From IMG/VR virus record IMGVR_UViG_3300005607_000418, positions 1-47,948 of that record: a DNA stretch of 47,948 bases. The stretch is one strand, 5' to 3'. The notes under the pieces are model-generated. The model had not been told where the DNA came from and did no database searches. It saw only the letters and a program-made list of their open reading frames with translations. Position numbers and translations under genes: made by a program. Position 1 is the stretch's first letter. Every line of letters starts with the position of its first letter. Shown piece by piece: positions 1 through 47,948 of the stretch. This stretch comes from a virus.

Positions 1-963
1 GTGCAACAACTCTCGCTGTTTCCCCGCACGGACGCTTTGGAGCCGCTGTACGCCACGCTCCAGGCCTTGGAGCGCGGGCAGGTGGCCCGCACTACCCTCG
101 CCGGCTACGCGCACGACTGGAGGGCCTTCTGCGCCTTCTGTGAGGGCCTCCGCCGGCCGTCGCTGCCGGCCCACGCGGACACCCTGAGCCTGTTCCTTGC
201 GGACCAGATCCGCCAAGGCAAGCGGGCGAACACCGTCAACCGGCAAGCCGCCGCGGTGGCCTGGCAGCACCGCCAGCAGGGCTTTCCCTCTCCGCTCACC
301 GCTGTCGTGCGGCAAGCACTGGCCGGCGCGCGGCGCCTGGACTGCGGGCCGCTCCACCAGATGCGCCCCTTGAGCGTGGCGCAGATCCGGCAGATCGCCC
401 GCGGGCTGGACCGCGCGGGCACCTCTGCGGCCTTGCGCGATCGGGCTCTGCTCACGCTGGGCTTCGCTTCGGCCCTCCGGCGCGCCAACCTGGCCGCCCT
501 GGCCCTCGCCGACGTGCGCTTCTGCGCCCAGGGGCTGACCATTCAGGTGCACCGCGAGAAACAGGACCAGGCCGGACACGGCCGCCTGATCGCCGTGCCC
601 TTCGGCCGGCACGCGCCAAGCTGCCCGGTGCGCGCGCTGCGCGCCTGGATCGCGCGCCGCGGCTCGGCCGCCGGCCCACTGTTTACCCGCCTGGATCCGG
701 CCCGGAATTCCGAGGTGCAGCCGCTGAGCGTCGGCGCCGTCTACACGATCGTGAAACGCGCCGTAGCGCGCATCGGGCTGGATGCCCGCCTGTACGGGCC
801 GCATTCCCTGCGCGCCGGCCTGATCTCGGCCGCCGGGCAGGCAGGGGTGAACCCGCTGGTGATTGCCTGCCAGAGCGGCCACCGCTCGCTCAACAGCCTG
901 CAGGACTACTACCGCCCGGTGGATCTGTTCCGCGCCAACGCCTGCGCACAGATCGGCCTGTAG
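1..963 (+). CDS. Tyrosine recombinase (phage integrase)
   Basis: This is a tyrosine recombinase of the phage integrase/XerC-XerD family, expected to catalyse site-specific integration and excision of the element. The N-terminal SAM-like core-binding domain spans about residues 15-110, with TTLAGYAHDWRAFCAFC and the ANTVNRQAAAV helix. The catalytic domain spans about 120-320. Visible active-site residues are R160 (SALRRANL), K187 (REKQDQ), H268 and R271 (HSLRAG), H294 (GHRSL) and the nucleophile Y303 in LQDYYRP, nine residues after H294 as is usual. The GTG start is the very first base of the window, so its ribosome site and a possible longer N-terminus cannot be judged. At 320 aa it has the normal family length. 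Being at the end of the element beside a structured intergenic region, it probably lies next to attP. Confidence 0.93.
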   Translation: MQQLSLFPRTDALEPLYATLQALERGQVARTTLAGYAHDWRAFCAFCEGLRRPSLPAHADTLSLFLADQIRQGKRANTVNRQAAAVAWQHRQQGFPSPLTAVVRQALAGARRLDCGPLHQMRPLSVAQIRQIARGLDRAGTSAALRDRALLTLGFASALRRANLAALALADVRFCAQGLTIQVHREKQDQAGHGRLIAVPFGRHAPSCPVRALRAWIARRGSAAGPLFTRLDPARNSEVQPLSVGAVYTIVKRAVARIGLDARLYGPHSLRAGLISAAGQAGVNPLVIACQSGHRSLNSLQDYYRPVDLFRANACAQIGL

Positions 964-1523
964 GCGGCAGAGATCGCGTGACACAGCGCCGACTCCCGGC
1001 TGGGCGCCTGCGCCCTGCCCGTGCTGTTGGCCCGCTTGCATGTCTGGCTGAACCCTTGCCCCGCTTAGGACGGGGTGTTGTGGGGAGCGGCCGGTCCTAA
1101 GAGCGCCGAGGTTGGCGCACCCGGCCGCGGGCCCCACAATTTCCTGCTGACTGTTGCAGAACCTTACAGCCGTCGCCGCAAGATTCCAGCCAGCGCAAAA
1201 AGTGTACCATAGCGCGCGGCACAGAGCCAGGATTCGTGGTACTGTAGTCAGCGCTGGACTAGCCGTTTTTATTGCGGTTGCGCGCAACTGCCTCCTTTCT
1301 CTCGGAGAGCGCGTGGACCTGAGCGGCTGGACGGGGGGGGGCGGCGCCACATAGGTGGGCGGCGCGAGCCTGTTCAGTTGGCGACTGGGTGGCAACGGCG
1401 CGCATCTTATGGGTCGTCCTCTCTGAAAACCTGCCTGAAATGACCTTCGGTTTCGGCGTCCATTGTATCTATTTGCCAGGACCACAGGCACGCATTCCCT
1501 GCGAATCAGTTACGATAAATCCC
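964..1523. other. Intergenic region after integrase
   Basis: About 560 bases with no convincing gene. The only longer reading frame (from 1154) has no ribosome site and low-complexity composition. The region holds a conspicuous hairpin cluster at 1059-1139, described separately, and a short palindrome TTGCGCGCAA near 1275. No good sigma70 promoter was found by eye for the zinc finger gene at 1524. The sequence TACGATAAAT, 8 bases before that start codon, is a weak -10 candidate. Its place beside the integrase makes this the most likely site of attP, but a single copy cannot show core boundaries. Confidence 0.4.
1059..1139. other. Structured inverted-repeat element, possible kissing-loop RNA or att region
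   Basis: Three nested inverted repeats can be read. Hairpin A pairs CCCCG (1059-1063) with CGGGG (1071-1075). Stem B pairs TTGTGGGG (1078-1085) with CCCCACAA (1132-1139) and continues GGCCGG (1089-1094) with CCGGCC (1121-1126). Hairpin C pairs GCGCC (1103-1107) with GGCGC (1114-1118). In addition CTTAGGAC (1064-1071, mostly the loop of hairpin A) is the exact complement of GTCCTAAG (1094-1101, the single-stranded side of stem B), so the loops could kiss. There is no T tract, so it is not a simple terminator. It may be a structured RNA, or paired integrase arm/core sites beside the integrase gene. Confidence 0.45.
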
Positions 1524-1916
1524 ATGAGCAGCACCCGAAGCACGACCAGAAAAGGGAGAATTATCGCCGGCGCCGCGCCCCGCGCGGCTAAATCGCAACC
1601 GAATTACCCCTGCCCGGATTGCGGGGAGGTCTTCGCCACCCCGCAAGCCCGCTACGGGCACCGCTCCATGAAGCACCGCACCACCGCGGCGTCGGGTTTC
1701 CCCGAGTTTGTGGCGGGGCTGCGCCAGACCGCGGACCAGACCCTGGCACAACTGCGCCAGTATGTGAACAACATCGACCAGGCCCTGACTAACTCCACGG
1801 AGCTGAGCCAGCAGCGCCACATGGCCGAGGCCTTGGTGCAGACTTACGACGCGCTGGTGCGCACCCTCGGCGGCGAGCGCGCCATGGCGGCCGGCGGGGG
1901 TGCCGGCGGCGTCTAA
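1524..1916 (+). CDS. Small C2H2 zinc finger protein
   Basis: 130-aa protein. Residues 28-52 form a single classical C2H2 finger: C30, C33, F37, H46 and H51 in the spacing C-x2-C-x12-H-x4-H, with the sequence PCPDCGEVF before and GHRSMKHR after. The N-terminal 25 residues are basic (RSTTRKGR). Residues about 60-120 are helical and polar, suited to dimerisation or protein contacts, and the tail is Gly/Ala rich. A nucleic-acid-binding role is likely from the finger, but the target is unknown. The frame is open further upstream to 1389; the ATG at 1524 is chosen because the upstream part has no protein-like composition. It heads the plus-strand operon that runs to about 3.8 kb, so it could be its regulator; that is inference. 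Confidence 0.72.
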   Translation: MSSTRSTTRKGRIIAGAAPRAAKSQPNYPCPDCGEVFATPQARYGHRSMKHRTTAASGFPEFVAGLRQTADQTLAQLRQYVNNIDQALTNSTELSQQRHMAEALVQTYDALVRTLGGERAMAAGGGAGGV

Positions 1917-1935
1917 GGGATGCGGAGGGCACACC

Positions 1936-2190
1936 ATGCGTCGTCTGGCATGGCTGCTGGTGTGCGCCTCCGCTGGCCTGGGGGCGGCCCGCGTGCTGTA
2001 CTGGCTCTGGCCGCGGGCGCCCCTCTGGTTGGCCACGCTGGAGGCGCTGGGCGCCGGCTACCTGGCGGCGTCCCTCGGGCACCGCTGGGAGGAGCAGCGC
2101 CGCGAGCGGCAGCGCAACGCGGAACTGCGCCGGGTAATCCAGATGCGCGTGCATGAGCGCCCTAGTTGGGGCGGCTGGCACGGCGGCTAA
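1936..2190 (+). CDS. Small membrane protein, unknown function
   Basis: 84-aa protein with an N-terminal signal-anchor (MRRLAWLLVCASAGLGAARV), a second hydrophobic stretch (PLWLATLEALGAGYLAASLG) and a highly charged Arg/Glu-rich tail (RWEEQRRERQRNAELRRV). The predicted layout is two membrane segments with a cytoplasmic charged helix. The start ATG at 1936 has a ribosome site GGAGGG seven bases upstream. It lies 19 bases after the zinc finger gene and 10 bases before the next gene, whose ribosome site overlaps its stop codon. Holin-like or superinfection-exclusion functions are possible for such small phage membrane proteins, but nothing in the sequence decides this. Confidence 0.6.
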   Translation: MRRLAWLLVCASAGLGAARVLYWLWPRAPLWLATLEALGAGYLAASLGHRWEEQRRERQRNAELRRVIQMRVHERPSWGGWHGG

Positions 2191-2200
2191 AGGAGGCTGC

Positions 2201-2765
2201 ATGGCTTCAACGAAAGTGGGCGGCGAGGGGACCTTCGACGCCCAGGCGCACGGCGTCATCAACACCAATTTCGCCGCGCTGGATGCCAGCGCGGCAGACC
2301 TGGACGCGCGCGTGGCCGCGCTGGAAGCCTACGGGCACCTGCTGGTGGCTTCCGTGACGCTCAGCGCGGAGGATCTCCTGGCGCTGAACGATACGCCGGT
2401 GGTGCTGGTGGCGGCAGCCCCAGCCAACTGCGTGAATGTGTTGGAGGGCGCCGTGCTGGACTACCAGCCGGGCGAGACGGCCTACACCATCGGCGACGCC
2501 ACCAACCTGACCATCAACTACAAGGCGGATGCCTCTGGCGCCGCGGTGACGGCCGCCTTGTCGGTGACGGGCCTGCTCGACCAGGCCACGGAGCAGATCC
2601 GCCACCTGAAGCCGCTGGCCGATACGCTGACGCTGGCCACCGCCGCGGGCGGCGCCCTGGCGCTCAGCCCTGGCGCTCACGCTCGCCGGCGCGGATGTCG
2701 CGGACGGCGATGGCACGCTGTTGGTGCTGGTGTGGTATCGCCAGTTCAGCCTGGTGGCGTCATGA
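2201..2765 (+). pseudogene. Phage fibre/decoration-like protein broken by a 13-bp tandem duplication
   Basis: The start ATG at 2201 has a strong ribosome site (AAAGGAGG). The N-terminal part (STKVGGEGTFDAQAHGVINT, then LDARVAALEAYGHLL) has a short helix like trimeric phage appendages. The middle (VTLSAEDLLALNDTPVVLV ... YTIGDATNLTINYK) resembles the beta-sandwich found in phage head or tail decoration proteins. At 2654-2679 the 13-mer GCCCTGGCGCTCA occurs twice in tandem; 13 is not a multiple of 3, so the frame shifts. Removing one copy gives ALALTLAGADVADGDGTL, then VLVWYRQFSLVAS and a TGA at 2763-2765 that overlaps the ATG of the next gene, as expected of this operon. As written, the frame instead runs on through low-quality sequence into the downstream gene (289 codons from the upstream GTG/ATG to 3022). 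It may be inactive, a phase-variable state or a sequencing error. Confidence 0.7.
2654..2679 (+). repeat. Perfect 13-bp tandem duplication
   Basis: Two adjacent identical copies of GCCCTGGCGCTCA (2654-2666 and 2667-2679). Deleting one restores the reading frame of the fibre-like gene and its TGA/ATG overlap with the following gene, so the duplication is very likely recent or reversible. Confidence 0.9.
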
Positions 2766-3022
2766 CTTCCACGGTAGACTTCATACGCGCTGCAGAGCTG
2801 ACTCTGGAAGTAGCCGAGGCCATAGACGACGCCTTCGCGTACCATCCGTGGGACCCGGAGCAGACCAGCCACGGCGTTGAGGTGCGGAAGGCTTTGGCGC
2901 AGGCCGTGAAGGTGATCGTGGCGCATGTGCCGCCCTGCCCGGATCGCTCCACGGCCATCCGCAAGTTGCGGGAGGCGCGCATGGACTGTAACAGCGCCAT
3001 CACGCACCGGGGGCGGTTCTGA
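2762..3022 (+). CDS. Acb2/Tad1-like small protein, candidate cyclic-nucleotide sponge
   Basis: 86-aa all-helical protein. It shows the pattern of the Acb2/Tad1 hairpin family of phage proteins: FAYHPWDPEQ near residue 27, then EVRKALAQAVKVIVAHVPPC (Arg then aliphatic helix ending in CP), then RSTAIRKLREARMDCNSAI, the equivalent of the family's leucine-rich helix ending in a WANAAIA-like motif. Characterised Acb2 and Tad1 proteins bind signalling nucleotides made by CBASS and Thoeris and so block these defences. The assignment is from remembered family pattern, not a search. The ATG at 2762 overlaps the restored TGA of the upstream gene, and the TGA at 3020-3022 overlaps the next ATG, so translation is coupled. 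Because of the duplication upstream, the same frame is also read as a fusion. Confidence 0.62.
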   Translation: MTSTVDFIRAAELTLEVAEAIDDAFAYHPWDPEQTSHGVEVRKALAQAVKVIVAHVPPCPDRSTAIRKLREARMDCNSAITHRGRF

Positions 3023-3138
3023 TGCCCGCGCCTGCCCCGTCTCCGCCGCCGCGCAAGCCGCCAGAGCGCGCCCGCCAGGCGCAGCGCGAGGCGGACGCCA
3101 ACCTACACGAGCGGTTCCCCGTGACGAGGCGCGCATGA
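3022..3138 (+). CDS. 38-aa proline- and arginine-rich peptide
   Basis: A short ORF joined to its neighbours on both sides: its ATG at 3022 overlaps the preceding stop (TGATG), and its own TGA at 3136-3138 overlaps the ATG of the next gene (ATGA). The product starts MPAPAPSPPPRKPPERARQ and continues with a charged helix. Its job may be only translational coupling, or it may be a small basic phage peptide. No family recognised. Confidence 0.5.
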   Translation: MPAPAPSPPPRKPPERARQAQREADANLHERFPVTRRA

Positions 3139-3773
3139 GACTGCTACTGCCGCTCTGGCTGGCCTCCGCGGCGCTGGCCGCCAACGTCACCCTCACGCTC
3201 ACCGCGCCTACCACCGCCACCGCGCCGGGGGCCGCCGTGGCTGTGCCCGTGACACTCACCAGCGTGGCCGGCTACGAGCCCGCCGGGCTACTGTTCACGG
3301 TCACCTGGAGCGCCGCCGATCTCAGCGCCGTGAGCTTCGCCCTGGCCACCGGCATCAGCAAAACCGGCTGGTGCAATCCCAGCGCCGGCAAACTGGTGTG
3401 CGCCATCGCCGGGCTGAACCTGACCAAGATGGCCAACGGTACGCTGGGCACGCTCACCGCCACCGTGGCGGCCACCGCGGGAGTGGCGACCACCACGCTC
3501 ACACTCGGGCCGGTCTCGGCCGGCGCGCCCAATGCCGCGCAACTCGGCGGCGCGGGCGCCAGCGTGGCCGTGCCCATCGTGAGTAAGTGCGACCTGACGG
3601 GCGACGGCAAGATTGACGACGCGGACCTGGCCGCCTCCGCGCAGCAGGCCATCGGCGCGGCAGCCTGCGGCTCCGCGGATCTGGACGCCGATGGCGCCTG
3701 CTCGGTGATGGACCTGCTGCACATCCCCTTGGCGGCTCAGGGAGGGGCCTGCACCCTGGCAAACCCTCCTTAG
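3135..3773 (+). CDS. Secreted cohesin-like/dockerin-like protein
   Basis: 212-aa protein. Residues 1-15 form a signal peptide (MRLLLPLWLASAALA) with an AxA cleavage site. Residues about 16-150 form a Thr/Ala/Val-rich beta domain of cohesin type: GAAVAVPVTLTSVAGYEPAG, LLFTVTW, GTLGTLTATV. Residues 152-206 form a type-I dockerin-like module with two calcium-loop repeats, DLTGDGKIDDAD (153-164) and DLDADGACSVMD (182-193), separated by a short helix. Cysteines flank the second half. In cellulosomes these modules bind each other between proteins; having both in one small secreted protein suggests self-assembly or a surface-bound factor. The ATG at 3135 was chosen over a frame open to 2925 because the signal peptide begins there and it overlaps the previous stop (ATGA). 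It is unusual cargo for a phage and could be a host-derived accessory gene. Confidence 0.72.
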   Translation: MRLLLPLWLASAALAANVTLTLTAPTTATAPGAAVAVPVTLTSVAGYEPAGLLFTVTWSAADLSAVSFALATGISKTGWCNPSAGKLVCAIAGLNLTKMANGTLGTLTATVAATAGVATTTLTLGPVSAGAPNAAQLGGAGASVAVPIVSKCDLTGDGKIDDADLAASAQQAIGAAACGSADLDADGACSVMDLLHIPLAAQGGACTLANPP

Positions 3774-3880
3774 TGCTGCCGCCGGCGCTGGAAGAGTTCC
3801 TGCGCGGGCTGCTGACCACGCCGGCGCCCGACTCCATCGCCTGCAACTTCGTCGCGTGCCCGGCCACCCGCGCGCGATAG
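3773..3880 (+). CDS. Possible 35-aa peptide at operon end
   Basis: GTG start overlapping the stop of the cohesin/dockerin gene (TAGTG). Product about 35 aa beginning MLPPALEEFLRGLLTTPAPD with two later cysteines. The stop overlap is the only support, and no ribosome site at normal distance is seen. Confidence 0.3.
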   Translation: MLPPALEEFLRGLLTTPAPDSIACNFVACPATRAR

Positions 3881-3953
3881 ACTGGAGGGCGAAAGGAGGG
3901 CCGTCCAGGGAAACGGGCCGCCTGCGCCGCGGTCTATGCCGGGGCGCAGGCAC

Positions 3954-3985
3954 AAAAAAAGCGCCTCCCCGTTGCAAGAAGGCGC
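3954..3985 (-). terminator. Rho-independent terminator (minus strand)
   Basis: On the minus strand GCGCCT (3985-3980) pairs with AGGCGC (3966-3961) and is followed by seven T (3960-3954). It lies just after the minus-strand gene ending at 4018. A second dyad on the same stretch, CCTGCGCC (3921-3928) with GGCGCAGG (3943-3950), may add structure. Confidence 0.75.
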
Positions 3986-4017
3986 GGACGGTCGATTCGG
4001 ATTGGATGGGTATCGCC

Positions 4018-4197
4018 TCATTCTATCCCGGCCCGGCGGATGGTGAGCACGCCCAGGCCGATTGCCAGGTACAGGCGCAGGCCCATGCGGAAGTCGCGCT
4101 CGGCTTCGGCCTGCTCGCGCGTGGCGTAGCGCCCGATCAGCATTTCGCGGCCCTGGTAGGTCTCCCGCAATTCCCACGGTAGGCTAGGATCATGCAC
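4018..4197 (-). CDS. Small protein with C-terminal membrane helix
   Basis: 59-aa protein starting at a GTG (4197). The N-terminal part is polar and helical (LPWELRETYQGREMLIGRY, then ATREQAEAERDFRMGLR), and the C-terminal end is a single hydrophobic segment (LYLAIGLGVLTIRR). A minus-strand terminator follows 33 bases after its stop, which supports it as transcribed. The start codon shares the six bases ATGCAC (4192-4197) with the start codon of the divergent gene at 4192. No strong ribosome site is visible, and no family is recognised. Confidence 0.5.
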   Translation of the reverse strand: MHDPSLPWELRETYQGREMLIGRYATREQAEAERDFRMGLRLYLAIGLGVLTIRRAGIE

Positions 4198-4431
4198 CGC
4201 GCGTATCGTATCATCCGCGGCTGCGCCGCGCCCGTCGCGGGAGGCTGCGGCGGCTGGCTGTTCGGCGAGTACTTGGATCCGCGGCTGCGGGGGCCGTGGC
4301 GGTTGCTGCCGGCGCTGCTGAGTTTGCTGCTGCTGGCCTGGGTGTACCGCGAGATGCGCTGGCTGCACCGCGAAAAAGAAAAGCTCGATCGTTTCCTGAT
4401 GGACGAGCGGCGCAACGTCCGGTGGCGGTGA
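4192..4431 (+). CDS. Small membrane protein, unknown function
   Basis: 79-aa protein. After a basic N-terminus (MHRAYRIIRG) comes a glycine-rich patch (VAGGCGGWLFGEY), a clear transmembrane helix (RLLPALLSLLLLAWVYREM) and a charged C-terminal helix (HREKEKLDRFLMDERR). The stop codon overlaps the ATG of the next gene (TGATG at 4429-4433), which argues that this frame is real. Its first six bases overlap head-to-head with the minus-strand gene 4018-4197. The ribosome site is weak. Function unknown. Confidence 0.5.
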   Translation: MHRAYRIIRGCAAPVAGGCGGWLFGEYLDPRLRGPWRLLPALLSLLLLAWVYREMRWLHREKEKLDRFLMDERRNVRWR

Positions 4432-4646
4432 TGCAAGCGCAGGTGCGTCTCTACCGCTTCTACAACTACGCGGCCAACCGCGGCCAGGGCCGCTACGGCG
4501 AACCTTTCGCCTTGTGTGATCGCTGCGTGGAGCGCCAGCCGGTGCCCGCGCACTGCCAGCTCTACCGCCTGGCGGATCAGGCCCTCATGCCCTGCCACAA
4601 GTGCGGCGCGCGCAACGTGCAGGCTGCCAGCGCCCCCGCCGGCTAA
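4431..4646 (+). CDS. Small zinc-ribbon-like protein
   Basis: 71-aa protein with two CxxC knuckles, CDRC and CHKC, about 30 residues apart, and one more cysteine (AHCQLY) between them, as in small zinc ribbons. The N-terminal MQAQVRLYRFYNYAANRGQG is basic and aromatic. The ATG overlaps the upstream stop (TGATG). The TAA at 4644-4646 overlaps by three bases the stop of the convergent regulator gene. Likely a nucleic-acid or protein-binding accessory factor; no specific family recognised. Confidence 0.6.
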   Translation: MQAQVRLYRFYNYAANRGQGRYGEPFALCDRCVERQPVPAHCQLYRLADQALMPCHKCGARNVQAASAPAG

Positions 4647-5095
4647 AACTGGTCCAGCTCCTCGCGCCGGAAGTAGTAGCGCCCCTCGCGGTAGCGCCCG
4701 ATGGTGCCCGCGCGGCAGGCGGCTTTGAGTTCCTCCAGGATGGCCGCCGGCAGCGGATGCAGATAGGCCTCCATCTCGGAGAGCGAGAGCCACTGGCGTT
4801 CGTAGTAGGGCTGCGGCTGGGGCGTGTGGCTGGCGGGCGGCGCCTGCGGCGCTTCCAGCAGCTTGGGCTGCGCGGCCACCGCCCGCGCGATGTGGTGGCG
4901 GGCCGCCTCCAGATCCTTGCGGCGCCAGAGCGTTTCCGGTTTGCGGCCCTCCGCGGGACGCTGCCGGCGTGGCCAGCGCCGCTCCCGCGCCAGCCGCTCC
5001 AGGTGCTTAAGGCTGAGTCCCGTATACTCAACCCCTTCCTCCTTGGTGAGCCAATCGGCGCGCGCTTGTGCTTTGGCTTGTTGGGTTTGCGGCAT
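4643..5095 (-). CDS. Double winged-HTH DNA-binding protein (excisionase/MerR-like regulator)
   Basis: 150-aa protein with two DNA-binding units. The first, residues about 14-60, reads WLTKEEGVEYTGLSLKHLER, then a wing-like basic segment (RRWPRRQRPAEGRKPETLWR) and RKDLEAARHH. This is the pattern of Xis/MerR-type winged helix domains, in which an HTH helix is followed by a positioned Trp/Arg. A Pro/Gln-rich linker follows, then a second HTH of similar style (LSLSEMEAYLHPLPAAILEE ... GRYREGRYYFRREELDQF), which ends the protein. Tandem wHTH proteins in phages act as excisionases or repressors. The ATG at 5095 is preceded six bases upstream by TATACT, a good -10, so the transcript may be leaderless; a second ATG lies at 5110. 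An inverted repeat at 5112-5138 lies just upstream and could be its own operator. Confidence 0.68.
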   Translation of the reverse strand: MPQTQQAKAQARADWLTKEEGVEYTGLSLKHLERLARERRWPRRQRPAEGRKPETLWRRKDLEAARHHIARAVAAQPKLLEAPQAPPASHTPQPQPYYERQWLSLSEMEAYLHPLPAAILEELKAACRAGTIGRYREGRYYFRREELDQF

Positions 5096-5111
5096 GATTG
5101 GAGTATACATC

Positions 5112-5138
5112 GGATCGGCGCAAGGGGCGCTCCGATCC
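5112..5138. promoter_or_regulatory. Inverted repeat upstream of wHTH regulator
   Basis: GGATCGGCGC (5112-5121) faces GCGCTCCGATCC (5127-5138) across a 5-base spacer, with a two-base bulge. It lies 17 bases upstream of the regulator start at 5095. The 8-mer GAGTATAC (5101-5108) next to it recurs inverted inside the gene near 5022. It is a candidate operator for autoregulation; no binding data. Confidence 0.4.
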
Positions 5139-5162
5139 AATGCGCGACTTCTGCAGAATCTC

Positions 5163-5198
5163 AGTGAAAAGTGTCCGGTACTCCCCGGACTTTTCACT
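5163..5198. terminator. Hairpin copy 1 (terminator-like)
   Basis: AGTGAAAAGTGTCCGG (5163-5178) pairs with CCGGACTTTTCACT (5185-5198) with two bulged bases. The right half is part of the 42-bp direct repeat. It lies upstream of the regulator gene 4643-5095 and insulates it from the minus operon above. Confidence 0.6.
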
Positions 5199-5291
5199 AG
5201 CAGCCCTTCCTGGGTAGCCAGCGCGCGGCTACTTTGCCGCTGCCCAAAAGTCCGGTACTCCCCGGACTTTTCACTAGCAGCCCTTCCTGGG
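5173..5291. repeat. 42-bp perfect direct repeat (5173-5214 and 5250-5291)
   Basis: The same 42 bases, beginning GTCCGGTACTCCCCGGAC and ending CCCTTCCTGGG, occur at 5173-5214 and 5250-5291, a 77-bp offset. Each copy contains a terminator half and the last codons (PRKGC, stop) of a tiny basic peptide read on the minus strand. The first copy is therefore a relic of a duplicated gene end. Confidence 0.9.
5246..5271. terminator. Bidirectional Rho-independent terminator (copy 2)
   Basis: AAAAGTCCGG (5246-5255) and CCGGACTTTT (5262-5271) form a perfect 10-bp stem with a 6-base loop and a T run in both directions. On the minus strand it directly follows the stop of the 19-aa peptide gene (5274), closing that operon. 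Confidence 0.8.
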
Positions 5292-5333
5292 CATCTTGCC
5301 GGCGGGCTTCTTGGGCGGTGCTTTCTTGGCCAT
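5274..5333 (-). CDS. 19-aa basic peptide
   Basis: ATG at 5333, product MAKKAPPKKPAGKMPRKGC. Tiny Lys/Pro-rich peptides of this style are common in phage genomes. It starts 20 bases after the stop of the Tat-like zinc-ribbon gene and ends 3 bases before a terminator. The last codons are duplicated at 5199-5214. Support is composition and position only. Confidence 0.4.
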   Translation of the reverse strand: MAKKAPPKKPAGKMPRKGC

Positions 5334-5353
5334 GCGGCCAGTGTACCGCAGCT

Positions 5354-5617
5354 TCAGCCCGCCGGCGCGGCGGCCTCCGCGGCCATCACATTGTAGAGCG
5401 TGCCGCAGGAGGCGCACACGAAGATGCGCGTGTGCGTGAAGATGGCCGCGCGGTACACGCCATCCGCGTCCGCCAGGGTCAGCGGCGTGCCCGGCCAGTC
5501 GCCCGGGGTGCGGCACACCGGGCAGACCGGCGTGAGCACCCAGGTGGTGGTGGCTGGGCCAGTTTGCGCCGCGGCGGGCGCGCCGGCCAGCGCGGCCCAA
5601 AAGCGGCGCCGCGTCAT
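5354..5617 (-). CDS. Tat-like signal zinc-ribbon protein
   Basis: 87-aa protein. The N-terminus MTRRRFWAALAGAPAAAQ matches a twin-arginine signal (T-R-R-x-F followed by a short Ala-rich hydrophobic stretch and AxA). The rest has two CxxC pairs, CPVC near residue 32 and CASC near residue 68, separated by a strand-rich segment (GVYRAAIFTHTRIFVCASC), giving a zinc-ribbon or rubredoxin-like knuckle. The ATG at 5617 overlaps the stop of the upstream frame (ATGA). Related N-termini occur in two other small proteins of this window (6715-7020 and 44265-44510). Function unknown; export with bound metal is possible. Confidence 0.62.
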   Translation of the reverse strand: MTRRRFWAALAGAPAAAQTGPATTTWVLTPVCPVCRTPGDWPGTPLTLADADGVYRAAIFTHTRIFVCASCGTLYNVMAAEAAAPAG

Positions 5618-5831
5618 GGCTGCCTCCGCGTGAGCACGCGGTAGCGCCCGGGCGCGTCGCAGGCCACGGCGGGCAGCGGCGAGCGCGGCTCGGCGGCCGG
5701 TTCCAGTCCCACACTCGCGCCTGGTCGAACCGCAGGCGATCGTTGAAGCGCTGGTTCTCCGCGCTGCGAGCTGCGCGCGCGCGCAGCCGCCTCAGCATGC
5801 GGGCATGCCGCCGCTTGTTAGGATGGGTCAT
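5614..5831 (-). pseudogene. Small basic protein, probably frameshifted
   Basis: The frame from ATG 5831 (GAGG two bases upstream) reads MTHPNKRRHARMLRRLRARA ... RLRFDQARV and is convincingly basic and helical. After about residue 40 that frame becomes Arg/Gly-rich noise through the next gene. Another frame takes over at the GTGTGG near 5710 with GLEPAAEPRSPLPAVACD, then RYRVLTRRQP and a TGA at 5614-5616. That stop overlaps the ATG of the downstream gene in the ATGA manner used throughout the element. A two-base change in the GTGTGG run would join the two into one protein of about 72 aa. Either the gene is broken, slips during translation, or the sequence has an indel error. Confidence 0.42.
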
Positions 5832-5854
5832 ACCTCAATATGGCCGAAGCATCT

Positions 5855-6157
5855 TTACTGCCGGTTGCACTTGGCGCAGATCACCTGGGCGTGGTCCCCG
5901 GCGCGCTCCCGCAACTCCTGTCCCCCCGCGAGAGGACCAAAGACCCGCAGCAGCTCGTCTCTCTGCATTAAGCGATGGCGGTAGGGCCGTGCCTGGTCGC
6001 GGTGCCTGGCGGGTATCTCCATCACCAATGCCTGGCCGCCCGGGTTGAGCCCGCGGCGGATGGCCTCCTCCAGCGCGCCGCCGAAGCCCCCGGCGGATTC
6101 CACGATCACCGCGCCGGCGAAATGATCCTGCTCGTCCACAAACGAGATCCAGTACAT
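5855..6157 (-). CDS. Conserved-looking hypothetical protein, first gene of minus operon
   Basis: 100-aa protein starting MYWISFVDEQDHFAGAVIVE, followed by a Gly-rich helix start (SAGGFGGALEEAIRRGLNPG), a beta segment (GGQALVMEIP) and a charged C-terminus ending VICAKCNRQ with a CxxC. The ATG at 6157 has GGGGAG eight bases upstream, better than the ATG at 6163. A longer frame extends to 6694 but its upstream part is the mirror of the plus-strand gene 6197-6718. Phage proteins that begin with a Phe/Asp-rich strand and bind nucleotides look similar, but no family is claimed. It lies back-to-back with the plus gene starting at 6197, only 39 bases away. Confidence 0.58.
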   Translation of the reverse strand: MYWISFVDEQDHFAGAVIVESAGGFGGALEEAIRRGLNPGGQALVMEIPARHRDQARPYRHRLMQRDELLRVFGPLAGGQELRERAGDHAQVICAKCNRQ

Positions 6158-6196
6158 CGCCATACTCCCCAGCCTAAACTGAAAAAGGAGTCGCAC

Positions 6197-6718
6197 ATGA
6201 CCGATGGAGTACTCGAAGGCCTGGCCCGGCAGGCCGCCAACATCGTGCGCACCGAGTTGCACCTCCATGGCTGCTTCGAGAGCATCCTGGTGGGCATCTC
6301 CCACCAGGGCGAAGCGCTCTACCGCATGCACTCCATCGAGCGGCTCATTCGCAACTTGGCGGGGCCGCATTGGGTGGAAAACTCGGACGCGAAAGAGTGT
6401 CTGTACTCCACCATCCGCATCGCGCACGCCTCGGCTCCCGCCTGGGCGCCGCGGCCGGGCGCCTACATCCTGGCCGGAACCGGGCGCGCGCGAGAGAGGG
6501 ACGGCGATCGGATCACGGAGCAGCATGAAGCGGTGATCTACGCCCTGGTCCAGACCCCCACACGCTGCTGCATCCGCGTCGAGCCGCTGGACGGCGCCGC
6601 GCCCAGCACGCGCTTTCACCCCACCAGCGAACTGGACGGCGCGCAAATAATCTTCCGCCCGCTCACCGACGAGGAGCGCGAGACGGCGCGCCACCTGAAC
6701 CGCCGCGAGGTAACATGA
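6197..6718 (+). CDS. Hypothetical phage protein
   Basis: 173-aa protein starting MTDGVLEGLARQAANIVRTE with an excellent ribosome site (AAAGGAG, eight bases upstream). The N-terminal half is helical (HGCFESILVGISHQGEALYR, HSIERLIRNLAGPHWVENS). The centre is mixed alpha/beta (CLYSTIRIAHASAP, GAYILAGTGRARERDGDR), then an acidic helix (ITEQHEAVIYALVQTPTRC) and a final strand-rich part. No signal peptide or membrane segment is seen. Its stop overlaps the ATG of the next gene (ATGA at 6715-6718), so the two are coupled. Not recognised. Confidence 0.66.
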   Translation: MTDGVLEGLARQAANIVRTELHLHGCFESILVGISHQGEALYRMHSIERLIRNLAGPHWVENSDAKECLYSTIRIAHASAPAWAPRPGAYILAGTGRARERDGDRITEQHEAVIYALVQTPTRCCIRVEPLDGAAPSTRFHPTSELDGAQIIFRPLTDEERETARHLNRREVT

Positions 6719-7020
6719 CTCGCCGCGCTTTTCTCGCCGCCCTGGCCGCGGCGATCGGCTACGACCCGGAGCGCCGGCTTTGGGTGCCCGGGCGCAAGCT
6801 GATCTCGATTCCGCCGCCGGTCTGCCTGCCGGCGCCGCGCGGCAACCAGTTCCTCACGGTAGAGCAGATCAGCAAAATGACCTTGGAGGTTCTGGAGCGC
6901 CACCTGGTCTTCGCGCGGATGCAGCGCGAGTACAACCGCCTGTTCACCAGCGTGGGTGAGGTGATCGTCGCTCGACCGCAGGGCTTAACCATCGAAGGCA
7001 TCCTGCGGAATGCACGCTAG
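6715..7020 (+). CDS. Small protein with twin-arginine-like N-terminus
   Basis: 101-aa protein starting MTRRAFLAALAAAIGYDPER, then RLWVPGRKLISIPPP. The T-R-R-x-F-L motif and Ala-rich stretch match a Tat signal, and the LWVPGxKxIxIP segment recurs in hypothetical phage proteins of this kind as far as I recall. The C-terminal half is a helix (VEQISKMTLEVLERHLVFAR ... YNRLFTSVGEVIVARPQG). Coupled by ATGA to the preceding gene. A GC-rich hairpin (7053-7080) follows its stop. It may be exported or membrane-associated; function unknown. Confidence 0.6.
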   Translation: MTRRAFLAALAAAIGYDPERRLWVPGRKLISIPPPVCLPAPRGNQFLTVEQISKMTLEVLERHLVFARMQREYNRLFTSVGEVIVARPQGLTIEGILRNAR

Positions 7021-7052
7021 AATATGGCAACGGAATCGGCTTTGAGTTTTGC

Positions 7053-7080
7053 GGGGGCTCGCCGCCAGGCGCGAGCCCCC
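7053..7080 (+). terminator. GC-rich hairpin after 6715-7020 gene
   Basis: GGGGGCTCGC (7053-7062) and GCGAGCCCCC (7071-7080) form a perfect 10-bp stem with an 8-base loop. It is 33 bases after the plus-strand stop. Only a weak T-rich tail (CGAATTCTT) follows, so its strength as a terminator is uncertain. Confidence 0.5.
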
Positions 7081-7187
7081 CGAATTCTTCCAGGCGCTCA
7101 CGGGTGTCAACCGGACGGCGCCGCGGCGGCCCCGCCGCAGACGCCAGAAACGGAGCCTAAACACCACAAAAATCAACACTTAGACAC

Positions 7188-7223
7188 AAAAACCCTGCGC
7201 AAAACTTCAGTTATGCGCAGGGT
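7188..7223 (-). terminator. Rho-independent terminator of the recombinase operon
   Basis: On the minus strand ACCCTGCGCA pairs perfectly with TGCGCAGGGT (7223-7214 and 7201-7192) over a 12-base loop and is followed by a T run. It lies 115 bases after the stop of the serine recombinase gene. Confidence 0.8.
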
Positions 7224-7337
7224 CAAACTTGGTTGACAAAGGCACCTGTTTGCAACGCCGAAAACGCCCCTGGAAATGGGGTTTTCCGCAGGGGGTTTCC
7301 GGTTTCGCCCGCCGCGAGCGATCAAGAGAGGGGAGCT

Positions 7338-7913
7338 TTACGCGGCCAGCGCATCGCGCACCGTCGAGACCGGCACGCCCAAGCGCTTCGAGATGGCGCC
7401 CCAGCCCAGCCCGGCCTGGCGCAGCTCGAGGGCTTCATCGCGGCGGAACACCCGCCGCGGGCGGCCGTGCGCCGCGCCGCGGCGCTTGGCGTTCTCCAGC
7501 CCGGCCTTCACGCGCTCGCGGATGATCTCGCGCTCGAATTCGGCCACGGCCGCCAGGATGTGCAGCAGCAGGCGCGAGGTGGGATTCGCCTGGTCCGTGT
7601 CGATCGCCTGCGTGGTGGCGATGAACCGCACGCCGTAGCTGTCCAGGGCCTGCAACTGTTCCACCAGGTGCAGCATGCTTCGGCCGAAGCGGTCCAGCTT
7701 CCACACCAGGATGCCGTCGCAGCGGTGCTCACTGGCATCCCGCATCAGGCGGTCCAGCTCCGGGCGGTGGCGCTTGGCGCCGCTCCAGCCGGTATCCACA
7801 TACTCGCCGGCGACCTGCCAGCCACGGCGGGCGGCGTATTCGCGCAGCTCGGCAAGCTGCATCTCACAGTGTTGGTCCGTGGTGGACACACGGGCGTATA
7901 AGGCTACTTTCAT
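7338..7913 (-). CDS. Serine recombinase (resolvase/invertase family)
   Basis: 191-aa recombinase of the small serine resolvase/invertase type. The catalytic domain opens with MKVALYARVSTTDQ, placing R8 and the nucleophile S10 as expected. The conserved basic patch KLDRFGRS (72-79) holds the arginines that activate the phosphate, preceded by the dimer-face motif DTGWSGAKRHRPELDRLM. The long E helix (LLLHILAAVAEFEREIIRER) and TGRPR-like hinge (AHGRPRRVF) follow. The C-terminal HTH is complete (AISKRLGVPVSTVRDAL). Length is typical (about 185-200 aa). Last gene of a five-gene minus operon with a terminator after it. It could invert a segment, resolve multimers or control the element; no paired recombination sites were identified. 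Confidence 0.93.
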   Translation of the reverse strand: MKVALYARVSTTDQHCEMQLAELREYAARRGWQVAGEYVDTGWSGAKRHRPELDRLMRDASEHRCDGILVWKLDRFGRSMLHLVEQLQALDSYGVRFIATTQAIDTDQANPTSRLLLHILAAVAEFEREIIRERVKAGLENAKRRGAAHGRPRRVFRRDEALELRQAGLGWGAISKRLGVPVSTVRDALAA

Positions 7914-7920
7914 AGAGGTT

Positions 7921-8133
7921 TCACCAGCGGCGCCGTACCGACTCGATACAGCCGATGGCAGCCGCGCCGAGCACCAGGAGACTCACCGCATGTCGATAGC
8001 TCCAGTACCCACGGTGGTAGTGGTCCCAAATGCCGGCGATGGTAAAGGTTGGATTCCAGACCAGGACGGCCAACAGCACAATCAGGAACGCGAGCACCGC
8101 GCGCACCTGAACCCAGCGGAGATTGCTCATCAC
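7921..8133 (-). CDS. Small membrane protein, two helices
   Basis: 70-aa protein. A hydrophobic helix (VRAVLAFLIVLLAVLVWNP) is followed by a short loop (GIWDHYHRGYWSYR) and a second helix (HAVSLLVLGAAAIGCIESV) with a basic end. Two ATG codons are adjacent at the start; the second gives 69 aa. It sits 7 bases before the recombinase gene and 6 bases after the coiled-coil gene. Function unknown. Confidence 0.6.
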   Translation of the reverse strand: MMSNLRWVQVRAVLAFLIVLLAVLVWNPTFTIAGIWDHYHRGYWSYRHAVSLLVLGAAAIGCIESVRRRW

Positions 8134-8139
8134 TTTCTC

Positions 8140-8379
8140 TTAGTGGCCGTTTGATCCTCGGCCGCGTAGAATCAAATCTTCCAGCCTGTCCAGCTTCTCG
8201 GTGATGGATTGCATCGCAGCTTCATGCTGCTGCAACCATTCCCGATGTCGGGCCGTGGCCTGCTCGTTGGCTGCGATCCACTCCAGGTGTTCCTGCAGCC
8301 GTTGCTCGTTGCGCAGCGTAACGGCCGTGGTCACGGTGAGGGATTCCCGAAGGTCTCGAATCATCTCTTCCAGGGTCAT
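8140..8379 (-). CDS. Coiled-coil protein, unknown function
   Basis: 79-aa protein, almost entirely helical with heptad-like spacing: MTLEEMIRDLRESLTVTT, LRNEQRLQEHLEWI, RHREWLQQHEAAMQSITEK, then LDRLEDLILRGR. This suggests a parallel coiled coil like small phage lysis regulators or structural chaperones. The ATG at 8379 has GGAGA upstream inside the end of the previous gene. The longer open frame to 8619 is rejected because it overlaps the gene before it and begins with low-complexity sequence. Confidence 0.62.
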   Translation of the reverse strand: MTLEEMIRDLRESLTVTTAVTLRNEQRLQEHLEWIAANEQATARHREWLQQHEAAMQSITEKLDRLEDLILRGRGSNGH

Positions 8380-8381
8380 CT

Positions 8382-8579
8382 TCAGTTCTCCAACGCCTCG
8401 CCTAGAATCTGCACTCCCAAGTGCAAAGGCCAATACCACCACCAGTCGAAGCCGTGCCACCGGAAAACCAGCGCAGCGCCCACCAACACCAACGCCACCA
8501 GACCAAGCTCTCGCAAGTCGCGGAGTTGGTCCTGGCGTTCGGCGGCCCGCACCGAGGCCATCCATTCTTCCCGGGTCAT
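8382..8579 (-). CDS. Small membrane protein
   Basis: 65-aa protein. A charged N-terminal helix (MTREEWMASVRAAERQDQLR) is followed by a transmembrane helix (LGLVALVLVGAALVFRW) and an aromatic segment (DWWWYWPLHLGVQILGEAL) that would sit at the membrane surface. The ATG at 8579 overlaps the stop of the preceding gene (ATGA at 8579-8576) and has AAAAAGGG upstream, so it is preferred over the ATG at 8594. It ends two bases before the next gene. Function unknown. Confidence 0.62.
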   Translation of the reverse strand: MTREEWMASVRAAERQDQLRDLRELGLVALVLVGAALVFRWHGFDWWWYWPLHLGVQILGEALEN

Positions 8580-8722
8580 CCCTTTTTCGCCCATCTTGCT
8601 GCGGCTGCTTTTGCCGCAATCTCCTTCCGGCGCTTGGCGCTGAGCTTACGAGCGCGGGCCTTACCGCCCGCCTTGCCGAGTGCCACCACGTCGATTGTCA
8701 CCAGCTTCCGCTTTTCCGCCAT
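8576..8722 (-). CDS. Small Lys/Arg-rich GGKARA...ARWAKKG protein
   Basis: 48-aa basic protein: MAEKRKLVTIDVVALGKAGG followed by KARARKLSAKRRKEIAAKAA and AARWAKKG. The GGKARA...LS...R.EIA.KAA.ARWAKKG pattern is widespread as a small protein, often annotated as histone-like or hypothetical, in GC-rich bacteria and their mobile elements. It is likely to contact nucleic acid by charge. It is the first gene of the minus operon that ends in the recombinase, and faces the divergent early operon across a 125-base control region, so it could be an early regulator. Confidence 0.68.
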   Translation of the reverse strand: MAEKRKLVTIDVVALGKAGGKARARKLSAKRRKEIAAKAAAARWAKKG

Positions 8723-8733
8723 ACCGATGAATA

Positions 8734-8750
8734 GCTTAGCACGCCTAGCA
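8734..8750. promoter_or_regulatory. Putative operator O1
   Basis: GCTTAGCACGCCTAGCA, an imperfect copy (13 of 17 bases) of the operator at 8778-8794. Its position 44 bp upstream, about four helical turns, puts both on the same face of the DNA. Confidence 0.5.
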
Positions 8751-8770
8751 AGGTGCTTGCCACGGTACGC

Positions 8771-8800
8771 TTGACATGCTTAGCGCGTTAAGCATAGAAT
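8771..8800 (+). promoter_or_regulatory. Sigma70-type promoter for the early operon
   Basis: TTGACA (8771-8776) matches the -35 consensus, and TAGAAT (8795-8800) follows after an 18-bp spacer as -10. Transcription would start near 8807 and the first gene starts at 8848 with AAGGAG at 8837-8842. The spacer itself is the palindromic operator. Confidence 0.8.
8777..8794. promoter_or_regulatory. Putative operator O2 inside promoter spacer
   Basis: TGCTTAGCGCGTTAAGCA is a near-perfect palindrome with arms TGCTTA/TAAGCA that exactly fills the spacer between -35 and -10. A repressor bound here would block RNA polymerase. The protein that binds it is not known; the tandem wHTH protein (4643-5095) and the basic protein (8576-8722) are candidates. 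Confidence 0.6.
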
Positions 8801-8847
8801 AAGGTCGGACATATAGCCGCGAGGCTCTAAAGCGCGAAGGAGAAACG

Positions 8848-9126
8848 ATGTCTTCCATGTGGTCGGCCACCTCCGATCTGGAGTACTACGAGCCGAACCA
8901 AACCCCCGAAATCGAGCCCATCGAAGATGAGCCCGAGGAGTGCCCGGCGCCGGCCGCGGACTACTACGCTCTGCTCAAGGCGCTCCAAATCATCTCCGCC
9001 GCGAAGCTGGCAGTGGGCCGCGAGGACGGCCCGCAGGTGTGCAGCCCCGCGTGGCGGCTGCTGGCTCACACGGCGGATTACCTGGACCGCGCCGCGACCC
9101 TGGCCCTGCGCGGCGGGGAGGCCTAA
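8848..9126 (+). CDS. Early hypothetical protein, acidic N-terminus
   Basis: 92-aa protein, first gene after the early promoter. Residues 9-35 are very acidic and proline-rich (LEYYEPNQTPEIEPIEDEPE), like a DNA-mimic or disordered tail. The rest is helical (YYALLKALQIISAAKLAVGR ... LLAHTADYLDRAATLALRGG). The start ATG at 8848 has a good ribosome site. The gene ends three bases before the next GTG start. Function unknown. Confidence 0.68.
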   Translation: MSSMWSATSDLEYYEPNQTPEIEPIEDEPEECPAPAADYYALLKALQIISAAKLAVGREDGPQVCSPAWRLLAHTADYLDRAATLALRGGEA

Positions 9127-9129
9127 GCC

Positions 9130-9792
9130 GTGAGCGACAAGATCACCTTCCCCACCAACGTCCCGGTGCCTCTGGCCCTCCAGTTCCTGGAGGGCAAGGA
9201 GGTTGCCTCGCAATTCGGCGGCAATCAGCACCTGTTCAGCACTACCGATGGACGCATCTTCTTTGTGTCCGAGACGGTGGGCAACATCTTGACGGCGCAG
9301 CTTACGAAGCTGCGCATCCAGAAAGGCGAACCTATCGAGATCATCAAGGCCGAAGTGCCCACCGGCAACGGCCGCAAGTCCATTCAATGGTTGGTCAACA
9401 AGGTGGGTTTCGCCCCCGGCGAGCAGCCGGACGGCACGCTGGCGGTAGACAAGCCCGGCGCGGGTGGTGAGGCACCCGCGCCGGTGGCGCCTCGGGCCAC
9501 CGAGACGCCCATCAACACAGCCACCGTGATCGCTACCCATGGTAACAAGCCCAACGGCAACGGCGTGGCCAACGGCAAAGCCAACGGCCACGGCCACGCG
9601 CCTACGCCCGAACTGCATCAGGGCTGGGCGCAGTTCCTGCTGGCGCAGACCAATGCGCTGATCGACGTGTACGCCTGCGCGCTGGCGCACGCCGGCCAGT
9701 ACGGCAACCAGATCAAGCCCGAGGACGTGCGTTCGATCCTGCTCTCGGCCTTTATCAACGTCACCAAGAACGGAGGCATTAATGTCGCGTAG
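9130..9792 (+). CDS. Phage early protein next to nuclease, unknown function (recombination-associated?)
   Basis: 220-aa protein starting with GTG at 9130. The N-terminal 75 residues form a compact beta-rich unit (FPTNVPVPLALQFLEGKEVA, FGGNQHLFSTTDGRIFFVSE, LTKLRIQKGEPIEIIKAEV) that resembles a small OB-like or recombination-partner domain. A Pro/Ala linker and a Gly/Asn/Lys repeat (KPNGNGVANGKANGHGH) follow. The C-terminus is a helix pair (LLAQTNALIDVYACALAHAG, DVRSILLSAFINVTKN). It overlaps the PD-(D/E)XK nuclease gene by 11 bases, and as far as I recall this pairing recurs in related phages. A single-strand-binding or annealing partner role is inference. Confidence 0.6.
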   Translation: MSDKITFPTNVPVPLALQFLEGKEVASQFGGNQHLFSTTDGRIFFVSETVGNILTAQLTKLRIQKGEPIEIIKAEVPTGNGRKSIQWLVNKVGFAPGEQPDGTLAVDKPGAGGEAPAPVAPRATETPINTATVIATHGNKPNGNGVANGKANGHGHAPTPELHQGWAQFLLAQTNALIDVYACALAHAGQYGNQIKPEDVRSILLSAFINVTKNGGINVA

Positions 9793-10687
9793 CTTGCGCT
9801 TGCCCGATTCGCTGGCCCGCCGCGCGGGCGAGTTCACCGCCGCCGCGCTGGCCATCCTGCATCGCTGGCATCGTCATCACCAGGAGGAGGAGGCGCCCGC
9901 CGCGGCGCCCGCTCCTGCTCCACAGAACGACCTGGGCGCGTTGCTCTCGCCGTCCCAGGTGCGCACGTACCTGGATTGCCCCTTCAAGTGGTGGGCGAAG
10001 TACGGCCTGGGCCTGCCGGATCCGCCCAACGGCTCCTTCGTCCGCGGGCGCGTGGTGCATCGCCTCGCGGAGATGTACTACCGCGCCCGGCTGGCTGGGC
10101 AAGCCCCGGATGTGGACGCTCTGCCCTTCGAGGAGACCTGGGACCTGGCGGCCGCGCAAGCGGCCTTCGGCGCCGGCGAGGACGTGGATCTGCTCAAGCG
10201 GCAGGCGGCCGCGCTCACGCGAATGTATTTGGATCAGATCGCCGCCGAGGTTCAGCCGGCCGCCGTGGAAACGCCCGTCGCGGGCGCCATCGCGGGCGTC
10301 GCGGTGCGCGGCATCATCGACGTGTTGGATGTGCACGGGCGCATCATCGACCTGAAGACCGCCGCCCGCACGCCCGCGGGCGTGGCCGCGGATTACGCCT
10401 TCCAGGTGGCCACCTACCGGCAACTGGAGCCGCGCGCCTCGGGCACCGTGCAACTGGCCACTCTGGTGGCCACCAAGACGCCCAAGATCGTGACGCAGAC
10501 CTACACCGTGCAGCCGGCGGATCTGCGCCTCACCGAGACCCTGTACCCGCTGGTGCGCGAGGGCATCCGCAACGGCCTGTATCTGCCGAATCGCGGCAGT
10601 AACCTCTGCTCGCGGAAGCACTGCAACTTCGCCACGGCCTGCGAAGCCGAGTTCGGCGGCTGCGTGAAAGGACAGGCCGAAGAATGA
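9782..10687 (+). CDS. Cas4/AddB-type PD-(D/E)XK nuclease with Fe-S cysteines
   Basis: 301-aa nuclease of the RecB/Cas4/AddB group, expected to cut or resect DNA ends. After a charged, low-complexity N-terminus, the domain begins at residue 55 (LSPSQVRTYLDCPFKWWAKY), with C66 as the first cluster cysteine. Motif H93 follows in FVRGRVVHRL. The catalytic core is GIIDVLD (D180) and IIDLKT (D190, K192), then the QhxxY motif QVATYR (Q208, Y212). The C-terminal cysteines C276, C281 and C287 (NLCSRKHCNFATAC) complete the usual 4Fe-4S pattern of one N-terminal and three C-terminal cysteines, with C294 extra. It likely works in phage recombination or replication with the neighbouring 9130 gene. Confidence 0.88.
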   Translation: MSRSLRLPDSLARRAGEFTAAALAILHRWHRHHQEEEAPAAAPAPAPQNDLGALLSPSQVRTYLDCPFKWWAKYGLGLPDPPNGSFVRGRVVHRLAEMYYRARLAGQAPDVDALPFEETWDLAAAQAAFGAGEDVDLLKRQAAALTRMYLDQIAAEVQPAAVETPVAGAIAGVAVRGIIDVLDVHGRIIDLKTAARTPAGVAADYAFQVATYRQLEPRASGTVQLATLVATKTPKIVTQTYTVQPADLRLTETLYPLVREGIRNGLYLPNRGSNLCSRKHCNFATACEAEFGGCVKGQAEE

Positions 10688-10986
10688 GACCTCCCGCCTA
10701 CACCGGAGAACCCCACACCTGCCGTTGGTGCGGGCGCAAACTCTACCGCACCTACGGCCTGCGGGCTCTGGCGCGCGATCTGAAGGCGCATGCCAAGCTC
10801 TACAGCAACAACGGCGAAACCATCCAACGTGAGGATGCCGCCGTGCGGCGCCGCTTCCTCGAATCCGCCGGCCAGTACGGCCCTTACGGAGACGGCCACT
10901 TTTGCTCACTCACCTGCGGCTATGCCTACGGCGTGCATATCGCGGGCATCGCCGAGGCCAAGCCCCCGAAAGGCAGGCAACCATGA
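10684..10986 (+). CDS. Small zinc-finger protein in nuclease operon
   Basis: 100-aa protein with four cysteines arranged as a zinc knuckle: CRWC (13-16) with a basic GRKLYRTYG after it, and FCSLTC near residue 74-79. Between them is a charged helix (RALARDLKAHAKLYS ... REDAAVRRRFLESAG). The ATG overlaps the nuclease stop (ATGA), and its own stop overlaps the next ATG. It might assist the nuclease in DNA binding; function not established. Confidence 0.63.
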   Translation: MRPPAYTGEPHTCRWCGRKLYRTYGLRALARDLKAHAKLYSNNGETIQREDAAVRRRFLESAGQYGPYGDGHFCSLTCGYAYGVHIAGIAEAKPPKGRQP

Positions 10987-11069
10987 GCCCCCGGGCGCGG
11001 GCTATGCTGGTGGCTACCGGCCTGGTCCTGCTCTCCGGCCTGCTGACCCTGGCCGTTTCTCGCCTCTAA
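10983..11069 (+). CDS. 28-aa single-span membrane peptide
   Basis: ATG at 10983 overlaps the stop of the preceding gene (ATGA). Product MSPRARAMLVATGLVLLSG, then LLTLAVSRL: one transmembrane helix with a basic N-terminus. A terminator follows 17 bases later. Last gene of the early operon; function unknown. Confidence 0.55.
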   Translation: MSPRARAMLVATGLVLLSGLLTLAVSRL

Positions 11070-11086
11070 CTGAACTGTTTTCCTGC

Positions 11087-11115
11087 GGCCCGGCGGTTTC
11101 CCGCCGGGCCTTTTT
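11087..11115 (+). terminator. Strong Rho-independent terminator of early operon
   Basis: GGCCCGGCGG (11087-11096), loop TTTC, and CCGCCGGGCC (11101-11110) form a perfect 10-bp stem followed by TTTTTCTT. It separates the rightward early operon from the leftward late genes ending at 11125. Confidence 0.93.
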
Positions 11116-11124
11116 CTTGTGCCC

Positions 11125-11664
11125 TCAGCCGACCTTCAGGTAGAGCCCGCCGAACGGAATCACGACCTTCTGGAACGAGCCCGTCACCCCGTCCTTACTG
11201 GTGCCCTGGATCACCGTGCCATCCGGCACGCTATCCCCCGGCAACGCCGAGAACCAAGGCCCATCGCCCTGGCGCACCCCGATGCCGCCGGTCTGCGGCT
11301 GGGGCACCGGCAGGCTGTGCGGCGGACACACGTAATCGGTCGGCGTATTCCCGTACACGATCTGCACGGCCGGCTTGTTGGCCTGCATATCCGCCACGGA
11401 GGTAGGCAGCACATGCAGCGTCAACCGCGGCACCAGCGCCGCGGGCAGGTTCTGGCCGCCGCGCGACTGCGCGATCTGGACGGCCTGGACGTAGCCCGGC
11501 CATTGGCTTTCGTAGTCCGCCACGGCCGCGGCGTTGCGCTGCGCAGCCCAGGCCTCGGTAGACGTGACGATGTTGGAGAACGCGCAAGCGGGCGTCGGCT
11601 CGGTGCAGGTCTGCGCCTGCCCGAGGGCCAAACACAATACGAGTGAGAGAAGGAGTTTCTTCAT
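11125..11664 (-). CDS. Secreted protein of unknown function
   Basis: 179-aa protein starting MKKLLLSLVLCLALGQAQTC, a signal peptide with a likely cleavage after AQ. The mature part has cysteines at CTEPTPAC and DYVCPP, a helical region (EAWAAQRNAAAVADYESQW, VQAVQIAQSRGG), and a strand-rich C-terminus (TGSFQKVVIPFGGLYLKVG). The longer frame to 11826 is the mirror of the upstream gene. It is the last gene of the late block and converges on the early terminator. It could be a spanin-like or periplasmic factor, but no spanin signature was recognised. Confidence 0.6.
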   Translation of the reverse strand: MKKLLLSLVLCLALGQAQTCTEPTPACAFSNIVTSTEAWAAQRNAAAVADYESQWPGYVQAVQIAQSRGGQNLPAALVPRLTLHVLPTSVADMQANKPAVQIVYGNTPTDYVCPPHSLPVPQPQTGGIGVRQGDGPWFSALPGDSVPDGTVIQGTSKDGVTGSFQKVVIPFGGLYLKVG

Positions 11665-11684
11665 GGGGATCTTGGGGAGGGGCT

Positions 11685-11945
11685 TCAGGCCTGCGGCGGG
11701 GCCGCCGGGGTCTTTTTGCCCACGTAATAGCCGAACACCGCCAGCACCAGCACGCCCACCAGCTTGGCAGCCTCGGCGGCATCCTCGGCGTTGTCGCAGC
11801 GGAAGCCGCGGCAGGCCTGCGCCCAATTGATGCGCGCGCCCAGCACGGCGGTGAGGATGGCCGTCAGGATGTTGGAACCCTTGTTGCCATCCAGGATGTG
11901 CTCCAGCACCTTGTTGATGAACAGGTTTTGCACGGAGGGAATCAT
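11685..11945 (-). CDS. Small membrane protein near the distal end of late block
   Basis: 86-aa protein: MIPSVQNLFINKVLEHILDG, helix SNILTAILTAVLGARINWAQ, two cysteines (CRGFRC), then a transmembrane helix (AAKLVGVLVLAVFGYYVGKK) and a short Pro/Ala tail. Its ATG overlaps the upstream stop (ATGA at 11945-11942). The placement after the giant gene, with three other membrane or exported proteins, would suit a lysis cassette, though no known holin family was recognised. Confidence 0.58.
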   Translation of the reverse strand: MIPSVQNLFINKVLEHILDGNKGSNILTAILTAVLGARINWAQACRGFRCDNAEDAAEAAKLVGVLVLAVFGYYVGKKTPAAPPQA

Positions 11946-12370
11946 TTGAGCTTGAGCCTCACAGGAAAAGCCGCCGGCGTCGCGGCGGCTGCGGCCGCCG
12001 GCGCCACCGGCGTGCCGTGCGCCAGCGTGGCCGCATAGGCGCGCCCGGCGAACCAGGCCGAAGCCACGGCCAGCGCGAGGTTGACGTACTTCCCGGTTTT
12101 GGGCCAGTAGTGCCGCACCGCCAGCGCCACGCCCAGCGCGCCGCCGGTCCATTCCAGACGTTGCGCTGCGGTGAGGTGATACTGCTTGCCGTTCACGCTG
12201 AATTTCCAGTCGGTGGTGGAATCGGCGACTTGCGAGAGCAGAAACGCCGTGGGCGCCAGGCTGTCGTCGGTGAAGATCGACAACACGCCGCGATCGGGCG
12301 CCGGCGCCGGGGCCGGCTGCTGGGCCAGGGCCAGGCCCGCCAGCAGCCACACAAGCAGGATGGGTTTCAC
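11942..12370 (-). CDS. Exported/membrane protein, unknown function
   Basis: 142-aa protein starting with GTG at 12370 and GGAG eight bases upstream. Residues 1-17 form a signal peptide (MKPILLVWLLAGLALAQ). Then follow a Pro/Ala-rich segment, a domain with TAFLLSQVADSTTDWKFSVN and KQYHLTAAQRLEWTGGALGV, a probable membrane helix (NLALAVASAWFAGRAYAA) and an Ala/Pro-rich tail. It shares its stop with the next ATG. Function unknown; lysis or envelope role is inference from position. Confidence 0.6.
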   Translation of the reverse strand: MKPILLVWLLAGLALAQQPAPAPAPDRGVLSIFTDDSLAPTAFLLSQVADSTTDWKFSVNGKQYHLTAAQRLEWTGGALGVALAVRHYWPKTGKYVNLALAVASAWFAGRAYAATLAHGTPVAPAAAAAATPAAFPVRLKLK

Positions 12371-12469
12371 TTAGTTTCTCCAGGAAGTGAAGCGCACGAC
12401 CCAGACAAGGACCGTGGCGAGAGAGCCGGCCAGGAAGGCCGGAATGAGCCAGGCAATATGCACTTTCAT
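12371..12469 (-). CDS. 32-aa single-span membrane peptide
   Basis: ATG at 12469. Product MKVHIAWLIPAFLAGSLATV, then LVWVVRFTSWRN: one transmembrane segment with a basic end, holin-like in size. Its TAA (12371-12373) directly abuts the GTG of the next gene, and its last codons carry that gene's ribosome site. No strong ribosome site of its own. Too short to place in a family. Confidence 0.5.
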   Translation of the reverse strand: MKVHIAWLIPAFLAGSLATVLVWVVRFTSWRN

Positions 12470-12503
12470 GCGAAAAAGGGGGGATGCTACAACATCAGCC
12501 AGG

Positions 12504-12543
12504 CCGCGCGGATGCGTCCTAGAGGCTCCTGGCGCGGTTTTTT
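12504..12543 (+). terminator. Hairpin with T run pointing right, between giant gene and membrane peptide
   Basis: CCGCGC (12504-12509) pairs with GCGCGG (12532-12537) and is followed by six T on the plus strand. No plus-strand gene ends here, so if active it would stop antisense transcription entering the giant gene. The long 22-base loop makes it weak. Confidence 0.35.
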
Positions 12544-12547
12544 GGGG

Positions 12548-15500
12548 CTATCGCGTGCCGGTGCGCTGCTGGCGCAGCATTTCGGCCCGTTTGTAGGGGT
12601 TGGAGGCGTTGCCCACCAGCCCCGGCAGGCTCAGATCCAGCACCATGCGCAGGTAGGCGTTGCCCTTGCGGTTGAAGGCCTCTTCGCCCAGCAGTCCGGT
12701 GGCAGATCCCACGGCGCCGTAAAAGGCATTCAACTCGCGGCCCGCCGCGCGCATGCGCTCGCCGATGGCCGGCAGACCCGGCTTGGTGCGCGGCGGAATC
12801 GCCGGGAAGAATTGCAAACCCACGCGCCCCTGGCGATCGCGCAAGCCGGTCAGATAGGTCTCCTGGCCGGTGGCTAACACAAACGCGCCGCGGGCCGGCG
12901 GCCCCAGCGCCGGATGCGCGAAGGCGTTAATGACGTCGCGCTGCGCGGCTTCCGCCGCCTGGCCCGGCGAACCGCCCAGGGCGTAGGTCTCCATGGCCCC
13001 GGGCAGTCCCAGCGCCCGGCCGCCGCGCAGCACCAGCGGATTGAAGAAACCGAAATTCAGGTAACCGGTCTCGGAACCCTGGCCCCATAGCGCCTTGCCC
13101 AGCGCGCTGCGCCGGTCGCGCTCGTTGGCCGGAATCTGCAGCAGCTTGGCGCGCTTGTCCTTCCAGGGCCACTTGCCGGTGTACTCTTTATAGACCACCG
13201 CCCATAGGGCCAACAGCCCCAGGGCGCCCCCAGTCAACTGCTGCCACAACCGCAGGCCTGCGCCACTCTTGGGCATCGGCCCGTTGCCCGCCCAGGCGTG
13301 GATGCCGTTGCGGATCATGGTGGATCCGGCGGTGAAAAACGGCGCGAAGCCGGAAGACTTCAGCGCGCGCTCGATCTCGCCTTGCAGCGCCGGCACGTAG
13401 TTGCCCAACTGGTTGACGAAATCGAATAGCTCTTGTGGCGTGGCGTCGGGATTCAGGCTCTTGGCCAGGCGGTACATCACCAGCCGGGCGCGCACATCAA
13501 TCCCCTTCGGCCCGTACAAGGCCGCACCGAAACCTTTGGGAATGGGAATCGTGCGCCCGCCGCCCACGGGCAGATTCCAGGCCTGTTGCTCCGCGCCCAA
13601 CTCTTCGGCCGCGCGCTGCGAAAGGGTCACGGAACCGTAGCGATCCGGCACCAGGCCCAGCTTGGCCATCTCTACCAGATCCTCGGCGGATTGCCGCGTA
13701 GTGGGATCGGTAGCCAGCACCTTGCCCACCGCGTAGAACTTCTTGGCCAGCGGCAGGGAGAGCACTTTCCCCGTGGGCGAATTTTCCAGAAACGGCGTGT
13801 TGGCCACCAGGGTGCCCAGCAGGTTGGAGGTGTGAAACACGAAATCCGCCGGGCCCGCCAGGGCGAAGGTATTGAGCTTGCGTAGAATGCGGTCGATTAC
13901 CGTAGGGGTGTCGAGGCGCTGGCCCTCCAGGATGGGGCGCAGCTCGCGGTGCAGCCAGCGCGGCATGATGCCCATGCGCGCCGGCACATGCACATGCTTG
14001 CCATTGGTCAGAATCAGCCGCTCGGGGGAAATCTCCACCCGCTCGCCCTCGTACTCCACGCCTTGATAGACAAAGGTGCGCTGCTCGCGCCCGGCCGACT
14101 CCAGCAGGCCTTCTTCTTCCAGCGCGCGCAGCAGGGCGGCCTTGTCATTGGCGCGCACGGCGCCCGTCAGACGATCGCGCAGGGCTTGCATCGTGGCGTC
14201 GTAGCCCTCCGCCAGCCCGGTAGCAAATTTGTTGGCCGCGTTCTTCGGGGTGCGGTAGGGCAGCCGCCGCCCCGGGCCGGGGGCGTGCTGCGGCTTCTCC
14301 GTGGGAATCAGCGGGTAGTAGGTGTGGAGCGGTCCCAGGGCATCGCTGAAGACGCCTTCGTTGAGCGCGTGATTCTCGGCCATAGGCCGCTCGACCAGGC
14401 GCTGATAGGTGGCCAGGGCGCGCTGCACATGCGCATCCGCCGTTACGGCGTCATACCAGGCCGCCGGCATGACCGTCTGCACGTTCGCCGCGGCATCGCG
14501 GAATGTCTGCGCCAGGAACGCGCGCAGGGTGTCCCAATCCTCGGCCGCCGCTAGTGCTACGGCGGTCTGCGCCACGTCCTCGGGCATCCCGCGTTTGCCT
14601 TCGATCGCCGCGAGCAGCTCCAGAAACTGCTCGTTGAGCGCCGTGCGCAGGCCGTTGTCGGGGATCTGGTCCACCTGCTCGGCGAAATTCTGCCAACGCT
14701 CGCGCAGGCCGCGCAAGCGGCTCTCGATCAGCGCCAGGCGCAGCTCCGGCCAGGTGAAATTGCCGCCGTGCAGTTCCTTGAGGATCGCCGGTACGGCCGC
14801 GCGCAGGATGGTGGCCGCCTGCGCCCGCGAACTGGCCGCGCGCACCGCCGCGGTGTGCGCCGCCGCGCTGGCCTTCTGCAACTGCGAGAGGTTGCGCAGA
14901 TAGCGGTCGGAGAGGGCGCCCAGGCCCGAATAGTTCACCTGGGGGCCGGTGGTCTCGAATTGCCGCGCGATCCAATCCGCCAGGTCGATGAGCATGGGGG
15001 CGGAGCCGCGCTGGGCCGCGCGCCGCAGATACTTGGCCGGATCGGCCAGCAGTTCCGGCACGTCCGCCAGTGGCACGGCCCGCCGGCTGCGCCCGGCTTC
15101 CAGCACGATCACCCCCGCGCCGGTGTAGCGCGCGTAGTTGGCGGCCTGCTGCACGGCCGTCTGGAAGCCCAGGTTGCCGTAGGCCTGCGGCTCGGCCATC
15201 ACGTTGACACCGCGCAGCCGGATGTAGCCCTGCGCCAGCAGCGTATCCCGCGCCCGCATCAGCTCGTTGGCTGTGCCGCCGGGCCGTTGGCCCAGGATGC
15301 GCTGCGCGGCCTGGTTGTGCGTGTCGATCGTCTCACGCCCCGGAGCTTCTACTTCGAGCAGCTTGCCGCCGGGCTCTACCCAATAGGCTGGCCCGCCCAT
15401 CTTACGCAGCACGTCGGCGGGCGATTCCAGGACCACAGGCTCAAGCTGCCGGGCGATCTGCGCGGCCGTCACCCGCGGGCGTAGCGAGAGAGAGCCGCGC

Positions 15501-18500
15501 TCGTGGCCGTAGCGCCGGTAGGCCAGCGTGCCCTCCTCGGTGCGCGTCCAGGCGCCGCCCTTCTCCCGCACATAGCCGGCCTGCAACAGGCGCGTGAGCG
15601 CCGTGGCCATGCGCGACTTCGCGTAGGCATCCACATCTTCGGCGACGGCCTGCTCCAGTTCCTCCGCGGTTTGCGGCTGATGGCTGGTATGCCGCAGGAT
15701 GGCCCGCTCGTATTCGTCCAGGCCGCCCGGCTGCTCCACAAACAGCCCGCCCAACTGCCGGCGGATCTTCTGCCGCTCGGCAATCTTCTGGTCGAGCAGC
15801 TTGCGGGCGCCTTGGCGCAGTTCCGCTTCGGAAGTCTCCGCCACCTGCAGGCCGAAGCGCTCCAGGGTATCGTGCGCGCGCTCGATCTCCGCATCCTCCG
15901 TCCCGCGGTCCTCGATGCTGTCCAGCGCAGCCGCCAGGGCGCCCACGTCCGCACCCAGGTCCTGCTCCTGGCGCCGCAACTCCAGGGCTTCCTCCGGGGT
16001 GGCCTCCGCCGGCGCCTGGCGGGCCGCGTCGATGCGCTTCTTGTAGTCTTCGGGGGTCTCGGTGGGCGGCACGAAACTGGCGTTGAACTGTTCGAGCTGC
16101 TCGGAGAATCCCTCGGGGGGCTTGGCCCAATCCCAGGGCAGCGCCTTAGAGGCTTGCCGGGCGTAGGCCACGGCCTGGTAGTCCTGCGCGAAATTCCCGC
16201 GGACCTGCCGCCCGCTGGGCATGTGGACGACGTGATACTGGGGTTGCTCGTGCTGCCGGGCGTTGCCTTTCTCTTCCTGGACGGCCAAAAACTTGGAGAC
16301 GGCGCGCGCTTTGATGACGTACTTGCGGCCGTGCATGCCGGTCCCGAAAAACTTTTTCGAGGGGAACCACTTGGCGCGCAGACTGGCATTCGGATCTTTG
16401 AGGTACGGCGCCAGCGGGTTGCGCGCGTCGCCTTCCTCGGCCGCCGCCAGGGCCTGCCGGTCATCCTCGGTTTCGCCCAACTGCTGCGCCAGTTCCGCCT
16501 GCCGGCGTAGCATCTTCTGGAGTTCTTCCTCGCGCGGAAACGCTTGGCCGGCTTTGCTCTCCAGCTCGGCCTGGCTCTTTTCCAGGCGCCGCAGGTGATC
16601 GCGCGAGAAGCGTGTGGAGTCCTCGAAGCTAACCTGGTGTTCCAGGGATTGGATGGTGCCCACCGGGTTGGAGTAGTTGGTCGAGATGAGGTAGGTGTTG
16701 GAGTCGGCTTTGAGCGCTAGGCCCGGGCGGGTGTAGACCTGCACCTGTCCGCTCTGCTCCCAATGGCCCTCGGATTTGCGTACCTTGTCCCAAGCCGCAT
16801 GCACTGCCTCGGCGTCCTGCTGGTCCAGCGCTTTCAGGCCCAGGTCCGCGCGCATGTAGCTGCGGGAGGCTTTGATGTCTGGCGTGGTGACTAACCAGTA
16901 GAAGTATTTGCTGTCCGGCGTGCGCTCGCGCACGTACAGCCGGCCGCCGCGCTTCTCGGTCTCCACGCGCGCCTCCAAAAACTCGGTTTCGGGCGTGGCA
17001 AGGAGCGCAAAGCCGCGATAGCTGGCCTGCAGTGGGGTCCGTTGGGCGATCGGGCCAAGCCCCTGCAGGAGGTGCATGAGGGCTTCGGCACCCTTGGCGC
17101 GGATCTCTTTTCCCTCATAGGTCACGCCCTCGACCACCATCTCGGGATGCGCGTCGCGGGTGGCGATGTCCTGGTCGTACTGCTGGAGGTGCTGGCGCGT
17201 GCCCTGGATCTCCCCGGGCAGTTGGGCGAGCTGCTGGGCGATGTTGGACTGCTCGCTCAGCCAGGCGCCCCGCATCACTTCCAGCTTGTGAATGTCCTGG
17301 TCCAGAATGATCTTCTCGCGCACCAGGGGATTGCCGGCAGAAGCGGCTTTGGCTTGCTCGTAGGAAAGCACCAGCGGCGAGAGTTCATCCACTTCATCAA
17401 TCGAGGGGTCCCCGCTCATGAGTTGCTCGATGGGCGCGGCTTTGGCCGCCAGCGTCTCCCACATGAAGGCATCGAAGCTACCTTCGGTCATGTAGCGGTA
17501 CAGGCGCACCGGGATGTGGTGCGCATCCCACAGTTCGTTGCCTTGCCGCACGGCGCGCCCGTCGCGCTGCTGCATATCGCGCGGACGCCAGGGAGAATCC
17601 AGGTGATGCAGCGCCACCAGGCGGTCCTGCACGTTCATGCCGGCGCCCATTTTCTCCGTGGACCCCATCAGCACGCGCACGTCGCCGCGGCGCATGGCCG
17701 CGAAGAGATCGCTTTTCTGATCGTCGGTCTTGGCGTCCTGAATGAAGGCGATTTGCTCGGGCGGAATGCCGCCCGCAATCAGCTTCTTGCGCAGTTCGCC
17801 GTAGATGTGGAAGCGCTCGCGGGCTTCCTCGGTGGTCTCGGCCTCTTCCTCTTCGGGCTCCTCTTTCTCGCCGTACAGGTTGGCTTCGGCGGTCTCTTCT
17901 TCCGCGGCGTTGCCGGGTAGCTCGCGCCGCATGGGTAAGTTGGCCGTCTCGGGATTGGCCACCTGGCCGGAGGGTTTGCTCTTTTTGCGGCGAACCTTCT
18001 CGCTCTTGGGCGTACTCAGGTCCAGGAAGATGAGTTGGGTGGCCTTGTGTTCAGCAAACTCTTTGTAAATCTCGACCACGTTGGCCGCGCACTTGTTGAC
18101 CTTGCTCTGCGGATCCTCGCCGGCGCTCTGGCCCAGCACCAGGCGCAGATCGAGCGAGGCCTTGCGGCCGTCGCTCGAAATCTTGAGCATGTTATCTTCG
18201 TCGGGCTCCACTTCTCCCGCGCGCACGGCATCGGCACGCTCGCCGATCAGCTCGATGTACTGCTTAAGCAGATCCGAGGCCGGGGAGATCACATCCACAT
18301 AGCCGCCCTTCCAGATGGCCGGCGTGGGTAGGTTCAACTGCTGGGCCGTGCGGATGTCCGCCACCACCCGAAACATATTCATCATCTGGCTGGCGTTCTG
18401 GAACTTATTGAAGCGGGTGCGCTGGATGAACCGGCCGCCCTCGGGTGCCACCTCCATCTGCGTGCGCGTCTGGCCGAAGGTCTTAGCCCAGGCGTCGAAT

Positions 18501-21500
18501 TGATTCAGGCCTTCGCGCTCCAGATAGCGCGGCATCAGGTAGCGCATCATGGTCCAGACTTCGGCGATGGAGTTGGACACCGGCGTGCCGGTCATGAAGA
18601 CTACGCCGCGATCGCCGCCGTGCAGGTTCATGACATACTGCGTCTTCAGCAGCATGTCGGTGGCCCGGTTACTGTCCGTGTTGGGCAGCCCGGCCACGCG
18701 GTCCATCATCGTCAGATAGCCCAGGTTCTTGAACAGGTCGGCTTCGTCCACGAAGAGTTGATCTACGCCCAACTCCTCGAAGCTCAGCCCGGTGTCCTTG
18801 TCTTCGCGGTGGGTGCGCTTCTCCAGGCGGGCTTCCAGTTGCGCCCGCCGGCGCACCAGTTGTTTGACGGTAGGATCGCGGCGCTCATCCTGTGCGCTCT
18901 TGCCGCGGCGGGCCGCTTCCAGCGCGGCGTTGATGTCGGCCAGTTCGTGGTTGATGAACTCCTCGAAGGTCTCATCTTTGACCGGCAGCTTTTCAAAGCT
19001 GGCATGCCCCACGATCACCGCGTCATAGTTGCCCGAGGCGATCCGGCTCATGAGTTTTTGCCGGTTCTGTTTCTCGAAATCTTTTTTGGTGGGCACCAGG
19101 ATCTGCGCGGCGGGATAGGCGCGCATCCAATCGTCGCGCCATTGGCCAACCAGGTGATTGGGCACCACCACCATGGGCTTTTTGGCCAGGCCCAGGCGCC
19201 GCAGTTCCATGGCCGCCATGATGGCTTCCAGGGTTTTGCCGGCGCCTACTACGTGCGCATACAGGGTGTTGCCGCTCTGGATGGTGCGCCACACCGCGTT
19301 GACCTGGTGCGGATCCGGTTTGCCGGCGCGCAGCCAGGAAGTATTCAGCCCGGGGAAGGTCAGGTGCGAGCCGTCGTACTCCCGCAGGCGCAGATTGTTG
19401 CGCTCCCAATTGAATTTTTCCGCCAAGCGCTGGGCGCGCTCGGGATCGCTCCACAGCCAGGCGGCAAACTTGTCGTTCAACAGCCGTTGTTTTTCATTCG
19501 CCTCGATGGTGGCATCCGGGTTTTTGACGCTGCGCTCCGCGCCGTTGGCATCTTCGTAGTAATCCCGGGCCACCGGGGTGCGGCCGTTCAGGCTCAGCTC
19601 AAACAGATCCATCCCGCTGAAATAGGGCGTGCCGAATTCGGTAGTGTTGGCCACGCCGTTATCCAGGAAGGTGAAGGTAGGCCGCACCCCATAGCCGCCG
19701 GTGAGGGACACCAGGCGCACCAGGGGCTCATTGGAATCGCTTTCCACCTTCAGGACTTCCCGCGCGAACTGCGTATAGTCGCTATCGGGGATCCAGGTGG
19801 CGCCCAGGTTGGCGCGGATCTTGCCGGGCTCCTTCCAGGGCGGCTGCACGGCCTTCAGGGCTTCCACGTTGCCGGCATACTCGGGGTGCTCGCGGGCCGC
19901 GAATTCGGCGTCGGCGAGTTTCTGGCGCACGTTGCCGCTCAGATATTCGTCGGCGGTCTCCCACTGTTTGGAGATGGGATTGCGAAAGATTTTGCCGGCC
20001 AGTTCCTGCTGCAGGTCCTCGGGCTCGCGGCCGGTTAATTCCTGCATGCGGTCCCAATCCATGTGCCCGTAATCGTTGAGCGACACCGCCAGGGCCTCGG
20101 CGCCTGTCTCGACGTGCGTGATGCGGGCGGGCTTCTGGATGGTGCGCTCGCGGAACACCGGGCGCTTCCGGGCCACCGTCCAGCGCTGCCCTTTGGGTTT
20201 GCCATCGGTGAGTACCACGTCCCCCTGCGGAGTCACCAGGTATTGCCCCTGGCGCCCCTCCAGCGCCTGGCGCGCCGCGGCCATGGCCTTCTTGTCGTAG
20301 TCTTCGAGCAGACCCGTGAGCACCGGCCAGTCGGGATCTTCCCCAAAGGTCAGCGCGTTACCCAGCACGTTCACCGGGCCGTGCTGCTTCACAAAGCCCT
20401 CATAGACTTTGTTGAGGTTCTGGCGGGCCTCCAGGATCTCTTCCTCGGAAAGATCCAGGTGCTGCGAGCGGATGACCTCGCGGGCCGCTCCGCGCAACTC
20501 GATCAGGCCTTTCATGCGCTTGGCCTTCACGCTGTTGGGTTTAACCGGCACGGGACGCAGATAGGCGCCGTCTTTCTGCACCAGCGCGCCATTCACGTAG
20601 CCGTACTGGCCGTTTTTGAGATAGGAAGCCTCCGGGTAGTTCTCGGCCAGCTCGCCCGGCGCGCCGATCTGCTGGGGGTTCCAGGAAGGCATCACATCTT
20701 CCGGCAGCCGCTCAAAGCGCTCCTGCAAACCTTCCAGCGAGAATTCGCCGAACAGCTCCGGGTAGCCGCGGCGGTACTGCGTGCCGCCCTGCATCTCGCC
20801 CATCATCATCTCGGGGTGGCGGTGGAAGTACTCGTTGACGTCAACCTTGAAACCGTCCTTGGTCTCCATCTCCCGCGATTCCGCCCAGGCCTCGTTGGAA
20901 ATCGGGATGCCGCCCGGAATGCGCTTGCGCAGAATCAGGATGTCGGTGGTGACGCCCGTACCGGCGTTGCCCTGGAAGGTATCCCGCGGCAGGCGCACCG
21001 CGCCCAACAGTTCCGCCCGCTCAGCCATCCACTTGCGGAAGGCCTGCCCCTTGCCGTCCATGCTGTAGCGCGAGGTAATGGCGATCATCACGCCGCCCGG
21101 GCGCAGCTTTTCCATGGACTTGGCGAAAAAGTAGTTATGTACGTTCTCGGTCAGGAAGGGCCAGCGCTTGAAAACCGGATCCACCACTCCATGCCCAGCG
21201 AAGGGCACGTTGCCGATTACCAGGTCGAAGTAGCCATCCGGCAGGTTGGTTTTCTGGTAGGGTTTGACCAGGATCTGCGAGCCCGGGAACAGGGCGCGGG
21301 CCATCGCCCCGCTAAGCAGATCCATCTCCACCCCGGTGCGCGAGGTGCCGGGGATCAGCTCCTCGGGCATCATCATGAAGAAGTTGCCGATGCCCATGCC
21401 GGGCTCTAGCACGGAGCCGCCGGCGCGGAAGCCCAGGCGCACAGCCAGGTCCCACATCGCGCGCGCCAGATCGCGGCGGGTGTAATGCGCGTTCTCCGTG

Positions 21501-24500
21501 GAGGTGCGGGCGGCCTCGTATTCTGCGTCGGTGAGGGCGTTCTCCACGTCCTCGCGGATGCCGGCCCAATCGGATTTGTAGCCGGTGAAGACGCCTTGCG
21601 AGATTTCGCTGGCGCCCCAGCCTACAAAGCCGGCGATCTTCTGCTGTTCTTCCAGCGTGGCGGGCCGGCCGCCTTCCTGAATGATCTGCTTGACCGTGCG
21701 GATGGCTTCGAGGTTGTTACGAACTTTCGTTTTGGCGCCGCGCGATTCGATCTCGGCGGCTTGCTCGGGAGTGAGCCGGTAATCGCCTTCCAGGCCGGTT
21801 ACGGGAGTTGCTGCGCCTCGTGTCGGGCGATCTCCTCCGCCTGGTCGTAGCTCAGTTTCCGCGGGCCTTGCTGGAGCTGCTGGATTTGGCGCAGCATGCG
21901 CTCCGTTCGCTCCCACAGGAGGCCGTACAGCTTGCCCTTCTGCTCCAGGGTGCGGCAGAGTGACGGGTGGCTCTCCCGCCACACCGCCAGCAGTTTCCGT
22001 GCTGGGCCGCTCTGTTCGACTTCCTGCTTGGCCACCGCTTCCGGTAGAAGTGGCATGGGTCCCTTCCGCCTCGATTGTAGTTGGTTTCGCCGGCGCGGGC
22101 GCCGGTTCTGCGGCTACTCCGTACCGTTTGGCGGCCCCCGCGGCGTACTGGTACACCTGCCGTAGTACCGCGTCCGTGGTCAGTTTGCTGGTTTCGGCGA
22201 TGGCGCGCACCAGGTCGCCCAGGGCGGCCATCACTTGCTTGGACCAGGCTTCAAACTGGATGGCGCCGTCCAGGATGTACTTGGCCCCGATCACCGTCAG
22301 GTCGCGCAGGTCCGCGGGGTCGATGCCGGCGTTGAGCGTGGTGTTTTTGAGGTACTTGGCGCGCAAGCGGGCCGCCGCGTCGGCCGCGGCCTGCTCCAGC
22401 GGGTTCGCGTGCTTCTCGGGTTTCGGCTGCGCGGATTCCGCCGCCGGCGGTGGCGCGGTGGACCGGAGGGCCGCGGTGCCGGCGGGCGTGCGCACAAAGC
22501 GGTCGCCGTCCGCCTCCGGGTCATTGATGCGCTGGATGAGGCCGCGCCGCACCAACTGGTAAATGGTCCGGTTGGCGGCATCCTCAGCCAGCCCACCTTC
22601 GGTGAGAGAGGTAAGCAGGTCGAACCCTTGCGAGCCGTGCCCGGCCGCCGTGTGCTCCAGCACCGCGCGCTCGGTGTCGCTGAGAGGTTGCGCCTCGGCC
22701 TGCGCCTTCTGCGTGGCCGTGGGGACCTTGGTGGGCTTGGCGGGCTCGGGCGCGGACTTCGCCGGCGTCTCGATGCGCTGCAGGCGGGGCAGCGGAACGT
22801 GCTCGATACGGCCGATGGGCACGCCGCCGGCGTGGAGAATCTGGTCGGTGTCCACGTCGGCGTAATCGTCAATGTCCGCGTAGACGTTGCCGCGCACCGT
22901 GCCGGTCAAGGTCTTGCCGTTGCGGTCCTGCCAAGTCACCCGCTCGCCCTCGCGGAATAGCGGAGTGGTGCCTTTGGCTTCGTTTACCTTGTCTTCGAGC
23001 GTGGGCTCTTTCTGCGGCGGCGCCAGGCCGGCCTCTTCCAGCCCGGCTACGATGTCGTCCACGCTGAGGCCGGCGTCGCCGAACAGATCCGGCTCGCCTT
23101 CGGCGAAGGGCTCGGGGCGGGCGTGCTCCACTTCGGCCAGCAGGATGCGGCCATCGGCCAGCGCGGATTCCAGCGCGTTGCGCGCGTTGCTCGACTCGGG
23201 CGGGGCGACCTTCTCCAGGATCTCCGCCGCCGAAGCCACCGCCGCCCGCAAGCGCTTCACGCTGGCATCGTCTTTGAGCACCCAGGCCCGGCCGCCCTGG
23301 TTGGCGATCAGGCCGCGCACATCCTTGCTGTCGGCGCGCAGATTGTCGATGGCCGTCTCGTAGACTTCCCGGCGGGTCTGCTGGTCCAGTTCCGGCCGGG
23401 AGGGCGCGGCGGGCTTCTCGGCGGGTTTGGGGGTCTCGTCGCGCTGGCCGATCTGAGAGAGCGGAATCTCTACCTCGGGGCCGAAGTCCTGCGCCGGATC
23501 GGTCGGCAGGTGGGTCTCCCGCACCGTGACGGTGTTCTGATCGGCGCGGATCACGCGCAACCAGTTCCAGACCGTCTTGAGGTTGTAGGTGTGATAATCC
23601 TCCGTGGAGGTCAGCTTGACCAGTTGCCCCACGGCGGGCGGCTGGAGTGCCTGGGGCCCGCGCTCCACTTCGGCGCGCATGCGGTCGGCTGCCGGCTTGC
23701 CCAGGCGCCGCTCCACTTCGCTGTAGTTCTGCGCGTACTCGCGCTCGGCGTCGCGCTGGTTGGCCACGATCTTCTTGCGCACGAACGGAGCGCCGCGGCC
23801 CGCACGCGACGCGCCGCGCAGCCGGGCGTTGTAGCCGTCGATAAATTCCTTCTTGCGCTTCTGCTCCGTGCGCATCGAGACGTAGTAGTTCTCGGGCGTA
23901 GTCGTCGGGCCGGTGAGAGAACCGGCCTCTTCAGCTTCGGCCATGGCTGCGTCGGTCCAGCGCAGATCCGCCGGGGCCGCCGGCAGTTGCGCCTCCGGCT
24001 GGGGCGTGAAGGCCCGCCAGCTCAACTCCCGGCTGATGCGTTGAACCTGGGCGCGGTTGGCTTCCGTGTCGGGAATGATCCAGGCCTTCTCTTCCGCGTT
24101 CCAGGTGGCGCCCGGAATCGCGCGTAGCAGGGCCTTGTACTTGAAGGTCTGGCCGGTGATGGCCAGCAGCTTCTGGCCCTCGGCCGCGGCGGGGGCACTC
24201 ACCTGAGTGGTGGGCTTCTCTTCCGGCTCGCCTTCCGCCGCCAGCGTGTCGTCATAGAGGTATTTCTCGAAGTCCTCCTGGCGGAAGGAGTGCAGTTTGC
24301 CGTTGGGGAAGCGCACTTCCACCTGGCTGACTTCCCGCGCGCCGCTGCCGAACGCGGCCCAGCGCCCGCCTGCGCCGCCGGTTGGCAGGATGGGCTGCAT
24401 GTGGAAGCCGTCCGTCTTCACTACTTCCACCGTGCCGGCGGTGCCTTCGATCTTGTCCCCGTTGCGTAGCGTGTGCCAGAAATAGCGGAAGTTTTCGCGC

Positions 24501-27500
24501 AGGGGCAGGCGTTGCGGGGCGTGCTTCTCCACTTCCGCGCGCATGCGCTCGGCCGCAGCCTTGCCCAGGGTCAATTCGACTTCGGTGTAGTTGTGCTCAT
24601 AGGCCGCCTGGGAGGCGTGATGGCGCGAGGATTCCTGCCGGCGCAGCTCCGCGGCGCCGCGCTTGCCATGCGTGGCCTGCAGCCGGTCCAGGTGGCCATC
24701 CAGATAGGCTTTCTCGCGCTTCTGGTGGGCGCGGGTGGCGTCGTAGTAATTTTCCGGGGTGCCGTGCTCTTTCTGGATGTCCTCGATGCCCTGCGTGTCG
24801 GCCCACTGCAGCCCGCCCTGTTGGGTTTCGCCACTCTTGACCGCTTCGGCTGCCGGCGTGACACTGGAATTAGAGCCGCCTGACGGTGGATGACCGCCAC
24901 CTCGCGGAGTGATCTGCGGGGCTCCGGGGACGAGAGGAGACCCCTCGGTAGACGGCTTTTCATACGCCGTCACCAGCCAGCGCTTCTTTACCCCGTCATA
25001 ATCCAAGCGCACGCCGGCCTCGTGCGTTTCGCTTTCCAGGCGCGCGGTGCGGCCGTCGTTCTTGACCACACGCATGCGCGGAATGAGGTCTGCGAGGTCC
25101 TCCAGGTGCAAATCTTTCTGGCCTTCCGCATGCTTGCTTACGATGTGTGCCAGGCCGCCGCGCTCATCGCCCCAAATCAGGTCGATCCAGCCAAGTTCCG
25201 GGTGATGCCAAACGCGCGGCACTTCGCCGGTGCGGGCGGCGAGCAGGTGCGCGATCGCCTCGGCCGGTTTAGCTGAAAACTGGCGGAAGATCGGCCCGTG
25301 CGGCCCGGTCTCCTGATCGGCTTCGGATCGGATCGGCGCCTGTGCCGATTCCGGCCGCGCCATAGCCTCAGCCCAGTCGCGGCCCTGGACGGTGGTGGCG
25401 TATGCGCCGTTATTCCCCTGCTGGAGGATGTAGCCGCGGCGCTTCAGCTCCTCCAGATCGGCGGCGTCAAACTCCTTTTCCACCTTGGCGGGCAGACTGG
25501 CGGATTGGGTGCGGCCCGCCAGGGAGCGAATCACTGCGGCGAGGCGGGCGTCCCGGCTCGGGGCTGCGGCCGCCTCCGATGTGCCGGGCGGGAGTGCTTG
25601 GCGGGCGGCCGTCGCAAACTCCGGATGCTCCGGATATTGGCTTTGCGTGGCGTCAACCGCCTGTGCCAAGTTGCCGCTGGCATCGTAGTTGCGCTGCAGC
25701 GACTCCAGCCAATGCAGCGCGGCCTCGTGGTCCTCCCGCGCGCCATTCCAGTGAATCCCGCCGGTTTCGTCGGTGGCATGCACCAGGTTGGCCACCGCGC
25801 GCACGATGGGATGTCGCACGTCCAGCGATTCCAGCGGGCTCCACTGGTAGCCGGTTTCGCGCTGGAACGCTTCGGGGCTGTCCCATTCGCGCTCTTGGAT
25901 CGGGATGACGCCACGCTGCCCGCGCTCGTAATCGGTGGCCACGATCACGCTGCCGCGCTCGCTCAGAACCCAATACCGTGACTTGCCTTCGGCATCCTGG
26001 CTGAGCGGAATTTCTCTGCCGGGCCATACCTTTCCGCCTGCCTGCGCGGCCGTAGGAGGCTCATGTGGTAAGCCTGCCGGCGTGCTTTTCTGCGCCGGCG
26101 CCAGGCCGGCCTCTTCCAGGCCGGCTACGATGTCGTCCACGCTGAGCCCGGCCTGGCCGAACAGATCCGGCTCCGCCTGGCTCTCGGACCCCAAATCCCC
26201 TGCTGGCTGCGCTAGCGGGGCCGCTGGCGGGGCTGCCACGGCCGGGGGAGGGGTCGGCTGCCCGGGCGCCGCTGGGGCGCTCTCTGGCTGCCCGTTGGCC
26301 ACGCCGGCGGCCGGCGCCTGCTGGCTGCGCGCGATGGAGGCCTCGATGCGGGCGATGGCCGCGCGTTTGTCGGCGGCTACCTGCTGGTTGCCGGCGGCTT
26401 CGGCTTTGGCCAGGTCCGCGCGCAGCGCGGCCAGCACGCCCGCCTGTACCTGCGCGGGCGTCTGGCGCTGCGGCTCGGGTTTCTGTTGGGTGGCCGCCGG
26501 GGCCGGCTGCACCGTGGCCGGATCCAGTTCTACGGCGCCGCCCGCCGCCGCCGGGGCCGGGGCGTTGGCCGTGGCCGCCGGCGCCGGGGCGGCTGGGGGC
26601 GCCTCGATCATCTGCCGGAAGATGGGTAGCGGCAGCGTGCCGCGCACGTTTCCCGCCGGCGTCTCGGCCACGAAGGACACTTGCCCCTGCTGAATGGCGT
26701 GAATCGTGTACTTGCCGCTGGGCCGCTCGATGACTACCGTGCCGTTGGGGCCGGGCTGGATATCAGAGGGCAGAGCGTGGTTTTGGGTGAGTGTGGAGAC
26801 TTCAGCCGCAGGCACTACCGGAGGCGCGCCGCCTACGTCGCCGGGGCCGCTGTAGGGCGTGCGCGACACCGTGGCCTGCCGGCTCTGCAGCCAGTTCTGG
26901 ACTACTTCCGGCGTGCCGCTGACCAGGGCCTTGCTGGTGGGGTCGGCGCTCTCGGTGATGGTGTGCACCACCCGCGAGCCCTTGGTCACGCGCGTGGGCG
27001 GGTTCCAGGGCGTATCCGGGTTCTGCACTTCGCCCACCACCCGCGGCACTTTGGCGGGCGGCTGCAAATACACCGTCTGGTTGCCGATCTGGATGGGGAG
27101 CGGTTGGCTGCGGTCCAGGTCCTTCCAGGCCTGCGCCGCCAGGCGCCGGCCCTGCTGGGCGAGTGCTTCTGCCGTGGCCGCGGCCTGCTCATTGGAGACC
27201 GGGGGCGTGGCGATGCCGCCGGTTTGGGTCGCCCGGGTTTGGGCCTCGGGCGTGGGGCCTTCAGGGTAGGCCTTCAGAACTTCGTGGCCGGCCCGGATCG
27301 CCCCTACTGCGCTGGCGCCCAACAGTAGCGCGTTGATGGCCGTTTCCGCGGCCTGCTCCATGTTCCGCGGGACGCCGCCTTGGGCCAGGTTCTTGCCGCC
27401 CACCACTAGGCCCGCGGCCGGTACGGCCGCATGGGCGGTGACATCCAGGGCCTTCAAGACGCTGGGCAGATCCTTCAGCGCGCGCGCCACCGGCGCCAGG

Positions 27501-27982
27501 TTGGCAGCCGCCGGCAACGCTTCGCCGCCCACCAGGAAGGCCAGCGCATAGCTGGCGCTCTCGGGGCTCAGCGTGTTGACGATGCCGCGCAGCGCCCCGC
27601 GGGTGATTTGCGCGGGCACACTGGCATCCTGGTCTGCGGGCGGAATCAGCTTGGCGTAGCTGCCGCCGAAGCCCAGCGCCTCGCGCATCTCGCCCGGATG
27701 GGAGGGTGGCGTCTCCTCGATCGGCTCGCCGTGGTACACCCCGCGCCGGCCGGGCTCTGGCGGTCCCTGCAAACCGGCCGGGATGGGCGCACGGCCCGCG
27801 GGCGGTGGTGTGTAGCTGCCGGGTTGCGGCCCGGTGGTGCGCGTGACCGGCGCCTCGGGCGCGATGGCGCTGGGTTCCAGTTCGATAGAGTTGGGCTCCA
27901 GCTCTACCGTCCTGGCGAGCGGGGCGGGCGCGATCGCACGCGGATCTAGCTCGATGCTCGAAGCGTCCAGTTCGACAGGCAT
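12548..27982 (-). CDS. Giant 5144-aa polyvalent protein: nuclease, N6-methylase and DarB-like SNF2 helicase
   Basis: One uninterrupted ORF, probably injected with the DNA. Residues 3-42 are two copies of VELxxxSIELxPxAIAP. 125-235 has hydrophobic helices. 604-628 and 1630-1654 are a repeated GLSVDDIVAGLEEAGLAP module. About 895-1010 is a barnase/EndoU/colicin-like phage nuclease domain (LIWGDERGGLAHIVSKH; HIVSKH at 946-951). 1070-1250 and 1359-1480 are two copies of a TPENYY...EVE.RLGK..ADRMRAEVE module. About 1281-1304 is a KALLRAIPGATWNAEEKAW motif. About 1765-1820 looks like a winged helix. 2068-2360 is an adenine methylase (LEPGMGIGNF 2192-2201; motif IV NVPF at 2258). 2884-3527 is an SNF2-type helicase (GAGKT 2913-2917, VDEAD 3078-3082, FMTGTP, QQRDGRAVRQGN 3471-3482). 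The rest is linker and helical, with one membrane-like helix near 4915-4930. Such proteins resist host restriction (DarB-like). Confidence 0.9.
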   Translation of the reverse strand: MPVELDASSIELDPRAIAPAPLARTVELEPNSIELEPSAIAPEAPVTRTTGPQPGSYTPPPAGRAPIPAGLQGPPEPGRRGVYHGEPIEETPPSHPGEMREALGFGGSYAKLIPPADQDASVPAQITRGALRGIVNTLSPESASYALAFLVGGEALPAAANLAPVARALKDLPSVLKALDVTAHAAVPAAGLVVGGKNLAQGGVPRNMEQAAETAINALLLGASAVGAIRAGHEVLKAYPEGPTPEAQTRATQTGGIATPPVSNEQAAATAEALAQQGRRLAAQAWKDLDRSQPLPIQIGNQTVYLQPPAKVPRVVGEVQNPDTPWNPPTRVTKGSRVVHTITESADPTSKALVSGTPEVVQNWLQSRQATVSRTPYSGPGDVGGAPPVVPAAEVSTLTQNHALPSDIQPGPNGTVVIERPSGKYTIHAIQQGQVSFVAETPAGNVRGTLPLPIFRQMIEAPPAAPAPAATANAPAPAAAGGAVELDPATVQPAPAATQQKPEPQRQTPAQVQAGVLAALRADLAKAEAAGNQQVAADKRAAIARIEASIARSQQAPAAGVANGQPESAPAAPGQPTPPPAVAAPPAAPLAQPAGDLGSESQAEPDLFGQAGLSVDDIVAGLEEAGLAPAQKSTPAGLPHEPPTAAQAGGKVWPGREIPLSQDAEGKSRYWVLSERGSVIVATDYERGQRGVIPIQEREWDSPEAFQRETGYQWSPLESLDVRHPIVRAVANLVHATDETGGIHWNGAREDHEAALHWLESLQRNYDASGNLAQAVDATQSQYPEHPEFATAARQALPPGTSEAAAAPSRDARLAAVIRSLAGRTQSASLPAKVEKEFDAADLEELKRRGYILQQGNNGAYATTVQGRDWAEAMARPESAQAPIRSEADQETGPHGPIFRQFSAKPAEAIAHLLAARTGEVPRVWHHPELGWIDLIWGDERGGLAHIVSKHAEGQKDLHLEDLADLIPRMRVVKNDGRTARLESETHEAGVRLDYDGVKKRWLVTAYEKPSTEGSPLVPGAPQITPRGGGHPPSGGSNSSVTPAAEAVKSGETQQGGLQWADTQGIEDIQKEHGTPENYYDATRAHQKREKAYLDGHLDRLQATHGKRGAAELRRQESSRHHASQAAYEHNYTEVELTLGKAAAERMRAEVEKHAPQRLPLRENFRYFWHTLRNGDKIEGTAGTVEVVKTDGFHMQPILPTGGAGGRWAAFGSGAREVSQVEVRFPNGKLHSFRQEDFEKYLYDDTLAAEGEPEEKPTTQVSAPAAAEGQKLLAITGQTFKYKALLRAIPGATWNAEEKAWIIPDTEANRAQVQRISRELSWRAFTPQPEAQLPAAPADLRWTDAAMAEAEEAGSLTGPTTTPENYYVSMRTEQKRKKEFIDGYNARLRGASRAGRGAPFVRKKIVANQRDAEREYAQNYSEVERRLGKPAADRMRAEVERGPQALQPPAVGQLVKLTSTEDYHTYNLKTVWNWLRVIRADQNTVTVRETHLPTDPAQDFGPEVEIPLSQIGQRDETPKPAEKPAAPSRPELDQQTRREVYETAIDNLRADSKDVRGLIANQGGRAWVLKDDASVKRLRAAVASAAEILEKVAPPESSNARNALESALADGRILLAEVEHARPEPFAEGEPDLFGDAGLSVDDIVAGLEEAGLAPPQKEPTLEDKVNEAKGTTPLFREGERVTWQDRNGKTLTGTVRGNVYADIDDYADVDTDQILHAGGVPIGRIEHVPLPRLQRIETPAKSAPEPAKPTKVPTATQKAQAEAQPLSDTERAVLEHTAAGHGSQGFDLLTSLTEGGLAEDAANRTIYQLVRRGLIQRINDPEADGDRFVRTPAGTAALRSTAPPPAAESAQPKPEKHANPLEQAAADAAARLRAKYLKNTTLNAGIDPADLRDLTVIGAKYILDGAIQFEAWSKQVMAALGDLVRAIAETSKLTTDAVLRQVYQYAAGAAKRYGVAAEPAPAPAKPTTIEAEGTHATSTGSGGQAGSRTERPSTETAGGVAGEPPVTLPHPGAEGQAVRPPVGANGAHAAPNPAAPARPAETELRPGGGDRPTRGAATPVTGLEGDYRLTPEQAAEIESRGAKTKVRNNLEAIRTVKQIIQEGGRPATLEEQQKIAGFVGWGASEISQGVFTGYKSDWAGIREDVENALTDAEYEAARTSTENAHYTRRDLARAMWDLAVRLGFRAGGSVLEPGMGIGNFFMMMPEELIPGTSRTGVEMDLLSGAMARALFPGSQILVKPYQKTNLPDGYFDLVIGNVPFAGHGVVDPVFKRWPFLTENVHNYFFAKSMEKLRPGGVMIAITSRYSMDGKGQAFRKWMAERAELLGAVRLPRDTFQGNAGTGVTTDILILRKRIPGGIPISNEAWAESREMETKDGFKVDVNEYFHRHPEMMMGEMQGGTQYRRGYPELFGEFSLEGLQERFERLPEDVMPSWNPQQIGAPGELAENYPEASYLKNGQYGYVNGALVQKDGAYLRPVPVKPNSVKAKRMKGLIELRGAAREVIRSQHLDLSEEEILEARQNLNKVYEGFVKQHGPVNVLGNALTFGEDPDWPVLTGLLEDYDKKAMAAARQALEGRQGQYLVTPQGDVVLTDGKPKGQRWTVARKRPVFRERTIQKPARITHVETGAEALAVSLNDYGHMDWDRMQELTGREPEDLQQELAGKIFRNPISKQWETADEYLSGNVRQKLADAEFAAREHPEYAGNVEALKAVQPPWKEPGKIRANLGATWIPDSDYTQFAREVLKVESDSNEPLVRLVSLTGGYGVRPTFTFLDNGVANTTEFGTPYFSGMDLFELSLNGRTPVARDYYEDANGAERSVKNPDATIEANEKQRLLNDKFAAWLWSDPERAQRLAEKFNWERNNLRLREYDGSHLTFPGLNTSWLRAGKPDPHQVNAVWRTIQSGNTLYAHVVGAGKTLEAIMAAMELRRLGLAKKPMVVVPNHLVGQWRDDWMRAYPAAQILVPTKKDFEKQNRQKLMSRIASGNYDAVIVGHASFEKLPVKDETFEEFINHELADINAALEAARRGKSAQDERRDPTVKQLVRRRAQLEARLEKRTHREDKDTGLSFEELGVDQLFVDEADLFKNLGYLTMMDRVAGLPNTDSNRATDMLLKTQYVMNLHGGDRGVVFMTGTPVSNSIAEVWTMMRYLMPRYLEREGLNQFDAWAKTFGQTRTQMEVAPEGGRFIQRTRFNKFQNASQMMNMFRVVADIRTAQQLNLPTPAIWKGGYVDVISPASDLLKQYIELIGERADAVRAGEVEPDEDNMLKISSDGRKASLDLRLVLGQSAGEDPQSKVNKCAANVVEIYKEFAEHKATQLIFLDLSTPKSEKVRRKKSKPSGQVANPETANLPMRRELPGNAAEEETAEANLYGEKEEPEEEEAETTEEARERFHIYGELRKKLIAGGIPPEQIAFIQDAKTDDQKSDLFAAMRRGDVRVLMGSTEKMGAGMNVQDRLVALHHLDSPWRPRDMQQRDGRAVRQGNELWDAHHIPVRLYRYMTEGSFDAFMWETLAAKAAPIEQLMSGDPSIDEVDELSPLVLSYEQAKAASAGNPLVREKIILDQDIHKLEVMRGAWLSEQSNIAQQLAQLPGEIQGTRQHLQQYDQDIATRDAHPEMVVEGVTYEGKEIRAKGAEALMHLLQGLGPIAQRTPLQASYRGFALLATPETEFLEARVETEKRGGRLYVRERTPDSKYFYWLVTTPDIKASRSYMRADLGLKALDQQDAEAVHAAWDKVRKSEGHWEQSGQVQVYTRPGLALKADSNTYLISTNYSNPVGTIQSLEHQVSFEDSTRFSRDHLRRLEKSQAELESKAGQAFPREEELQKMLRRQAELAQQLGETEDDRQALAAAEEGDARNPLAPYLKDPNASLRAKWFPSKKFFGTGMHGRKYVIKARAVSKFLAVQEEKGNARQHEQPQYHVVHMPSGRQVRGNFAQDYQAVAYARQASKALPWDWAKPPEGFSEQLEQFNASFVPPTETPEDYKKRIDAARQAPAEATPEEALELRRQEQDLGADVGALAAALDSIEDRGTEDAEIERAHDTLERFGLQVAETSEAELRQGARKLLDQKIAERQKIRRQLGGLFVEQPGGLDEYERAILRHTSHQPQTAEELEQAVAEDVDAYAKSRMATALTRLLQAGYVREKGGAWTRTEEGTLAYRRYGHERGSLSLRPRVTAAQIARQLEPVVLESPADVLRKMGGPAYWVEPGGKLLEVEAPGRETIDTHNQAAQRILGQRPGGTANELMRARDTLLAQGYIRLRGVNVMAEPQAYGNLGFQTAVQQAANYARYTGAGVIVLEAGRSRRAVPLADVPELLADPAKYLRRAAQRGSAPMLIDLADWIARQFETTGPQVNYSGLGALSDRYLRNLSQLQKASAAAHTAAVRAASSRAQAATILRAAVPAILKELHGGNFTWPELRLALIESRLRGLRERWQNFAEQVDQIPDNGLRTALNEQFLELLAAIEGKRGMPEDVAQTAVALAAAEDWDTLRAFLAQTFRDAAANVQTVMPAAWYDAVTADAHVQRALATYQRLVERPMAENHALNEGVFSDALGPLHTYYPLIPTEKPQHAPGPGRRLPYRTPKNAANKFATGLAEGYDATMQALRDRLTGAVRANDKAALLRALEEEGLLESAGREQRTFVYQGVEYEGERVEISPERLILTNGKHVHVPARMGIMPRWLHRELRPILEGQRLDTPTVIDRILRKLNTFALAGPADFVFHTSNLLGTLVANTPFLENSPTGKVLSLPLAKKFYAVGKVLATDPTTRQSAEDLVEMAKLGLVPDRYGSVTLSQRAAEELGAEQQAWNLPVGGGRTIPIPKGFGAALYGPKGIDVRARLVMYRLAKSLNPDATPQELFDFVNQLGNYVPALQGEIERALKSSGFAPFFTAGSTMIRNGIHAWAGNGPMPKSGAGLRLWQQLTGGALGLLALWAVVYKEYTGKWPWKDKRAKLLQIPANERDRRSALGKALWGQGSETGYLNFGFFNPLVLRGGRALGLPGAMETYALGGSPGQAAEAAQRDVINAFAHPALGPPARGAFVLATGQETYLTGLRDRQGRVGLQFFPAIPPRTKPGLPAIGERMRAAGRELNAFYGAVGSATGLLGEEAFNRKGNAYLRMVLDLSLPGLVGNASNPYKRAEMLRQQRTGTR
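23021..23095. repeat. Direct repeat copy A inside giant gene
   Basis: 75 bp encoding the module EPDLFGDAGLSVDDIVAGLE and EAGLAP. It matches copy B (26099-26173) at 71 of 75 bases by eye, with 3078 bp between the copies. Confidence 0.88.
26099..26173. repeat. Direct repeat copy B inside giant gene
   Basis: 75 bp encoding EPDLFGQAGLSVDDIVAGLE and EAGLAP. The high identity to copy A (23021-23095) suggests a recent duplication or gene conversion, and recombination between the two would delete about 1026 residues in frame. Confidence 0.88.
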
Positions 27983-27997
27983 GATTTTCGAGAGAGG

Positions 27998-29629
27998 TCA
28001 GTCCAGAGGCTCGGCGCTGACTTTGCCGTTGGGCTTCAGGCCGAGAAACTTGTAGCGCTTGCCGCCGCTCACGATGGTCTGGCCCACGGTGTAGCTGGCG
28101 CCGTTGATTTTGTACTGCTGCGGCGCCGCGGTCTTGCTGGGCACCGGCGCGGTGGGTTTGGCGGCCGGCGTGCCGGCAGTCTGCAGGCCGGCCTGGGCAG
28201 GCGCCGGCGTGCCGGCGCTTTGTTGCGGACCATTCGCGGGCCGCCCCGTGCCAAACAGCTTGGCATCGCCGGCGTCCAGCGCCGCCCAGGCGTCCTCGGT
28301 GGCCACGCCCACCTGGCGCCCGGAACGCTGCAGCAGGCTGTTTTTGTCCGCGATGGTCCTTTTGAGTTCGTCGGTCACATCGCCATAGCGCCCGCGCATC
28401 TCTTCCACCAGCGCCGCGGCCGTCTCCTCGTCGCCCTGCGAAGCTGCCGCCATGGGCTTGACGTTGCCCAGGCGATCCACATACAGCTTGTGATTCACCG
28501 TGCCATCGTTCTCTTTGGTGCCGGCGATGGCCGCGCCCAACTGCTTGCGCTGCCGGTTCAATCCGTTCTCCACGGGAGCCAGGCGCGCCAACAGGCGATC
28601 GGCTTCCCGCCGGTCGATGGGGCCGGTGCCGTTGGCCGCGTTCAGGCGCTGGAGTTCTGCGCTCACGCGCTGACGTTCCAGCCCGATGCGCGCCCAGCCT
28701 TGCTTCTCCAGTTGCGCCTGGTGTTCCTCCATTTGGGCTTCCCGGTCGGCTTGGGTCTGTTGCGCCGGGGTCATGCCGATGCGGCCTACCTGTTGCGCGG
28801 TGTCTTCGTCCCAATCATCGGGATGTGGGAATTGATCGCGTACCTTCGCATCCAGGCCATACCAGACCTTGGCGTAGCCGGCCTGGTCGGGGGCGGCAGC
28901 CAGTATGCCGGCCGCGTTCTGCCGGTTGGTCTGCGCCAGGTCCGCCTGATTCTTGGCCGTGGTGCTCTGATTTCGCGCGATAATGGAATCCGATACGGCC
29001 TTCTCGCGCATTTCCCGCAGCGTGGCCAGCGCCGCCTGGTGCTGTTGTTGGGCCGTCATGGCCTGATCCTGGAAGCGCTGCATGGAGGCCTCCAGATCCG
29101 GGCCGTAGGGATGGCTCAGCATCTCCTGGGCCTTCTGCGGATCCAGGAGCCTTTCGTTGACGGCTTGCTGCACAGCAGTCTGGTAGGCCTGCGGCCGGCT
29201 GGCTGGATCGGCGCCCAGCACCGCGCCGAAGAGGGAACCCAGGCGGCCCGCCCGCGTGCCGTTCAGCTTCACCTGTGCCTCGGCCGCATCAAAAGCGGAT
29301 TTCAGGTTGGCGCGCCGGGCGGTGTCGTATTTCAGCGCTTCGCTGCCGTAGCCGGCCGCGCCCAAGCCCTTCATCACCGCCGCCGAGTCGGTCACCAGGT
29401 TGCCGGCGGGGTCAATGGCGGAGTGCTGATCGAGCAGCCGGCCCAAGGTCTGCTGCGCGTCCATCTCGCGCTGGCGTTGCTGGTTCTCCAGTTGGTAGGC
29501 GTGAAGCTGCTCGTTGTGCAGTTGCTGCTGCTGCAGCATGCCGCGCAGCGCCAGCACGCGCCCGTAGACTTCCATGGGGTTCTCGACGGGGGCGGGGCGC
29601 ACGGCCAGGGGGATCGAGGCGTCTAGCAT
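27998..29629 (-). CDS. Coiled-coil virion/DNA-ejection protein
   Basis: 543-aa protein. The start MLDASIPLAVRPAPVENPME is a recurrent N-terminus of phage proteins in this position, as recalled. A long Gln/Arg/Leu coiled coil follows (LRGMLQQQQLHNEQLHAYQL ... NQQRQREMDAQQTLGRLL), then more helices (AQEMLSHPYGPDLEASMQRF) and a C-terminal Ala/Pro-rich linker ending in a small SH3-like strand domain (NGASYTVGQTIVSGGKRYKF). Such long helical proteins next to P22 gp7/gp20-type genes are typically ejected into the host and help form a conduit. The ATG at 29629 has AGGAG nine bases upstream. It precedes the giant gene by 15 bases, which links the two in function. Confidence 0.68.
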   Translation of the reverse strand: MLDASIPLAVRPAPVENPMEVYGRVLALRGMLQQQQLHNEQLHAYQLENQQRQREMDAQQTLGRLLDQHSAIDPAGNLVTDSAAVMKGLGAAGYGSEALKYDTARRANLKSAFDAAEAQVKLNGTRAGRLGSLFGAVLGADPASRPQAYQTAVQQAVNERLLDPQKAQEMLSHPYGPDLEASMQRFQDQAMTAQQQHQAALATLREMREKAVSDSIIARNQSTTAKNQADLAQTNRQNAAGILAAAPDQAGYAKVWYGLDAKVRDQFPHPDDWDEDTAQQVGRIGMTPAQQTQADREAQMEEHQAQLEKQGWARIGLERQRVSAELQRLNAANGTGPIDRREADRLLARLAPVENGLNRQRKQLGAAIAGTKENDGTVNHKLYVDRLGNVKPMAAASQGDEETAAALVEEMRGRYGDVTDELKRTIADKNSLLQRSGRQVGVATEDAWAALDAGDAKLFGTGRPANGPQQSAGTPAPAQAGLQTAGTPAAKPTAPVPSKTAAPQQYKINGASYTVGQTIVSGGKRYKFLGLKPNGKVSAEPLD

Positions 29630-29644
29630 GGGGAAAGCTCCTGT

Positions 29645-30763
29645 TTACGGGTGCGTCAGCCCGTAGTAGTTGTACGGGTCGGGATTCACCGCCGGCGGCG
29701 GCAGCAGGCTGGCCGCCGGGGTGCTGGCAATTACCTGGTCCATCACCGCGGGCGGCGCGCCGCCGTAGCCCGGATTGGGCACATAGGCGCCCACCGTGCC
29801 GGAGCCATACGGGTTCAGCATCCGGCTGAGGCCGTAGGTTTGCGCGGCATTGGCCACGCCGCCCAGGGCGGTCTGCCAGGCGTTCGCCGCGCCTACCGTA
29901 CCGGCGGCCTGCGCGTTGCCCACGCCCATCAGATCGTTGCCCACGTCCTCGGCGGTGCGTAGCCCCAGGTTGCCGTTGTATTCGGCGCCGGTCAGGCCGA
30001 TGTCGCCCACCCGGTTGGCCGCGTTATAGCGCGTGTTGCCGCTGAACAAACCCGCGTTCAGGGTGTTGGCGGCGGTCTGGTTGCCGAAGTTGGTGGATGT
30101 GGCGTTGAACTGCTGCGTGCCGAACTGCCCCAGGTTGGCCAGGTCCAGCATCCCGGCGAGCGTATTGTTGCGGTTGGTCTGGAAGGTGGTCAGGGCGCGG
30201 TTGTAGGCGTTCTGATAGGTGGTGTCCGCGAGCCCCTGGCTGAAGCGCGTCAGAGCCTTCAAGCTGGAACTGCCGCTGGCCCCGCCGCGGGCGGAAGCGG
30301 CATTCTGCAACGCGCGCGTGCCTTGCTGCAAGGTGAACTGGTAGCCCGGCTCGTTTTTCAGGTCCGCCGGGTTGAAGCTGAATTCCTTGCTGAGTGCCCC
30401 GCCCGGCGCCAGCATGCTGGCCAGGCTGGTGACGCCCTGCTGGCCGGCCGCCAGGTAGGGATTCAGGTTGGCCTGCTGCTGCGCGTAGACATCCGAGAGC
30501 GTGGCGTTGGCGCGATCCGTGCCGCTCCATACGTCCTGGATGGCGCGATCCGCGCCGGCATTCACGTCGCCCGCGGCCGCAGAGACGGCCCGATCCATGC
30601 CGCCCTGCGCTTCCGCGCCGGCCTGCTGCACGTTGCGGCCCGCCTGGATTCCTTTGTCGGCCAGTTGCTGGGCCGCCTTCTTGGACGCGGAAGATCCCAG
30701 CAGACCCCCGAAAATGGAAGTGCCCGCGGAGATTCCCGCGGCAAGTAATCCGCCGAATGGCAT
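29645..30763 (-). CDS. P22-type DNA transfer/ejection protein
   Basis: 372-aa protein starting MPFGGLLAAGISAGTSIFGG, a glycine-rich hydrophobic N-terminus typical of ejected virion proteins. A helical region (KKAAQQLADKGIQAGRNVQQ), then the recognisable phage DNA-transfer segment: NEPGYQFTLQQGTRALQNAA, SARGGASGSSSLKALTRFSQ, TTYQNAYNRALTTFQTNRNN. The C-terminus is Asn/Gly-rich and ends NPDPYNYYGLTHP. GAGGAG lies nine bases before the ATG. This family is injected into the cell envelope during infection. Adjacent ejection genes and the giant polyvalent gene are likely partners. Confidence 0.78.
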   Translation of the reverse strand: MPFGGLLAAGISAGTSIFGGLLGSSASKKAAQQLADKGIQAGRNVQQAGAEAQGGMDRAVSAAAGDVNAGADRAIQDVWSGTDRANATLSDVYAQQQANLNPYLAAGQQGVTSLASMLAPGGALSKEFSFNPADLKNEPGYQFTLQQGTRALQNAASARGGASGSSSLKALTRFSQGLADTTYQNAYNRALTTFQTNRNNTLAGMLDLANLGQFGTQQFNATSTNFGNQTAANTLNAGLFSGNTRYNAANRVGDIGLTGAEYNGNLGLRTAEDVGNDLMGVGNAQAAGTVGAANAWQTALGGVANAAQTYGLSRMLNPYGSGTVGAYVPNPGYGGAPPAVMDQVIASTPAASLLPPPAVNPDPYNYYGLTHP

Positions 30764-30768
30764 TGTGA

Positions 30769-31254
30769 CTAACTCCTCGAAAAAACCACCAGGCGCACAT
30801 CGAGCGGCTGGCCGTGCCGCCGCGTCCAGCGCGGCAGCACCGCCTGCGCCCGGGCGCCCAGGGCGAGTAACAACCGATGCACCCGCACGTTATCGGCGAA
30901 GTGCAGCGCGTAAATCCGTTGCGTCCCTTCCGCGAAGGCCTGCGCGATCACCTGGCTGACGGCCGCGCGGGCGATTCCCGTACCGTGCACCCGCCGCGCG
31001 AAGCAGATACCGCGAAACAGGCCCGCCTGCGGGTCGAGCTGCCGGTAGCCGATGGCCCCGCACAATTCGCCATTGGCTTCGGCGCCCCAGGTGCGCTCCG
31101 ATCCGATCCGATCCTGCATCTGTGCGGTGAACTCCTCCAGGGTGCGCGGGCCGTCGTCATCGAAATTGGCGTCCGGAAATTCCTGCAGCCAGGCCCACAA
31201 CTGCGGAATGCTCGCCGCGGGGAAGGGTGCGCACAGGGCCACGCGCGGATCCAT
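30769..31254 (-). CDS. GNAT-family N-acetyltransferase
   Basis: 161-aa protein with the GNAT layout: a helix near the N-terminus (LWAWLQEFPDANF), strands (GELCGAIGYRQLDP), the acetyl-CoA-binding motif A (FARRVHGTGIARAAVSQVI, residues about 86-104, with the R-x-x-G-x-G/A pattern), a following helix (QAFAEGTQRIYALHFADNVR) and motif B (HRLLLALGARAQAVLPRW). The product would acetylate a protein amine or small molecule. Acetyltransferases are often found in phage late regions, where they are thought to modify host or virion proteins. The partner cannot be told. Confidence 0.82.
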   Translation of the reverse strand: MDPRVALCAPFPAASIPQLWAWLQEFPDANFDDDGPRTLEEFTAQMQDRIGSERTWGAEANGELCGAIGYRQLDPQAGLFRGICFARRVHGTGIARAAVSQVIAQAFAEGTQRIYALHFADNVRVHRLLLALGARAQAVLPRWTRRHGQPLDVRLVVFSRS

Positions 31255-31257
31255 AGT

Positions 31258-31455
31258 TCAAAACGCCACGTTGGAGTTGACGGGACGGCTCACCGATGCC
31301 GGAAAGAGCACTTCCAGGCACACCTGCGTGATGCGGGCCTGATTGCCGGGCGGATGGTCCACCACCTCGCAGGCTACCTGCGTGATCTGCGGCACGGTAG
31401 CCGGCTCCCGGTCCAAGACCTCCAGCGCGAGCTGGGTCATGTCGATGCTGGTCAT
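31258..31455 (-). CDS. Small repeat protein, unknown function
   Basis: 65-aa protein made of three imperfect repeats of the pattern (I/M)TQ(V/L)xxEV: MTQLALEVLDREPATVPQ, ITQVACEVVDHPPGNQAR, ITQVCLEVLFPASV. This TQVxxEV repeat is common in short phage structural proteins. Its ATG overlaps the stop of the upstream gene (TGATG). It ends three bases before the acetyltransferase start. It could be a minor virion or assembly protein. Confidence 0.62.
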   Translation of the reverse strand: MTSIDMTQLALEVLDREPATVPQITQVACEVVDHPPGNQARITQVCLEVLFPASVSRPVNSNVAF

Positions 31456-32477
31456 CAGGTCCTCTTGATGCCCAACTGGAGCGCGTTGATCTCCGCGGCG
31501 CTCCAGTGCGCGCCGGTGAACGGACTCACGCCGTAGGGCTGGATGATGTAGTTGTAGGCCGTGTAGCTGGGCGGCACATCACTGCCTTCGAGCACCACGC
31601 CGGCGCTTTTGATTTGGCTGCGCACGGTGGCGCTGCCGGCATCCGATTTTTTCAGCCGCCAGAGGGCTTGAGCGCCGCGGATGTCGCCGGAAAAGTCCGG
31701 CGGGATGTCATCCAGTTGGTAGAGATCCGTCTGGCCCGCAATGGTGGCGGAATTGTAGGTAGTGTCTTCGTCGGGCGGGTGCTCCTTCACCATGGCGTAG
31801 TGATCCGCGCCGGAGCTGGGCGTCCAGTCGCCGGCGTCCCCGTCCGCGTTGGGATACAGCACGCCGATTTTGATGTCTCCCAGGTAATCGCCATCGGTGA
31901 CGTAGACATCATCCACCAGGGCGCCGTAGCTGGCGCCGGCCGCCTGCAGGTGCGCCTGGTTGAAGCCTGGATGTGCGGCCAGGATGGCCGGGTCGATGCC
32001 GGTGGCGGTGATGGTCTTGGTCTCGTTGAGAATTACGATTTCGTTGACGCGGGCCTCGGCGGTGAAGGTGACGTTGCGGCCGGAGACGCTGACAGTGGCC
32101 TTTAGCTCCACGTAATACCACACGTTCAGGCTCAGCATGAATGTGGAGATCACATCGCCGGCCACGTCGGTATAGCCGGCGTGATAGCCGAAACGCAAGC
32201 GCCCGTCGCCCACGTGATTCAGATAGGTGCGGAGCATGGAGACGGCGTTATCGAAGTAGACCACCGCGTTGGCGAAGCCGCCCGGATTGTGCGCCAAGCC
32301 GGCCACCAGCGTGGCGTAGTCGGCCGGAAAGGCCTTCCAGGGGCCCACCGCGGAGCAACTCAGGCAGTTGCCCGTGCGGCCGCCGGGGACAATCACCCCG
32401 AAGGTGCCGCCGGACCATTTGGTAGTCCATTCGGGGGTGTCGTAATGGTCGAAGCTGTCACAAAACAAAAGCGCCAT
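31455..32477 (-). CDS. Phage structural protein, lectin/LamG-like appendage
   Basis: 340-aa protein starting MALLFCDSFDHYDTPEWTTK, followed by strands typical of a concanavalin/LamG-like fold (NAVVYFDNAVSMLRTYLNHV, RLRFGYHAGYTDVAGDV, YYVELKATVSVSGRNVTFTA). A mixed centre (DVYVTDGDYLGDIKIGVLYP) and a Ser/Gly-rich C-terminal strand-rich part end at INALQLGIKRT. The fold suggests a virion surface or receptor-binding accessory. Its TGA overlaps the ATG of the next gene. Adjacent structural genes support a tail/neck appendage role. A specific family name is not certain. Confidence 0.62.
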   Translation of the reverse strand: MALLFCDSFDHYDTPEWTTKWSGGTFGVIVPGGRTGNCLSCSAVGPWKAFPADYATLVAGLAHNPGGFANAVVYFDNAVSMLRTYLNHVGDGRLRFGYHAGYTDVAGDVISTFMLSLNVWYYVELKATVSVSGRNVTFTAEARVNEIVILNETKTITATGIDPAILAAHPGFNQAHLQAAGASYGALVDDVYVTDGDYLGDIKIGVLYPNADGDAGDWTPSSGADHYAMVKEHPPDEDTTYNSATIAGQTDLYQLDDIPPDFSGDIRGAQALWRLKKSDAGSATVRSQIKSAGVVLEGSDVPPSYTAYNYIIQPYGVSPFTGAHWSAAEINALQLGIKRT

Positions 32478-32487
32478 GCGCGTGGCC

Positions 32488-33234
32488 TCAGAAGACGTAG
32501 TTGGGAACGCGCCCGCGGGTTCTGCCCGGGCCGCCCACCACCTGGACGCTGCCGCCCGGGTCGCTGCCGTGCAGCCCGTTGACCGTGCGGGTAGCGCCGC
32601 CGGGATCGCCGCTGATGTCGATGGTGCCGCTCGTGCCGGTGAGCCCGTGCGTCATGCCGATGCCGCCGGCGTCGCCGGTGAGCAGGACTTGCGCATCTCC
32701 CTCGGCCAGCAGGACCGTGGGGACGCCGATCGCGCCCGCGGCGCCGCGCACCTCCACGGTACCGCTGGCGCCGGTCAGCGGCGGCAGGCGTACCGCCACC
32801 GTGCCGCCCGGCGCGGTAACCAATACCGTGCCGCTGCCGCCCGTGAGGCTCGCCGCGTGGAGGACCTGCCCGGCGGCGCCGCTCACCTGGACCGTGCCGC
32901 TGGCGCCGATCAGCGTAGTGCTGCTGGCGGTGATGCCCTGCACCAGGCGCAGACGCCACACCCAGCCGCGCGTGCCGCCCACCAGCACCAGCTTCTTGCC
33001 GGAGCTGGCCAGGGTGACCTCCGGGCTGTGCGTCGCGCTCCCGGCGGTGGCGCCGAGATGAATGCTCACGGCCGCCAGGGAGGATGGCGCCCGCTCCACG
33101 GCCGCCACCTGGCGCCACATCCCGCGCGCGCCGCCTCCCAGCACCAGCTTCTTGCCGGAACTGGCCTGCGTGACCTGCGGCCCGTGGGCCTGCGTATTGG
33201 CCGCGATGGCCAGGGTTAATAGAACGCGCAGCAT
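32488..33234 (-). CDS. Secreted or virion beta-repeat protein
   Basis: 248-aa protein with an N-terminal signal peptide (MLRVLLTLAIAANTQAHG). Two copies of SSGKKLVLxGGxRG (near residues 25-38 and 77-90) are followed by many short GxSGTVxVxGxxG strands (VQVSGAAGQVLHAASLTGGS, GTVLVTAPGGTVAVRLPPL). This is the composition of a stacked beta-helix or fibre. It could be an extracellular appendage or virion decoration; the signal peptide is unusual for a virion protein, because virions assemble in the cytoplasm. Close coupling to 33236-34162 and 31455-32477. Confidence 0.55.
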   Translation of the reverse strand: MLRVLLTLAIAANTQAHGPQVTQASSGKKLVLGGGARGMWRQVAAVERAPSSLAAVSIHLGATAGSATHSPEVTLASSGKKLVLVGGTRGWVWRLRLVQGITASSTTLIGASGTVQVSGAAGQVLHAASLTGGSGTVLVTAPGGTVAVRLPPLTGASGTVEVRGAAGAIGVPTVLLAEGDAQVLLTGDAGGIGMTHGLTGTSGTIDISGDPGGATRTVNGLHGSDPGGSVQVVGGPGRTRGRVPNYVF

Positions 33235-33235
33235 A

Positions 33236-34162
33236 TCAGGAGTAGGCTACCCACAGCGAACCGCGGCCCTGGCTGGCCGATCCGGCGATGCTGCTAAAGC
33301 AGTAGAAGTTATGCGAGCTGCCGCCATCGCTCCAGGAGTCGGTGCTGTCCAGTGAAAAGGCGTCGGAGAGTTGCGTCCAGTCATACATCTGGCCGCGCAG
33401 CAAGGCCTCGTCGGTCATGCTGGCGGTGGCCCATCCCACCAGACAATCCGCCTGATCCAGCGCCAGATCGTGCCAGCGATACAGGTTTTGGCCTGGATTG
33501 GTGATACTGCCGGAGTTGTAGCCGCTGCCGGCCATCTGTCCGTTGACCGGCACGCGCATTTGCAGCATCCCGCACTGCGTCGAACCCGTGTTGGAAACCT
33601 CCATCAGGGAGGCGTTCAGAATGCCGGCGCAGTTGCCCTGGTTGGAGGTCGAGCCGTGCCCAAACGAGTTGCGGAAGGAATTGCGCAGCGTGCTGTCGGT
33701 GTCGTTGATGGCGTTCGCGCCGAGGTAAATGGCCTCCGTAATCACGCCCTGATACGGAGCCGGAATCCAGAGAATCCCGGCATAGGTCACCTCGCGGGCA
33801 TTGTTGCCGATCGTGAAAATCTCGAAGCGGTATTTGCTGGCCAGGACATGATAGACCTTGCCGGCGGCGCAGAGCAGATTCCCGCCGTGGGTGGTGCCGC
33901 TGGTCTGCACGCAACTGCCGCTGACGTTTTCGAGCGTGACCTGCACGCAGTTGCCGCCGTTATCCTTGAAGCGCACGCGCCCCTGGTTGAGCGTAGTGCC
34001 GTCCTGCGCGGTCTGCATGAGCAGGTTGGTGGTGCCGCCGCCGGAGGAAACCGTCCAGCCCGCCGTGGTCAGCTTGGCCTGGATGTCCGCGATCAGGTTG
34101 GCCTTGGTCGAGCCATCCAGCGTCGTGTTGACGTAGGTGCCGCCGCTAAAGACTGTGCTCAT
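33236..34162 (-). CDS. Phage structural/appendage protein
   Basis: 308-aa protein starting MSTVFSGGTYVNTTLDGSTK, then strands and Gly/Ser-rich turns (GGTTNLLMQTAQDGTTLNQG, RVRFKDNGGNCVQVTLENVS). Several spaced cysteines, a WIPAPYQGVI motif and a Trp/Asp-rich end (QMYDWTQLSDAFSLDSTDS) fit a globular beta protein. AGGGG lies seven bases before the ATG. Similar proteins occur in phage neck/tail-fibre regions, as recalled. Function in the virion is inferred from the operon. Confidence 0.6.
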   Translation of the reverse strand: MSTVFSGGTYVNTTLDGSTKANLIADIQAKLTTAGWTVSSGGGTTNLLMQTAQDGTTLNQGRVRFKDNGGNCVQVTLENVSGSCVQTSGTTHGGNLLCAAGKVYHVLASKYRFEIFTIGNNAREVTYAGILWIPAPYQGVITEAIYLGANAINDTDSTLRNSFRNSFGHGSTSNQGNCAGILNASLMEVSNTGSTQCGMLQMRVPVNGQMAGSGYNSGSITNPGQNLYRWHDLALDQADCLVGWATASMTDEALLRGQMYDWTQLSDAFSLDSTDSWSDGGSSHNFYCFSSIAGSASQGRGSLWVAYS

Positions 34163-34180
34163 AAGCTGCCCCTAGCTTAG

Positions 34181-34591
34181 CTAGGCGTTGACGAAGGCGA
34201 AAATCTTGTTGCTGCCGCTCGGCCAGGTGATGACCACATCCAGGCCGTTAGTCAGGAAGGGCAGGCCGCTATAGCTGTCGAAATGCCGAATCAGGCGCGA
34301 GGTAGCCGGGCTGCCGGTGTCCTGGTACAGGATGAACTGCGTGATGGTCGAGCCCGCCGGCACCGCCGCCAGGGTGGCGTCGTCGGCGTCGAACACGCCG
34401 CCCGTCAGACTTTTGGTGGTCAGGGCCGCGGCCTGCACCATGGCACTGCCCACGGCGCTGAGGAACTCGTCGGCGTTCACATCCGCCGTGTAGGCGGCCG
34501 TGCACAGGCCTACCTTGATGGTGTCGCCCACCAGGTCAATGAGCTTCTTGCCGATGGCGTCCAAATTTTTCATGTAGTTGAAATCCGACAT
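34181..34591 (-). CDS. Small phage structural protein
   Basis: 136-aa protein starting MSDFNYMKNLDAIGKKLIDL, with strands IKVGLCTAAYTADVNADEF and a central LTTKSLTGGVFDADDATLAA, ending in TFWPS-like aromatic strands (DVVITWPSGSNKIFAFVNA). GGAGAGGG lies five bases before the ATG. This pattern (xxVGLCTAAYTADVNADEFL) is familiar from hypothetical phage virion proteins. Likely a neck or tail accessory. Confidence 0.65.
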   Translation of the reverse strand: MSDFNYMKNLDAIGKKLIDLVGDTIKVGLCTAAYTADVNADEFLSAVGSAMVQAAALTTKSLTGGVFDADDATLAAVPAGSTITQFILYQDTGSPATSRLIRHFDSYSGLPFLTNGLDVVITWPSGSNKIFAFVNA

Positions 34592-34606
34592 AAAACCCTC
34601 TCCGTC

Positions 34607-35065
34607 TCACTGCCACTGCAAGGTGAAGCTGGCCACGCCTGCGGCATCGGTGGAACCATCCGAGGCCACCACATCCCAGCTCAGTACCGCCAGGTCGCCG
34701 AGGTGATCTCCGGTGAAGGCGGACGCCACTACCGGGGTGTCCACGGCAGTCGCGGAGGGGATGGTGATGCTCACGAGCGCGGCGCCGTCCAGGTTGATGC
34801 GCACGGTCAGATCGGCACTGATCGGCAGGCGCAGCACGCCCACCACCCGCACCGCCGCGCCCTCCACGAAGATGGGCACATGATCGGCGATGTCGTCGCC
34901 CACGGCAGTGTCCTTGAGGAGCAGGGTGCGGATGTAGGGGCCGCCGCCCCCGCTGGCCTTGGGGGTGCGCTCGAAGAACAGAATCCAGGGCCGCGTCAGC
35001 CGCCCGTCCGCATCGAACATGGGCGTGCGGATGGGAACGCTGGGGATGGAGGTGCCGGTGCTCAA
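34607..35065 (-). CDS. Phage structural protein, unknown
   Basis: 152-aa protein with a TTG start at 35065 that overlaps the upstream TGA; AGGGA lies six bases upstream. An ATG at residue 16 (MFDADGRLTRPW) is the alternative. It contains strands and a small beta domain: RTLLLKDTAVGDDIADHVPI, VVGVLRLPISADLTVRINLD, ALVSITIPSATAVDTPVVAS. The N-terminal RPWILFFERT motif occurs in phage tail-fibre-adjacent proteins. Role unknown. Confidence 0.58.
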   Translation of the reverse strand: MSTGTSIPSVPIRTPMFDADGRLTRPWILFFERTPKASGGGGPYIRTLLLKDTAVGDDIADHVPIFVEGAAVRVVGVLRLPISADLTVRINLDGAALVSITIPSATAVDTPVVASAFTGDHLGDLAVLSWDVVASDGSTDAAGVASFTLQWQ

Positions 35066-36729
35066 CTGGTCCCTTTCGTGGCCCGCAGGTAGGCGTTGAT
35101 CCAGGTGTGCCGCATGCCCGCGCTGGAGCGGATGCGGTAAACGCGATCCCGCGGCGCGCCCAAGCGCCGCCAGATCACGCGCGTGGTGTAGTTGCCGCTG
35201 GCGCCGCCGGTGCGCGTGTGCGCGCTGGTCCAGGTGTGCCCGTGATCGTTGGACCAGTACAGGGAGAATTGCGGGTCCGTGATCTGCCCGGTTTCCACGT
35301 CCAGTTGCAGGCGGTGGTGGACGATCTTAACCTCTTCCTGCTCATCGAACAGGTGCGGCGCGGTGCGCTCGCGCATGATGATGGTGCCGGCGTCGTCGGT
35401 GTAGGCGGCCGACATCACATACAGGTCGCCGGTCTGCCAATCCCCGCCGTAGTGCTTGGGGCCGTCGCCCAGGTCCACGTAGGCGTGGAAGGCTACCCGG
35501 TGGCGGTCGAAGCCCGTGCCGTTCCACCAGCCCCACTGATGCCAGGCAGGCCGGCCGATCCGCTGCGAAAGCGTGGCGTCGTACACCCAGGTGGCGTTGC
35601 CGCTGGGAAACGAGATCACCCAAAAGTGGTGCCCGTTCCAGATCAGCGAGCAGCTCACCGCGTTTTTGCAGGTGGCATAGCCGGCCCAGGCCTGCTCGAT
35701 GGCGTGTGTGGAGACGCGCTGGGGGATGAAGCCTTGCGAAAAGAATGCCTGCGGCCCGCCGCGGGAAACGTCTCCGCCCAGCCAGGCCACCCCGTTCATT
35801 AAGCGCACCGGCGAGGCGGGCGCCAGCAGGCCGTAGTGCTGCACCGCGCCCGGATCGCGCTCGAAGGGGAAATCCGCCGCCCCGGTGTTGCGCCAAACTT
35901 CGGCGGACTGCTCGGACCCGAACAGCCAAAGATCCTCGTGATCCGCCAGCATGGCCCACAGGTTGTCGGGATAGGCTTCTTTGAACTCGAATTCGTCGGC
36001 GTACCAGGTGGTGCCGTCGTTGAGCGCGCTCTTGAAGAATTTGTTGCTGGTGAAGGCCTCGCCCACCAGGAAGAAGCCATCCAGCAGCGCCCCGGTGGCG
36101 CCGGTCACCAGGTCGCCCAGCTCGCGCGCTTCGCCGCCCGTCGAGCCCAGCGTGCCCAACGCGGCGCTGCAGGTGGCCACGCCGTCCCCATCCACGGAAA
36201 GGATGGTCACGTCCTGCACGGTGAAGCCAGTTCCGCCGGTGATGTGCAGGATGAGACCGACATCGGTGGCGTCGAACGGGTAAGCCGTGCTGGACACCTT
36301 GGTGTTGTCGGTGCCGTCAATCGCTAAGTCGGTGTACTCAGTGACGATGAAGCGCGGCTGTACGGGGCCGTCCCCGTTGTCGCAGTAGACCTTGCCCGCG
36401 GAGACCACCAGCAACTGGTTGCCGTTGGGCAGGATCACCGCCGGGTTGCCATCGTTACCCACATCGCCGCGATCGTCGTAGCTGCCGCCGGCAAAGATTT
36501 CGCACAAACGCGAGCCCGCCACCGCAAACAGGCGATTCTCGCCGGGCCACAAGGCCCGCACGGCGCCGGGTAGCGTGCCGATTTTGGCCAGGCCGGGTCT
36601 GCCGCGCAGCACCCACTTGCTCTTGCCCGTGCCGCTCTCCACAAACTGCGGATAGACGTTGATGGCGCTCTGACAATCCGCGTCCAACGATTCGAGCGTG
36701 TAGGCGTCGCCAATGAAGTTGAACTGCAT
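35062..36729 (-). CDS. P22 gp10-like packaged DNA stabilisation protein
   Basis: 555-aa protein starting MQFNFIGDAYTLESLDADCQ SA INVYPQF, then LRGRPGLAKIG: the family opening in which an unusual F...aYt..s...d.q..iN.Y is followed by LrGrPGL. The body is a long beta-propeller-like sequence with many WxxG/GxxxW motifs (GGDVSRGGPQAFFSQGFIPQ, ATCKNAVSCSLIWNGHHFW, NGTGFDRHRVAFHAYVDLGD), and it ends RHTWINAYLRATKGTS. In P22 this protein completes the neck and holds the packaged DNA in the head. The normal length is about 470-560 aa. Located just after the two gp4-like genes, as in P22-like phages. Confidence 0.82.
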   Translation of the reverse strand: MQFNFIGDAYTLESLDADCQSAINVYPQFVESGTGKSKWVLRGRPGLAKIGTLPGAVRALWPGENRLFAVAGSRLCEIFAGGSYDDRGDVGNDGNPAVILPNGNQLLVVSAGKVYCDNGDGPVQPRFIVTEYTDLAIDGTDNTKVSSTAYPFDATDVGLILHITGGTGFTVQDVTILSVDGDGVATCSAALGTLGSTGGEARELGDLVTGATGALLDGFFLVGEAFTSNKFFKSALNDGTTWYADEFEFKEAYPDNLWAMLADHEDLWLFGSEQSAEVWRNTGAADFPFERDPGAVQHYGLLAPASPVRLMNGVAWLGGDVSRGGPQAFFSQGFIPQRVSTHAIEQAWAGYATCKNAVSCSLIWNGHHFWVISFPSGNATWVYDATLSQRIGRPAWHQWGWWNGTGFDRHRVAFHAYVDLGDGPKHYGGDWQTGDLYVMSAAYTDDAGTIIMRERTAPHLFDEQEEVKIVHHRLQLDVETGQITDPQFSLYWSNDHGHTWTSAHTRTGGASGNYTTRVIWRRLGAPRDRVYRIRSSAGMRHTWINAYLRATKGTS

Positions 36730-36744
36730 GGGAGGAGGCGGGAG

Positions 36745-37473
36745 TTACTTCTGGTATTCGCCCGTGTACCAGTTCCAGCGCCCGCTGGGACTGCTCAGCG
36801 CCGCATCGCAGCGCATCTCCAGGGTGGGCGCGTTCAGGCTCTTGATGCGCGCTTTAGTGTCGGCCGCGCGCTCGATCACCAGCGGATCGCGCGTGGAGCG
36901 CCCCGGATAGCGCGGGATCAGTTCCAGCGCCAGGTTGTACTCCAGCGCGTTCTGATACCCCGGCGGAAAAGCTACCGGGTCCTCCAGGCTGGCAAAGGCG
37001 CTGGTGAGCTGCCAGTTATAGAGCGCCAACTGGTTGCTCACGGTGGGCGCCGGCCACAGAATGATCTTGCCCAGGGGAAAATCGGGCTGGTAGTAGAGCT
37101 TGGTGCACAGCGTACTGGCCAGGGTCTTGAGCGGCACGGCCTGCCACTGCTCCAGCGTGAGCACTTCCATGGGCTGTTCCAGCGGTTGCGCCGGATTGGC
37201 CAGCCAGAGGTAGCCGGCGCGCTCGATGCGCGGCGGCCGGGCGGTATCGAAGTCGCCGCCCGGGCCGATGGTGTAGGTCTGCTGGTTGGCCTGGACGTTC
37301 CAGACGCTGCGCGGCGTGGTGTAGACCATCAGCCGCTCGATGTTCCAGGCGTCCAGCATGGCGTTGAGCACGTCCAGGCCTTCGGCCAGTTCGCTCGGGC
37401 TGGCGGTGCGCCGCGGGCGGCCCAGCACGCCGGCCAGGCGCAGGCCCGTGTAGATCAGGTCGCTGACGGTCAT
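36745..37473 (-). CDS. P22 gp4-like head completion protein (copy 2)
   Basis: 242-aa protein starting MTVSDLIYTGLRLAGVLGRP, followed by LNAMLDAWNIERLMVYTTPR, TYTIGPGGDFDTARPPRIER and PPGYQNALEYNLALELIPRY. This is the standard signature of the P22 tail accessory factor/gp4 family: an N-terminal LIxxALRLxG helix, a Trp-rich helix, G-x-G-G-D-F, and the FPPGYxxALxYNLAxxL helix. The protein plugs the portal after packaging. Ribosome site AAAGGA ten bases upstream. A close relative lies immediately upstream. Confidence 0.86.
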   Translation of the reverse strand: MTVSDLIYTGLRLAGVLGRPRRTASPSELAEGLDVLNAMLDAWNIERLMVYTTPRSVWNVQANQQTYTIGPGGDFDTARPPRIERAGYLWLANPAQPLEQPMEVLTLEQWQAVPLKTLASTLCTKLYYQPDFPLGKIILWPAPTVSNQLALYNWQLTSAFASLEDPVAFPPGYQNALEYNLALELIPRYPGRSTRDPLVIERAADTKARIKSLNAPTLEMRCDAALSSPSGRWNWYTGEYQK

Positions 37474-37485
37474 GCGCGGATTCCT

Positions 37486-38172
37486 TTACGCGGCTACTTG
37501 CTGCGGCGCCGCGGGCGCGGGCCGCAAGGGCGTGGTGGCGGCCAGGTTGGAGACATTCAGCCCCGCCAGTTCGGCTTTCAGTTGCGCGGCTTGCGCGGCC
37601 ACCGAGGCGGAGACCTCGCGGCCGTACTCGGGCGCCAGGTCCAGCGCCAGGTTGTAGCGGATGGCCTTCTCGTAGCCCGGCGGGAAGTCCAGATCGTCGT
37701 CCAGCGCCAGCGTGCCGATCTCTTCCCACACGTACAGATCCAGCGTGGGCGTGCCCGATGGTTTGGGCCACAGGTTCAGCTTGGCCAGGGGATAGTCGTT
37801 ATCGTTGTAGAGCTTCAGCGGGCGCAATCCGCTGAGACTCTTCTCCTCGATCGCGGCCCACTCGTCGGGGCCGATCAGGTCCAACTCGTCGCTCAGGCCG
37901 TTGGACTGAATCACGTTGGCCCGCTGGATCTTTACAGGGCGGGCGCTGTTGAAGTCGCCGCCCGTGCCCATGGTGTAGGTGCCCTTGCTGCCGGTGAGCG
38001 GGAATTGCTTGTTCTGGATGGTGTAGACGGTGAACTGCTGGGTGTTCCACTCCGCCAGCATCTGGTTGAGCACGGCCAGGCCGTCCGCGCGGTCCTCGTC
38101 GTTGCCACCCTCGCCCACTTCAAACTCGCCAAACAGGCGTAGGGCGCTGTCGATCAGGTCTTGCACCTTCAT
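37486..38172 (-). CDS. P22 gp4-like head completion protein (copy 1)
   Basis: 228-aa protein starting MKVQDLIDSALRLFGEFEVG, then LNQMLAEWNTQQFTVYTIQN, TYTMGTGGDFNSARPVKIQR and FPPGYEKAIRYNLALDLAPE. It is a paralogue of 36745-37473, sharing the same order of motifs but clearly diverged, and ends with a longer Ala/Pro tail. The ATG overlaps the stop of 38169-38429 (ATGA). Two gp4-like genes in tandem suggest that one does the neck closure and the other an adaptor step. Confidence 0.86.
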   Translation of the reverse strand: MKVQDLIDSALRLFGEFEVGEGGNDEDRADGLAVLNQMLAEWNTQQFTVYTIQNKQFPLTGSKGTYTMGTGGDFNSARPVKIQRANVIQSNGLSDELDLIGPDEWAAIEEKSLSGLRPLKLYNDNDYPLAKLNLWPKPSGTPTLDLYVWEEIGTLALDDDLDFPPGYEKAIRYNLALDLAPEYGREVSASVAAQAAQLKAELAGLNVSNLAATTPLRPAPAAPQQVAA

Positions 38173-38429
38173 CTGGATCCGCCTTTCTTTGCGGGCTTGC
38201 GTTCGGCGGCATCCGCGCGGATGGCCTCCAACTGCTGGGCCAACTCGGCGCAGCGGGCCGCCAGGCGGTCGCGCTCGGCGCGCAGCGCGGCCAGCGGATC
38301 CACGGGCGCCTGCGCGGGCAGCGTGTCCAGCCAGTCCGGGCCCAGCGCGGCCTCTTCGGCGGGATCGTGCACGATGCGCGAATCGCCCGTGAGCGAACGC
38401 TTCCACTTGGGGTATTGCTTCTTCGGCAT
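38169..38429 (-). CDS. Small coiled-coil protein between coat and gp4 genes
   Basis: 86-aa protein starting MPKKQYPKWKRSLTGDSRIV, then an acidic segment and a coiled coil (LAALRAERDRLAARCAELAQ, QLEAIRADAAERKPAKKGGS). AGGAG lies nine bases before the ATG. It couples by ATGA to the gp4-like gene. It could be a head accessory; no family recognised. The basic ends suggest DNA or acidic-surface contact. Confidence 0.6.
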   Translation of the reverse strand: MPKKQYPKWKRSLTGDSRIVHDPAEEAALGPDWLDTLPAQAPVDPLAALRAERDRLAARCAELAQQLEAIRADAAERKPAKKGGSR

Positions 38430-38448
38430 GGGGAGAAACTCCTGGGGG

Positions 38449-38498
38449 AAAAACGGGGGCGGGGCCGCCCCGCAGATGGGAGGAGCGGCCCGGCCCCC
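38449..38498 (-). terminator. Rho-independent terminator after the coat gene
   Basis: On the minus strand a very GC-rich imperfect stem is closed by GGGGG (38498-38494) and CCCCC (38459-38455), with GGCCGC/GCGGCC inside, followed by G and five T (38453-38449). It lies 15 bases after the coat protein stop and probably limits the downstream transcript relative to the abundant coat mRNA. Confidence 0.75.
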
Positions 38499-38513
38499 AG
38501 CGCAGCGTGCCGG

Positions 38514-39779
38514 CTACCGCTGAATGCGGCAGGCCAGCTCGCGCCGCAGCACGGCCCAGCCGCCCAGCACATCGAGGCGGCAGGGGAACTTGTCCGCGTT
38601 CACGTCATAGGCGCGAACCAGACGCATGCTGATGTTGGTTTCGGGATCCACGATTCGCGCGGCCATGTCCACGCCGCGGGGCATGGGCAGGTCGGCGGTG
38701 GCAAACACAAAGGCATCCCGGTGGAAGGCGATGGAGGTGGGCGAGACTTTGCCGGTCACGTCGGCGTAGTTCGCGGTGCCCTTGTTGAACAGATAGACCT
38801 TGGCGCCGGAGGCCGGGGAAGCCGTGACGGTCTGACCCGCCACCTTGTCGCCGGTGTCCTTGTCGGGCGGAGTCAGCGGCGGCGCGATCTTGACCGTAGC
38901 CGTGCCGTCGCCGCCGATGGTGCAGAGTTCGGTGACGGTGAACGGCTGCAGCACGCCGGTGGTCTGGCGGTTCTGCAGGTTGACCTGGTAGACGCCCTCG
39001 AACTGGAGGATGTCGCCGGGGTTGATCTTCGTGCCGGCGGTGCCGGTCTTGACGGTGATCTGGGAGCCGGTCTGGTCCGCGTCGTCCACCAGCAGGTCGC
39101 CGGCCAGGTTGCCGACCGTGTGCGCCTGGGTGTTCTGGTCCATGGACCACTGGAAGCCCAGAGCGGTGCCCATCTCGCCCATCTCGTACTGCTCCTTGAT
39201 GTGGTTGGAGCTTTGGAACAGGCCTTTCAGAGCATCCACGGCGTTGGCTTCCAGTTGCGGATCCAGCACCAGGTAGCGCTTGCCATCGCGCGGCGCCGAA
39301 GAGTTGTCCAGCGCCACTTTGGCGCTCAACACGGCTTGCGTGATGGTGGGCGAGGAGGCGCCGGTGAGATCCACGCCCGGGGTTCCCACGTAGTTGGCGA
39401 TCTGCGCGCTCAGGGCCAGGCCGTCGTAGTCGATGGCGTTGGCGATACTGGCCACCGCCGGCTGGATGATGTCCTGGCTGAAGCGCTCGATGGAGAGCAG
39501 CAGATCCGCGCTGGTGAAGTTGATGTCGCAGCCGTACTGCGTGTTGAGCACCAGCGGCGTGCTGGTCTGCGTGATGTCTTCCACCGCCAGCGCGGAGGTG
39601 CGCCGGCCCACGTAGCGCGGCGGCATACGCACGTTCAGAGTGTTGCCGATCTTGGCACCCTCTTTGCCGAATTTGTCGTCGTACTGGCGGTTCACCTTCT
39701 TGGTGAACTGCAATTGGTTCTTGAGAGAGGAAAGGGCCTCCAGCGTAATCATGCTGGGGGTCAAAAACACGTTGCCCAT
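38514..39779 (-). CDS. Major capsid protein (P22 coat, gp5 family)
   Basis: 421-aa coat protein, the normal length for P22 gp5 (430 aa). It begins MGNVFLTPSMITLEALSSLK, followed by KKVNRQYDDKFGKEGAKIGN, TLNVRMPPRY, then DITQTSTPLVLNTQYGCDIN, FTSADLLLSIERFSQDIIQP and PAVASIANAIDYDGL. The insertion-like middle and HRDAFVFATADLPMPRGV near the end also match the family. It makes the icosahedral shell with the upstream scaffold (39861-40835). A ribosome site AAGGA is eight bases upstream, and a strong terminator follows. Confidence 0.92.
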   Translation of the reverse strand: MGNVFLTPSMITLEALSSLKNQLQFTKKVNRQYDDKFGKEGAKIGNTLNVRMPPRYVGRRTSALAVEDITQTSTPLVLNTQYGCDINFTSADLLLSIERFSQDIIQPAVASIANAIDYDGLALSAQIANYVGTPGVDLTGASSPTITQAVLSAKVALDNSSAPRDGKRYLVLDPQLEANAVDALKGLFQSSNHIKEQYEMGEMGTALGFQWSMDQNTQAHTVGNLAGDLLVDDADQTGSQITVKTGTAGTKINPGDILQFEGVYQVNLQNRQTTGVLQPFTVTELCTIGGDGTATVKIAPPLTPPDKDTGDKVAGQTVTASPASGAKVYLFNKGTANYADVTGKVSPTSIAFHRDAFVFATADLPMPRGVDMAARIVDPETNISMRLVRAYDVNADKFPCRLDVLGGWAVLRRELACRIQR

Positions 39780-39860
39780 GTGATTCGTCCTTCTGCCTCG
39801 CGGCAGTAGTGGGGCCGACGTCTATCTCACGACCGTCGCCGGGCACCCGTGGCGTGCGGC

Positions 39861-40835
39861 TTATCGGCCGCCGCCGGCAGCACGCCAGGCCCGCCATTCC
39901 ACCGGCGTCATCTTCTCCGGGTCCTTCTCGGCGGAGGCCGAGGCGGATACCGGGCGGATGGGCGCGGGGGCGCGGGAGCCGGCGCGAGGTTGCGGTTGCG
40001 GAGCGGCGCTGCGGGCGGCCGGTTTGGCCGCCTCGCGCGTGAACTTGGTTTCCAGATGGCCGATGGCGCGGGCTTGGCCCAGCGGCGGCAGGGCGGCGAT
40101 GCGCTCGGCTTCCTCGGGGTGTTGCCCGAGGTAGTAGCACACGTCCGCGCCCACTTCGCTCTCCAGAATCACCGCCTGCATGTACTCGGTGATCTGAATG
40201 TCGTCGTTGCCCACTACCTGGTCGTAGTCCTGGTAGCGCGTGCGCGCGTCATCGAGCTGGCGGCCCCAGGCCTCTTGTCTCGCCTGGGTCTGCTTGTTCT
40301 GCTCGATCTCGGCCAGCTTGGCGGTGATCTTCTGCTCGGCCTTCCACTCCGCCAGCGCCTCGGTGAATTCTTCGTAGGTCTCGAAGTCCTCTACCTTGGG
40401 CTTGGCGGGGGTGGCGGCGCTTTCGGGGGCGGCCGGCTCGGTGGTTTCCGCTTGCGCGGCGGGGTCCGTTCCCCGCAGTTTTGCCAGTTCCGCTTCCAGT
40501 TCCGCGGCCTTGCGCTCGGCCTCGCGTTGTTTGGCGATGGCCTTGTCGATGCGCTTCTGCACGTTGGGCGAAACGAAACGTCCGTTCTCGTCGCGTACCT
40601 GCTCCGATTTCTCCGGGTCCGACTCCGGGGCGGTTTTGTCCGTGGCCGCGGAATCGTCGCTGGGCGCGGCCTCGGGCGCGGGTTTCTCGGTCTCTCCCGA
40701 CTCCGGCGCTTTGCCAGCCGAACCGCTCACGATGGTCTCGACGGTATCGGTCTGGTAGCCGTACTCCGCGAGGGCTGCTTGCACCTCTTCGGGGCTGTCG
40801 GTGGTGGAAACGAGGGTGATGCTACTGTCGCTCAT
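39861..40835 (-). CDS. Phage scaffolding protein
   Basis: 324-aa acidic, low-complexity N-terminus (VQAALAEYGYQTDTVETIVS, then Glu/Pro/Ala-rich) with the phrase ENGRFVSPNVQKRIDKAIAK, followed by a coiled coil (QREAERKAAELEAELAKLRG) and VEDFETYEEFTEALAEWKAE, then a compact helix (AVILESEVGADVCYYLGQHP, EEAERIAALPPLGQARAIGH) and a basic C-terminus (FTREAAKPAARSAAPQPQPR). This layout of an acidic N-terminus and a basic helix-turn-helix end is that of phage scaffolds, which guide coat assembly and leave the head. Placed between portal and coat, as expected. Confidence 0.85.
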   Translation of the reverse strand: MSDSSITLVSTTDSPEEVQAALAEYGYQTDTVETIVSGSAGKAPESGETEKPAPEAAPSDDSAATDKTAPESDPEKSEQVRDENGRFVSPNVQKRIDKAIAKQREAERKAAELEAELAKLRGTDPAAQAETTEPAAPESAATPAKPKVEDFETYEEFTEALAEWKAEQKITAKLAEIEQNKQTQARQEAWGRQLDDARTRYQDYDQVVGNDDIQITEYMQAVILESEVGADVCYYLGQHPEEAERIAALPPLGQARAIGHLETKFTREAAKPAARSAAPQPQPRAGSRAPAPIRPVSASASAEKDPEKMTPVEWRAWRAAGGGR

Positions 40836-40896
40836 GCGTAGGGGGTCTCCCTTGGGGGCGCGGTCTACGAAGCCGGCCGTGAGGCGGGGTTTGGGC

Positions 40897-40922
40897 GGGC
40901 CGGCGCACAGCGGAGCCGGCCC
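40897..40922. other. Perfect hairpin between scaffold and portal genes
   Basis: GGGCCGGC (40897-40904) pairs with GCCGGCCC (40915-40922). No T run follows on either side. It may be an mRNA processing or stability element, or simply stem-forming GC sequence between late genes. Confidence 0.4.
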
Positions 40923-40950
40923 GTTAGTCGCTTGCGGGGGAAAAATCTCG

Positions 40951-43086
40951 TTAGGCGGCCTGCGGCTCAGTCTGGCCGGCGGGGGGCGGCTGCGGCTCGG
41001 CCGCGGACGGCTGGGCCATCTCCTGCTCGTGGCCGATCTGTTCGGCCTCGTGCAGCAACTCCAGGCGGTGCTGGATGGATTCGTAATCCAGCTTGGCCAG
41101 GGCTTGCGCGTCGCTGGATTTGGCGCGTAGCTCCGCCGCTACGATGGAGGCCTGCGCCTGCATGGCGGCGATGCGCTCGCGCGATTCCAACTCCAGGCGC
41201 TTGGTCTTGATGTCCTCGGTGGCGGCATTCAGCGCCGCGGTCAACTGCTGGTTCATGGCCGTCAGTTGCGCCAGTTGTGTCTGCACTTGCGGCGGAATGG
41301 GCATCTGCTGGCCATCGCCTTCCTGGAGCGCGGGCGGCAGGGTCTTCTTGAGCCGGTCGGCGATCTCGCTGGCTCCCGGCCAGTCCATGTTGCGCACCAT
41401 CAGGTCGCCGGCAATCTGCATGATCTGCGGATAGCTCTGCGTGAGCTGCACCATGGAGGCCACCGCCTCCTGGCGCTTGGACTGGTAGGATGGCCCGACG
41501 CTCACGGTCACGTCATAGCGCCCGGTGGAGAGGTCGTAGAACTTCTGCAGGCCCTTCTGGACAAACGGCGCGTTGAGGGTCACGGTCTCGTGGGTTTCGT
41601 CCGGCCGCACAATGCGCACCACCCGCCCCGGGCGGTCGTAAATCTTGGGCTCCAGGTCCAACAGCACTTTGCCCAGGTACTTGATGGAGCGCGCCAGGTT
41701 GTCGGTGAAGTTGAAGTTGGCAACATCGCCCTGCTTCTGGCGCGCCAGGATGGCCTTGCCGCTCTGCTCCGGGCCGCGTTCGCCCAGGGAAGCATCATAG
41801 ATGCCGGCGGTGGCCTTCAGATCGTTGTCGGCTTGCGCCACGGCGACGGCGATGGCCTGGATGGGCGCTTCCCCGAAGTTGCGTTGCGGCGGCGGCAGCA
41901 GGTTGTTGCCGGCCGTCTTGGCTTTGTACTTGAGCACCGCCACGGCGCGCACGTTGGCGTTCTTCCATTCCTGCTCGTGGCCCTCGATCTGCGATTCCTC
42001 GGCCACGTAGGGCGCTTTGGGCGCCAGGGCGATGGATTCCACCAGCGCGGAGCGCATGTAGTTGTATTGTCGCTGCGGGTCGCGCTGGTTGCGCACCACG
42101 CCGCGCAGCACGCGCTTGCCGTTGACGTTGATCTCCTCGCCGTAGACCCCGATCACGGGCAGATAGCGGCCCGCCAGCACGCGCTCGTCCAGCACTTCCC
42201 GCGCGTTCAGCTTGTACCAGTGGAAGCGCGGGCGCTCGGTTTCGCGCGTCTGCACCGGCTCGACGCCGGCGGGGAGGTCCGCCTGGTCCACTACCGAACC
42301 GTCCGGCAGTTCGCAGATGGTGGCCTTCTCGGGCTCGTACTCGAAATATTCGGCCACGCGGATCTTGCCGCCCGGAAACCACAGCGGGCCTTCGTCCCCC
42401 AGGCTGCTGAACTCGTCCAGGCTGGCCAGCTCCGAGTGGGGATACTGCGCCTTGTAGTCGTCGGGCAGCAGATCGCCCACGATGAAGCCCCACTTGGCAT
42501 CCGAACGGTCGCGCTTCTGCGCGGTGGGGTCCAGGTACACCGTGAAGGGGTTTTGGATGGACTCGATGAGGATTTCCTGATCGAAGCTGCGTTCGTCCTG
42601 GTATTCGGTGAGCACGCGGAAATAGCCGAAGCCGAAAATGACGGCATGCTCGAAGGCCGTATCGTAGGCCACGTCCGCCGCGGAATTGATTTCGATGTGG
42701 CGGGTGAGTCCCTGGTAGATTTCGGCGGTGTCCTGGTCGGCGCCGTCGCCCACCGGGTTGACCTGGATGGCGGGGCGATTCTCGCGCTGCGAATTGGTGA
42801 TCTGCTTGATGAATTGCGGCAGGCGATTGATGGTCAGACAGGGGCGCTGGTCCGCCAGGCGGTCGCTCTCGATGCTGGCGGGCCACTGCTTGCCCAGGTA
42901 GAAGTCCAGATCCTCCAGGGCCTCCTGGCGGATCTCGCTCTCGGCTTCGGCAGCCAGTTGGAAGCGCTCTTTGACCTTGCGCAGAAAAGCGTCGTGACGG
43001 ACGCGATCCGAGGGTGGGGCCGCCGGCGCGGAGGCCTCCACGGTGACGTGCGCGCCGGATCGCCGGCGGGGAGGGAGGGGAAACAT
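40951..43086 (-). CDS. Portal protein (P22-like)
   Basis: 711-aa portal protein forming the dodecameric channel at one head vertex. Motifs in order: FLRKVKERFQLAAEAESEIR, LDFYLGKQWPASIESDRL, RPCLTINRLPQFIKQITNSQ, RENRPAIQVNP, INSAADVAYDTAFEHAVIFG, FGYFRVLTEY, ESIQNPFTVYLDPTAQ, WGFIVGDLLPDDYKAQYP. The C-terminal half has coiled-coil helices (TQLAQLTAMNQQLTAALNAA) that form the long barrel seen in P22-like portals. The frame is open to 43155, but the ATG at 43086 is preferred because the upstream part looks like readthrough. Typical P22 portal length is 725 aa. Confidence 0.9.
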   Translation of the reverse strand: MFPLPPRRRSGAHVTVEASAPAAPPSDRVRHDAFLRKVKERFQLAAEAESEIRQEALEDLDFYLGKQWPASIESDRLADQRPCLTINRLPQFIKQITNSQRENRPAIQVNPVGDGADQDTAEIYQGLTRHIEINSAADVAYDTAFEHAVIFGFGYFRVLTEYQDERSFDQEILIESIQNPFTVYLDPTAQKRDRSDAKWGFIVGDLLPDDYKAQYPHSELASLDEFSSLGDEGPLWFPGGKIRVAEYFEYEPEKATICELPDGSVVDQADLPAGVEPVQTRETERPRFHWYKLNAREVLDERVLAGRYLPVIGVYGEEINVNGKRVLRGVVRNQRDPQRQYNYMRSALVESIALAPKAPYVAEESQIEGHEQEWKNANVRAVAVLKYKAKTAGNNLLPPPQRNFGEAPIQAIAVAVAQADNDLKATAGIYDASLGERGPEQSGKAILARQKQGDVANFNFTDNLARSIKYLGKVLLDLEPKIYDRPGRVVRIVRPDETHETVTLNAPFVQKGLQKFYDLSTGRYDVTVSVGPSYQSKRQEAVASMVQLTQSYPQIMQIAGDLMVRNMDWPGASEIADRLKKTLPPALQEGDGQQMPIPPQVQTQLAQLTAMNQQLTAALNAATEDIKTKRLELESRERIAAMQAQASIVAAELRAKSSDAQALAKLDYESIQHRLELLHEAEQIGHEQEMAQPSAAEPQPPPAGQTEPQAA

Positions 43087-43099
43087 GAGAGGGAGACTT

Positions 43100-44221
43100 T
43101 CAGGCCGCCCGGGCCAGGGCCGGCGGGTCGAGGCGCGCCAGGGCCATGCGCACATAGCGCGGATTCAGTTCGATACCCAGGAAGCGGCGGCCGTGGGCCA
43201 GGGCCACCAGGCCGGTGGTGCCGGCGCCGGCAAACGGATCCAGCACGGTATCGCCAGCTCGAGAACCCGCCAGCACGCAGGGCTCGACCAGGCGCGGCGG
43301 GAATGTGGCGAAGTGAGCTTGCGGGAACGGGAACGTCGGGATGGTCCAGACGGTACGTTTGTTGCGGCGATCCACCGTTCGCACTACGGCCGCAGAGAAA
43401 GATGCATTTTGCTTAGGGCGGAAGCGGCCGTTGCCGATCCCATCGTGGCGCCCGGGCTCGGCGCTCCAGGCGTTGGGCCACTTCTGCGCTTTGGGGTTCA
43501 CGCCGGGAGCCCGTATGCCGTTGCACTGGGCGGTCGGAAAGGTCTTCTGTCCCTCCCGTGCGCGATGCTTGCGTGAGCGATCATGCGCGTTGCCCGTGGT
43601 CCGTTCCTGGATGGCCAGGCAATCGTAGTAGTAGCGCCGGCTCTTGCTCAGCAGGAAAAGGTACTCGTGGCTCTTGGTGGGGCGGTCGCGCACGCTCTCC
43701 GGCATGGGGTTGGGCTTGTGCCAGATGATGTCGGAGCGCAGATACCAGCCATCCGCTTGCAGGGCCAGCGCCATGCGCCAGGGCATCCCCAGCAGATTCT
43801 TGCCCCGAAAGCCGTCCCCCAGGTTCAGCCAGAGCGTGCCATCGTCGGCGAGCACGCGCCGCACCTCGCGGAAGACCGCCACCAGCCGCGCCACATACTC
43901 CTCGGGGGTGCGCTCCAGACCGAGTTGCCGATCCACGCGCCGGGCCCCGCAGTGGCGGCAGACTTCGCGTGCCTGGAGCCAGCCCACCTCTGCGGCTTTC
44001 TTGGCTCCGCCGCGGGTGGACGCGGGCGACTGCGCCAGGTTCACGCCGCGGCGCAATTGGCCGGCCCGGTGCGGACAATCCTTGCGCCCGCCGCGCCAGC
44101 GGGCCGTGCCGTAATCGCGCAGGCCGTAATAGGGCGGGGAGGTGATGCAGGTCTGCACGCTCGAATCCGGCAGCGTGCGCAGCAGGGTCAGGGCATCGCC
44201 GGTCAGAATCTGGTAGCTCAT
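43100..44221 (-). CDS. DNA N4-cytosine/N6-adenine methyltransferase
   Basis: 373-aa DNA methyltransferase of the beta type, in which the catalytic motif comes first. TSPPYYGLRDYG (residues 27-38) is the SPPY motif IV. The AdoMet-binding motif I is DPFAGAGTTG (328-337), followed by GIELNPRYV (349-357). A zinc-binding insertion holds C49, H51, C88 and C91 (CRHCGARR). DIIWHKPNPMPESVRDRPTK and SHEYLFLLSKS are the target-binding region of this group. The order and the YYGLRDYG pattern fit enzymes often paired with phage DNA. It is next to the portal, so it is probably expressed late and may protect phage DNA from restriction. Recognition site unknown. Confidence 0.87.
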   Translation of the reverse strand: MSYQILTGDALTLLRTLPDSSVQTCITSPPYYGLRDYGTARWRGGRKDCPHRAGQLRRGVNLAQSPASTRGGAKKAAEVGWLQAREVCRHCGARRVDRQLGLERTPEEYVARLVAVFREVRRVLADDGTLWLNLGDGFRGKNLLGMPWRMALALQADGWYLRSDIIWHKPNPMPESVRDRPTKSHEYLFLLSKSRRYYYDCLAIQERTTGNAHDRSRKHRAREGQKTFPTAQCNGIRAPGVNPKAQKWPNAWSAEPGRHDGIGNGRFRPKQNASFSAAVVRTVDRRNKRTVWTIPTFPFPQAHFATFPPRLVEPCVLAGSRAGDTVLDPFAGAGTTGLVALAHGRRFLGIELNPRYVRMALARLDPPALARAA

Positions 44222-44264
44222 GGGTAACGGAGCATGGGAGCGGCGCTGCGCCGATCCGATGCGC

Positions 44265-44510
44265 TCAAGCGTCGCGCAGGTCGAATAGGCGTTTGGCGGC
44301 CTGGCGGGCGGCCTCGAAGGCGCGCCGGTCGGGATGGCCGTCGCCTTCCCGGCACTCCTCGATGCGCAGCGCTTCGGCCGAACAGCCGTGCAGCGCCCGG
44401 TAAAATTCGTTCCAGGCGCGGTTCATCTGTTCCACGCGCTCATCAAACGCGGAGGGCTGGAGGCGCGCCGCCGCCGCGCACAGCCGCAGGAAGGCCTGCC
44501 GGGTCAGCAT
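44265..44510 (-). CDS. Small helical protein with Tat-like start
   Basis: 81-aa protein starting MLTRQAFLRLCAAAARLQPS, then helices (ERVEQMNRAWNEFYRALHGC, AFEAARQAAKRLFDL). The N-terminus has TR-Q-x-F-L rather than the full twin-arginine, otherwise like the starts of 5354-5617 and 6715-7020. It could be exported or a membrane anchor. An 8-codon frame (44511-44537) precedes it. Function unknown. Confidence 0.58.
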   Translation of the reverse strand: MLTRQAFLRLCAAAARLQPSAFDERVEQMNRAWNEFYRALHGCSAEALRIEECREGDGHPDRRAFEAARQAAKRLFDLRDA

Positions 44511-44539
44511 TTAGCCGATCATGCCGCTGTCGGCCATGG

Positions 44540-44737
44540 TTAGTGTTTCCTTTTCTTCTTGCGCAGCATGGCCGAGAGCGGCATGTGCCGCCCGGCGTGC
44601 TGCGGCAGGCTGGACATCTCGCGCCCGTGCATCGCGCCTACCACTTCGGCGGCATACTTCGGGCTCATGCCGCTGTCGGTGGCGTGGCCCTCCAGAACGG
44701 CATGCGCCAGGCGCACTTCGGCTTGCGAACGCGGCAT
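44540..44737 (-). CDS. Small phage protein, unknown function
   Basis: 65-aa protein starting MPRSQAEVRLAHAVLEGHAT, then MSPKYAAEVVGAMHGREMSS, and a basic end (SAMLRKKKRKH). The ATG overlaps the stop of the upstream gene (TAATG at 44739-44735). A frame open to 44749 is less likely. Small helical; similar MAxxVxxxxHGR proteins occur beside terminase genes in phages. Confidence 0.6.
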   Translation of the reverse strand: MPRSQAEVRLAHAVLEGHATDSGMSPKYAAEVVGAMHGREMSSLPQHAGRHMPLSAMLRKKKRKH

Positions 44738-44904
44738 TAGTGGTTCCACTCCCGCGCGTTTTCGGCGAACTGCGCGCGGCGCCGCACTTTCGGATTGCGC
44801 GCGTGCTCGGCGCGCAGCAGGGCGCTCAGCGGAATGGTCTTTCCGCGCGGGATGCCCAGGTCGCGGTGCAACAGGCCGCGGTGGTTTTTCTTAATCTGGA
44901 TCAT
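44737..44904 (-). CDS. Conserved small phage protein (HRGLLHRDLGIPRGK family)
   Basis: 55-aa basic protein MIQIKKNHRGLLHRDLGIPR, GKTIPLSALLRAEHARNPKV, RRRAQFAENAREWNH. The pattern KG.LH..LGVP.G..IP...L..A..S.....RKRA.FA.NA..W is a widely found small phage protein of unknown role near terminase/portal genes. AAGGAG lies seven bases before the ATG. It overlaps the preceding gene by 14 bases and the following gene by the TAATG stop/start. Confidence 0.75.
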   Translation of the reverse strand: MIQIKKNHRGLLHRDLGIPRGKTIPLSALLRAEHARNPKVRRRAQFAENAREWNH

Positions 44905-45106
44905 CGGAGACTCCTTCGATCTGGTTGGCCAGTTCCAGCAAAGCCGCCGCCAGCCCGCGCGCCTGGCGGGCCTCCAGCCGGCAGGCCGGCGTCAACTCCT
45001 CGCCGTCGTAGTCCACGATGGAGGCGCCCCGCAGGACCAGGCCCACGGATTCCACGCCTTCGCCTTCGTCTACGAAGACCTCGATACTGGCCGCATCGGC
45101 CGGCAT
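44891..45106 (-). CDS. Small acidic protein, unknown
   Basis: 71-aa acidic protein: MPADAASIEVFVDEGEGVES, VGLVLRGASIVDYDGEELTP, then a helix (RLEARQARGLAAALLELANQ). It abuts the preceding gene (stop at 45107-45109, start at 45106). Its 3' end overlaps the start of 44737-44904 by 14 bases, with that gene's ribosome site inside it. Function unknown. Confidence 0.6.
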   Translation of the reverse strand: MPADAASIEVFVDEGEGVESVGLVLRGASIVDYDGEELTPACRLEARQARGLAAALLELANQIEGVSDDPD

Positions 45107-45346
45107 CTACTCCTCCCCGAAGGTCTGGTCGATGTGATCGTGCAGCGCGGCCATGTCGGCGTGCGCGTCGGGCGCCGGCTCGCGGTAGTCCATCATCGGG
45201 ACGCCGCGCTTGGGCGTGGGCATTTCCCGCCGCGTGTGGCTGATGAAGCCGCCGTTGTTGGCGCGCTCGATGTGCATGCCGATGGCCTTGCCTTTGGGCG
45301 CAGGCTTCTTGCCGGCGTGGGCGGTGACGTGTGCTTTCGTGGGCAT
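45107..45346 (-). CDS. Conserved small phage protein (NGGF motif)
   Basis: 79-aa protein starting MPTKAHVTAHAGKKPAPKGK, then GMHIERANNGGFISHTRREM and a Met/Asp-rich end (MMDYREPAPDAHADMAALHD). The IxRAxNGGFIxxH segment is a familiar short motif of phage proteins located near packaging genes. AGGAG is six bases before the ATG. It may bind virion or packaging components; not characterised. Confidence 0.66.
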   Translation of the reverse strand: MPTKAHVTAHAGKKPAPKGKAIGMHIERANNGGFISHTRREMPTPKRGVPMMDYREPAPDAHADMAALHDHIDQTFGEE

Positions 45347-45400
45347 GGGTAACTCCTGGAACTGCGGGGTGAGAACTTAGGGGAGACTTAGGGGAAACGC

Positions 45401-46813
45401 TTAGGCCATCCAACTGCCGGGGCCGGCCTGGCCACCCCCGCGGAACGGATCCACGTAGCCGCCGGCCGCCGGGGAGGGCGGCGGGGCCACCTTGGCGCGC
45501 GCCCGCCCGCTCATCCAGGCGTAGCGCGTGGCATCCATCAGGTGATCGTCCTCTTTGACCACCCGGCCCTTTTCGTCGCGGTGGTAGCGGCGGAATTCAC
45601 TGATCCAGTTGGCCAGCGTTTCAAAGACCTTGAGCCGCCCGCTGGAAAGCGCCTGCCAGACCTCATAGATGCCGGTCTCCACGGCGTTTTCGGCGGGCTC
45701 CAGGTCCAGCCCCAACTGGCCGTACATCTCCATCAGGTTGCGGCCGTCGATCTGCGAAGAGGCCAGGCAGGACGGATCAATCACGCCCGGGATCCACTTG
45801 CCCGGCGCCGTAATCCCCGCCGCGTGGACCGCCGGCTCGGCTTGGCTGCGGTAATACTCGTGCCAGGCGTACCAGGTGCCGGTGTCTCGATCCAGCGCCA
45901 GCCAGAGCGCCGCGGTGCGGCGCCAGCCCACATCCATGCCGTAGACCCGCGGCCAATGCGCCGGCAACGGGCGCGGCGGCACCAGGATGTCGGACTCCGC
46001 CAGCGGGTAGATGGCCCCCACGCCCAACTGCGGGATGCCCCGCGTGCGCGCGTCCCGCTGGTAGGCCGGCGTGGAGGCGATCAGTTGCGCCTTGGCCTCC
46101 GCGGTCAGGTGCGGCACATCGTCCCAGGTGGCCTGCGTGACGTGCTTGACCAGGCGCACGGCGTCGGATTCCGGCTCGAAGAAACTTTTGACCACTTCAC
46201 TCATGCCGTTGAGCGGCGTGAACGTGGTATAGAGCACCCCGTCCGTGGTGGCGGTGCGGTACAGGCACTCGGTATACACGCCCAGGTCCGGCTCCTCGTC
46301 GCACCAGATGGCGTGTTTGGCGGTGCCCTCGAAACTCTTGCGCCCGCTCTCGTAGCTCTTGAGCCCGATCATCGAGCGCCCGCCCGAGACGTGCTCGACC
46401 CAAATGGTATCCGCGGCGTTGGGCAGCCCCTGTTTGTTGGCCACATGCACGATGCGGTGGCCCGGGAGCATGCCGGTGCCGCGCGCGCCTTCCGGTCCCA
46501 GCAGCTTCTCCTGCACGATGTCGCGGGTGGTCTGGTTGGTGGTGCCGCAGGCCCAGGCGTCGATGGCCTTGGAGAAGCGCTTGCCCGTCCACCAGGGCGG
46601 ATAGATGCCGGTGGCGTGACAGGTCAGCTCGAAGGCGCCCGCCTCGGTCTTGCCGGTGCGGTTGCCGGCCGCGAACAGCCGTTCGCGGAACTGCGCGCCT
46701 GCGGCGAAGAATTCCAGGTGCCGCGCGTACAACTCGCGCCGGCAGGGGCCTACCGCGGGGAAGATGCGGCTAAACTTGTTCTGCTGCCGGCGGCGCAGTT
46801 CCGCCTCCAGCAT
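45401..46813 (-). CDS. terL: Terminase large subunit
   Basis: 470-aa packaging motor and nuclease. The ATP-binding Walker A is GNRTGKT (50-56), typical of P22-type terminases. Walker B with the catalytic acids is IWCDEEPD (169-176). The nuclease half has YGMDVGW (D294), GVIDPSC (D346) and DDHLMDATRYA (D422-D427), the three acidic clusters of the RNase H-like fold. The ATG at 46813 is favoured; a TTG start at 46858 is possible. It overlaps the small terminase gene by 44 bases. It drives headful or site-specific packaging into the P22-like head. Confidence 0.93.
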   Translation of the reverse strand: MLEAELRRRQQNKFSRIFPAVGPCRRELYARHLEFFAAGAQFRERLFAAGNRTGKTEAGAFELTCHATGIYPPWWTGKRFSKAIDAWACGTTNQTTRDIVQEKLLGPEGARGTGMLPGHRIVHVANKQGLPNAADTIWVEHVSGGRSMIGLKSYESGRKSFEGTAKHAIWCDEEPDLGVYTECLYRTATTDGVLYTTFTPLNGMSEVVKSFFEPESDAVRLVKHVTQATWDDVPHLTAEAKAQLIASTPAYQRDARTRGIPQLGVGAIYPLAESDILVPPRPLPAHWPRVYGMDVGWRRTAALWLALDRDTGTWYAWHEYYRSQAEPAVHAAGITAPGKWIPGVIDPSCLASSQIDGRNLMEMYGQLGLDLEPAENAVETGIYEVWQALSSGRLKVFETLANWISEFRRYHRDEKGRVVKEDDHLMDATRYAWMSGRARAKVAPPPSPAAGGYVDPFRGGGQAGPGSWMA

Positions 46814-47282
46814 CGGCAGTGTCCTGCAGCTTTCGGGCAACGCCAATAAGGCACTCAAGTTCGGTATCGCTCAGTTGCGCCAGGGTGGCGTCGGTGAATT
46901 CGATGGGGCCGCCCGCCGGGCCGCTGTGCTCCACGCTGCTGCGCTCCCGGTACTTCTCGGGCAGTGCGCCCTTCAGCAAAAATTGCAGTAGGCCATCGGA
47001 ATAGCGCCGAATGTAGCCGCAGCGGTTGCCCTGGTAAAAGACCGGTTCCAGCACGCCGCGGGTAGCCCGCCGGATGGCTTCATCTTCCAGGCTGGCCCCG
47101 GCCTGGTCGCGGCAGGCGTGGAAGACCTTGGCGTAGGCGCGATCCTGCTTCAGACGCTTATAGTGCGCGTTGCGGCTGATGCCGGCGCGTTTGGCGGCCA
47201 GGGTGACGGATCCGCTCTCGCGGTATTCCTCCAGGAAGGCCACCAGCTTGGAAGGTTTGGAGGGTTTCTTCTGGCGCTTCAT
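46770..47282 (-). CDS. Terminase small subunit
   Basis: 170-aa DNA-recognition subunit. A basic start (MKRQKKPSKPSKLVAFLEEY) is followed by a helix-turn-helix (SGSVTLAAKRAGISRNAHYK, RLKQDRAYAKVFHACRDQA), then a helical oligomerisation region (LEDEAIRRATRGVLEPVFYQ) and the FLLKGALPEKYRERSSVE motif found in many small terminases. The C-terminal part (LAQLSDTELECLIGVARKLQ) may contact the large subunit. The ATG overlaps the preceding stop (ATGA). The gene order small terminase, large terminase, (small genes), portal is normal for phages. Confidence 0.86.
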   Translation of the reverse strand: MKRQKKPSKPSKLVAFLEEYRESGSVTLAAKRAGISRNAHYKRLKQDRAYAKVFHACRDQAGASLEDEAIRRATRGVLEPVFYQGNRCGYIRRYSDGLLQFLLKGALPEKYRERSSVEHSGPAGGPIEFTDATLAQLSDTELECLIGVARKLQDTADAGGGTAPPAAEQV

Positions 47283-47416
47283 CGTCGCGGGAGCTTCCGC
47301 CGCTGGCGCCGGGCGCGCCGCCGCGGACGCTGCCCGGGCAGGTCCCAAATGAGCCAGTCCTGCAGGCCGCGCTCCTCGTCCTCGTCTTGAAACACCGGAT
47401 CCAGCCAGGCACTCAT
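47279..47416 (-). CDS. 45-aa protein upstream of small terminase
   Basis: ATG at 47416, product MSAWLDPVFQDEDEERGLQD, WLIWDLPGQRPRRRARRQRR, KLPRR: an acidic first half and an Arg-rich tail. Its TGA overlaps the ATG of the small terminase (ATGA). This is a small operon member not long enough to place; it may be a DNA-binding or regulatory peptide. Confidence 0.55.
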   Translation of the reverse strand: MSAWLDPVFQDEDEERGLQDWLIWDLPGQRPRRRARRQRRKLPRR

Positions 47417-47444
47417 GCCAGGTCTCCGTACCAGCGCCAGAAGC

Positions 47445-47714
47445 TCAGCTCGGCCAGCGGTTCAGGCAGTAGTCGATCTGTGCCAGGATGCGCTGGACTT
47501 CCGCCTGCTCCATCTCGATCCACCGCCGCCGGCCCTGGCGCAGCACCGGGCGGTGGCTCAGCCACTCCTGCAGCCCCAGCAACAGGCAGGCCGCCTCGCG
47601 GGTTACCTCGGTCTCGCATTCCGGTCCCGCCACGCCGCGCTCACCACCAGCAGGGGCAGGCTTGCCGCCCGCATCCTCCACTTTTACCCGTCTCCTACGC
47701 GGATTCACAGCCAC
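47445..47714 (-). CDS. Small phage protein, unknown function
   Basis: 89-aa protein starting with GTG at 47714 (MAVNPRRRRVKVEDAGGKPA), with GAGGG ten bases upstream. After a basic, disordered start comes a helical domain (TEVTREAACLLLGLQEWLSH, RRWIEMEQAEVQRILAQIDY) ending CLNRWPS. It is 3 bases after the previous gene's stop. In a different frame the last bases before 47413 read EPLAELSFWRWYGDLA, with a stop that overlaps the next ATG, so the 3' end may be frameshifted. Confidence 0.55.
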   Translation of the reverse strand: MAVNPRRRRVKVEDAGGKPAPAGGERGVAGPECETEVTREAACLLLGLQEWLSHRPVLRQGRRRWIEMEQAEVQRILAQIDYCLNRWPS

Positions 47715-47717
47715 AAC

Positions 47718-47948
47718 TCAGGCGCCCTCCGGTTGTTCCAAGCGGGGGTGCCCGCGCCCGTGCGCCCGCGCGTGGCGCTCGCGGCAGACGTTCTCCCGCA
47801 CATAGGTGCGCTCCATGTAGTCCTTCAGCTCGTTGATGGTGCGCTGCAATTCCGCGGCCATGGAGAGTTTCACGTAGATGCCCAGGGCGGTGCTGATGAG
47901 CGAGAACAGGGCCAGCACGAACATGAGCGTGGGCATGTGATCGGCCAT
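47718..47948 (-). CDS. Small membrane protein at window edge
   Basis: 76-aa protein starting at the last base of the window (MADHMPTLMFVLALFSLIST). One transmembrane helix at the N-terminus (MFVLALFSLISTALGIYVKL) is followed by a coiled coil (AAELQRTINELKDYMERTYV) and a basic tail (RERHARAHGRGHPRLEQPE). The layout is that of an i-spanin or a small tail-end membrane protein. The start could be further upstream outside the window. It leads the late block as seen here. Confidence 0.58.
   Translation of the reverse strand: MADHMPTLMFVLALFSLISTALGIYVKLSMAAELQRTINELKDYMERTYVRENVCRERHARAHGRGHPRLEQPEGA

Follow-up and report, generated by a model that had tools for sequence, protein, structure and literature searches.

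Phages use proteins of the Acb2/Tad1 family to sequester the nucleotides that serve as alarm signals in bacterial immunity. The Acb2 protomer, exemplified by Vs.4 of phage T4 (PDB code 7uq2) and by the Pseudomonas phage p26 protein (PDB codes 8h2j and 8h2x), consists of a short N-terminal helix followed by a helical hairpin devoid of any β domain (PMC10419184, PMC12043709). In T4 Acb2, the binding of cyclic dinucleotides depends on the residue Y8, and a stacking contact with the base is provided by F82 (PMC12657218). In Tad1, the hairpin helices are preceded by an N-terminal antiparallel β-sheet, and conserved loops and the helices jointly form the pocket that accommodates gcADPR (PMC12043709).

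The window studied here, i.e., the whole stretch of 47,948 nucleotides of viral DNA that was analysed, contains a small gene at positions 2762-3022 of the plus strand, encoding an Acb2-like hairpin protein of 86 amino acids. Owing to the family matches of its relatives, to intermediate sequences scoring above the curated cut-off and to its predicted fold, this protein is very probably homologous to the Acb2/Tad1 hairpin fold family, though it stays below the Pfam-curated membership. In this respect, profile, intermediate sequences and fold all agree with the family assignment proposed in a sequence-only reading of the same DNA.

The hairpin gene and its start

The ORF occurring at 2762-3022 is a genuine gene evolving under purifying selection. 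Relatives of its product, sharing 56-76% identity, occur at 21 loci of viral contigs, and a few further ones were identified in other acidobacterial genomes. The dN/dS values calculated against these relatives range from 0.07 to 0.29 where computable, and the mismatches are concentrated at the third codon position (518, versus 245 and 211 at the two other positions). Several frames are open in this region, including an antisense ORF of 85 aa, as would be expected of a chance ORF or of a reading of the wrong strand, but the homologues, the matches to PF24729 and phrog_1454 described below, the dN/dS values and the third-position changes all favour the plus frame, so that this explanation is refuted.

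An alternative start located upstream at 2153, in the same frame as the hairpin gene, gives a longer ORF of 289 aa. This long ORF results incidentally from a perfect 13-bp tandem duplication, GCCCTGGCGCTCA, the copies of which begin at 2654 and 2667 (span 2654-2679), inside the upstream gene (2201-2761, plus strand), which has no family match. As a result of the duplication, the upstream gene changes frame, and the shifted frame continues in-frame into the hairpin gene. Past the duplication, the other frame looks more protein-like and its TGA overlaps the ATG at 2762 (ATGA). Because of this overlap, and since several relatives start at the corresponding place to give 82-aa forms, 2762 is the likely native start of the hairpin gene. 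The fused frame may correspond either to a real mutation in the strain or to an assembly error.

Relationship to the Acb2/Tad1 hairpin family

PF24729 (Acb2_Tad1_hairpin) is the sole Pfam match of the 86-aa protein among the 24,736 models scanned (E = 4.3e-5, 24.1 bits). The family assignment of the sequence-only reading was thus upheld as far as significance is concerned, but the score falls about 3 bits short of the curated cut-off of 27 bits. Among the family members, 17 out of 18 match PF24729. The protein also matches phrog_1454 (E = 8.1e-9), as do gp101 of phage Tunturi_1, gp210 of phage ScoobyDoobyDoo and, weakly, T4 Acb2 (7e-4), which has both the PF24729 and the phrog_1454 matches in common with the 86-aa protein. 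The function of phrog_1454 and of its neighbouring phrogs is unannotated. With respect to PF24729, Tunturi_1 gp101 (44.6 bits) and ScoobyDoobyDoo gp210 (53 bits) both score above the cut-off. Similarly, a relative from genome G080, the matched part of which reads VDDIFGHHAATQEQLEQIAHVRESAKDMALTIMAQCPPSADRTAALRKLREAMMTANAAI, reaches 58.8 bits with the clade's own profile and 44.8 bits with PF24729, over the cut-off. Since these three proteins act as intermediates, the clade and the family are linked without a break, and the clade is credibly a new divergent branch of the already known Acb2/Tad1 hairpin superfamily rather than a new kind of system.

The closest relatives outside of the clade, by sequence or by structure, are gp101 of the Tunturiibacter phage Tunturi_1, gp210 of the Mycobacterium phage ScoobyDoobyDoo and B2BTN4 of the Lactococcus phage 1706. 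Like the 86-aa protein, gp101 and gp210 possess the FxYH loop, the IR pair and the LRE..MTAN..I pattern, but their last helix contains MTANA in place of MDCNS. B2BTN4, which carries the Acb2/Tad1 hairpin name, is the best structural match of the 86-aa protein. None of these three proteins is known to have an experimentally established function.

Direct pairwise comparison of the 86-aa protein with the Acb2 of T4 and of the Pseudomonas phage gave no sequence significance, and no match was obtained in NCBIfam. Against the PDB, a single-sequence phmmer search retrieved talin alone (E = 0.2), and the family profile ranked GTP cyclohydrolase 1 first (E = 0.06) and "Acb2 homolog 43" (PDB code 9ptq) second (E = 0.84). 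Owing to the weakness of these matches, the solved structures are out of reach by sequence alone. No paper on the entry 9ptq was found in the open literature.

Predicted structure and candidate ligand site

The AlphaFold single-chain model, built from an alignment of 18 rows, consists of a short N-terminal helix linked to a two-helix antiparallel hairpin (helices 15-25, 32-55 and 60-81), predicted with a high pLDDT (mean 92.8) and with zero β strands. Its layout is that of the Acb2 protomer. In a library of viral structures, 15 of the 17 best matches are named Acb2/Tad1 hairpin, and the top ones reach a probability of 1.00 with a TM of about 0.7 and a rmsd of about 1 Å. These strongly matching hairpin homologues are not known to have been assayed for function. 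The structural likeness anticipated by the sequence-only reading therefore holds for the viral Acb2/Tad1 hairpin proteins, but is weak for the solved Acb2 structures: T4 Vs.4 and the Pseudomonas phage Acb2 are included among the PDB matches with E-values of 2.7-8.5 and a TM of about 0.55 (7uq2, E = 2.7, probability 0.60, TM 0.56; 8h2x, E = 7.0, TM 0.55). These low scores may be attributed to the longer arms of the two solved proteins. The hairpin arms of the 86-aa protein are about 20 residues shorter in total than those of T4 Acb2, and some 15-20 additional residues occur at its N-terminus as compared with Acb2. The 86-aa protein and Tad1 have the PF24729 hairpin domain in common, by definition of the family, but the N-terminal β-sheet domain of Tad1, and with it parts of the gcADPR pocket, are missing in the 86-aa protein, where the residues preceding the hairpin form one helix.

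The order of residues from which the family had been recognized, F25-x-Y27-H28-P29 ... Q34 ... R42 ... C59-P60 ... S63 ... A65 ... L69 ... A72 ... N77 ... I80, is readily found in the 86-aa product. Within this order, the CP pair lacks conservation, both C59 and P60 being variable among the relatives. The residues that are invariant in the relatives comprise W30, R42, V56-P57, D61-R62, R67-K68, E71-A72-R73-M74-D75, N77-S78-A79 and G84, and the C-terminal helix as a whole is near-invariant, with the motif REARMD(C/A)NSAI.

Both the loop tyrosine located before the hairpin and the basic residue of the next helix align with Acb2. The residue Y27 (codon 2840-2842, plus strand), a Tyr in 17 of the 18 rows and a Phe in the remaining one, is aligned with the ligand-binding Y8 of T4 Acb2 (PMC12657218). 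The residue R42 (codon 2885-2887, plus strand), invariant in all 18 rows, is aligned with K23 of T4 Acb2 and K26 of the Pseudomonas phage Acb2. The latter residue makes a contact with cGAMP. The column of T4 F82 is occupied by the non-aromatic T81, so that no aromatic residue matches F82; the adjacent H82 is either H or F in the relatives, and the Pseudomonas phage protein has an Ala.

Prophage, host and gene neighbourhood

The window is a prophage, inserted in an acidobacterial chromosome which, because of its named relatives, is considered as Bryobacteraceae-like. On the left, host genes for KAS III-like synthase, RimO-like and PgpA-like proteins (translations read by eye) are followed by the tyrosine integrase that marks the left prophage end (1-963, plus strand; phrog_216, E = 7e-19; phrog_1, E = 6e-16; start codon at G000:C35:7834), and a CinA-like host gene occurs beyond the right prophage end. 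A 13-bp direct repeat, CAATCTTTATTGA, found where the PgpA-like gene ends (C35:7773) and again at C35:59791, is a plausible att core, which gives the prophage a length of about 52 kb. No near-identical phage DNA was found for positions 1-20000 of the window.

The minus strand carries the terminase, portal, capsid, connector and ejection genes. The hairpin gene is encoded by the plus strand, at a short distance from the integrase, which is a usual site for accessory genes. All genes called between about 1.52 and 3.77 kb are on the plus strand, so that the sequence-only description of a first plus-strand operon was a fair one. The suggestion that the small neighbouring genes might also be devoted to anti-defence found no echo, since some of them match a weak zinc finger or a cohesin-like domain and the others have no match at all. 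The cohesin-like domain (PF00963, E = 4e-4, below cut-off) belongs to a secreted-looking protein (3135-3773, plus strand) with dockerin-like acidic repeats recognized by eye at its C-terminus, an unusual cargo for a phage.

The 21 viral loci belong mostly to otherwise unrelated phages. Over the stretches compared, another gene in common with this phage occurs at only a few of these loci, and no gene other than the hairpin gene was found to recur widely. This scattered distribution fits an exchangeable accessory gene. One of these loci, L029, has the portal and a hairpin gene in common with this phage. A small conserved phage protein with a twin-arginine-like signal at its start and no family match (6715-7020, plus strand) also has relatives at two loci that carry the hairpin gene, L010 (near 5057-5581) and L029 (1493-1828); the motif LWxPGxKLISIP occurs in the copies of the window and of L010.

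Besides the tyrosine integrase, the prophage encodes a serine recombinase/DNA invertase (7338-7913, minus strand; PF00239, E = 2e-45). A DNA methyltransferase-like ORF (43100-44221, minus strand), with a TSPPYYGLRDY motif recognized by eye, is located between the terminase and the portal. An ORF of 5144 aa (12548-27982, minus strand) comprises methyltransferase and helicase parts, and a piece of 1601 residues gives a DarB-like antirestriction match (phrog_10089, E = 0, 1470 bits); this ORF is a candidate for a second, independent anti-defence gene in the prophage.

The search of the host genome for SMODS cyclases returned no match. A search for SAVED gave nothing there either, but it also gave nothing in the control genomes and thus carries no weight. 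SMODS cyclases scoring above the cut-off occur in 14 of the 101 genomes of the host family (14%). Since the phage meets other hosts, a lysogen without CBASS is a weak argument against an anti-CBASS gene. In a related genome (G084, locus L040), a SMODS cyclase (38.8 bits) occurs together with a strong PF24729 protein (72 bits).

Possible functions of the hairpin protein

The 86-aa protein probably acts as an Acb2-type sponge for CBASS-type cyclic nucleotides, its oligomer, ligand and anti-defence function being what we infer from the whole of the evidence. The links to PF24729 and phrog_1454, the bridge provided by the G080 relative, the fold, the alignment of Y27 and R42, the scattered loci and the occurrence of SMODS in the host family all argue for such a role. 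Conversely, the sub-cut-off Pfam score, the weak PDB matches, the presence of T81 in the F82 column and the host devoid of a SMODS match count against it, as does the near-invariant C-terminal helix, because a protein engaged in an arms race is expected to be less strictly conserved. As a sponge, the protomers, made of the short N-terminal helix and the long antiparallel hairpin, would form hexamers in the manner of Acb2, and the resulting pockets, lined by the FxYHxW loop (Y27), R42 and the conserved C-terminal helix and tail, would hold cyclic di- and/or trinucleotides. Such a sequestration would keep the effectors of CBASS, or of another cyclic-oligonucleotide system, off during infection or prophage induction.

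Two other readings of the hairpin protein were weighed against the Acb2-type sponge. It is unlikely that the protein has diverged to bind another immune nucleotide instead of the CBASS signals, such as an ADP-ribose derivative of Thoeris or a cyclic oligoadenylate of type III CRISPR. The sub-cut-off score, the clade's own near-invariant motif REARMD(C/A)NSAI and the SMODS cyclase not found in this host would suit such a divergence, and the Tad1 branch of the superfamily does bind gcADPR (PMC12043709), but the model lacks the Tad1-type β domain, which contributes to the gcADPR pocket, and the absence of SMODS from a single lysogen carries little weight in a host family where CBASS synthases occur. 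Because of the missing β domain, only the Acb2-like (CBASS) half of the double anti-CBASS/Thoeris function proposed by the sequence-only reading fits the anatomy of the protein, and the Thoeris half is unsupported. A non-immune role, e.g., that of a small structural, regulatory or scaffolding protein sharing the fold alone, appears quite improbable. A two-helix hairpin is a simple fold, the match to T4 Acb2 in the PDB is weak, phrog_1454 and its neighbours have no assigned function, and the almost invariant C-terminal helix would be in keeping with such a part. However, the conserved Tyr and basic positions coincide with the ligand site, and the distribution over mostly unrelated phages, with little common neighbourhood, is more in line with accessory counter-defence than with a structural part. 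That the REARMD(C/A)NSAI clade is a functionally distinct branch, tuned to an immune nucleotide not known as a ligand of Acb2 or Tad1, is given a small chance.

Possible significance for the phages of Acidobacteriota

At least one protein of the clade escapes detection at the present Pfam cut-off. If the Acb2-type sponge is confirmed, counter-defence of this type would reach a clade of soil (acidobacterial) prophages and viral contigs, and the 86-aa protein would offer a compact sponge for comparison with T4 Acb2. Cyclic-nucleotide immunity would then be indicated as a pressure exerted on the phages of Acidobacteriota.
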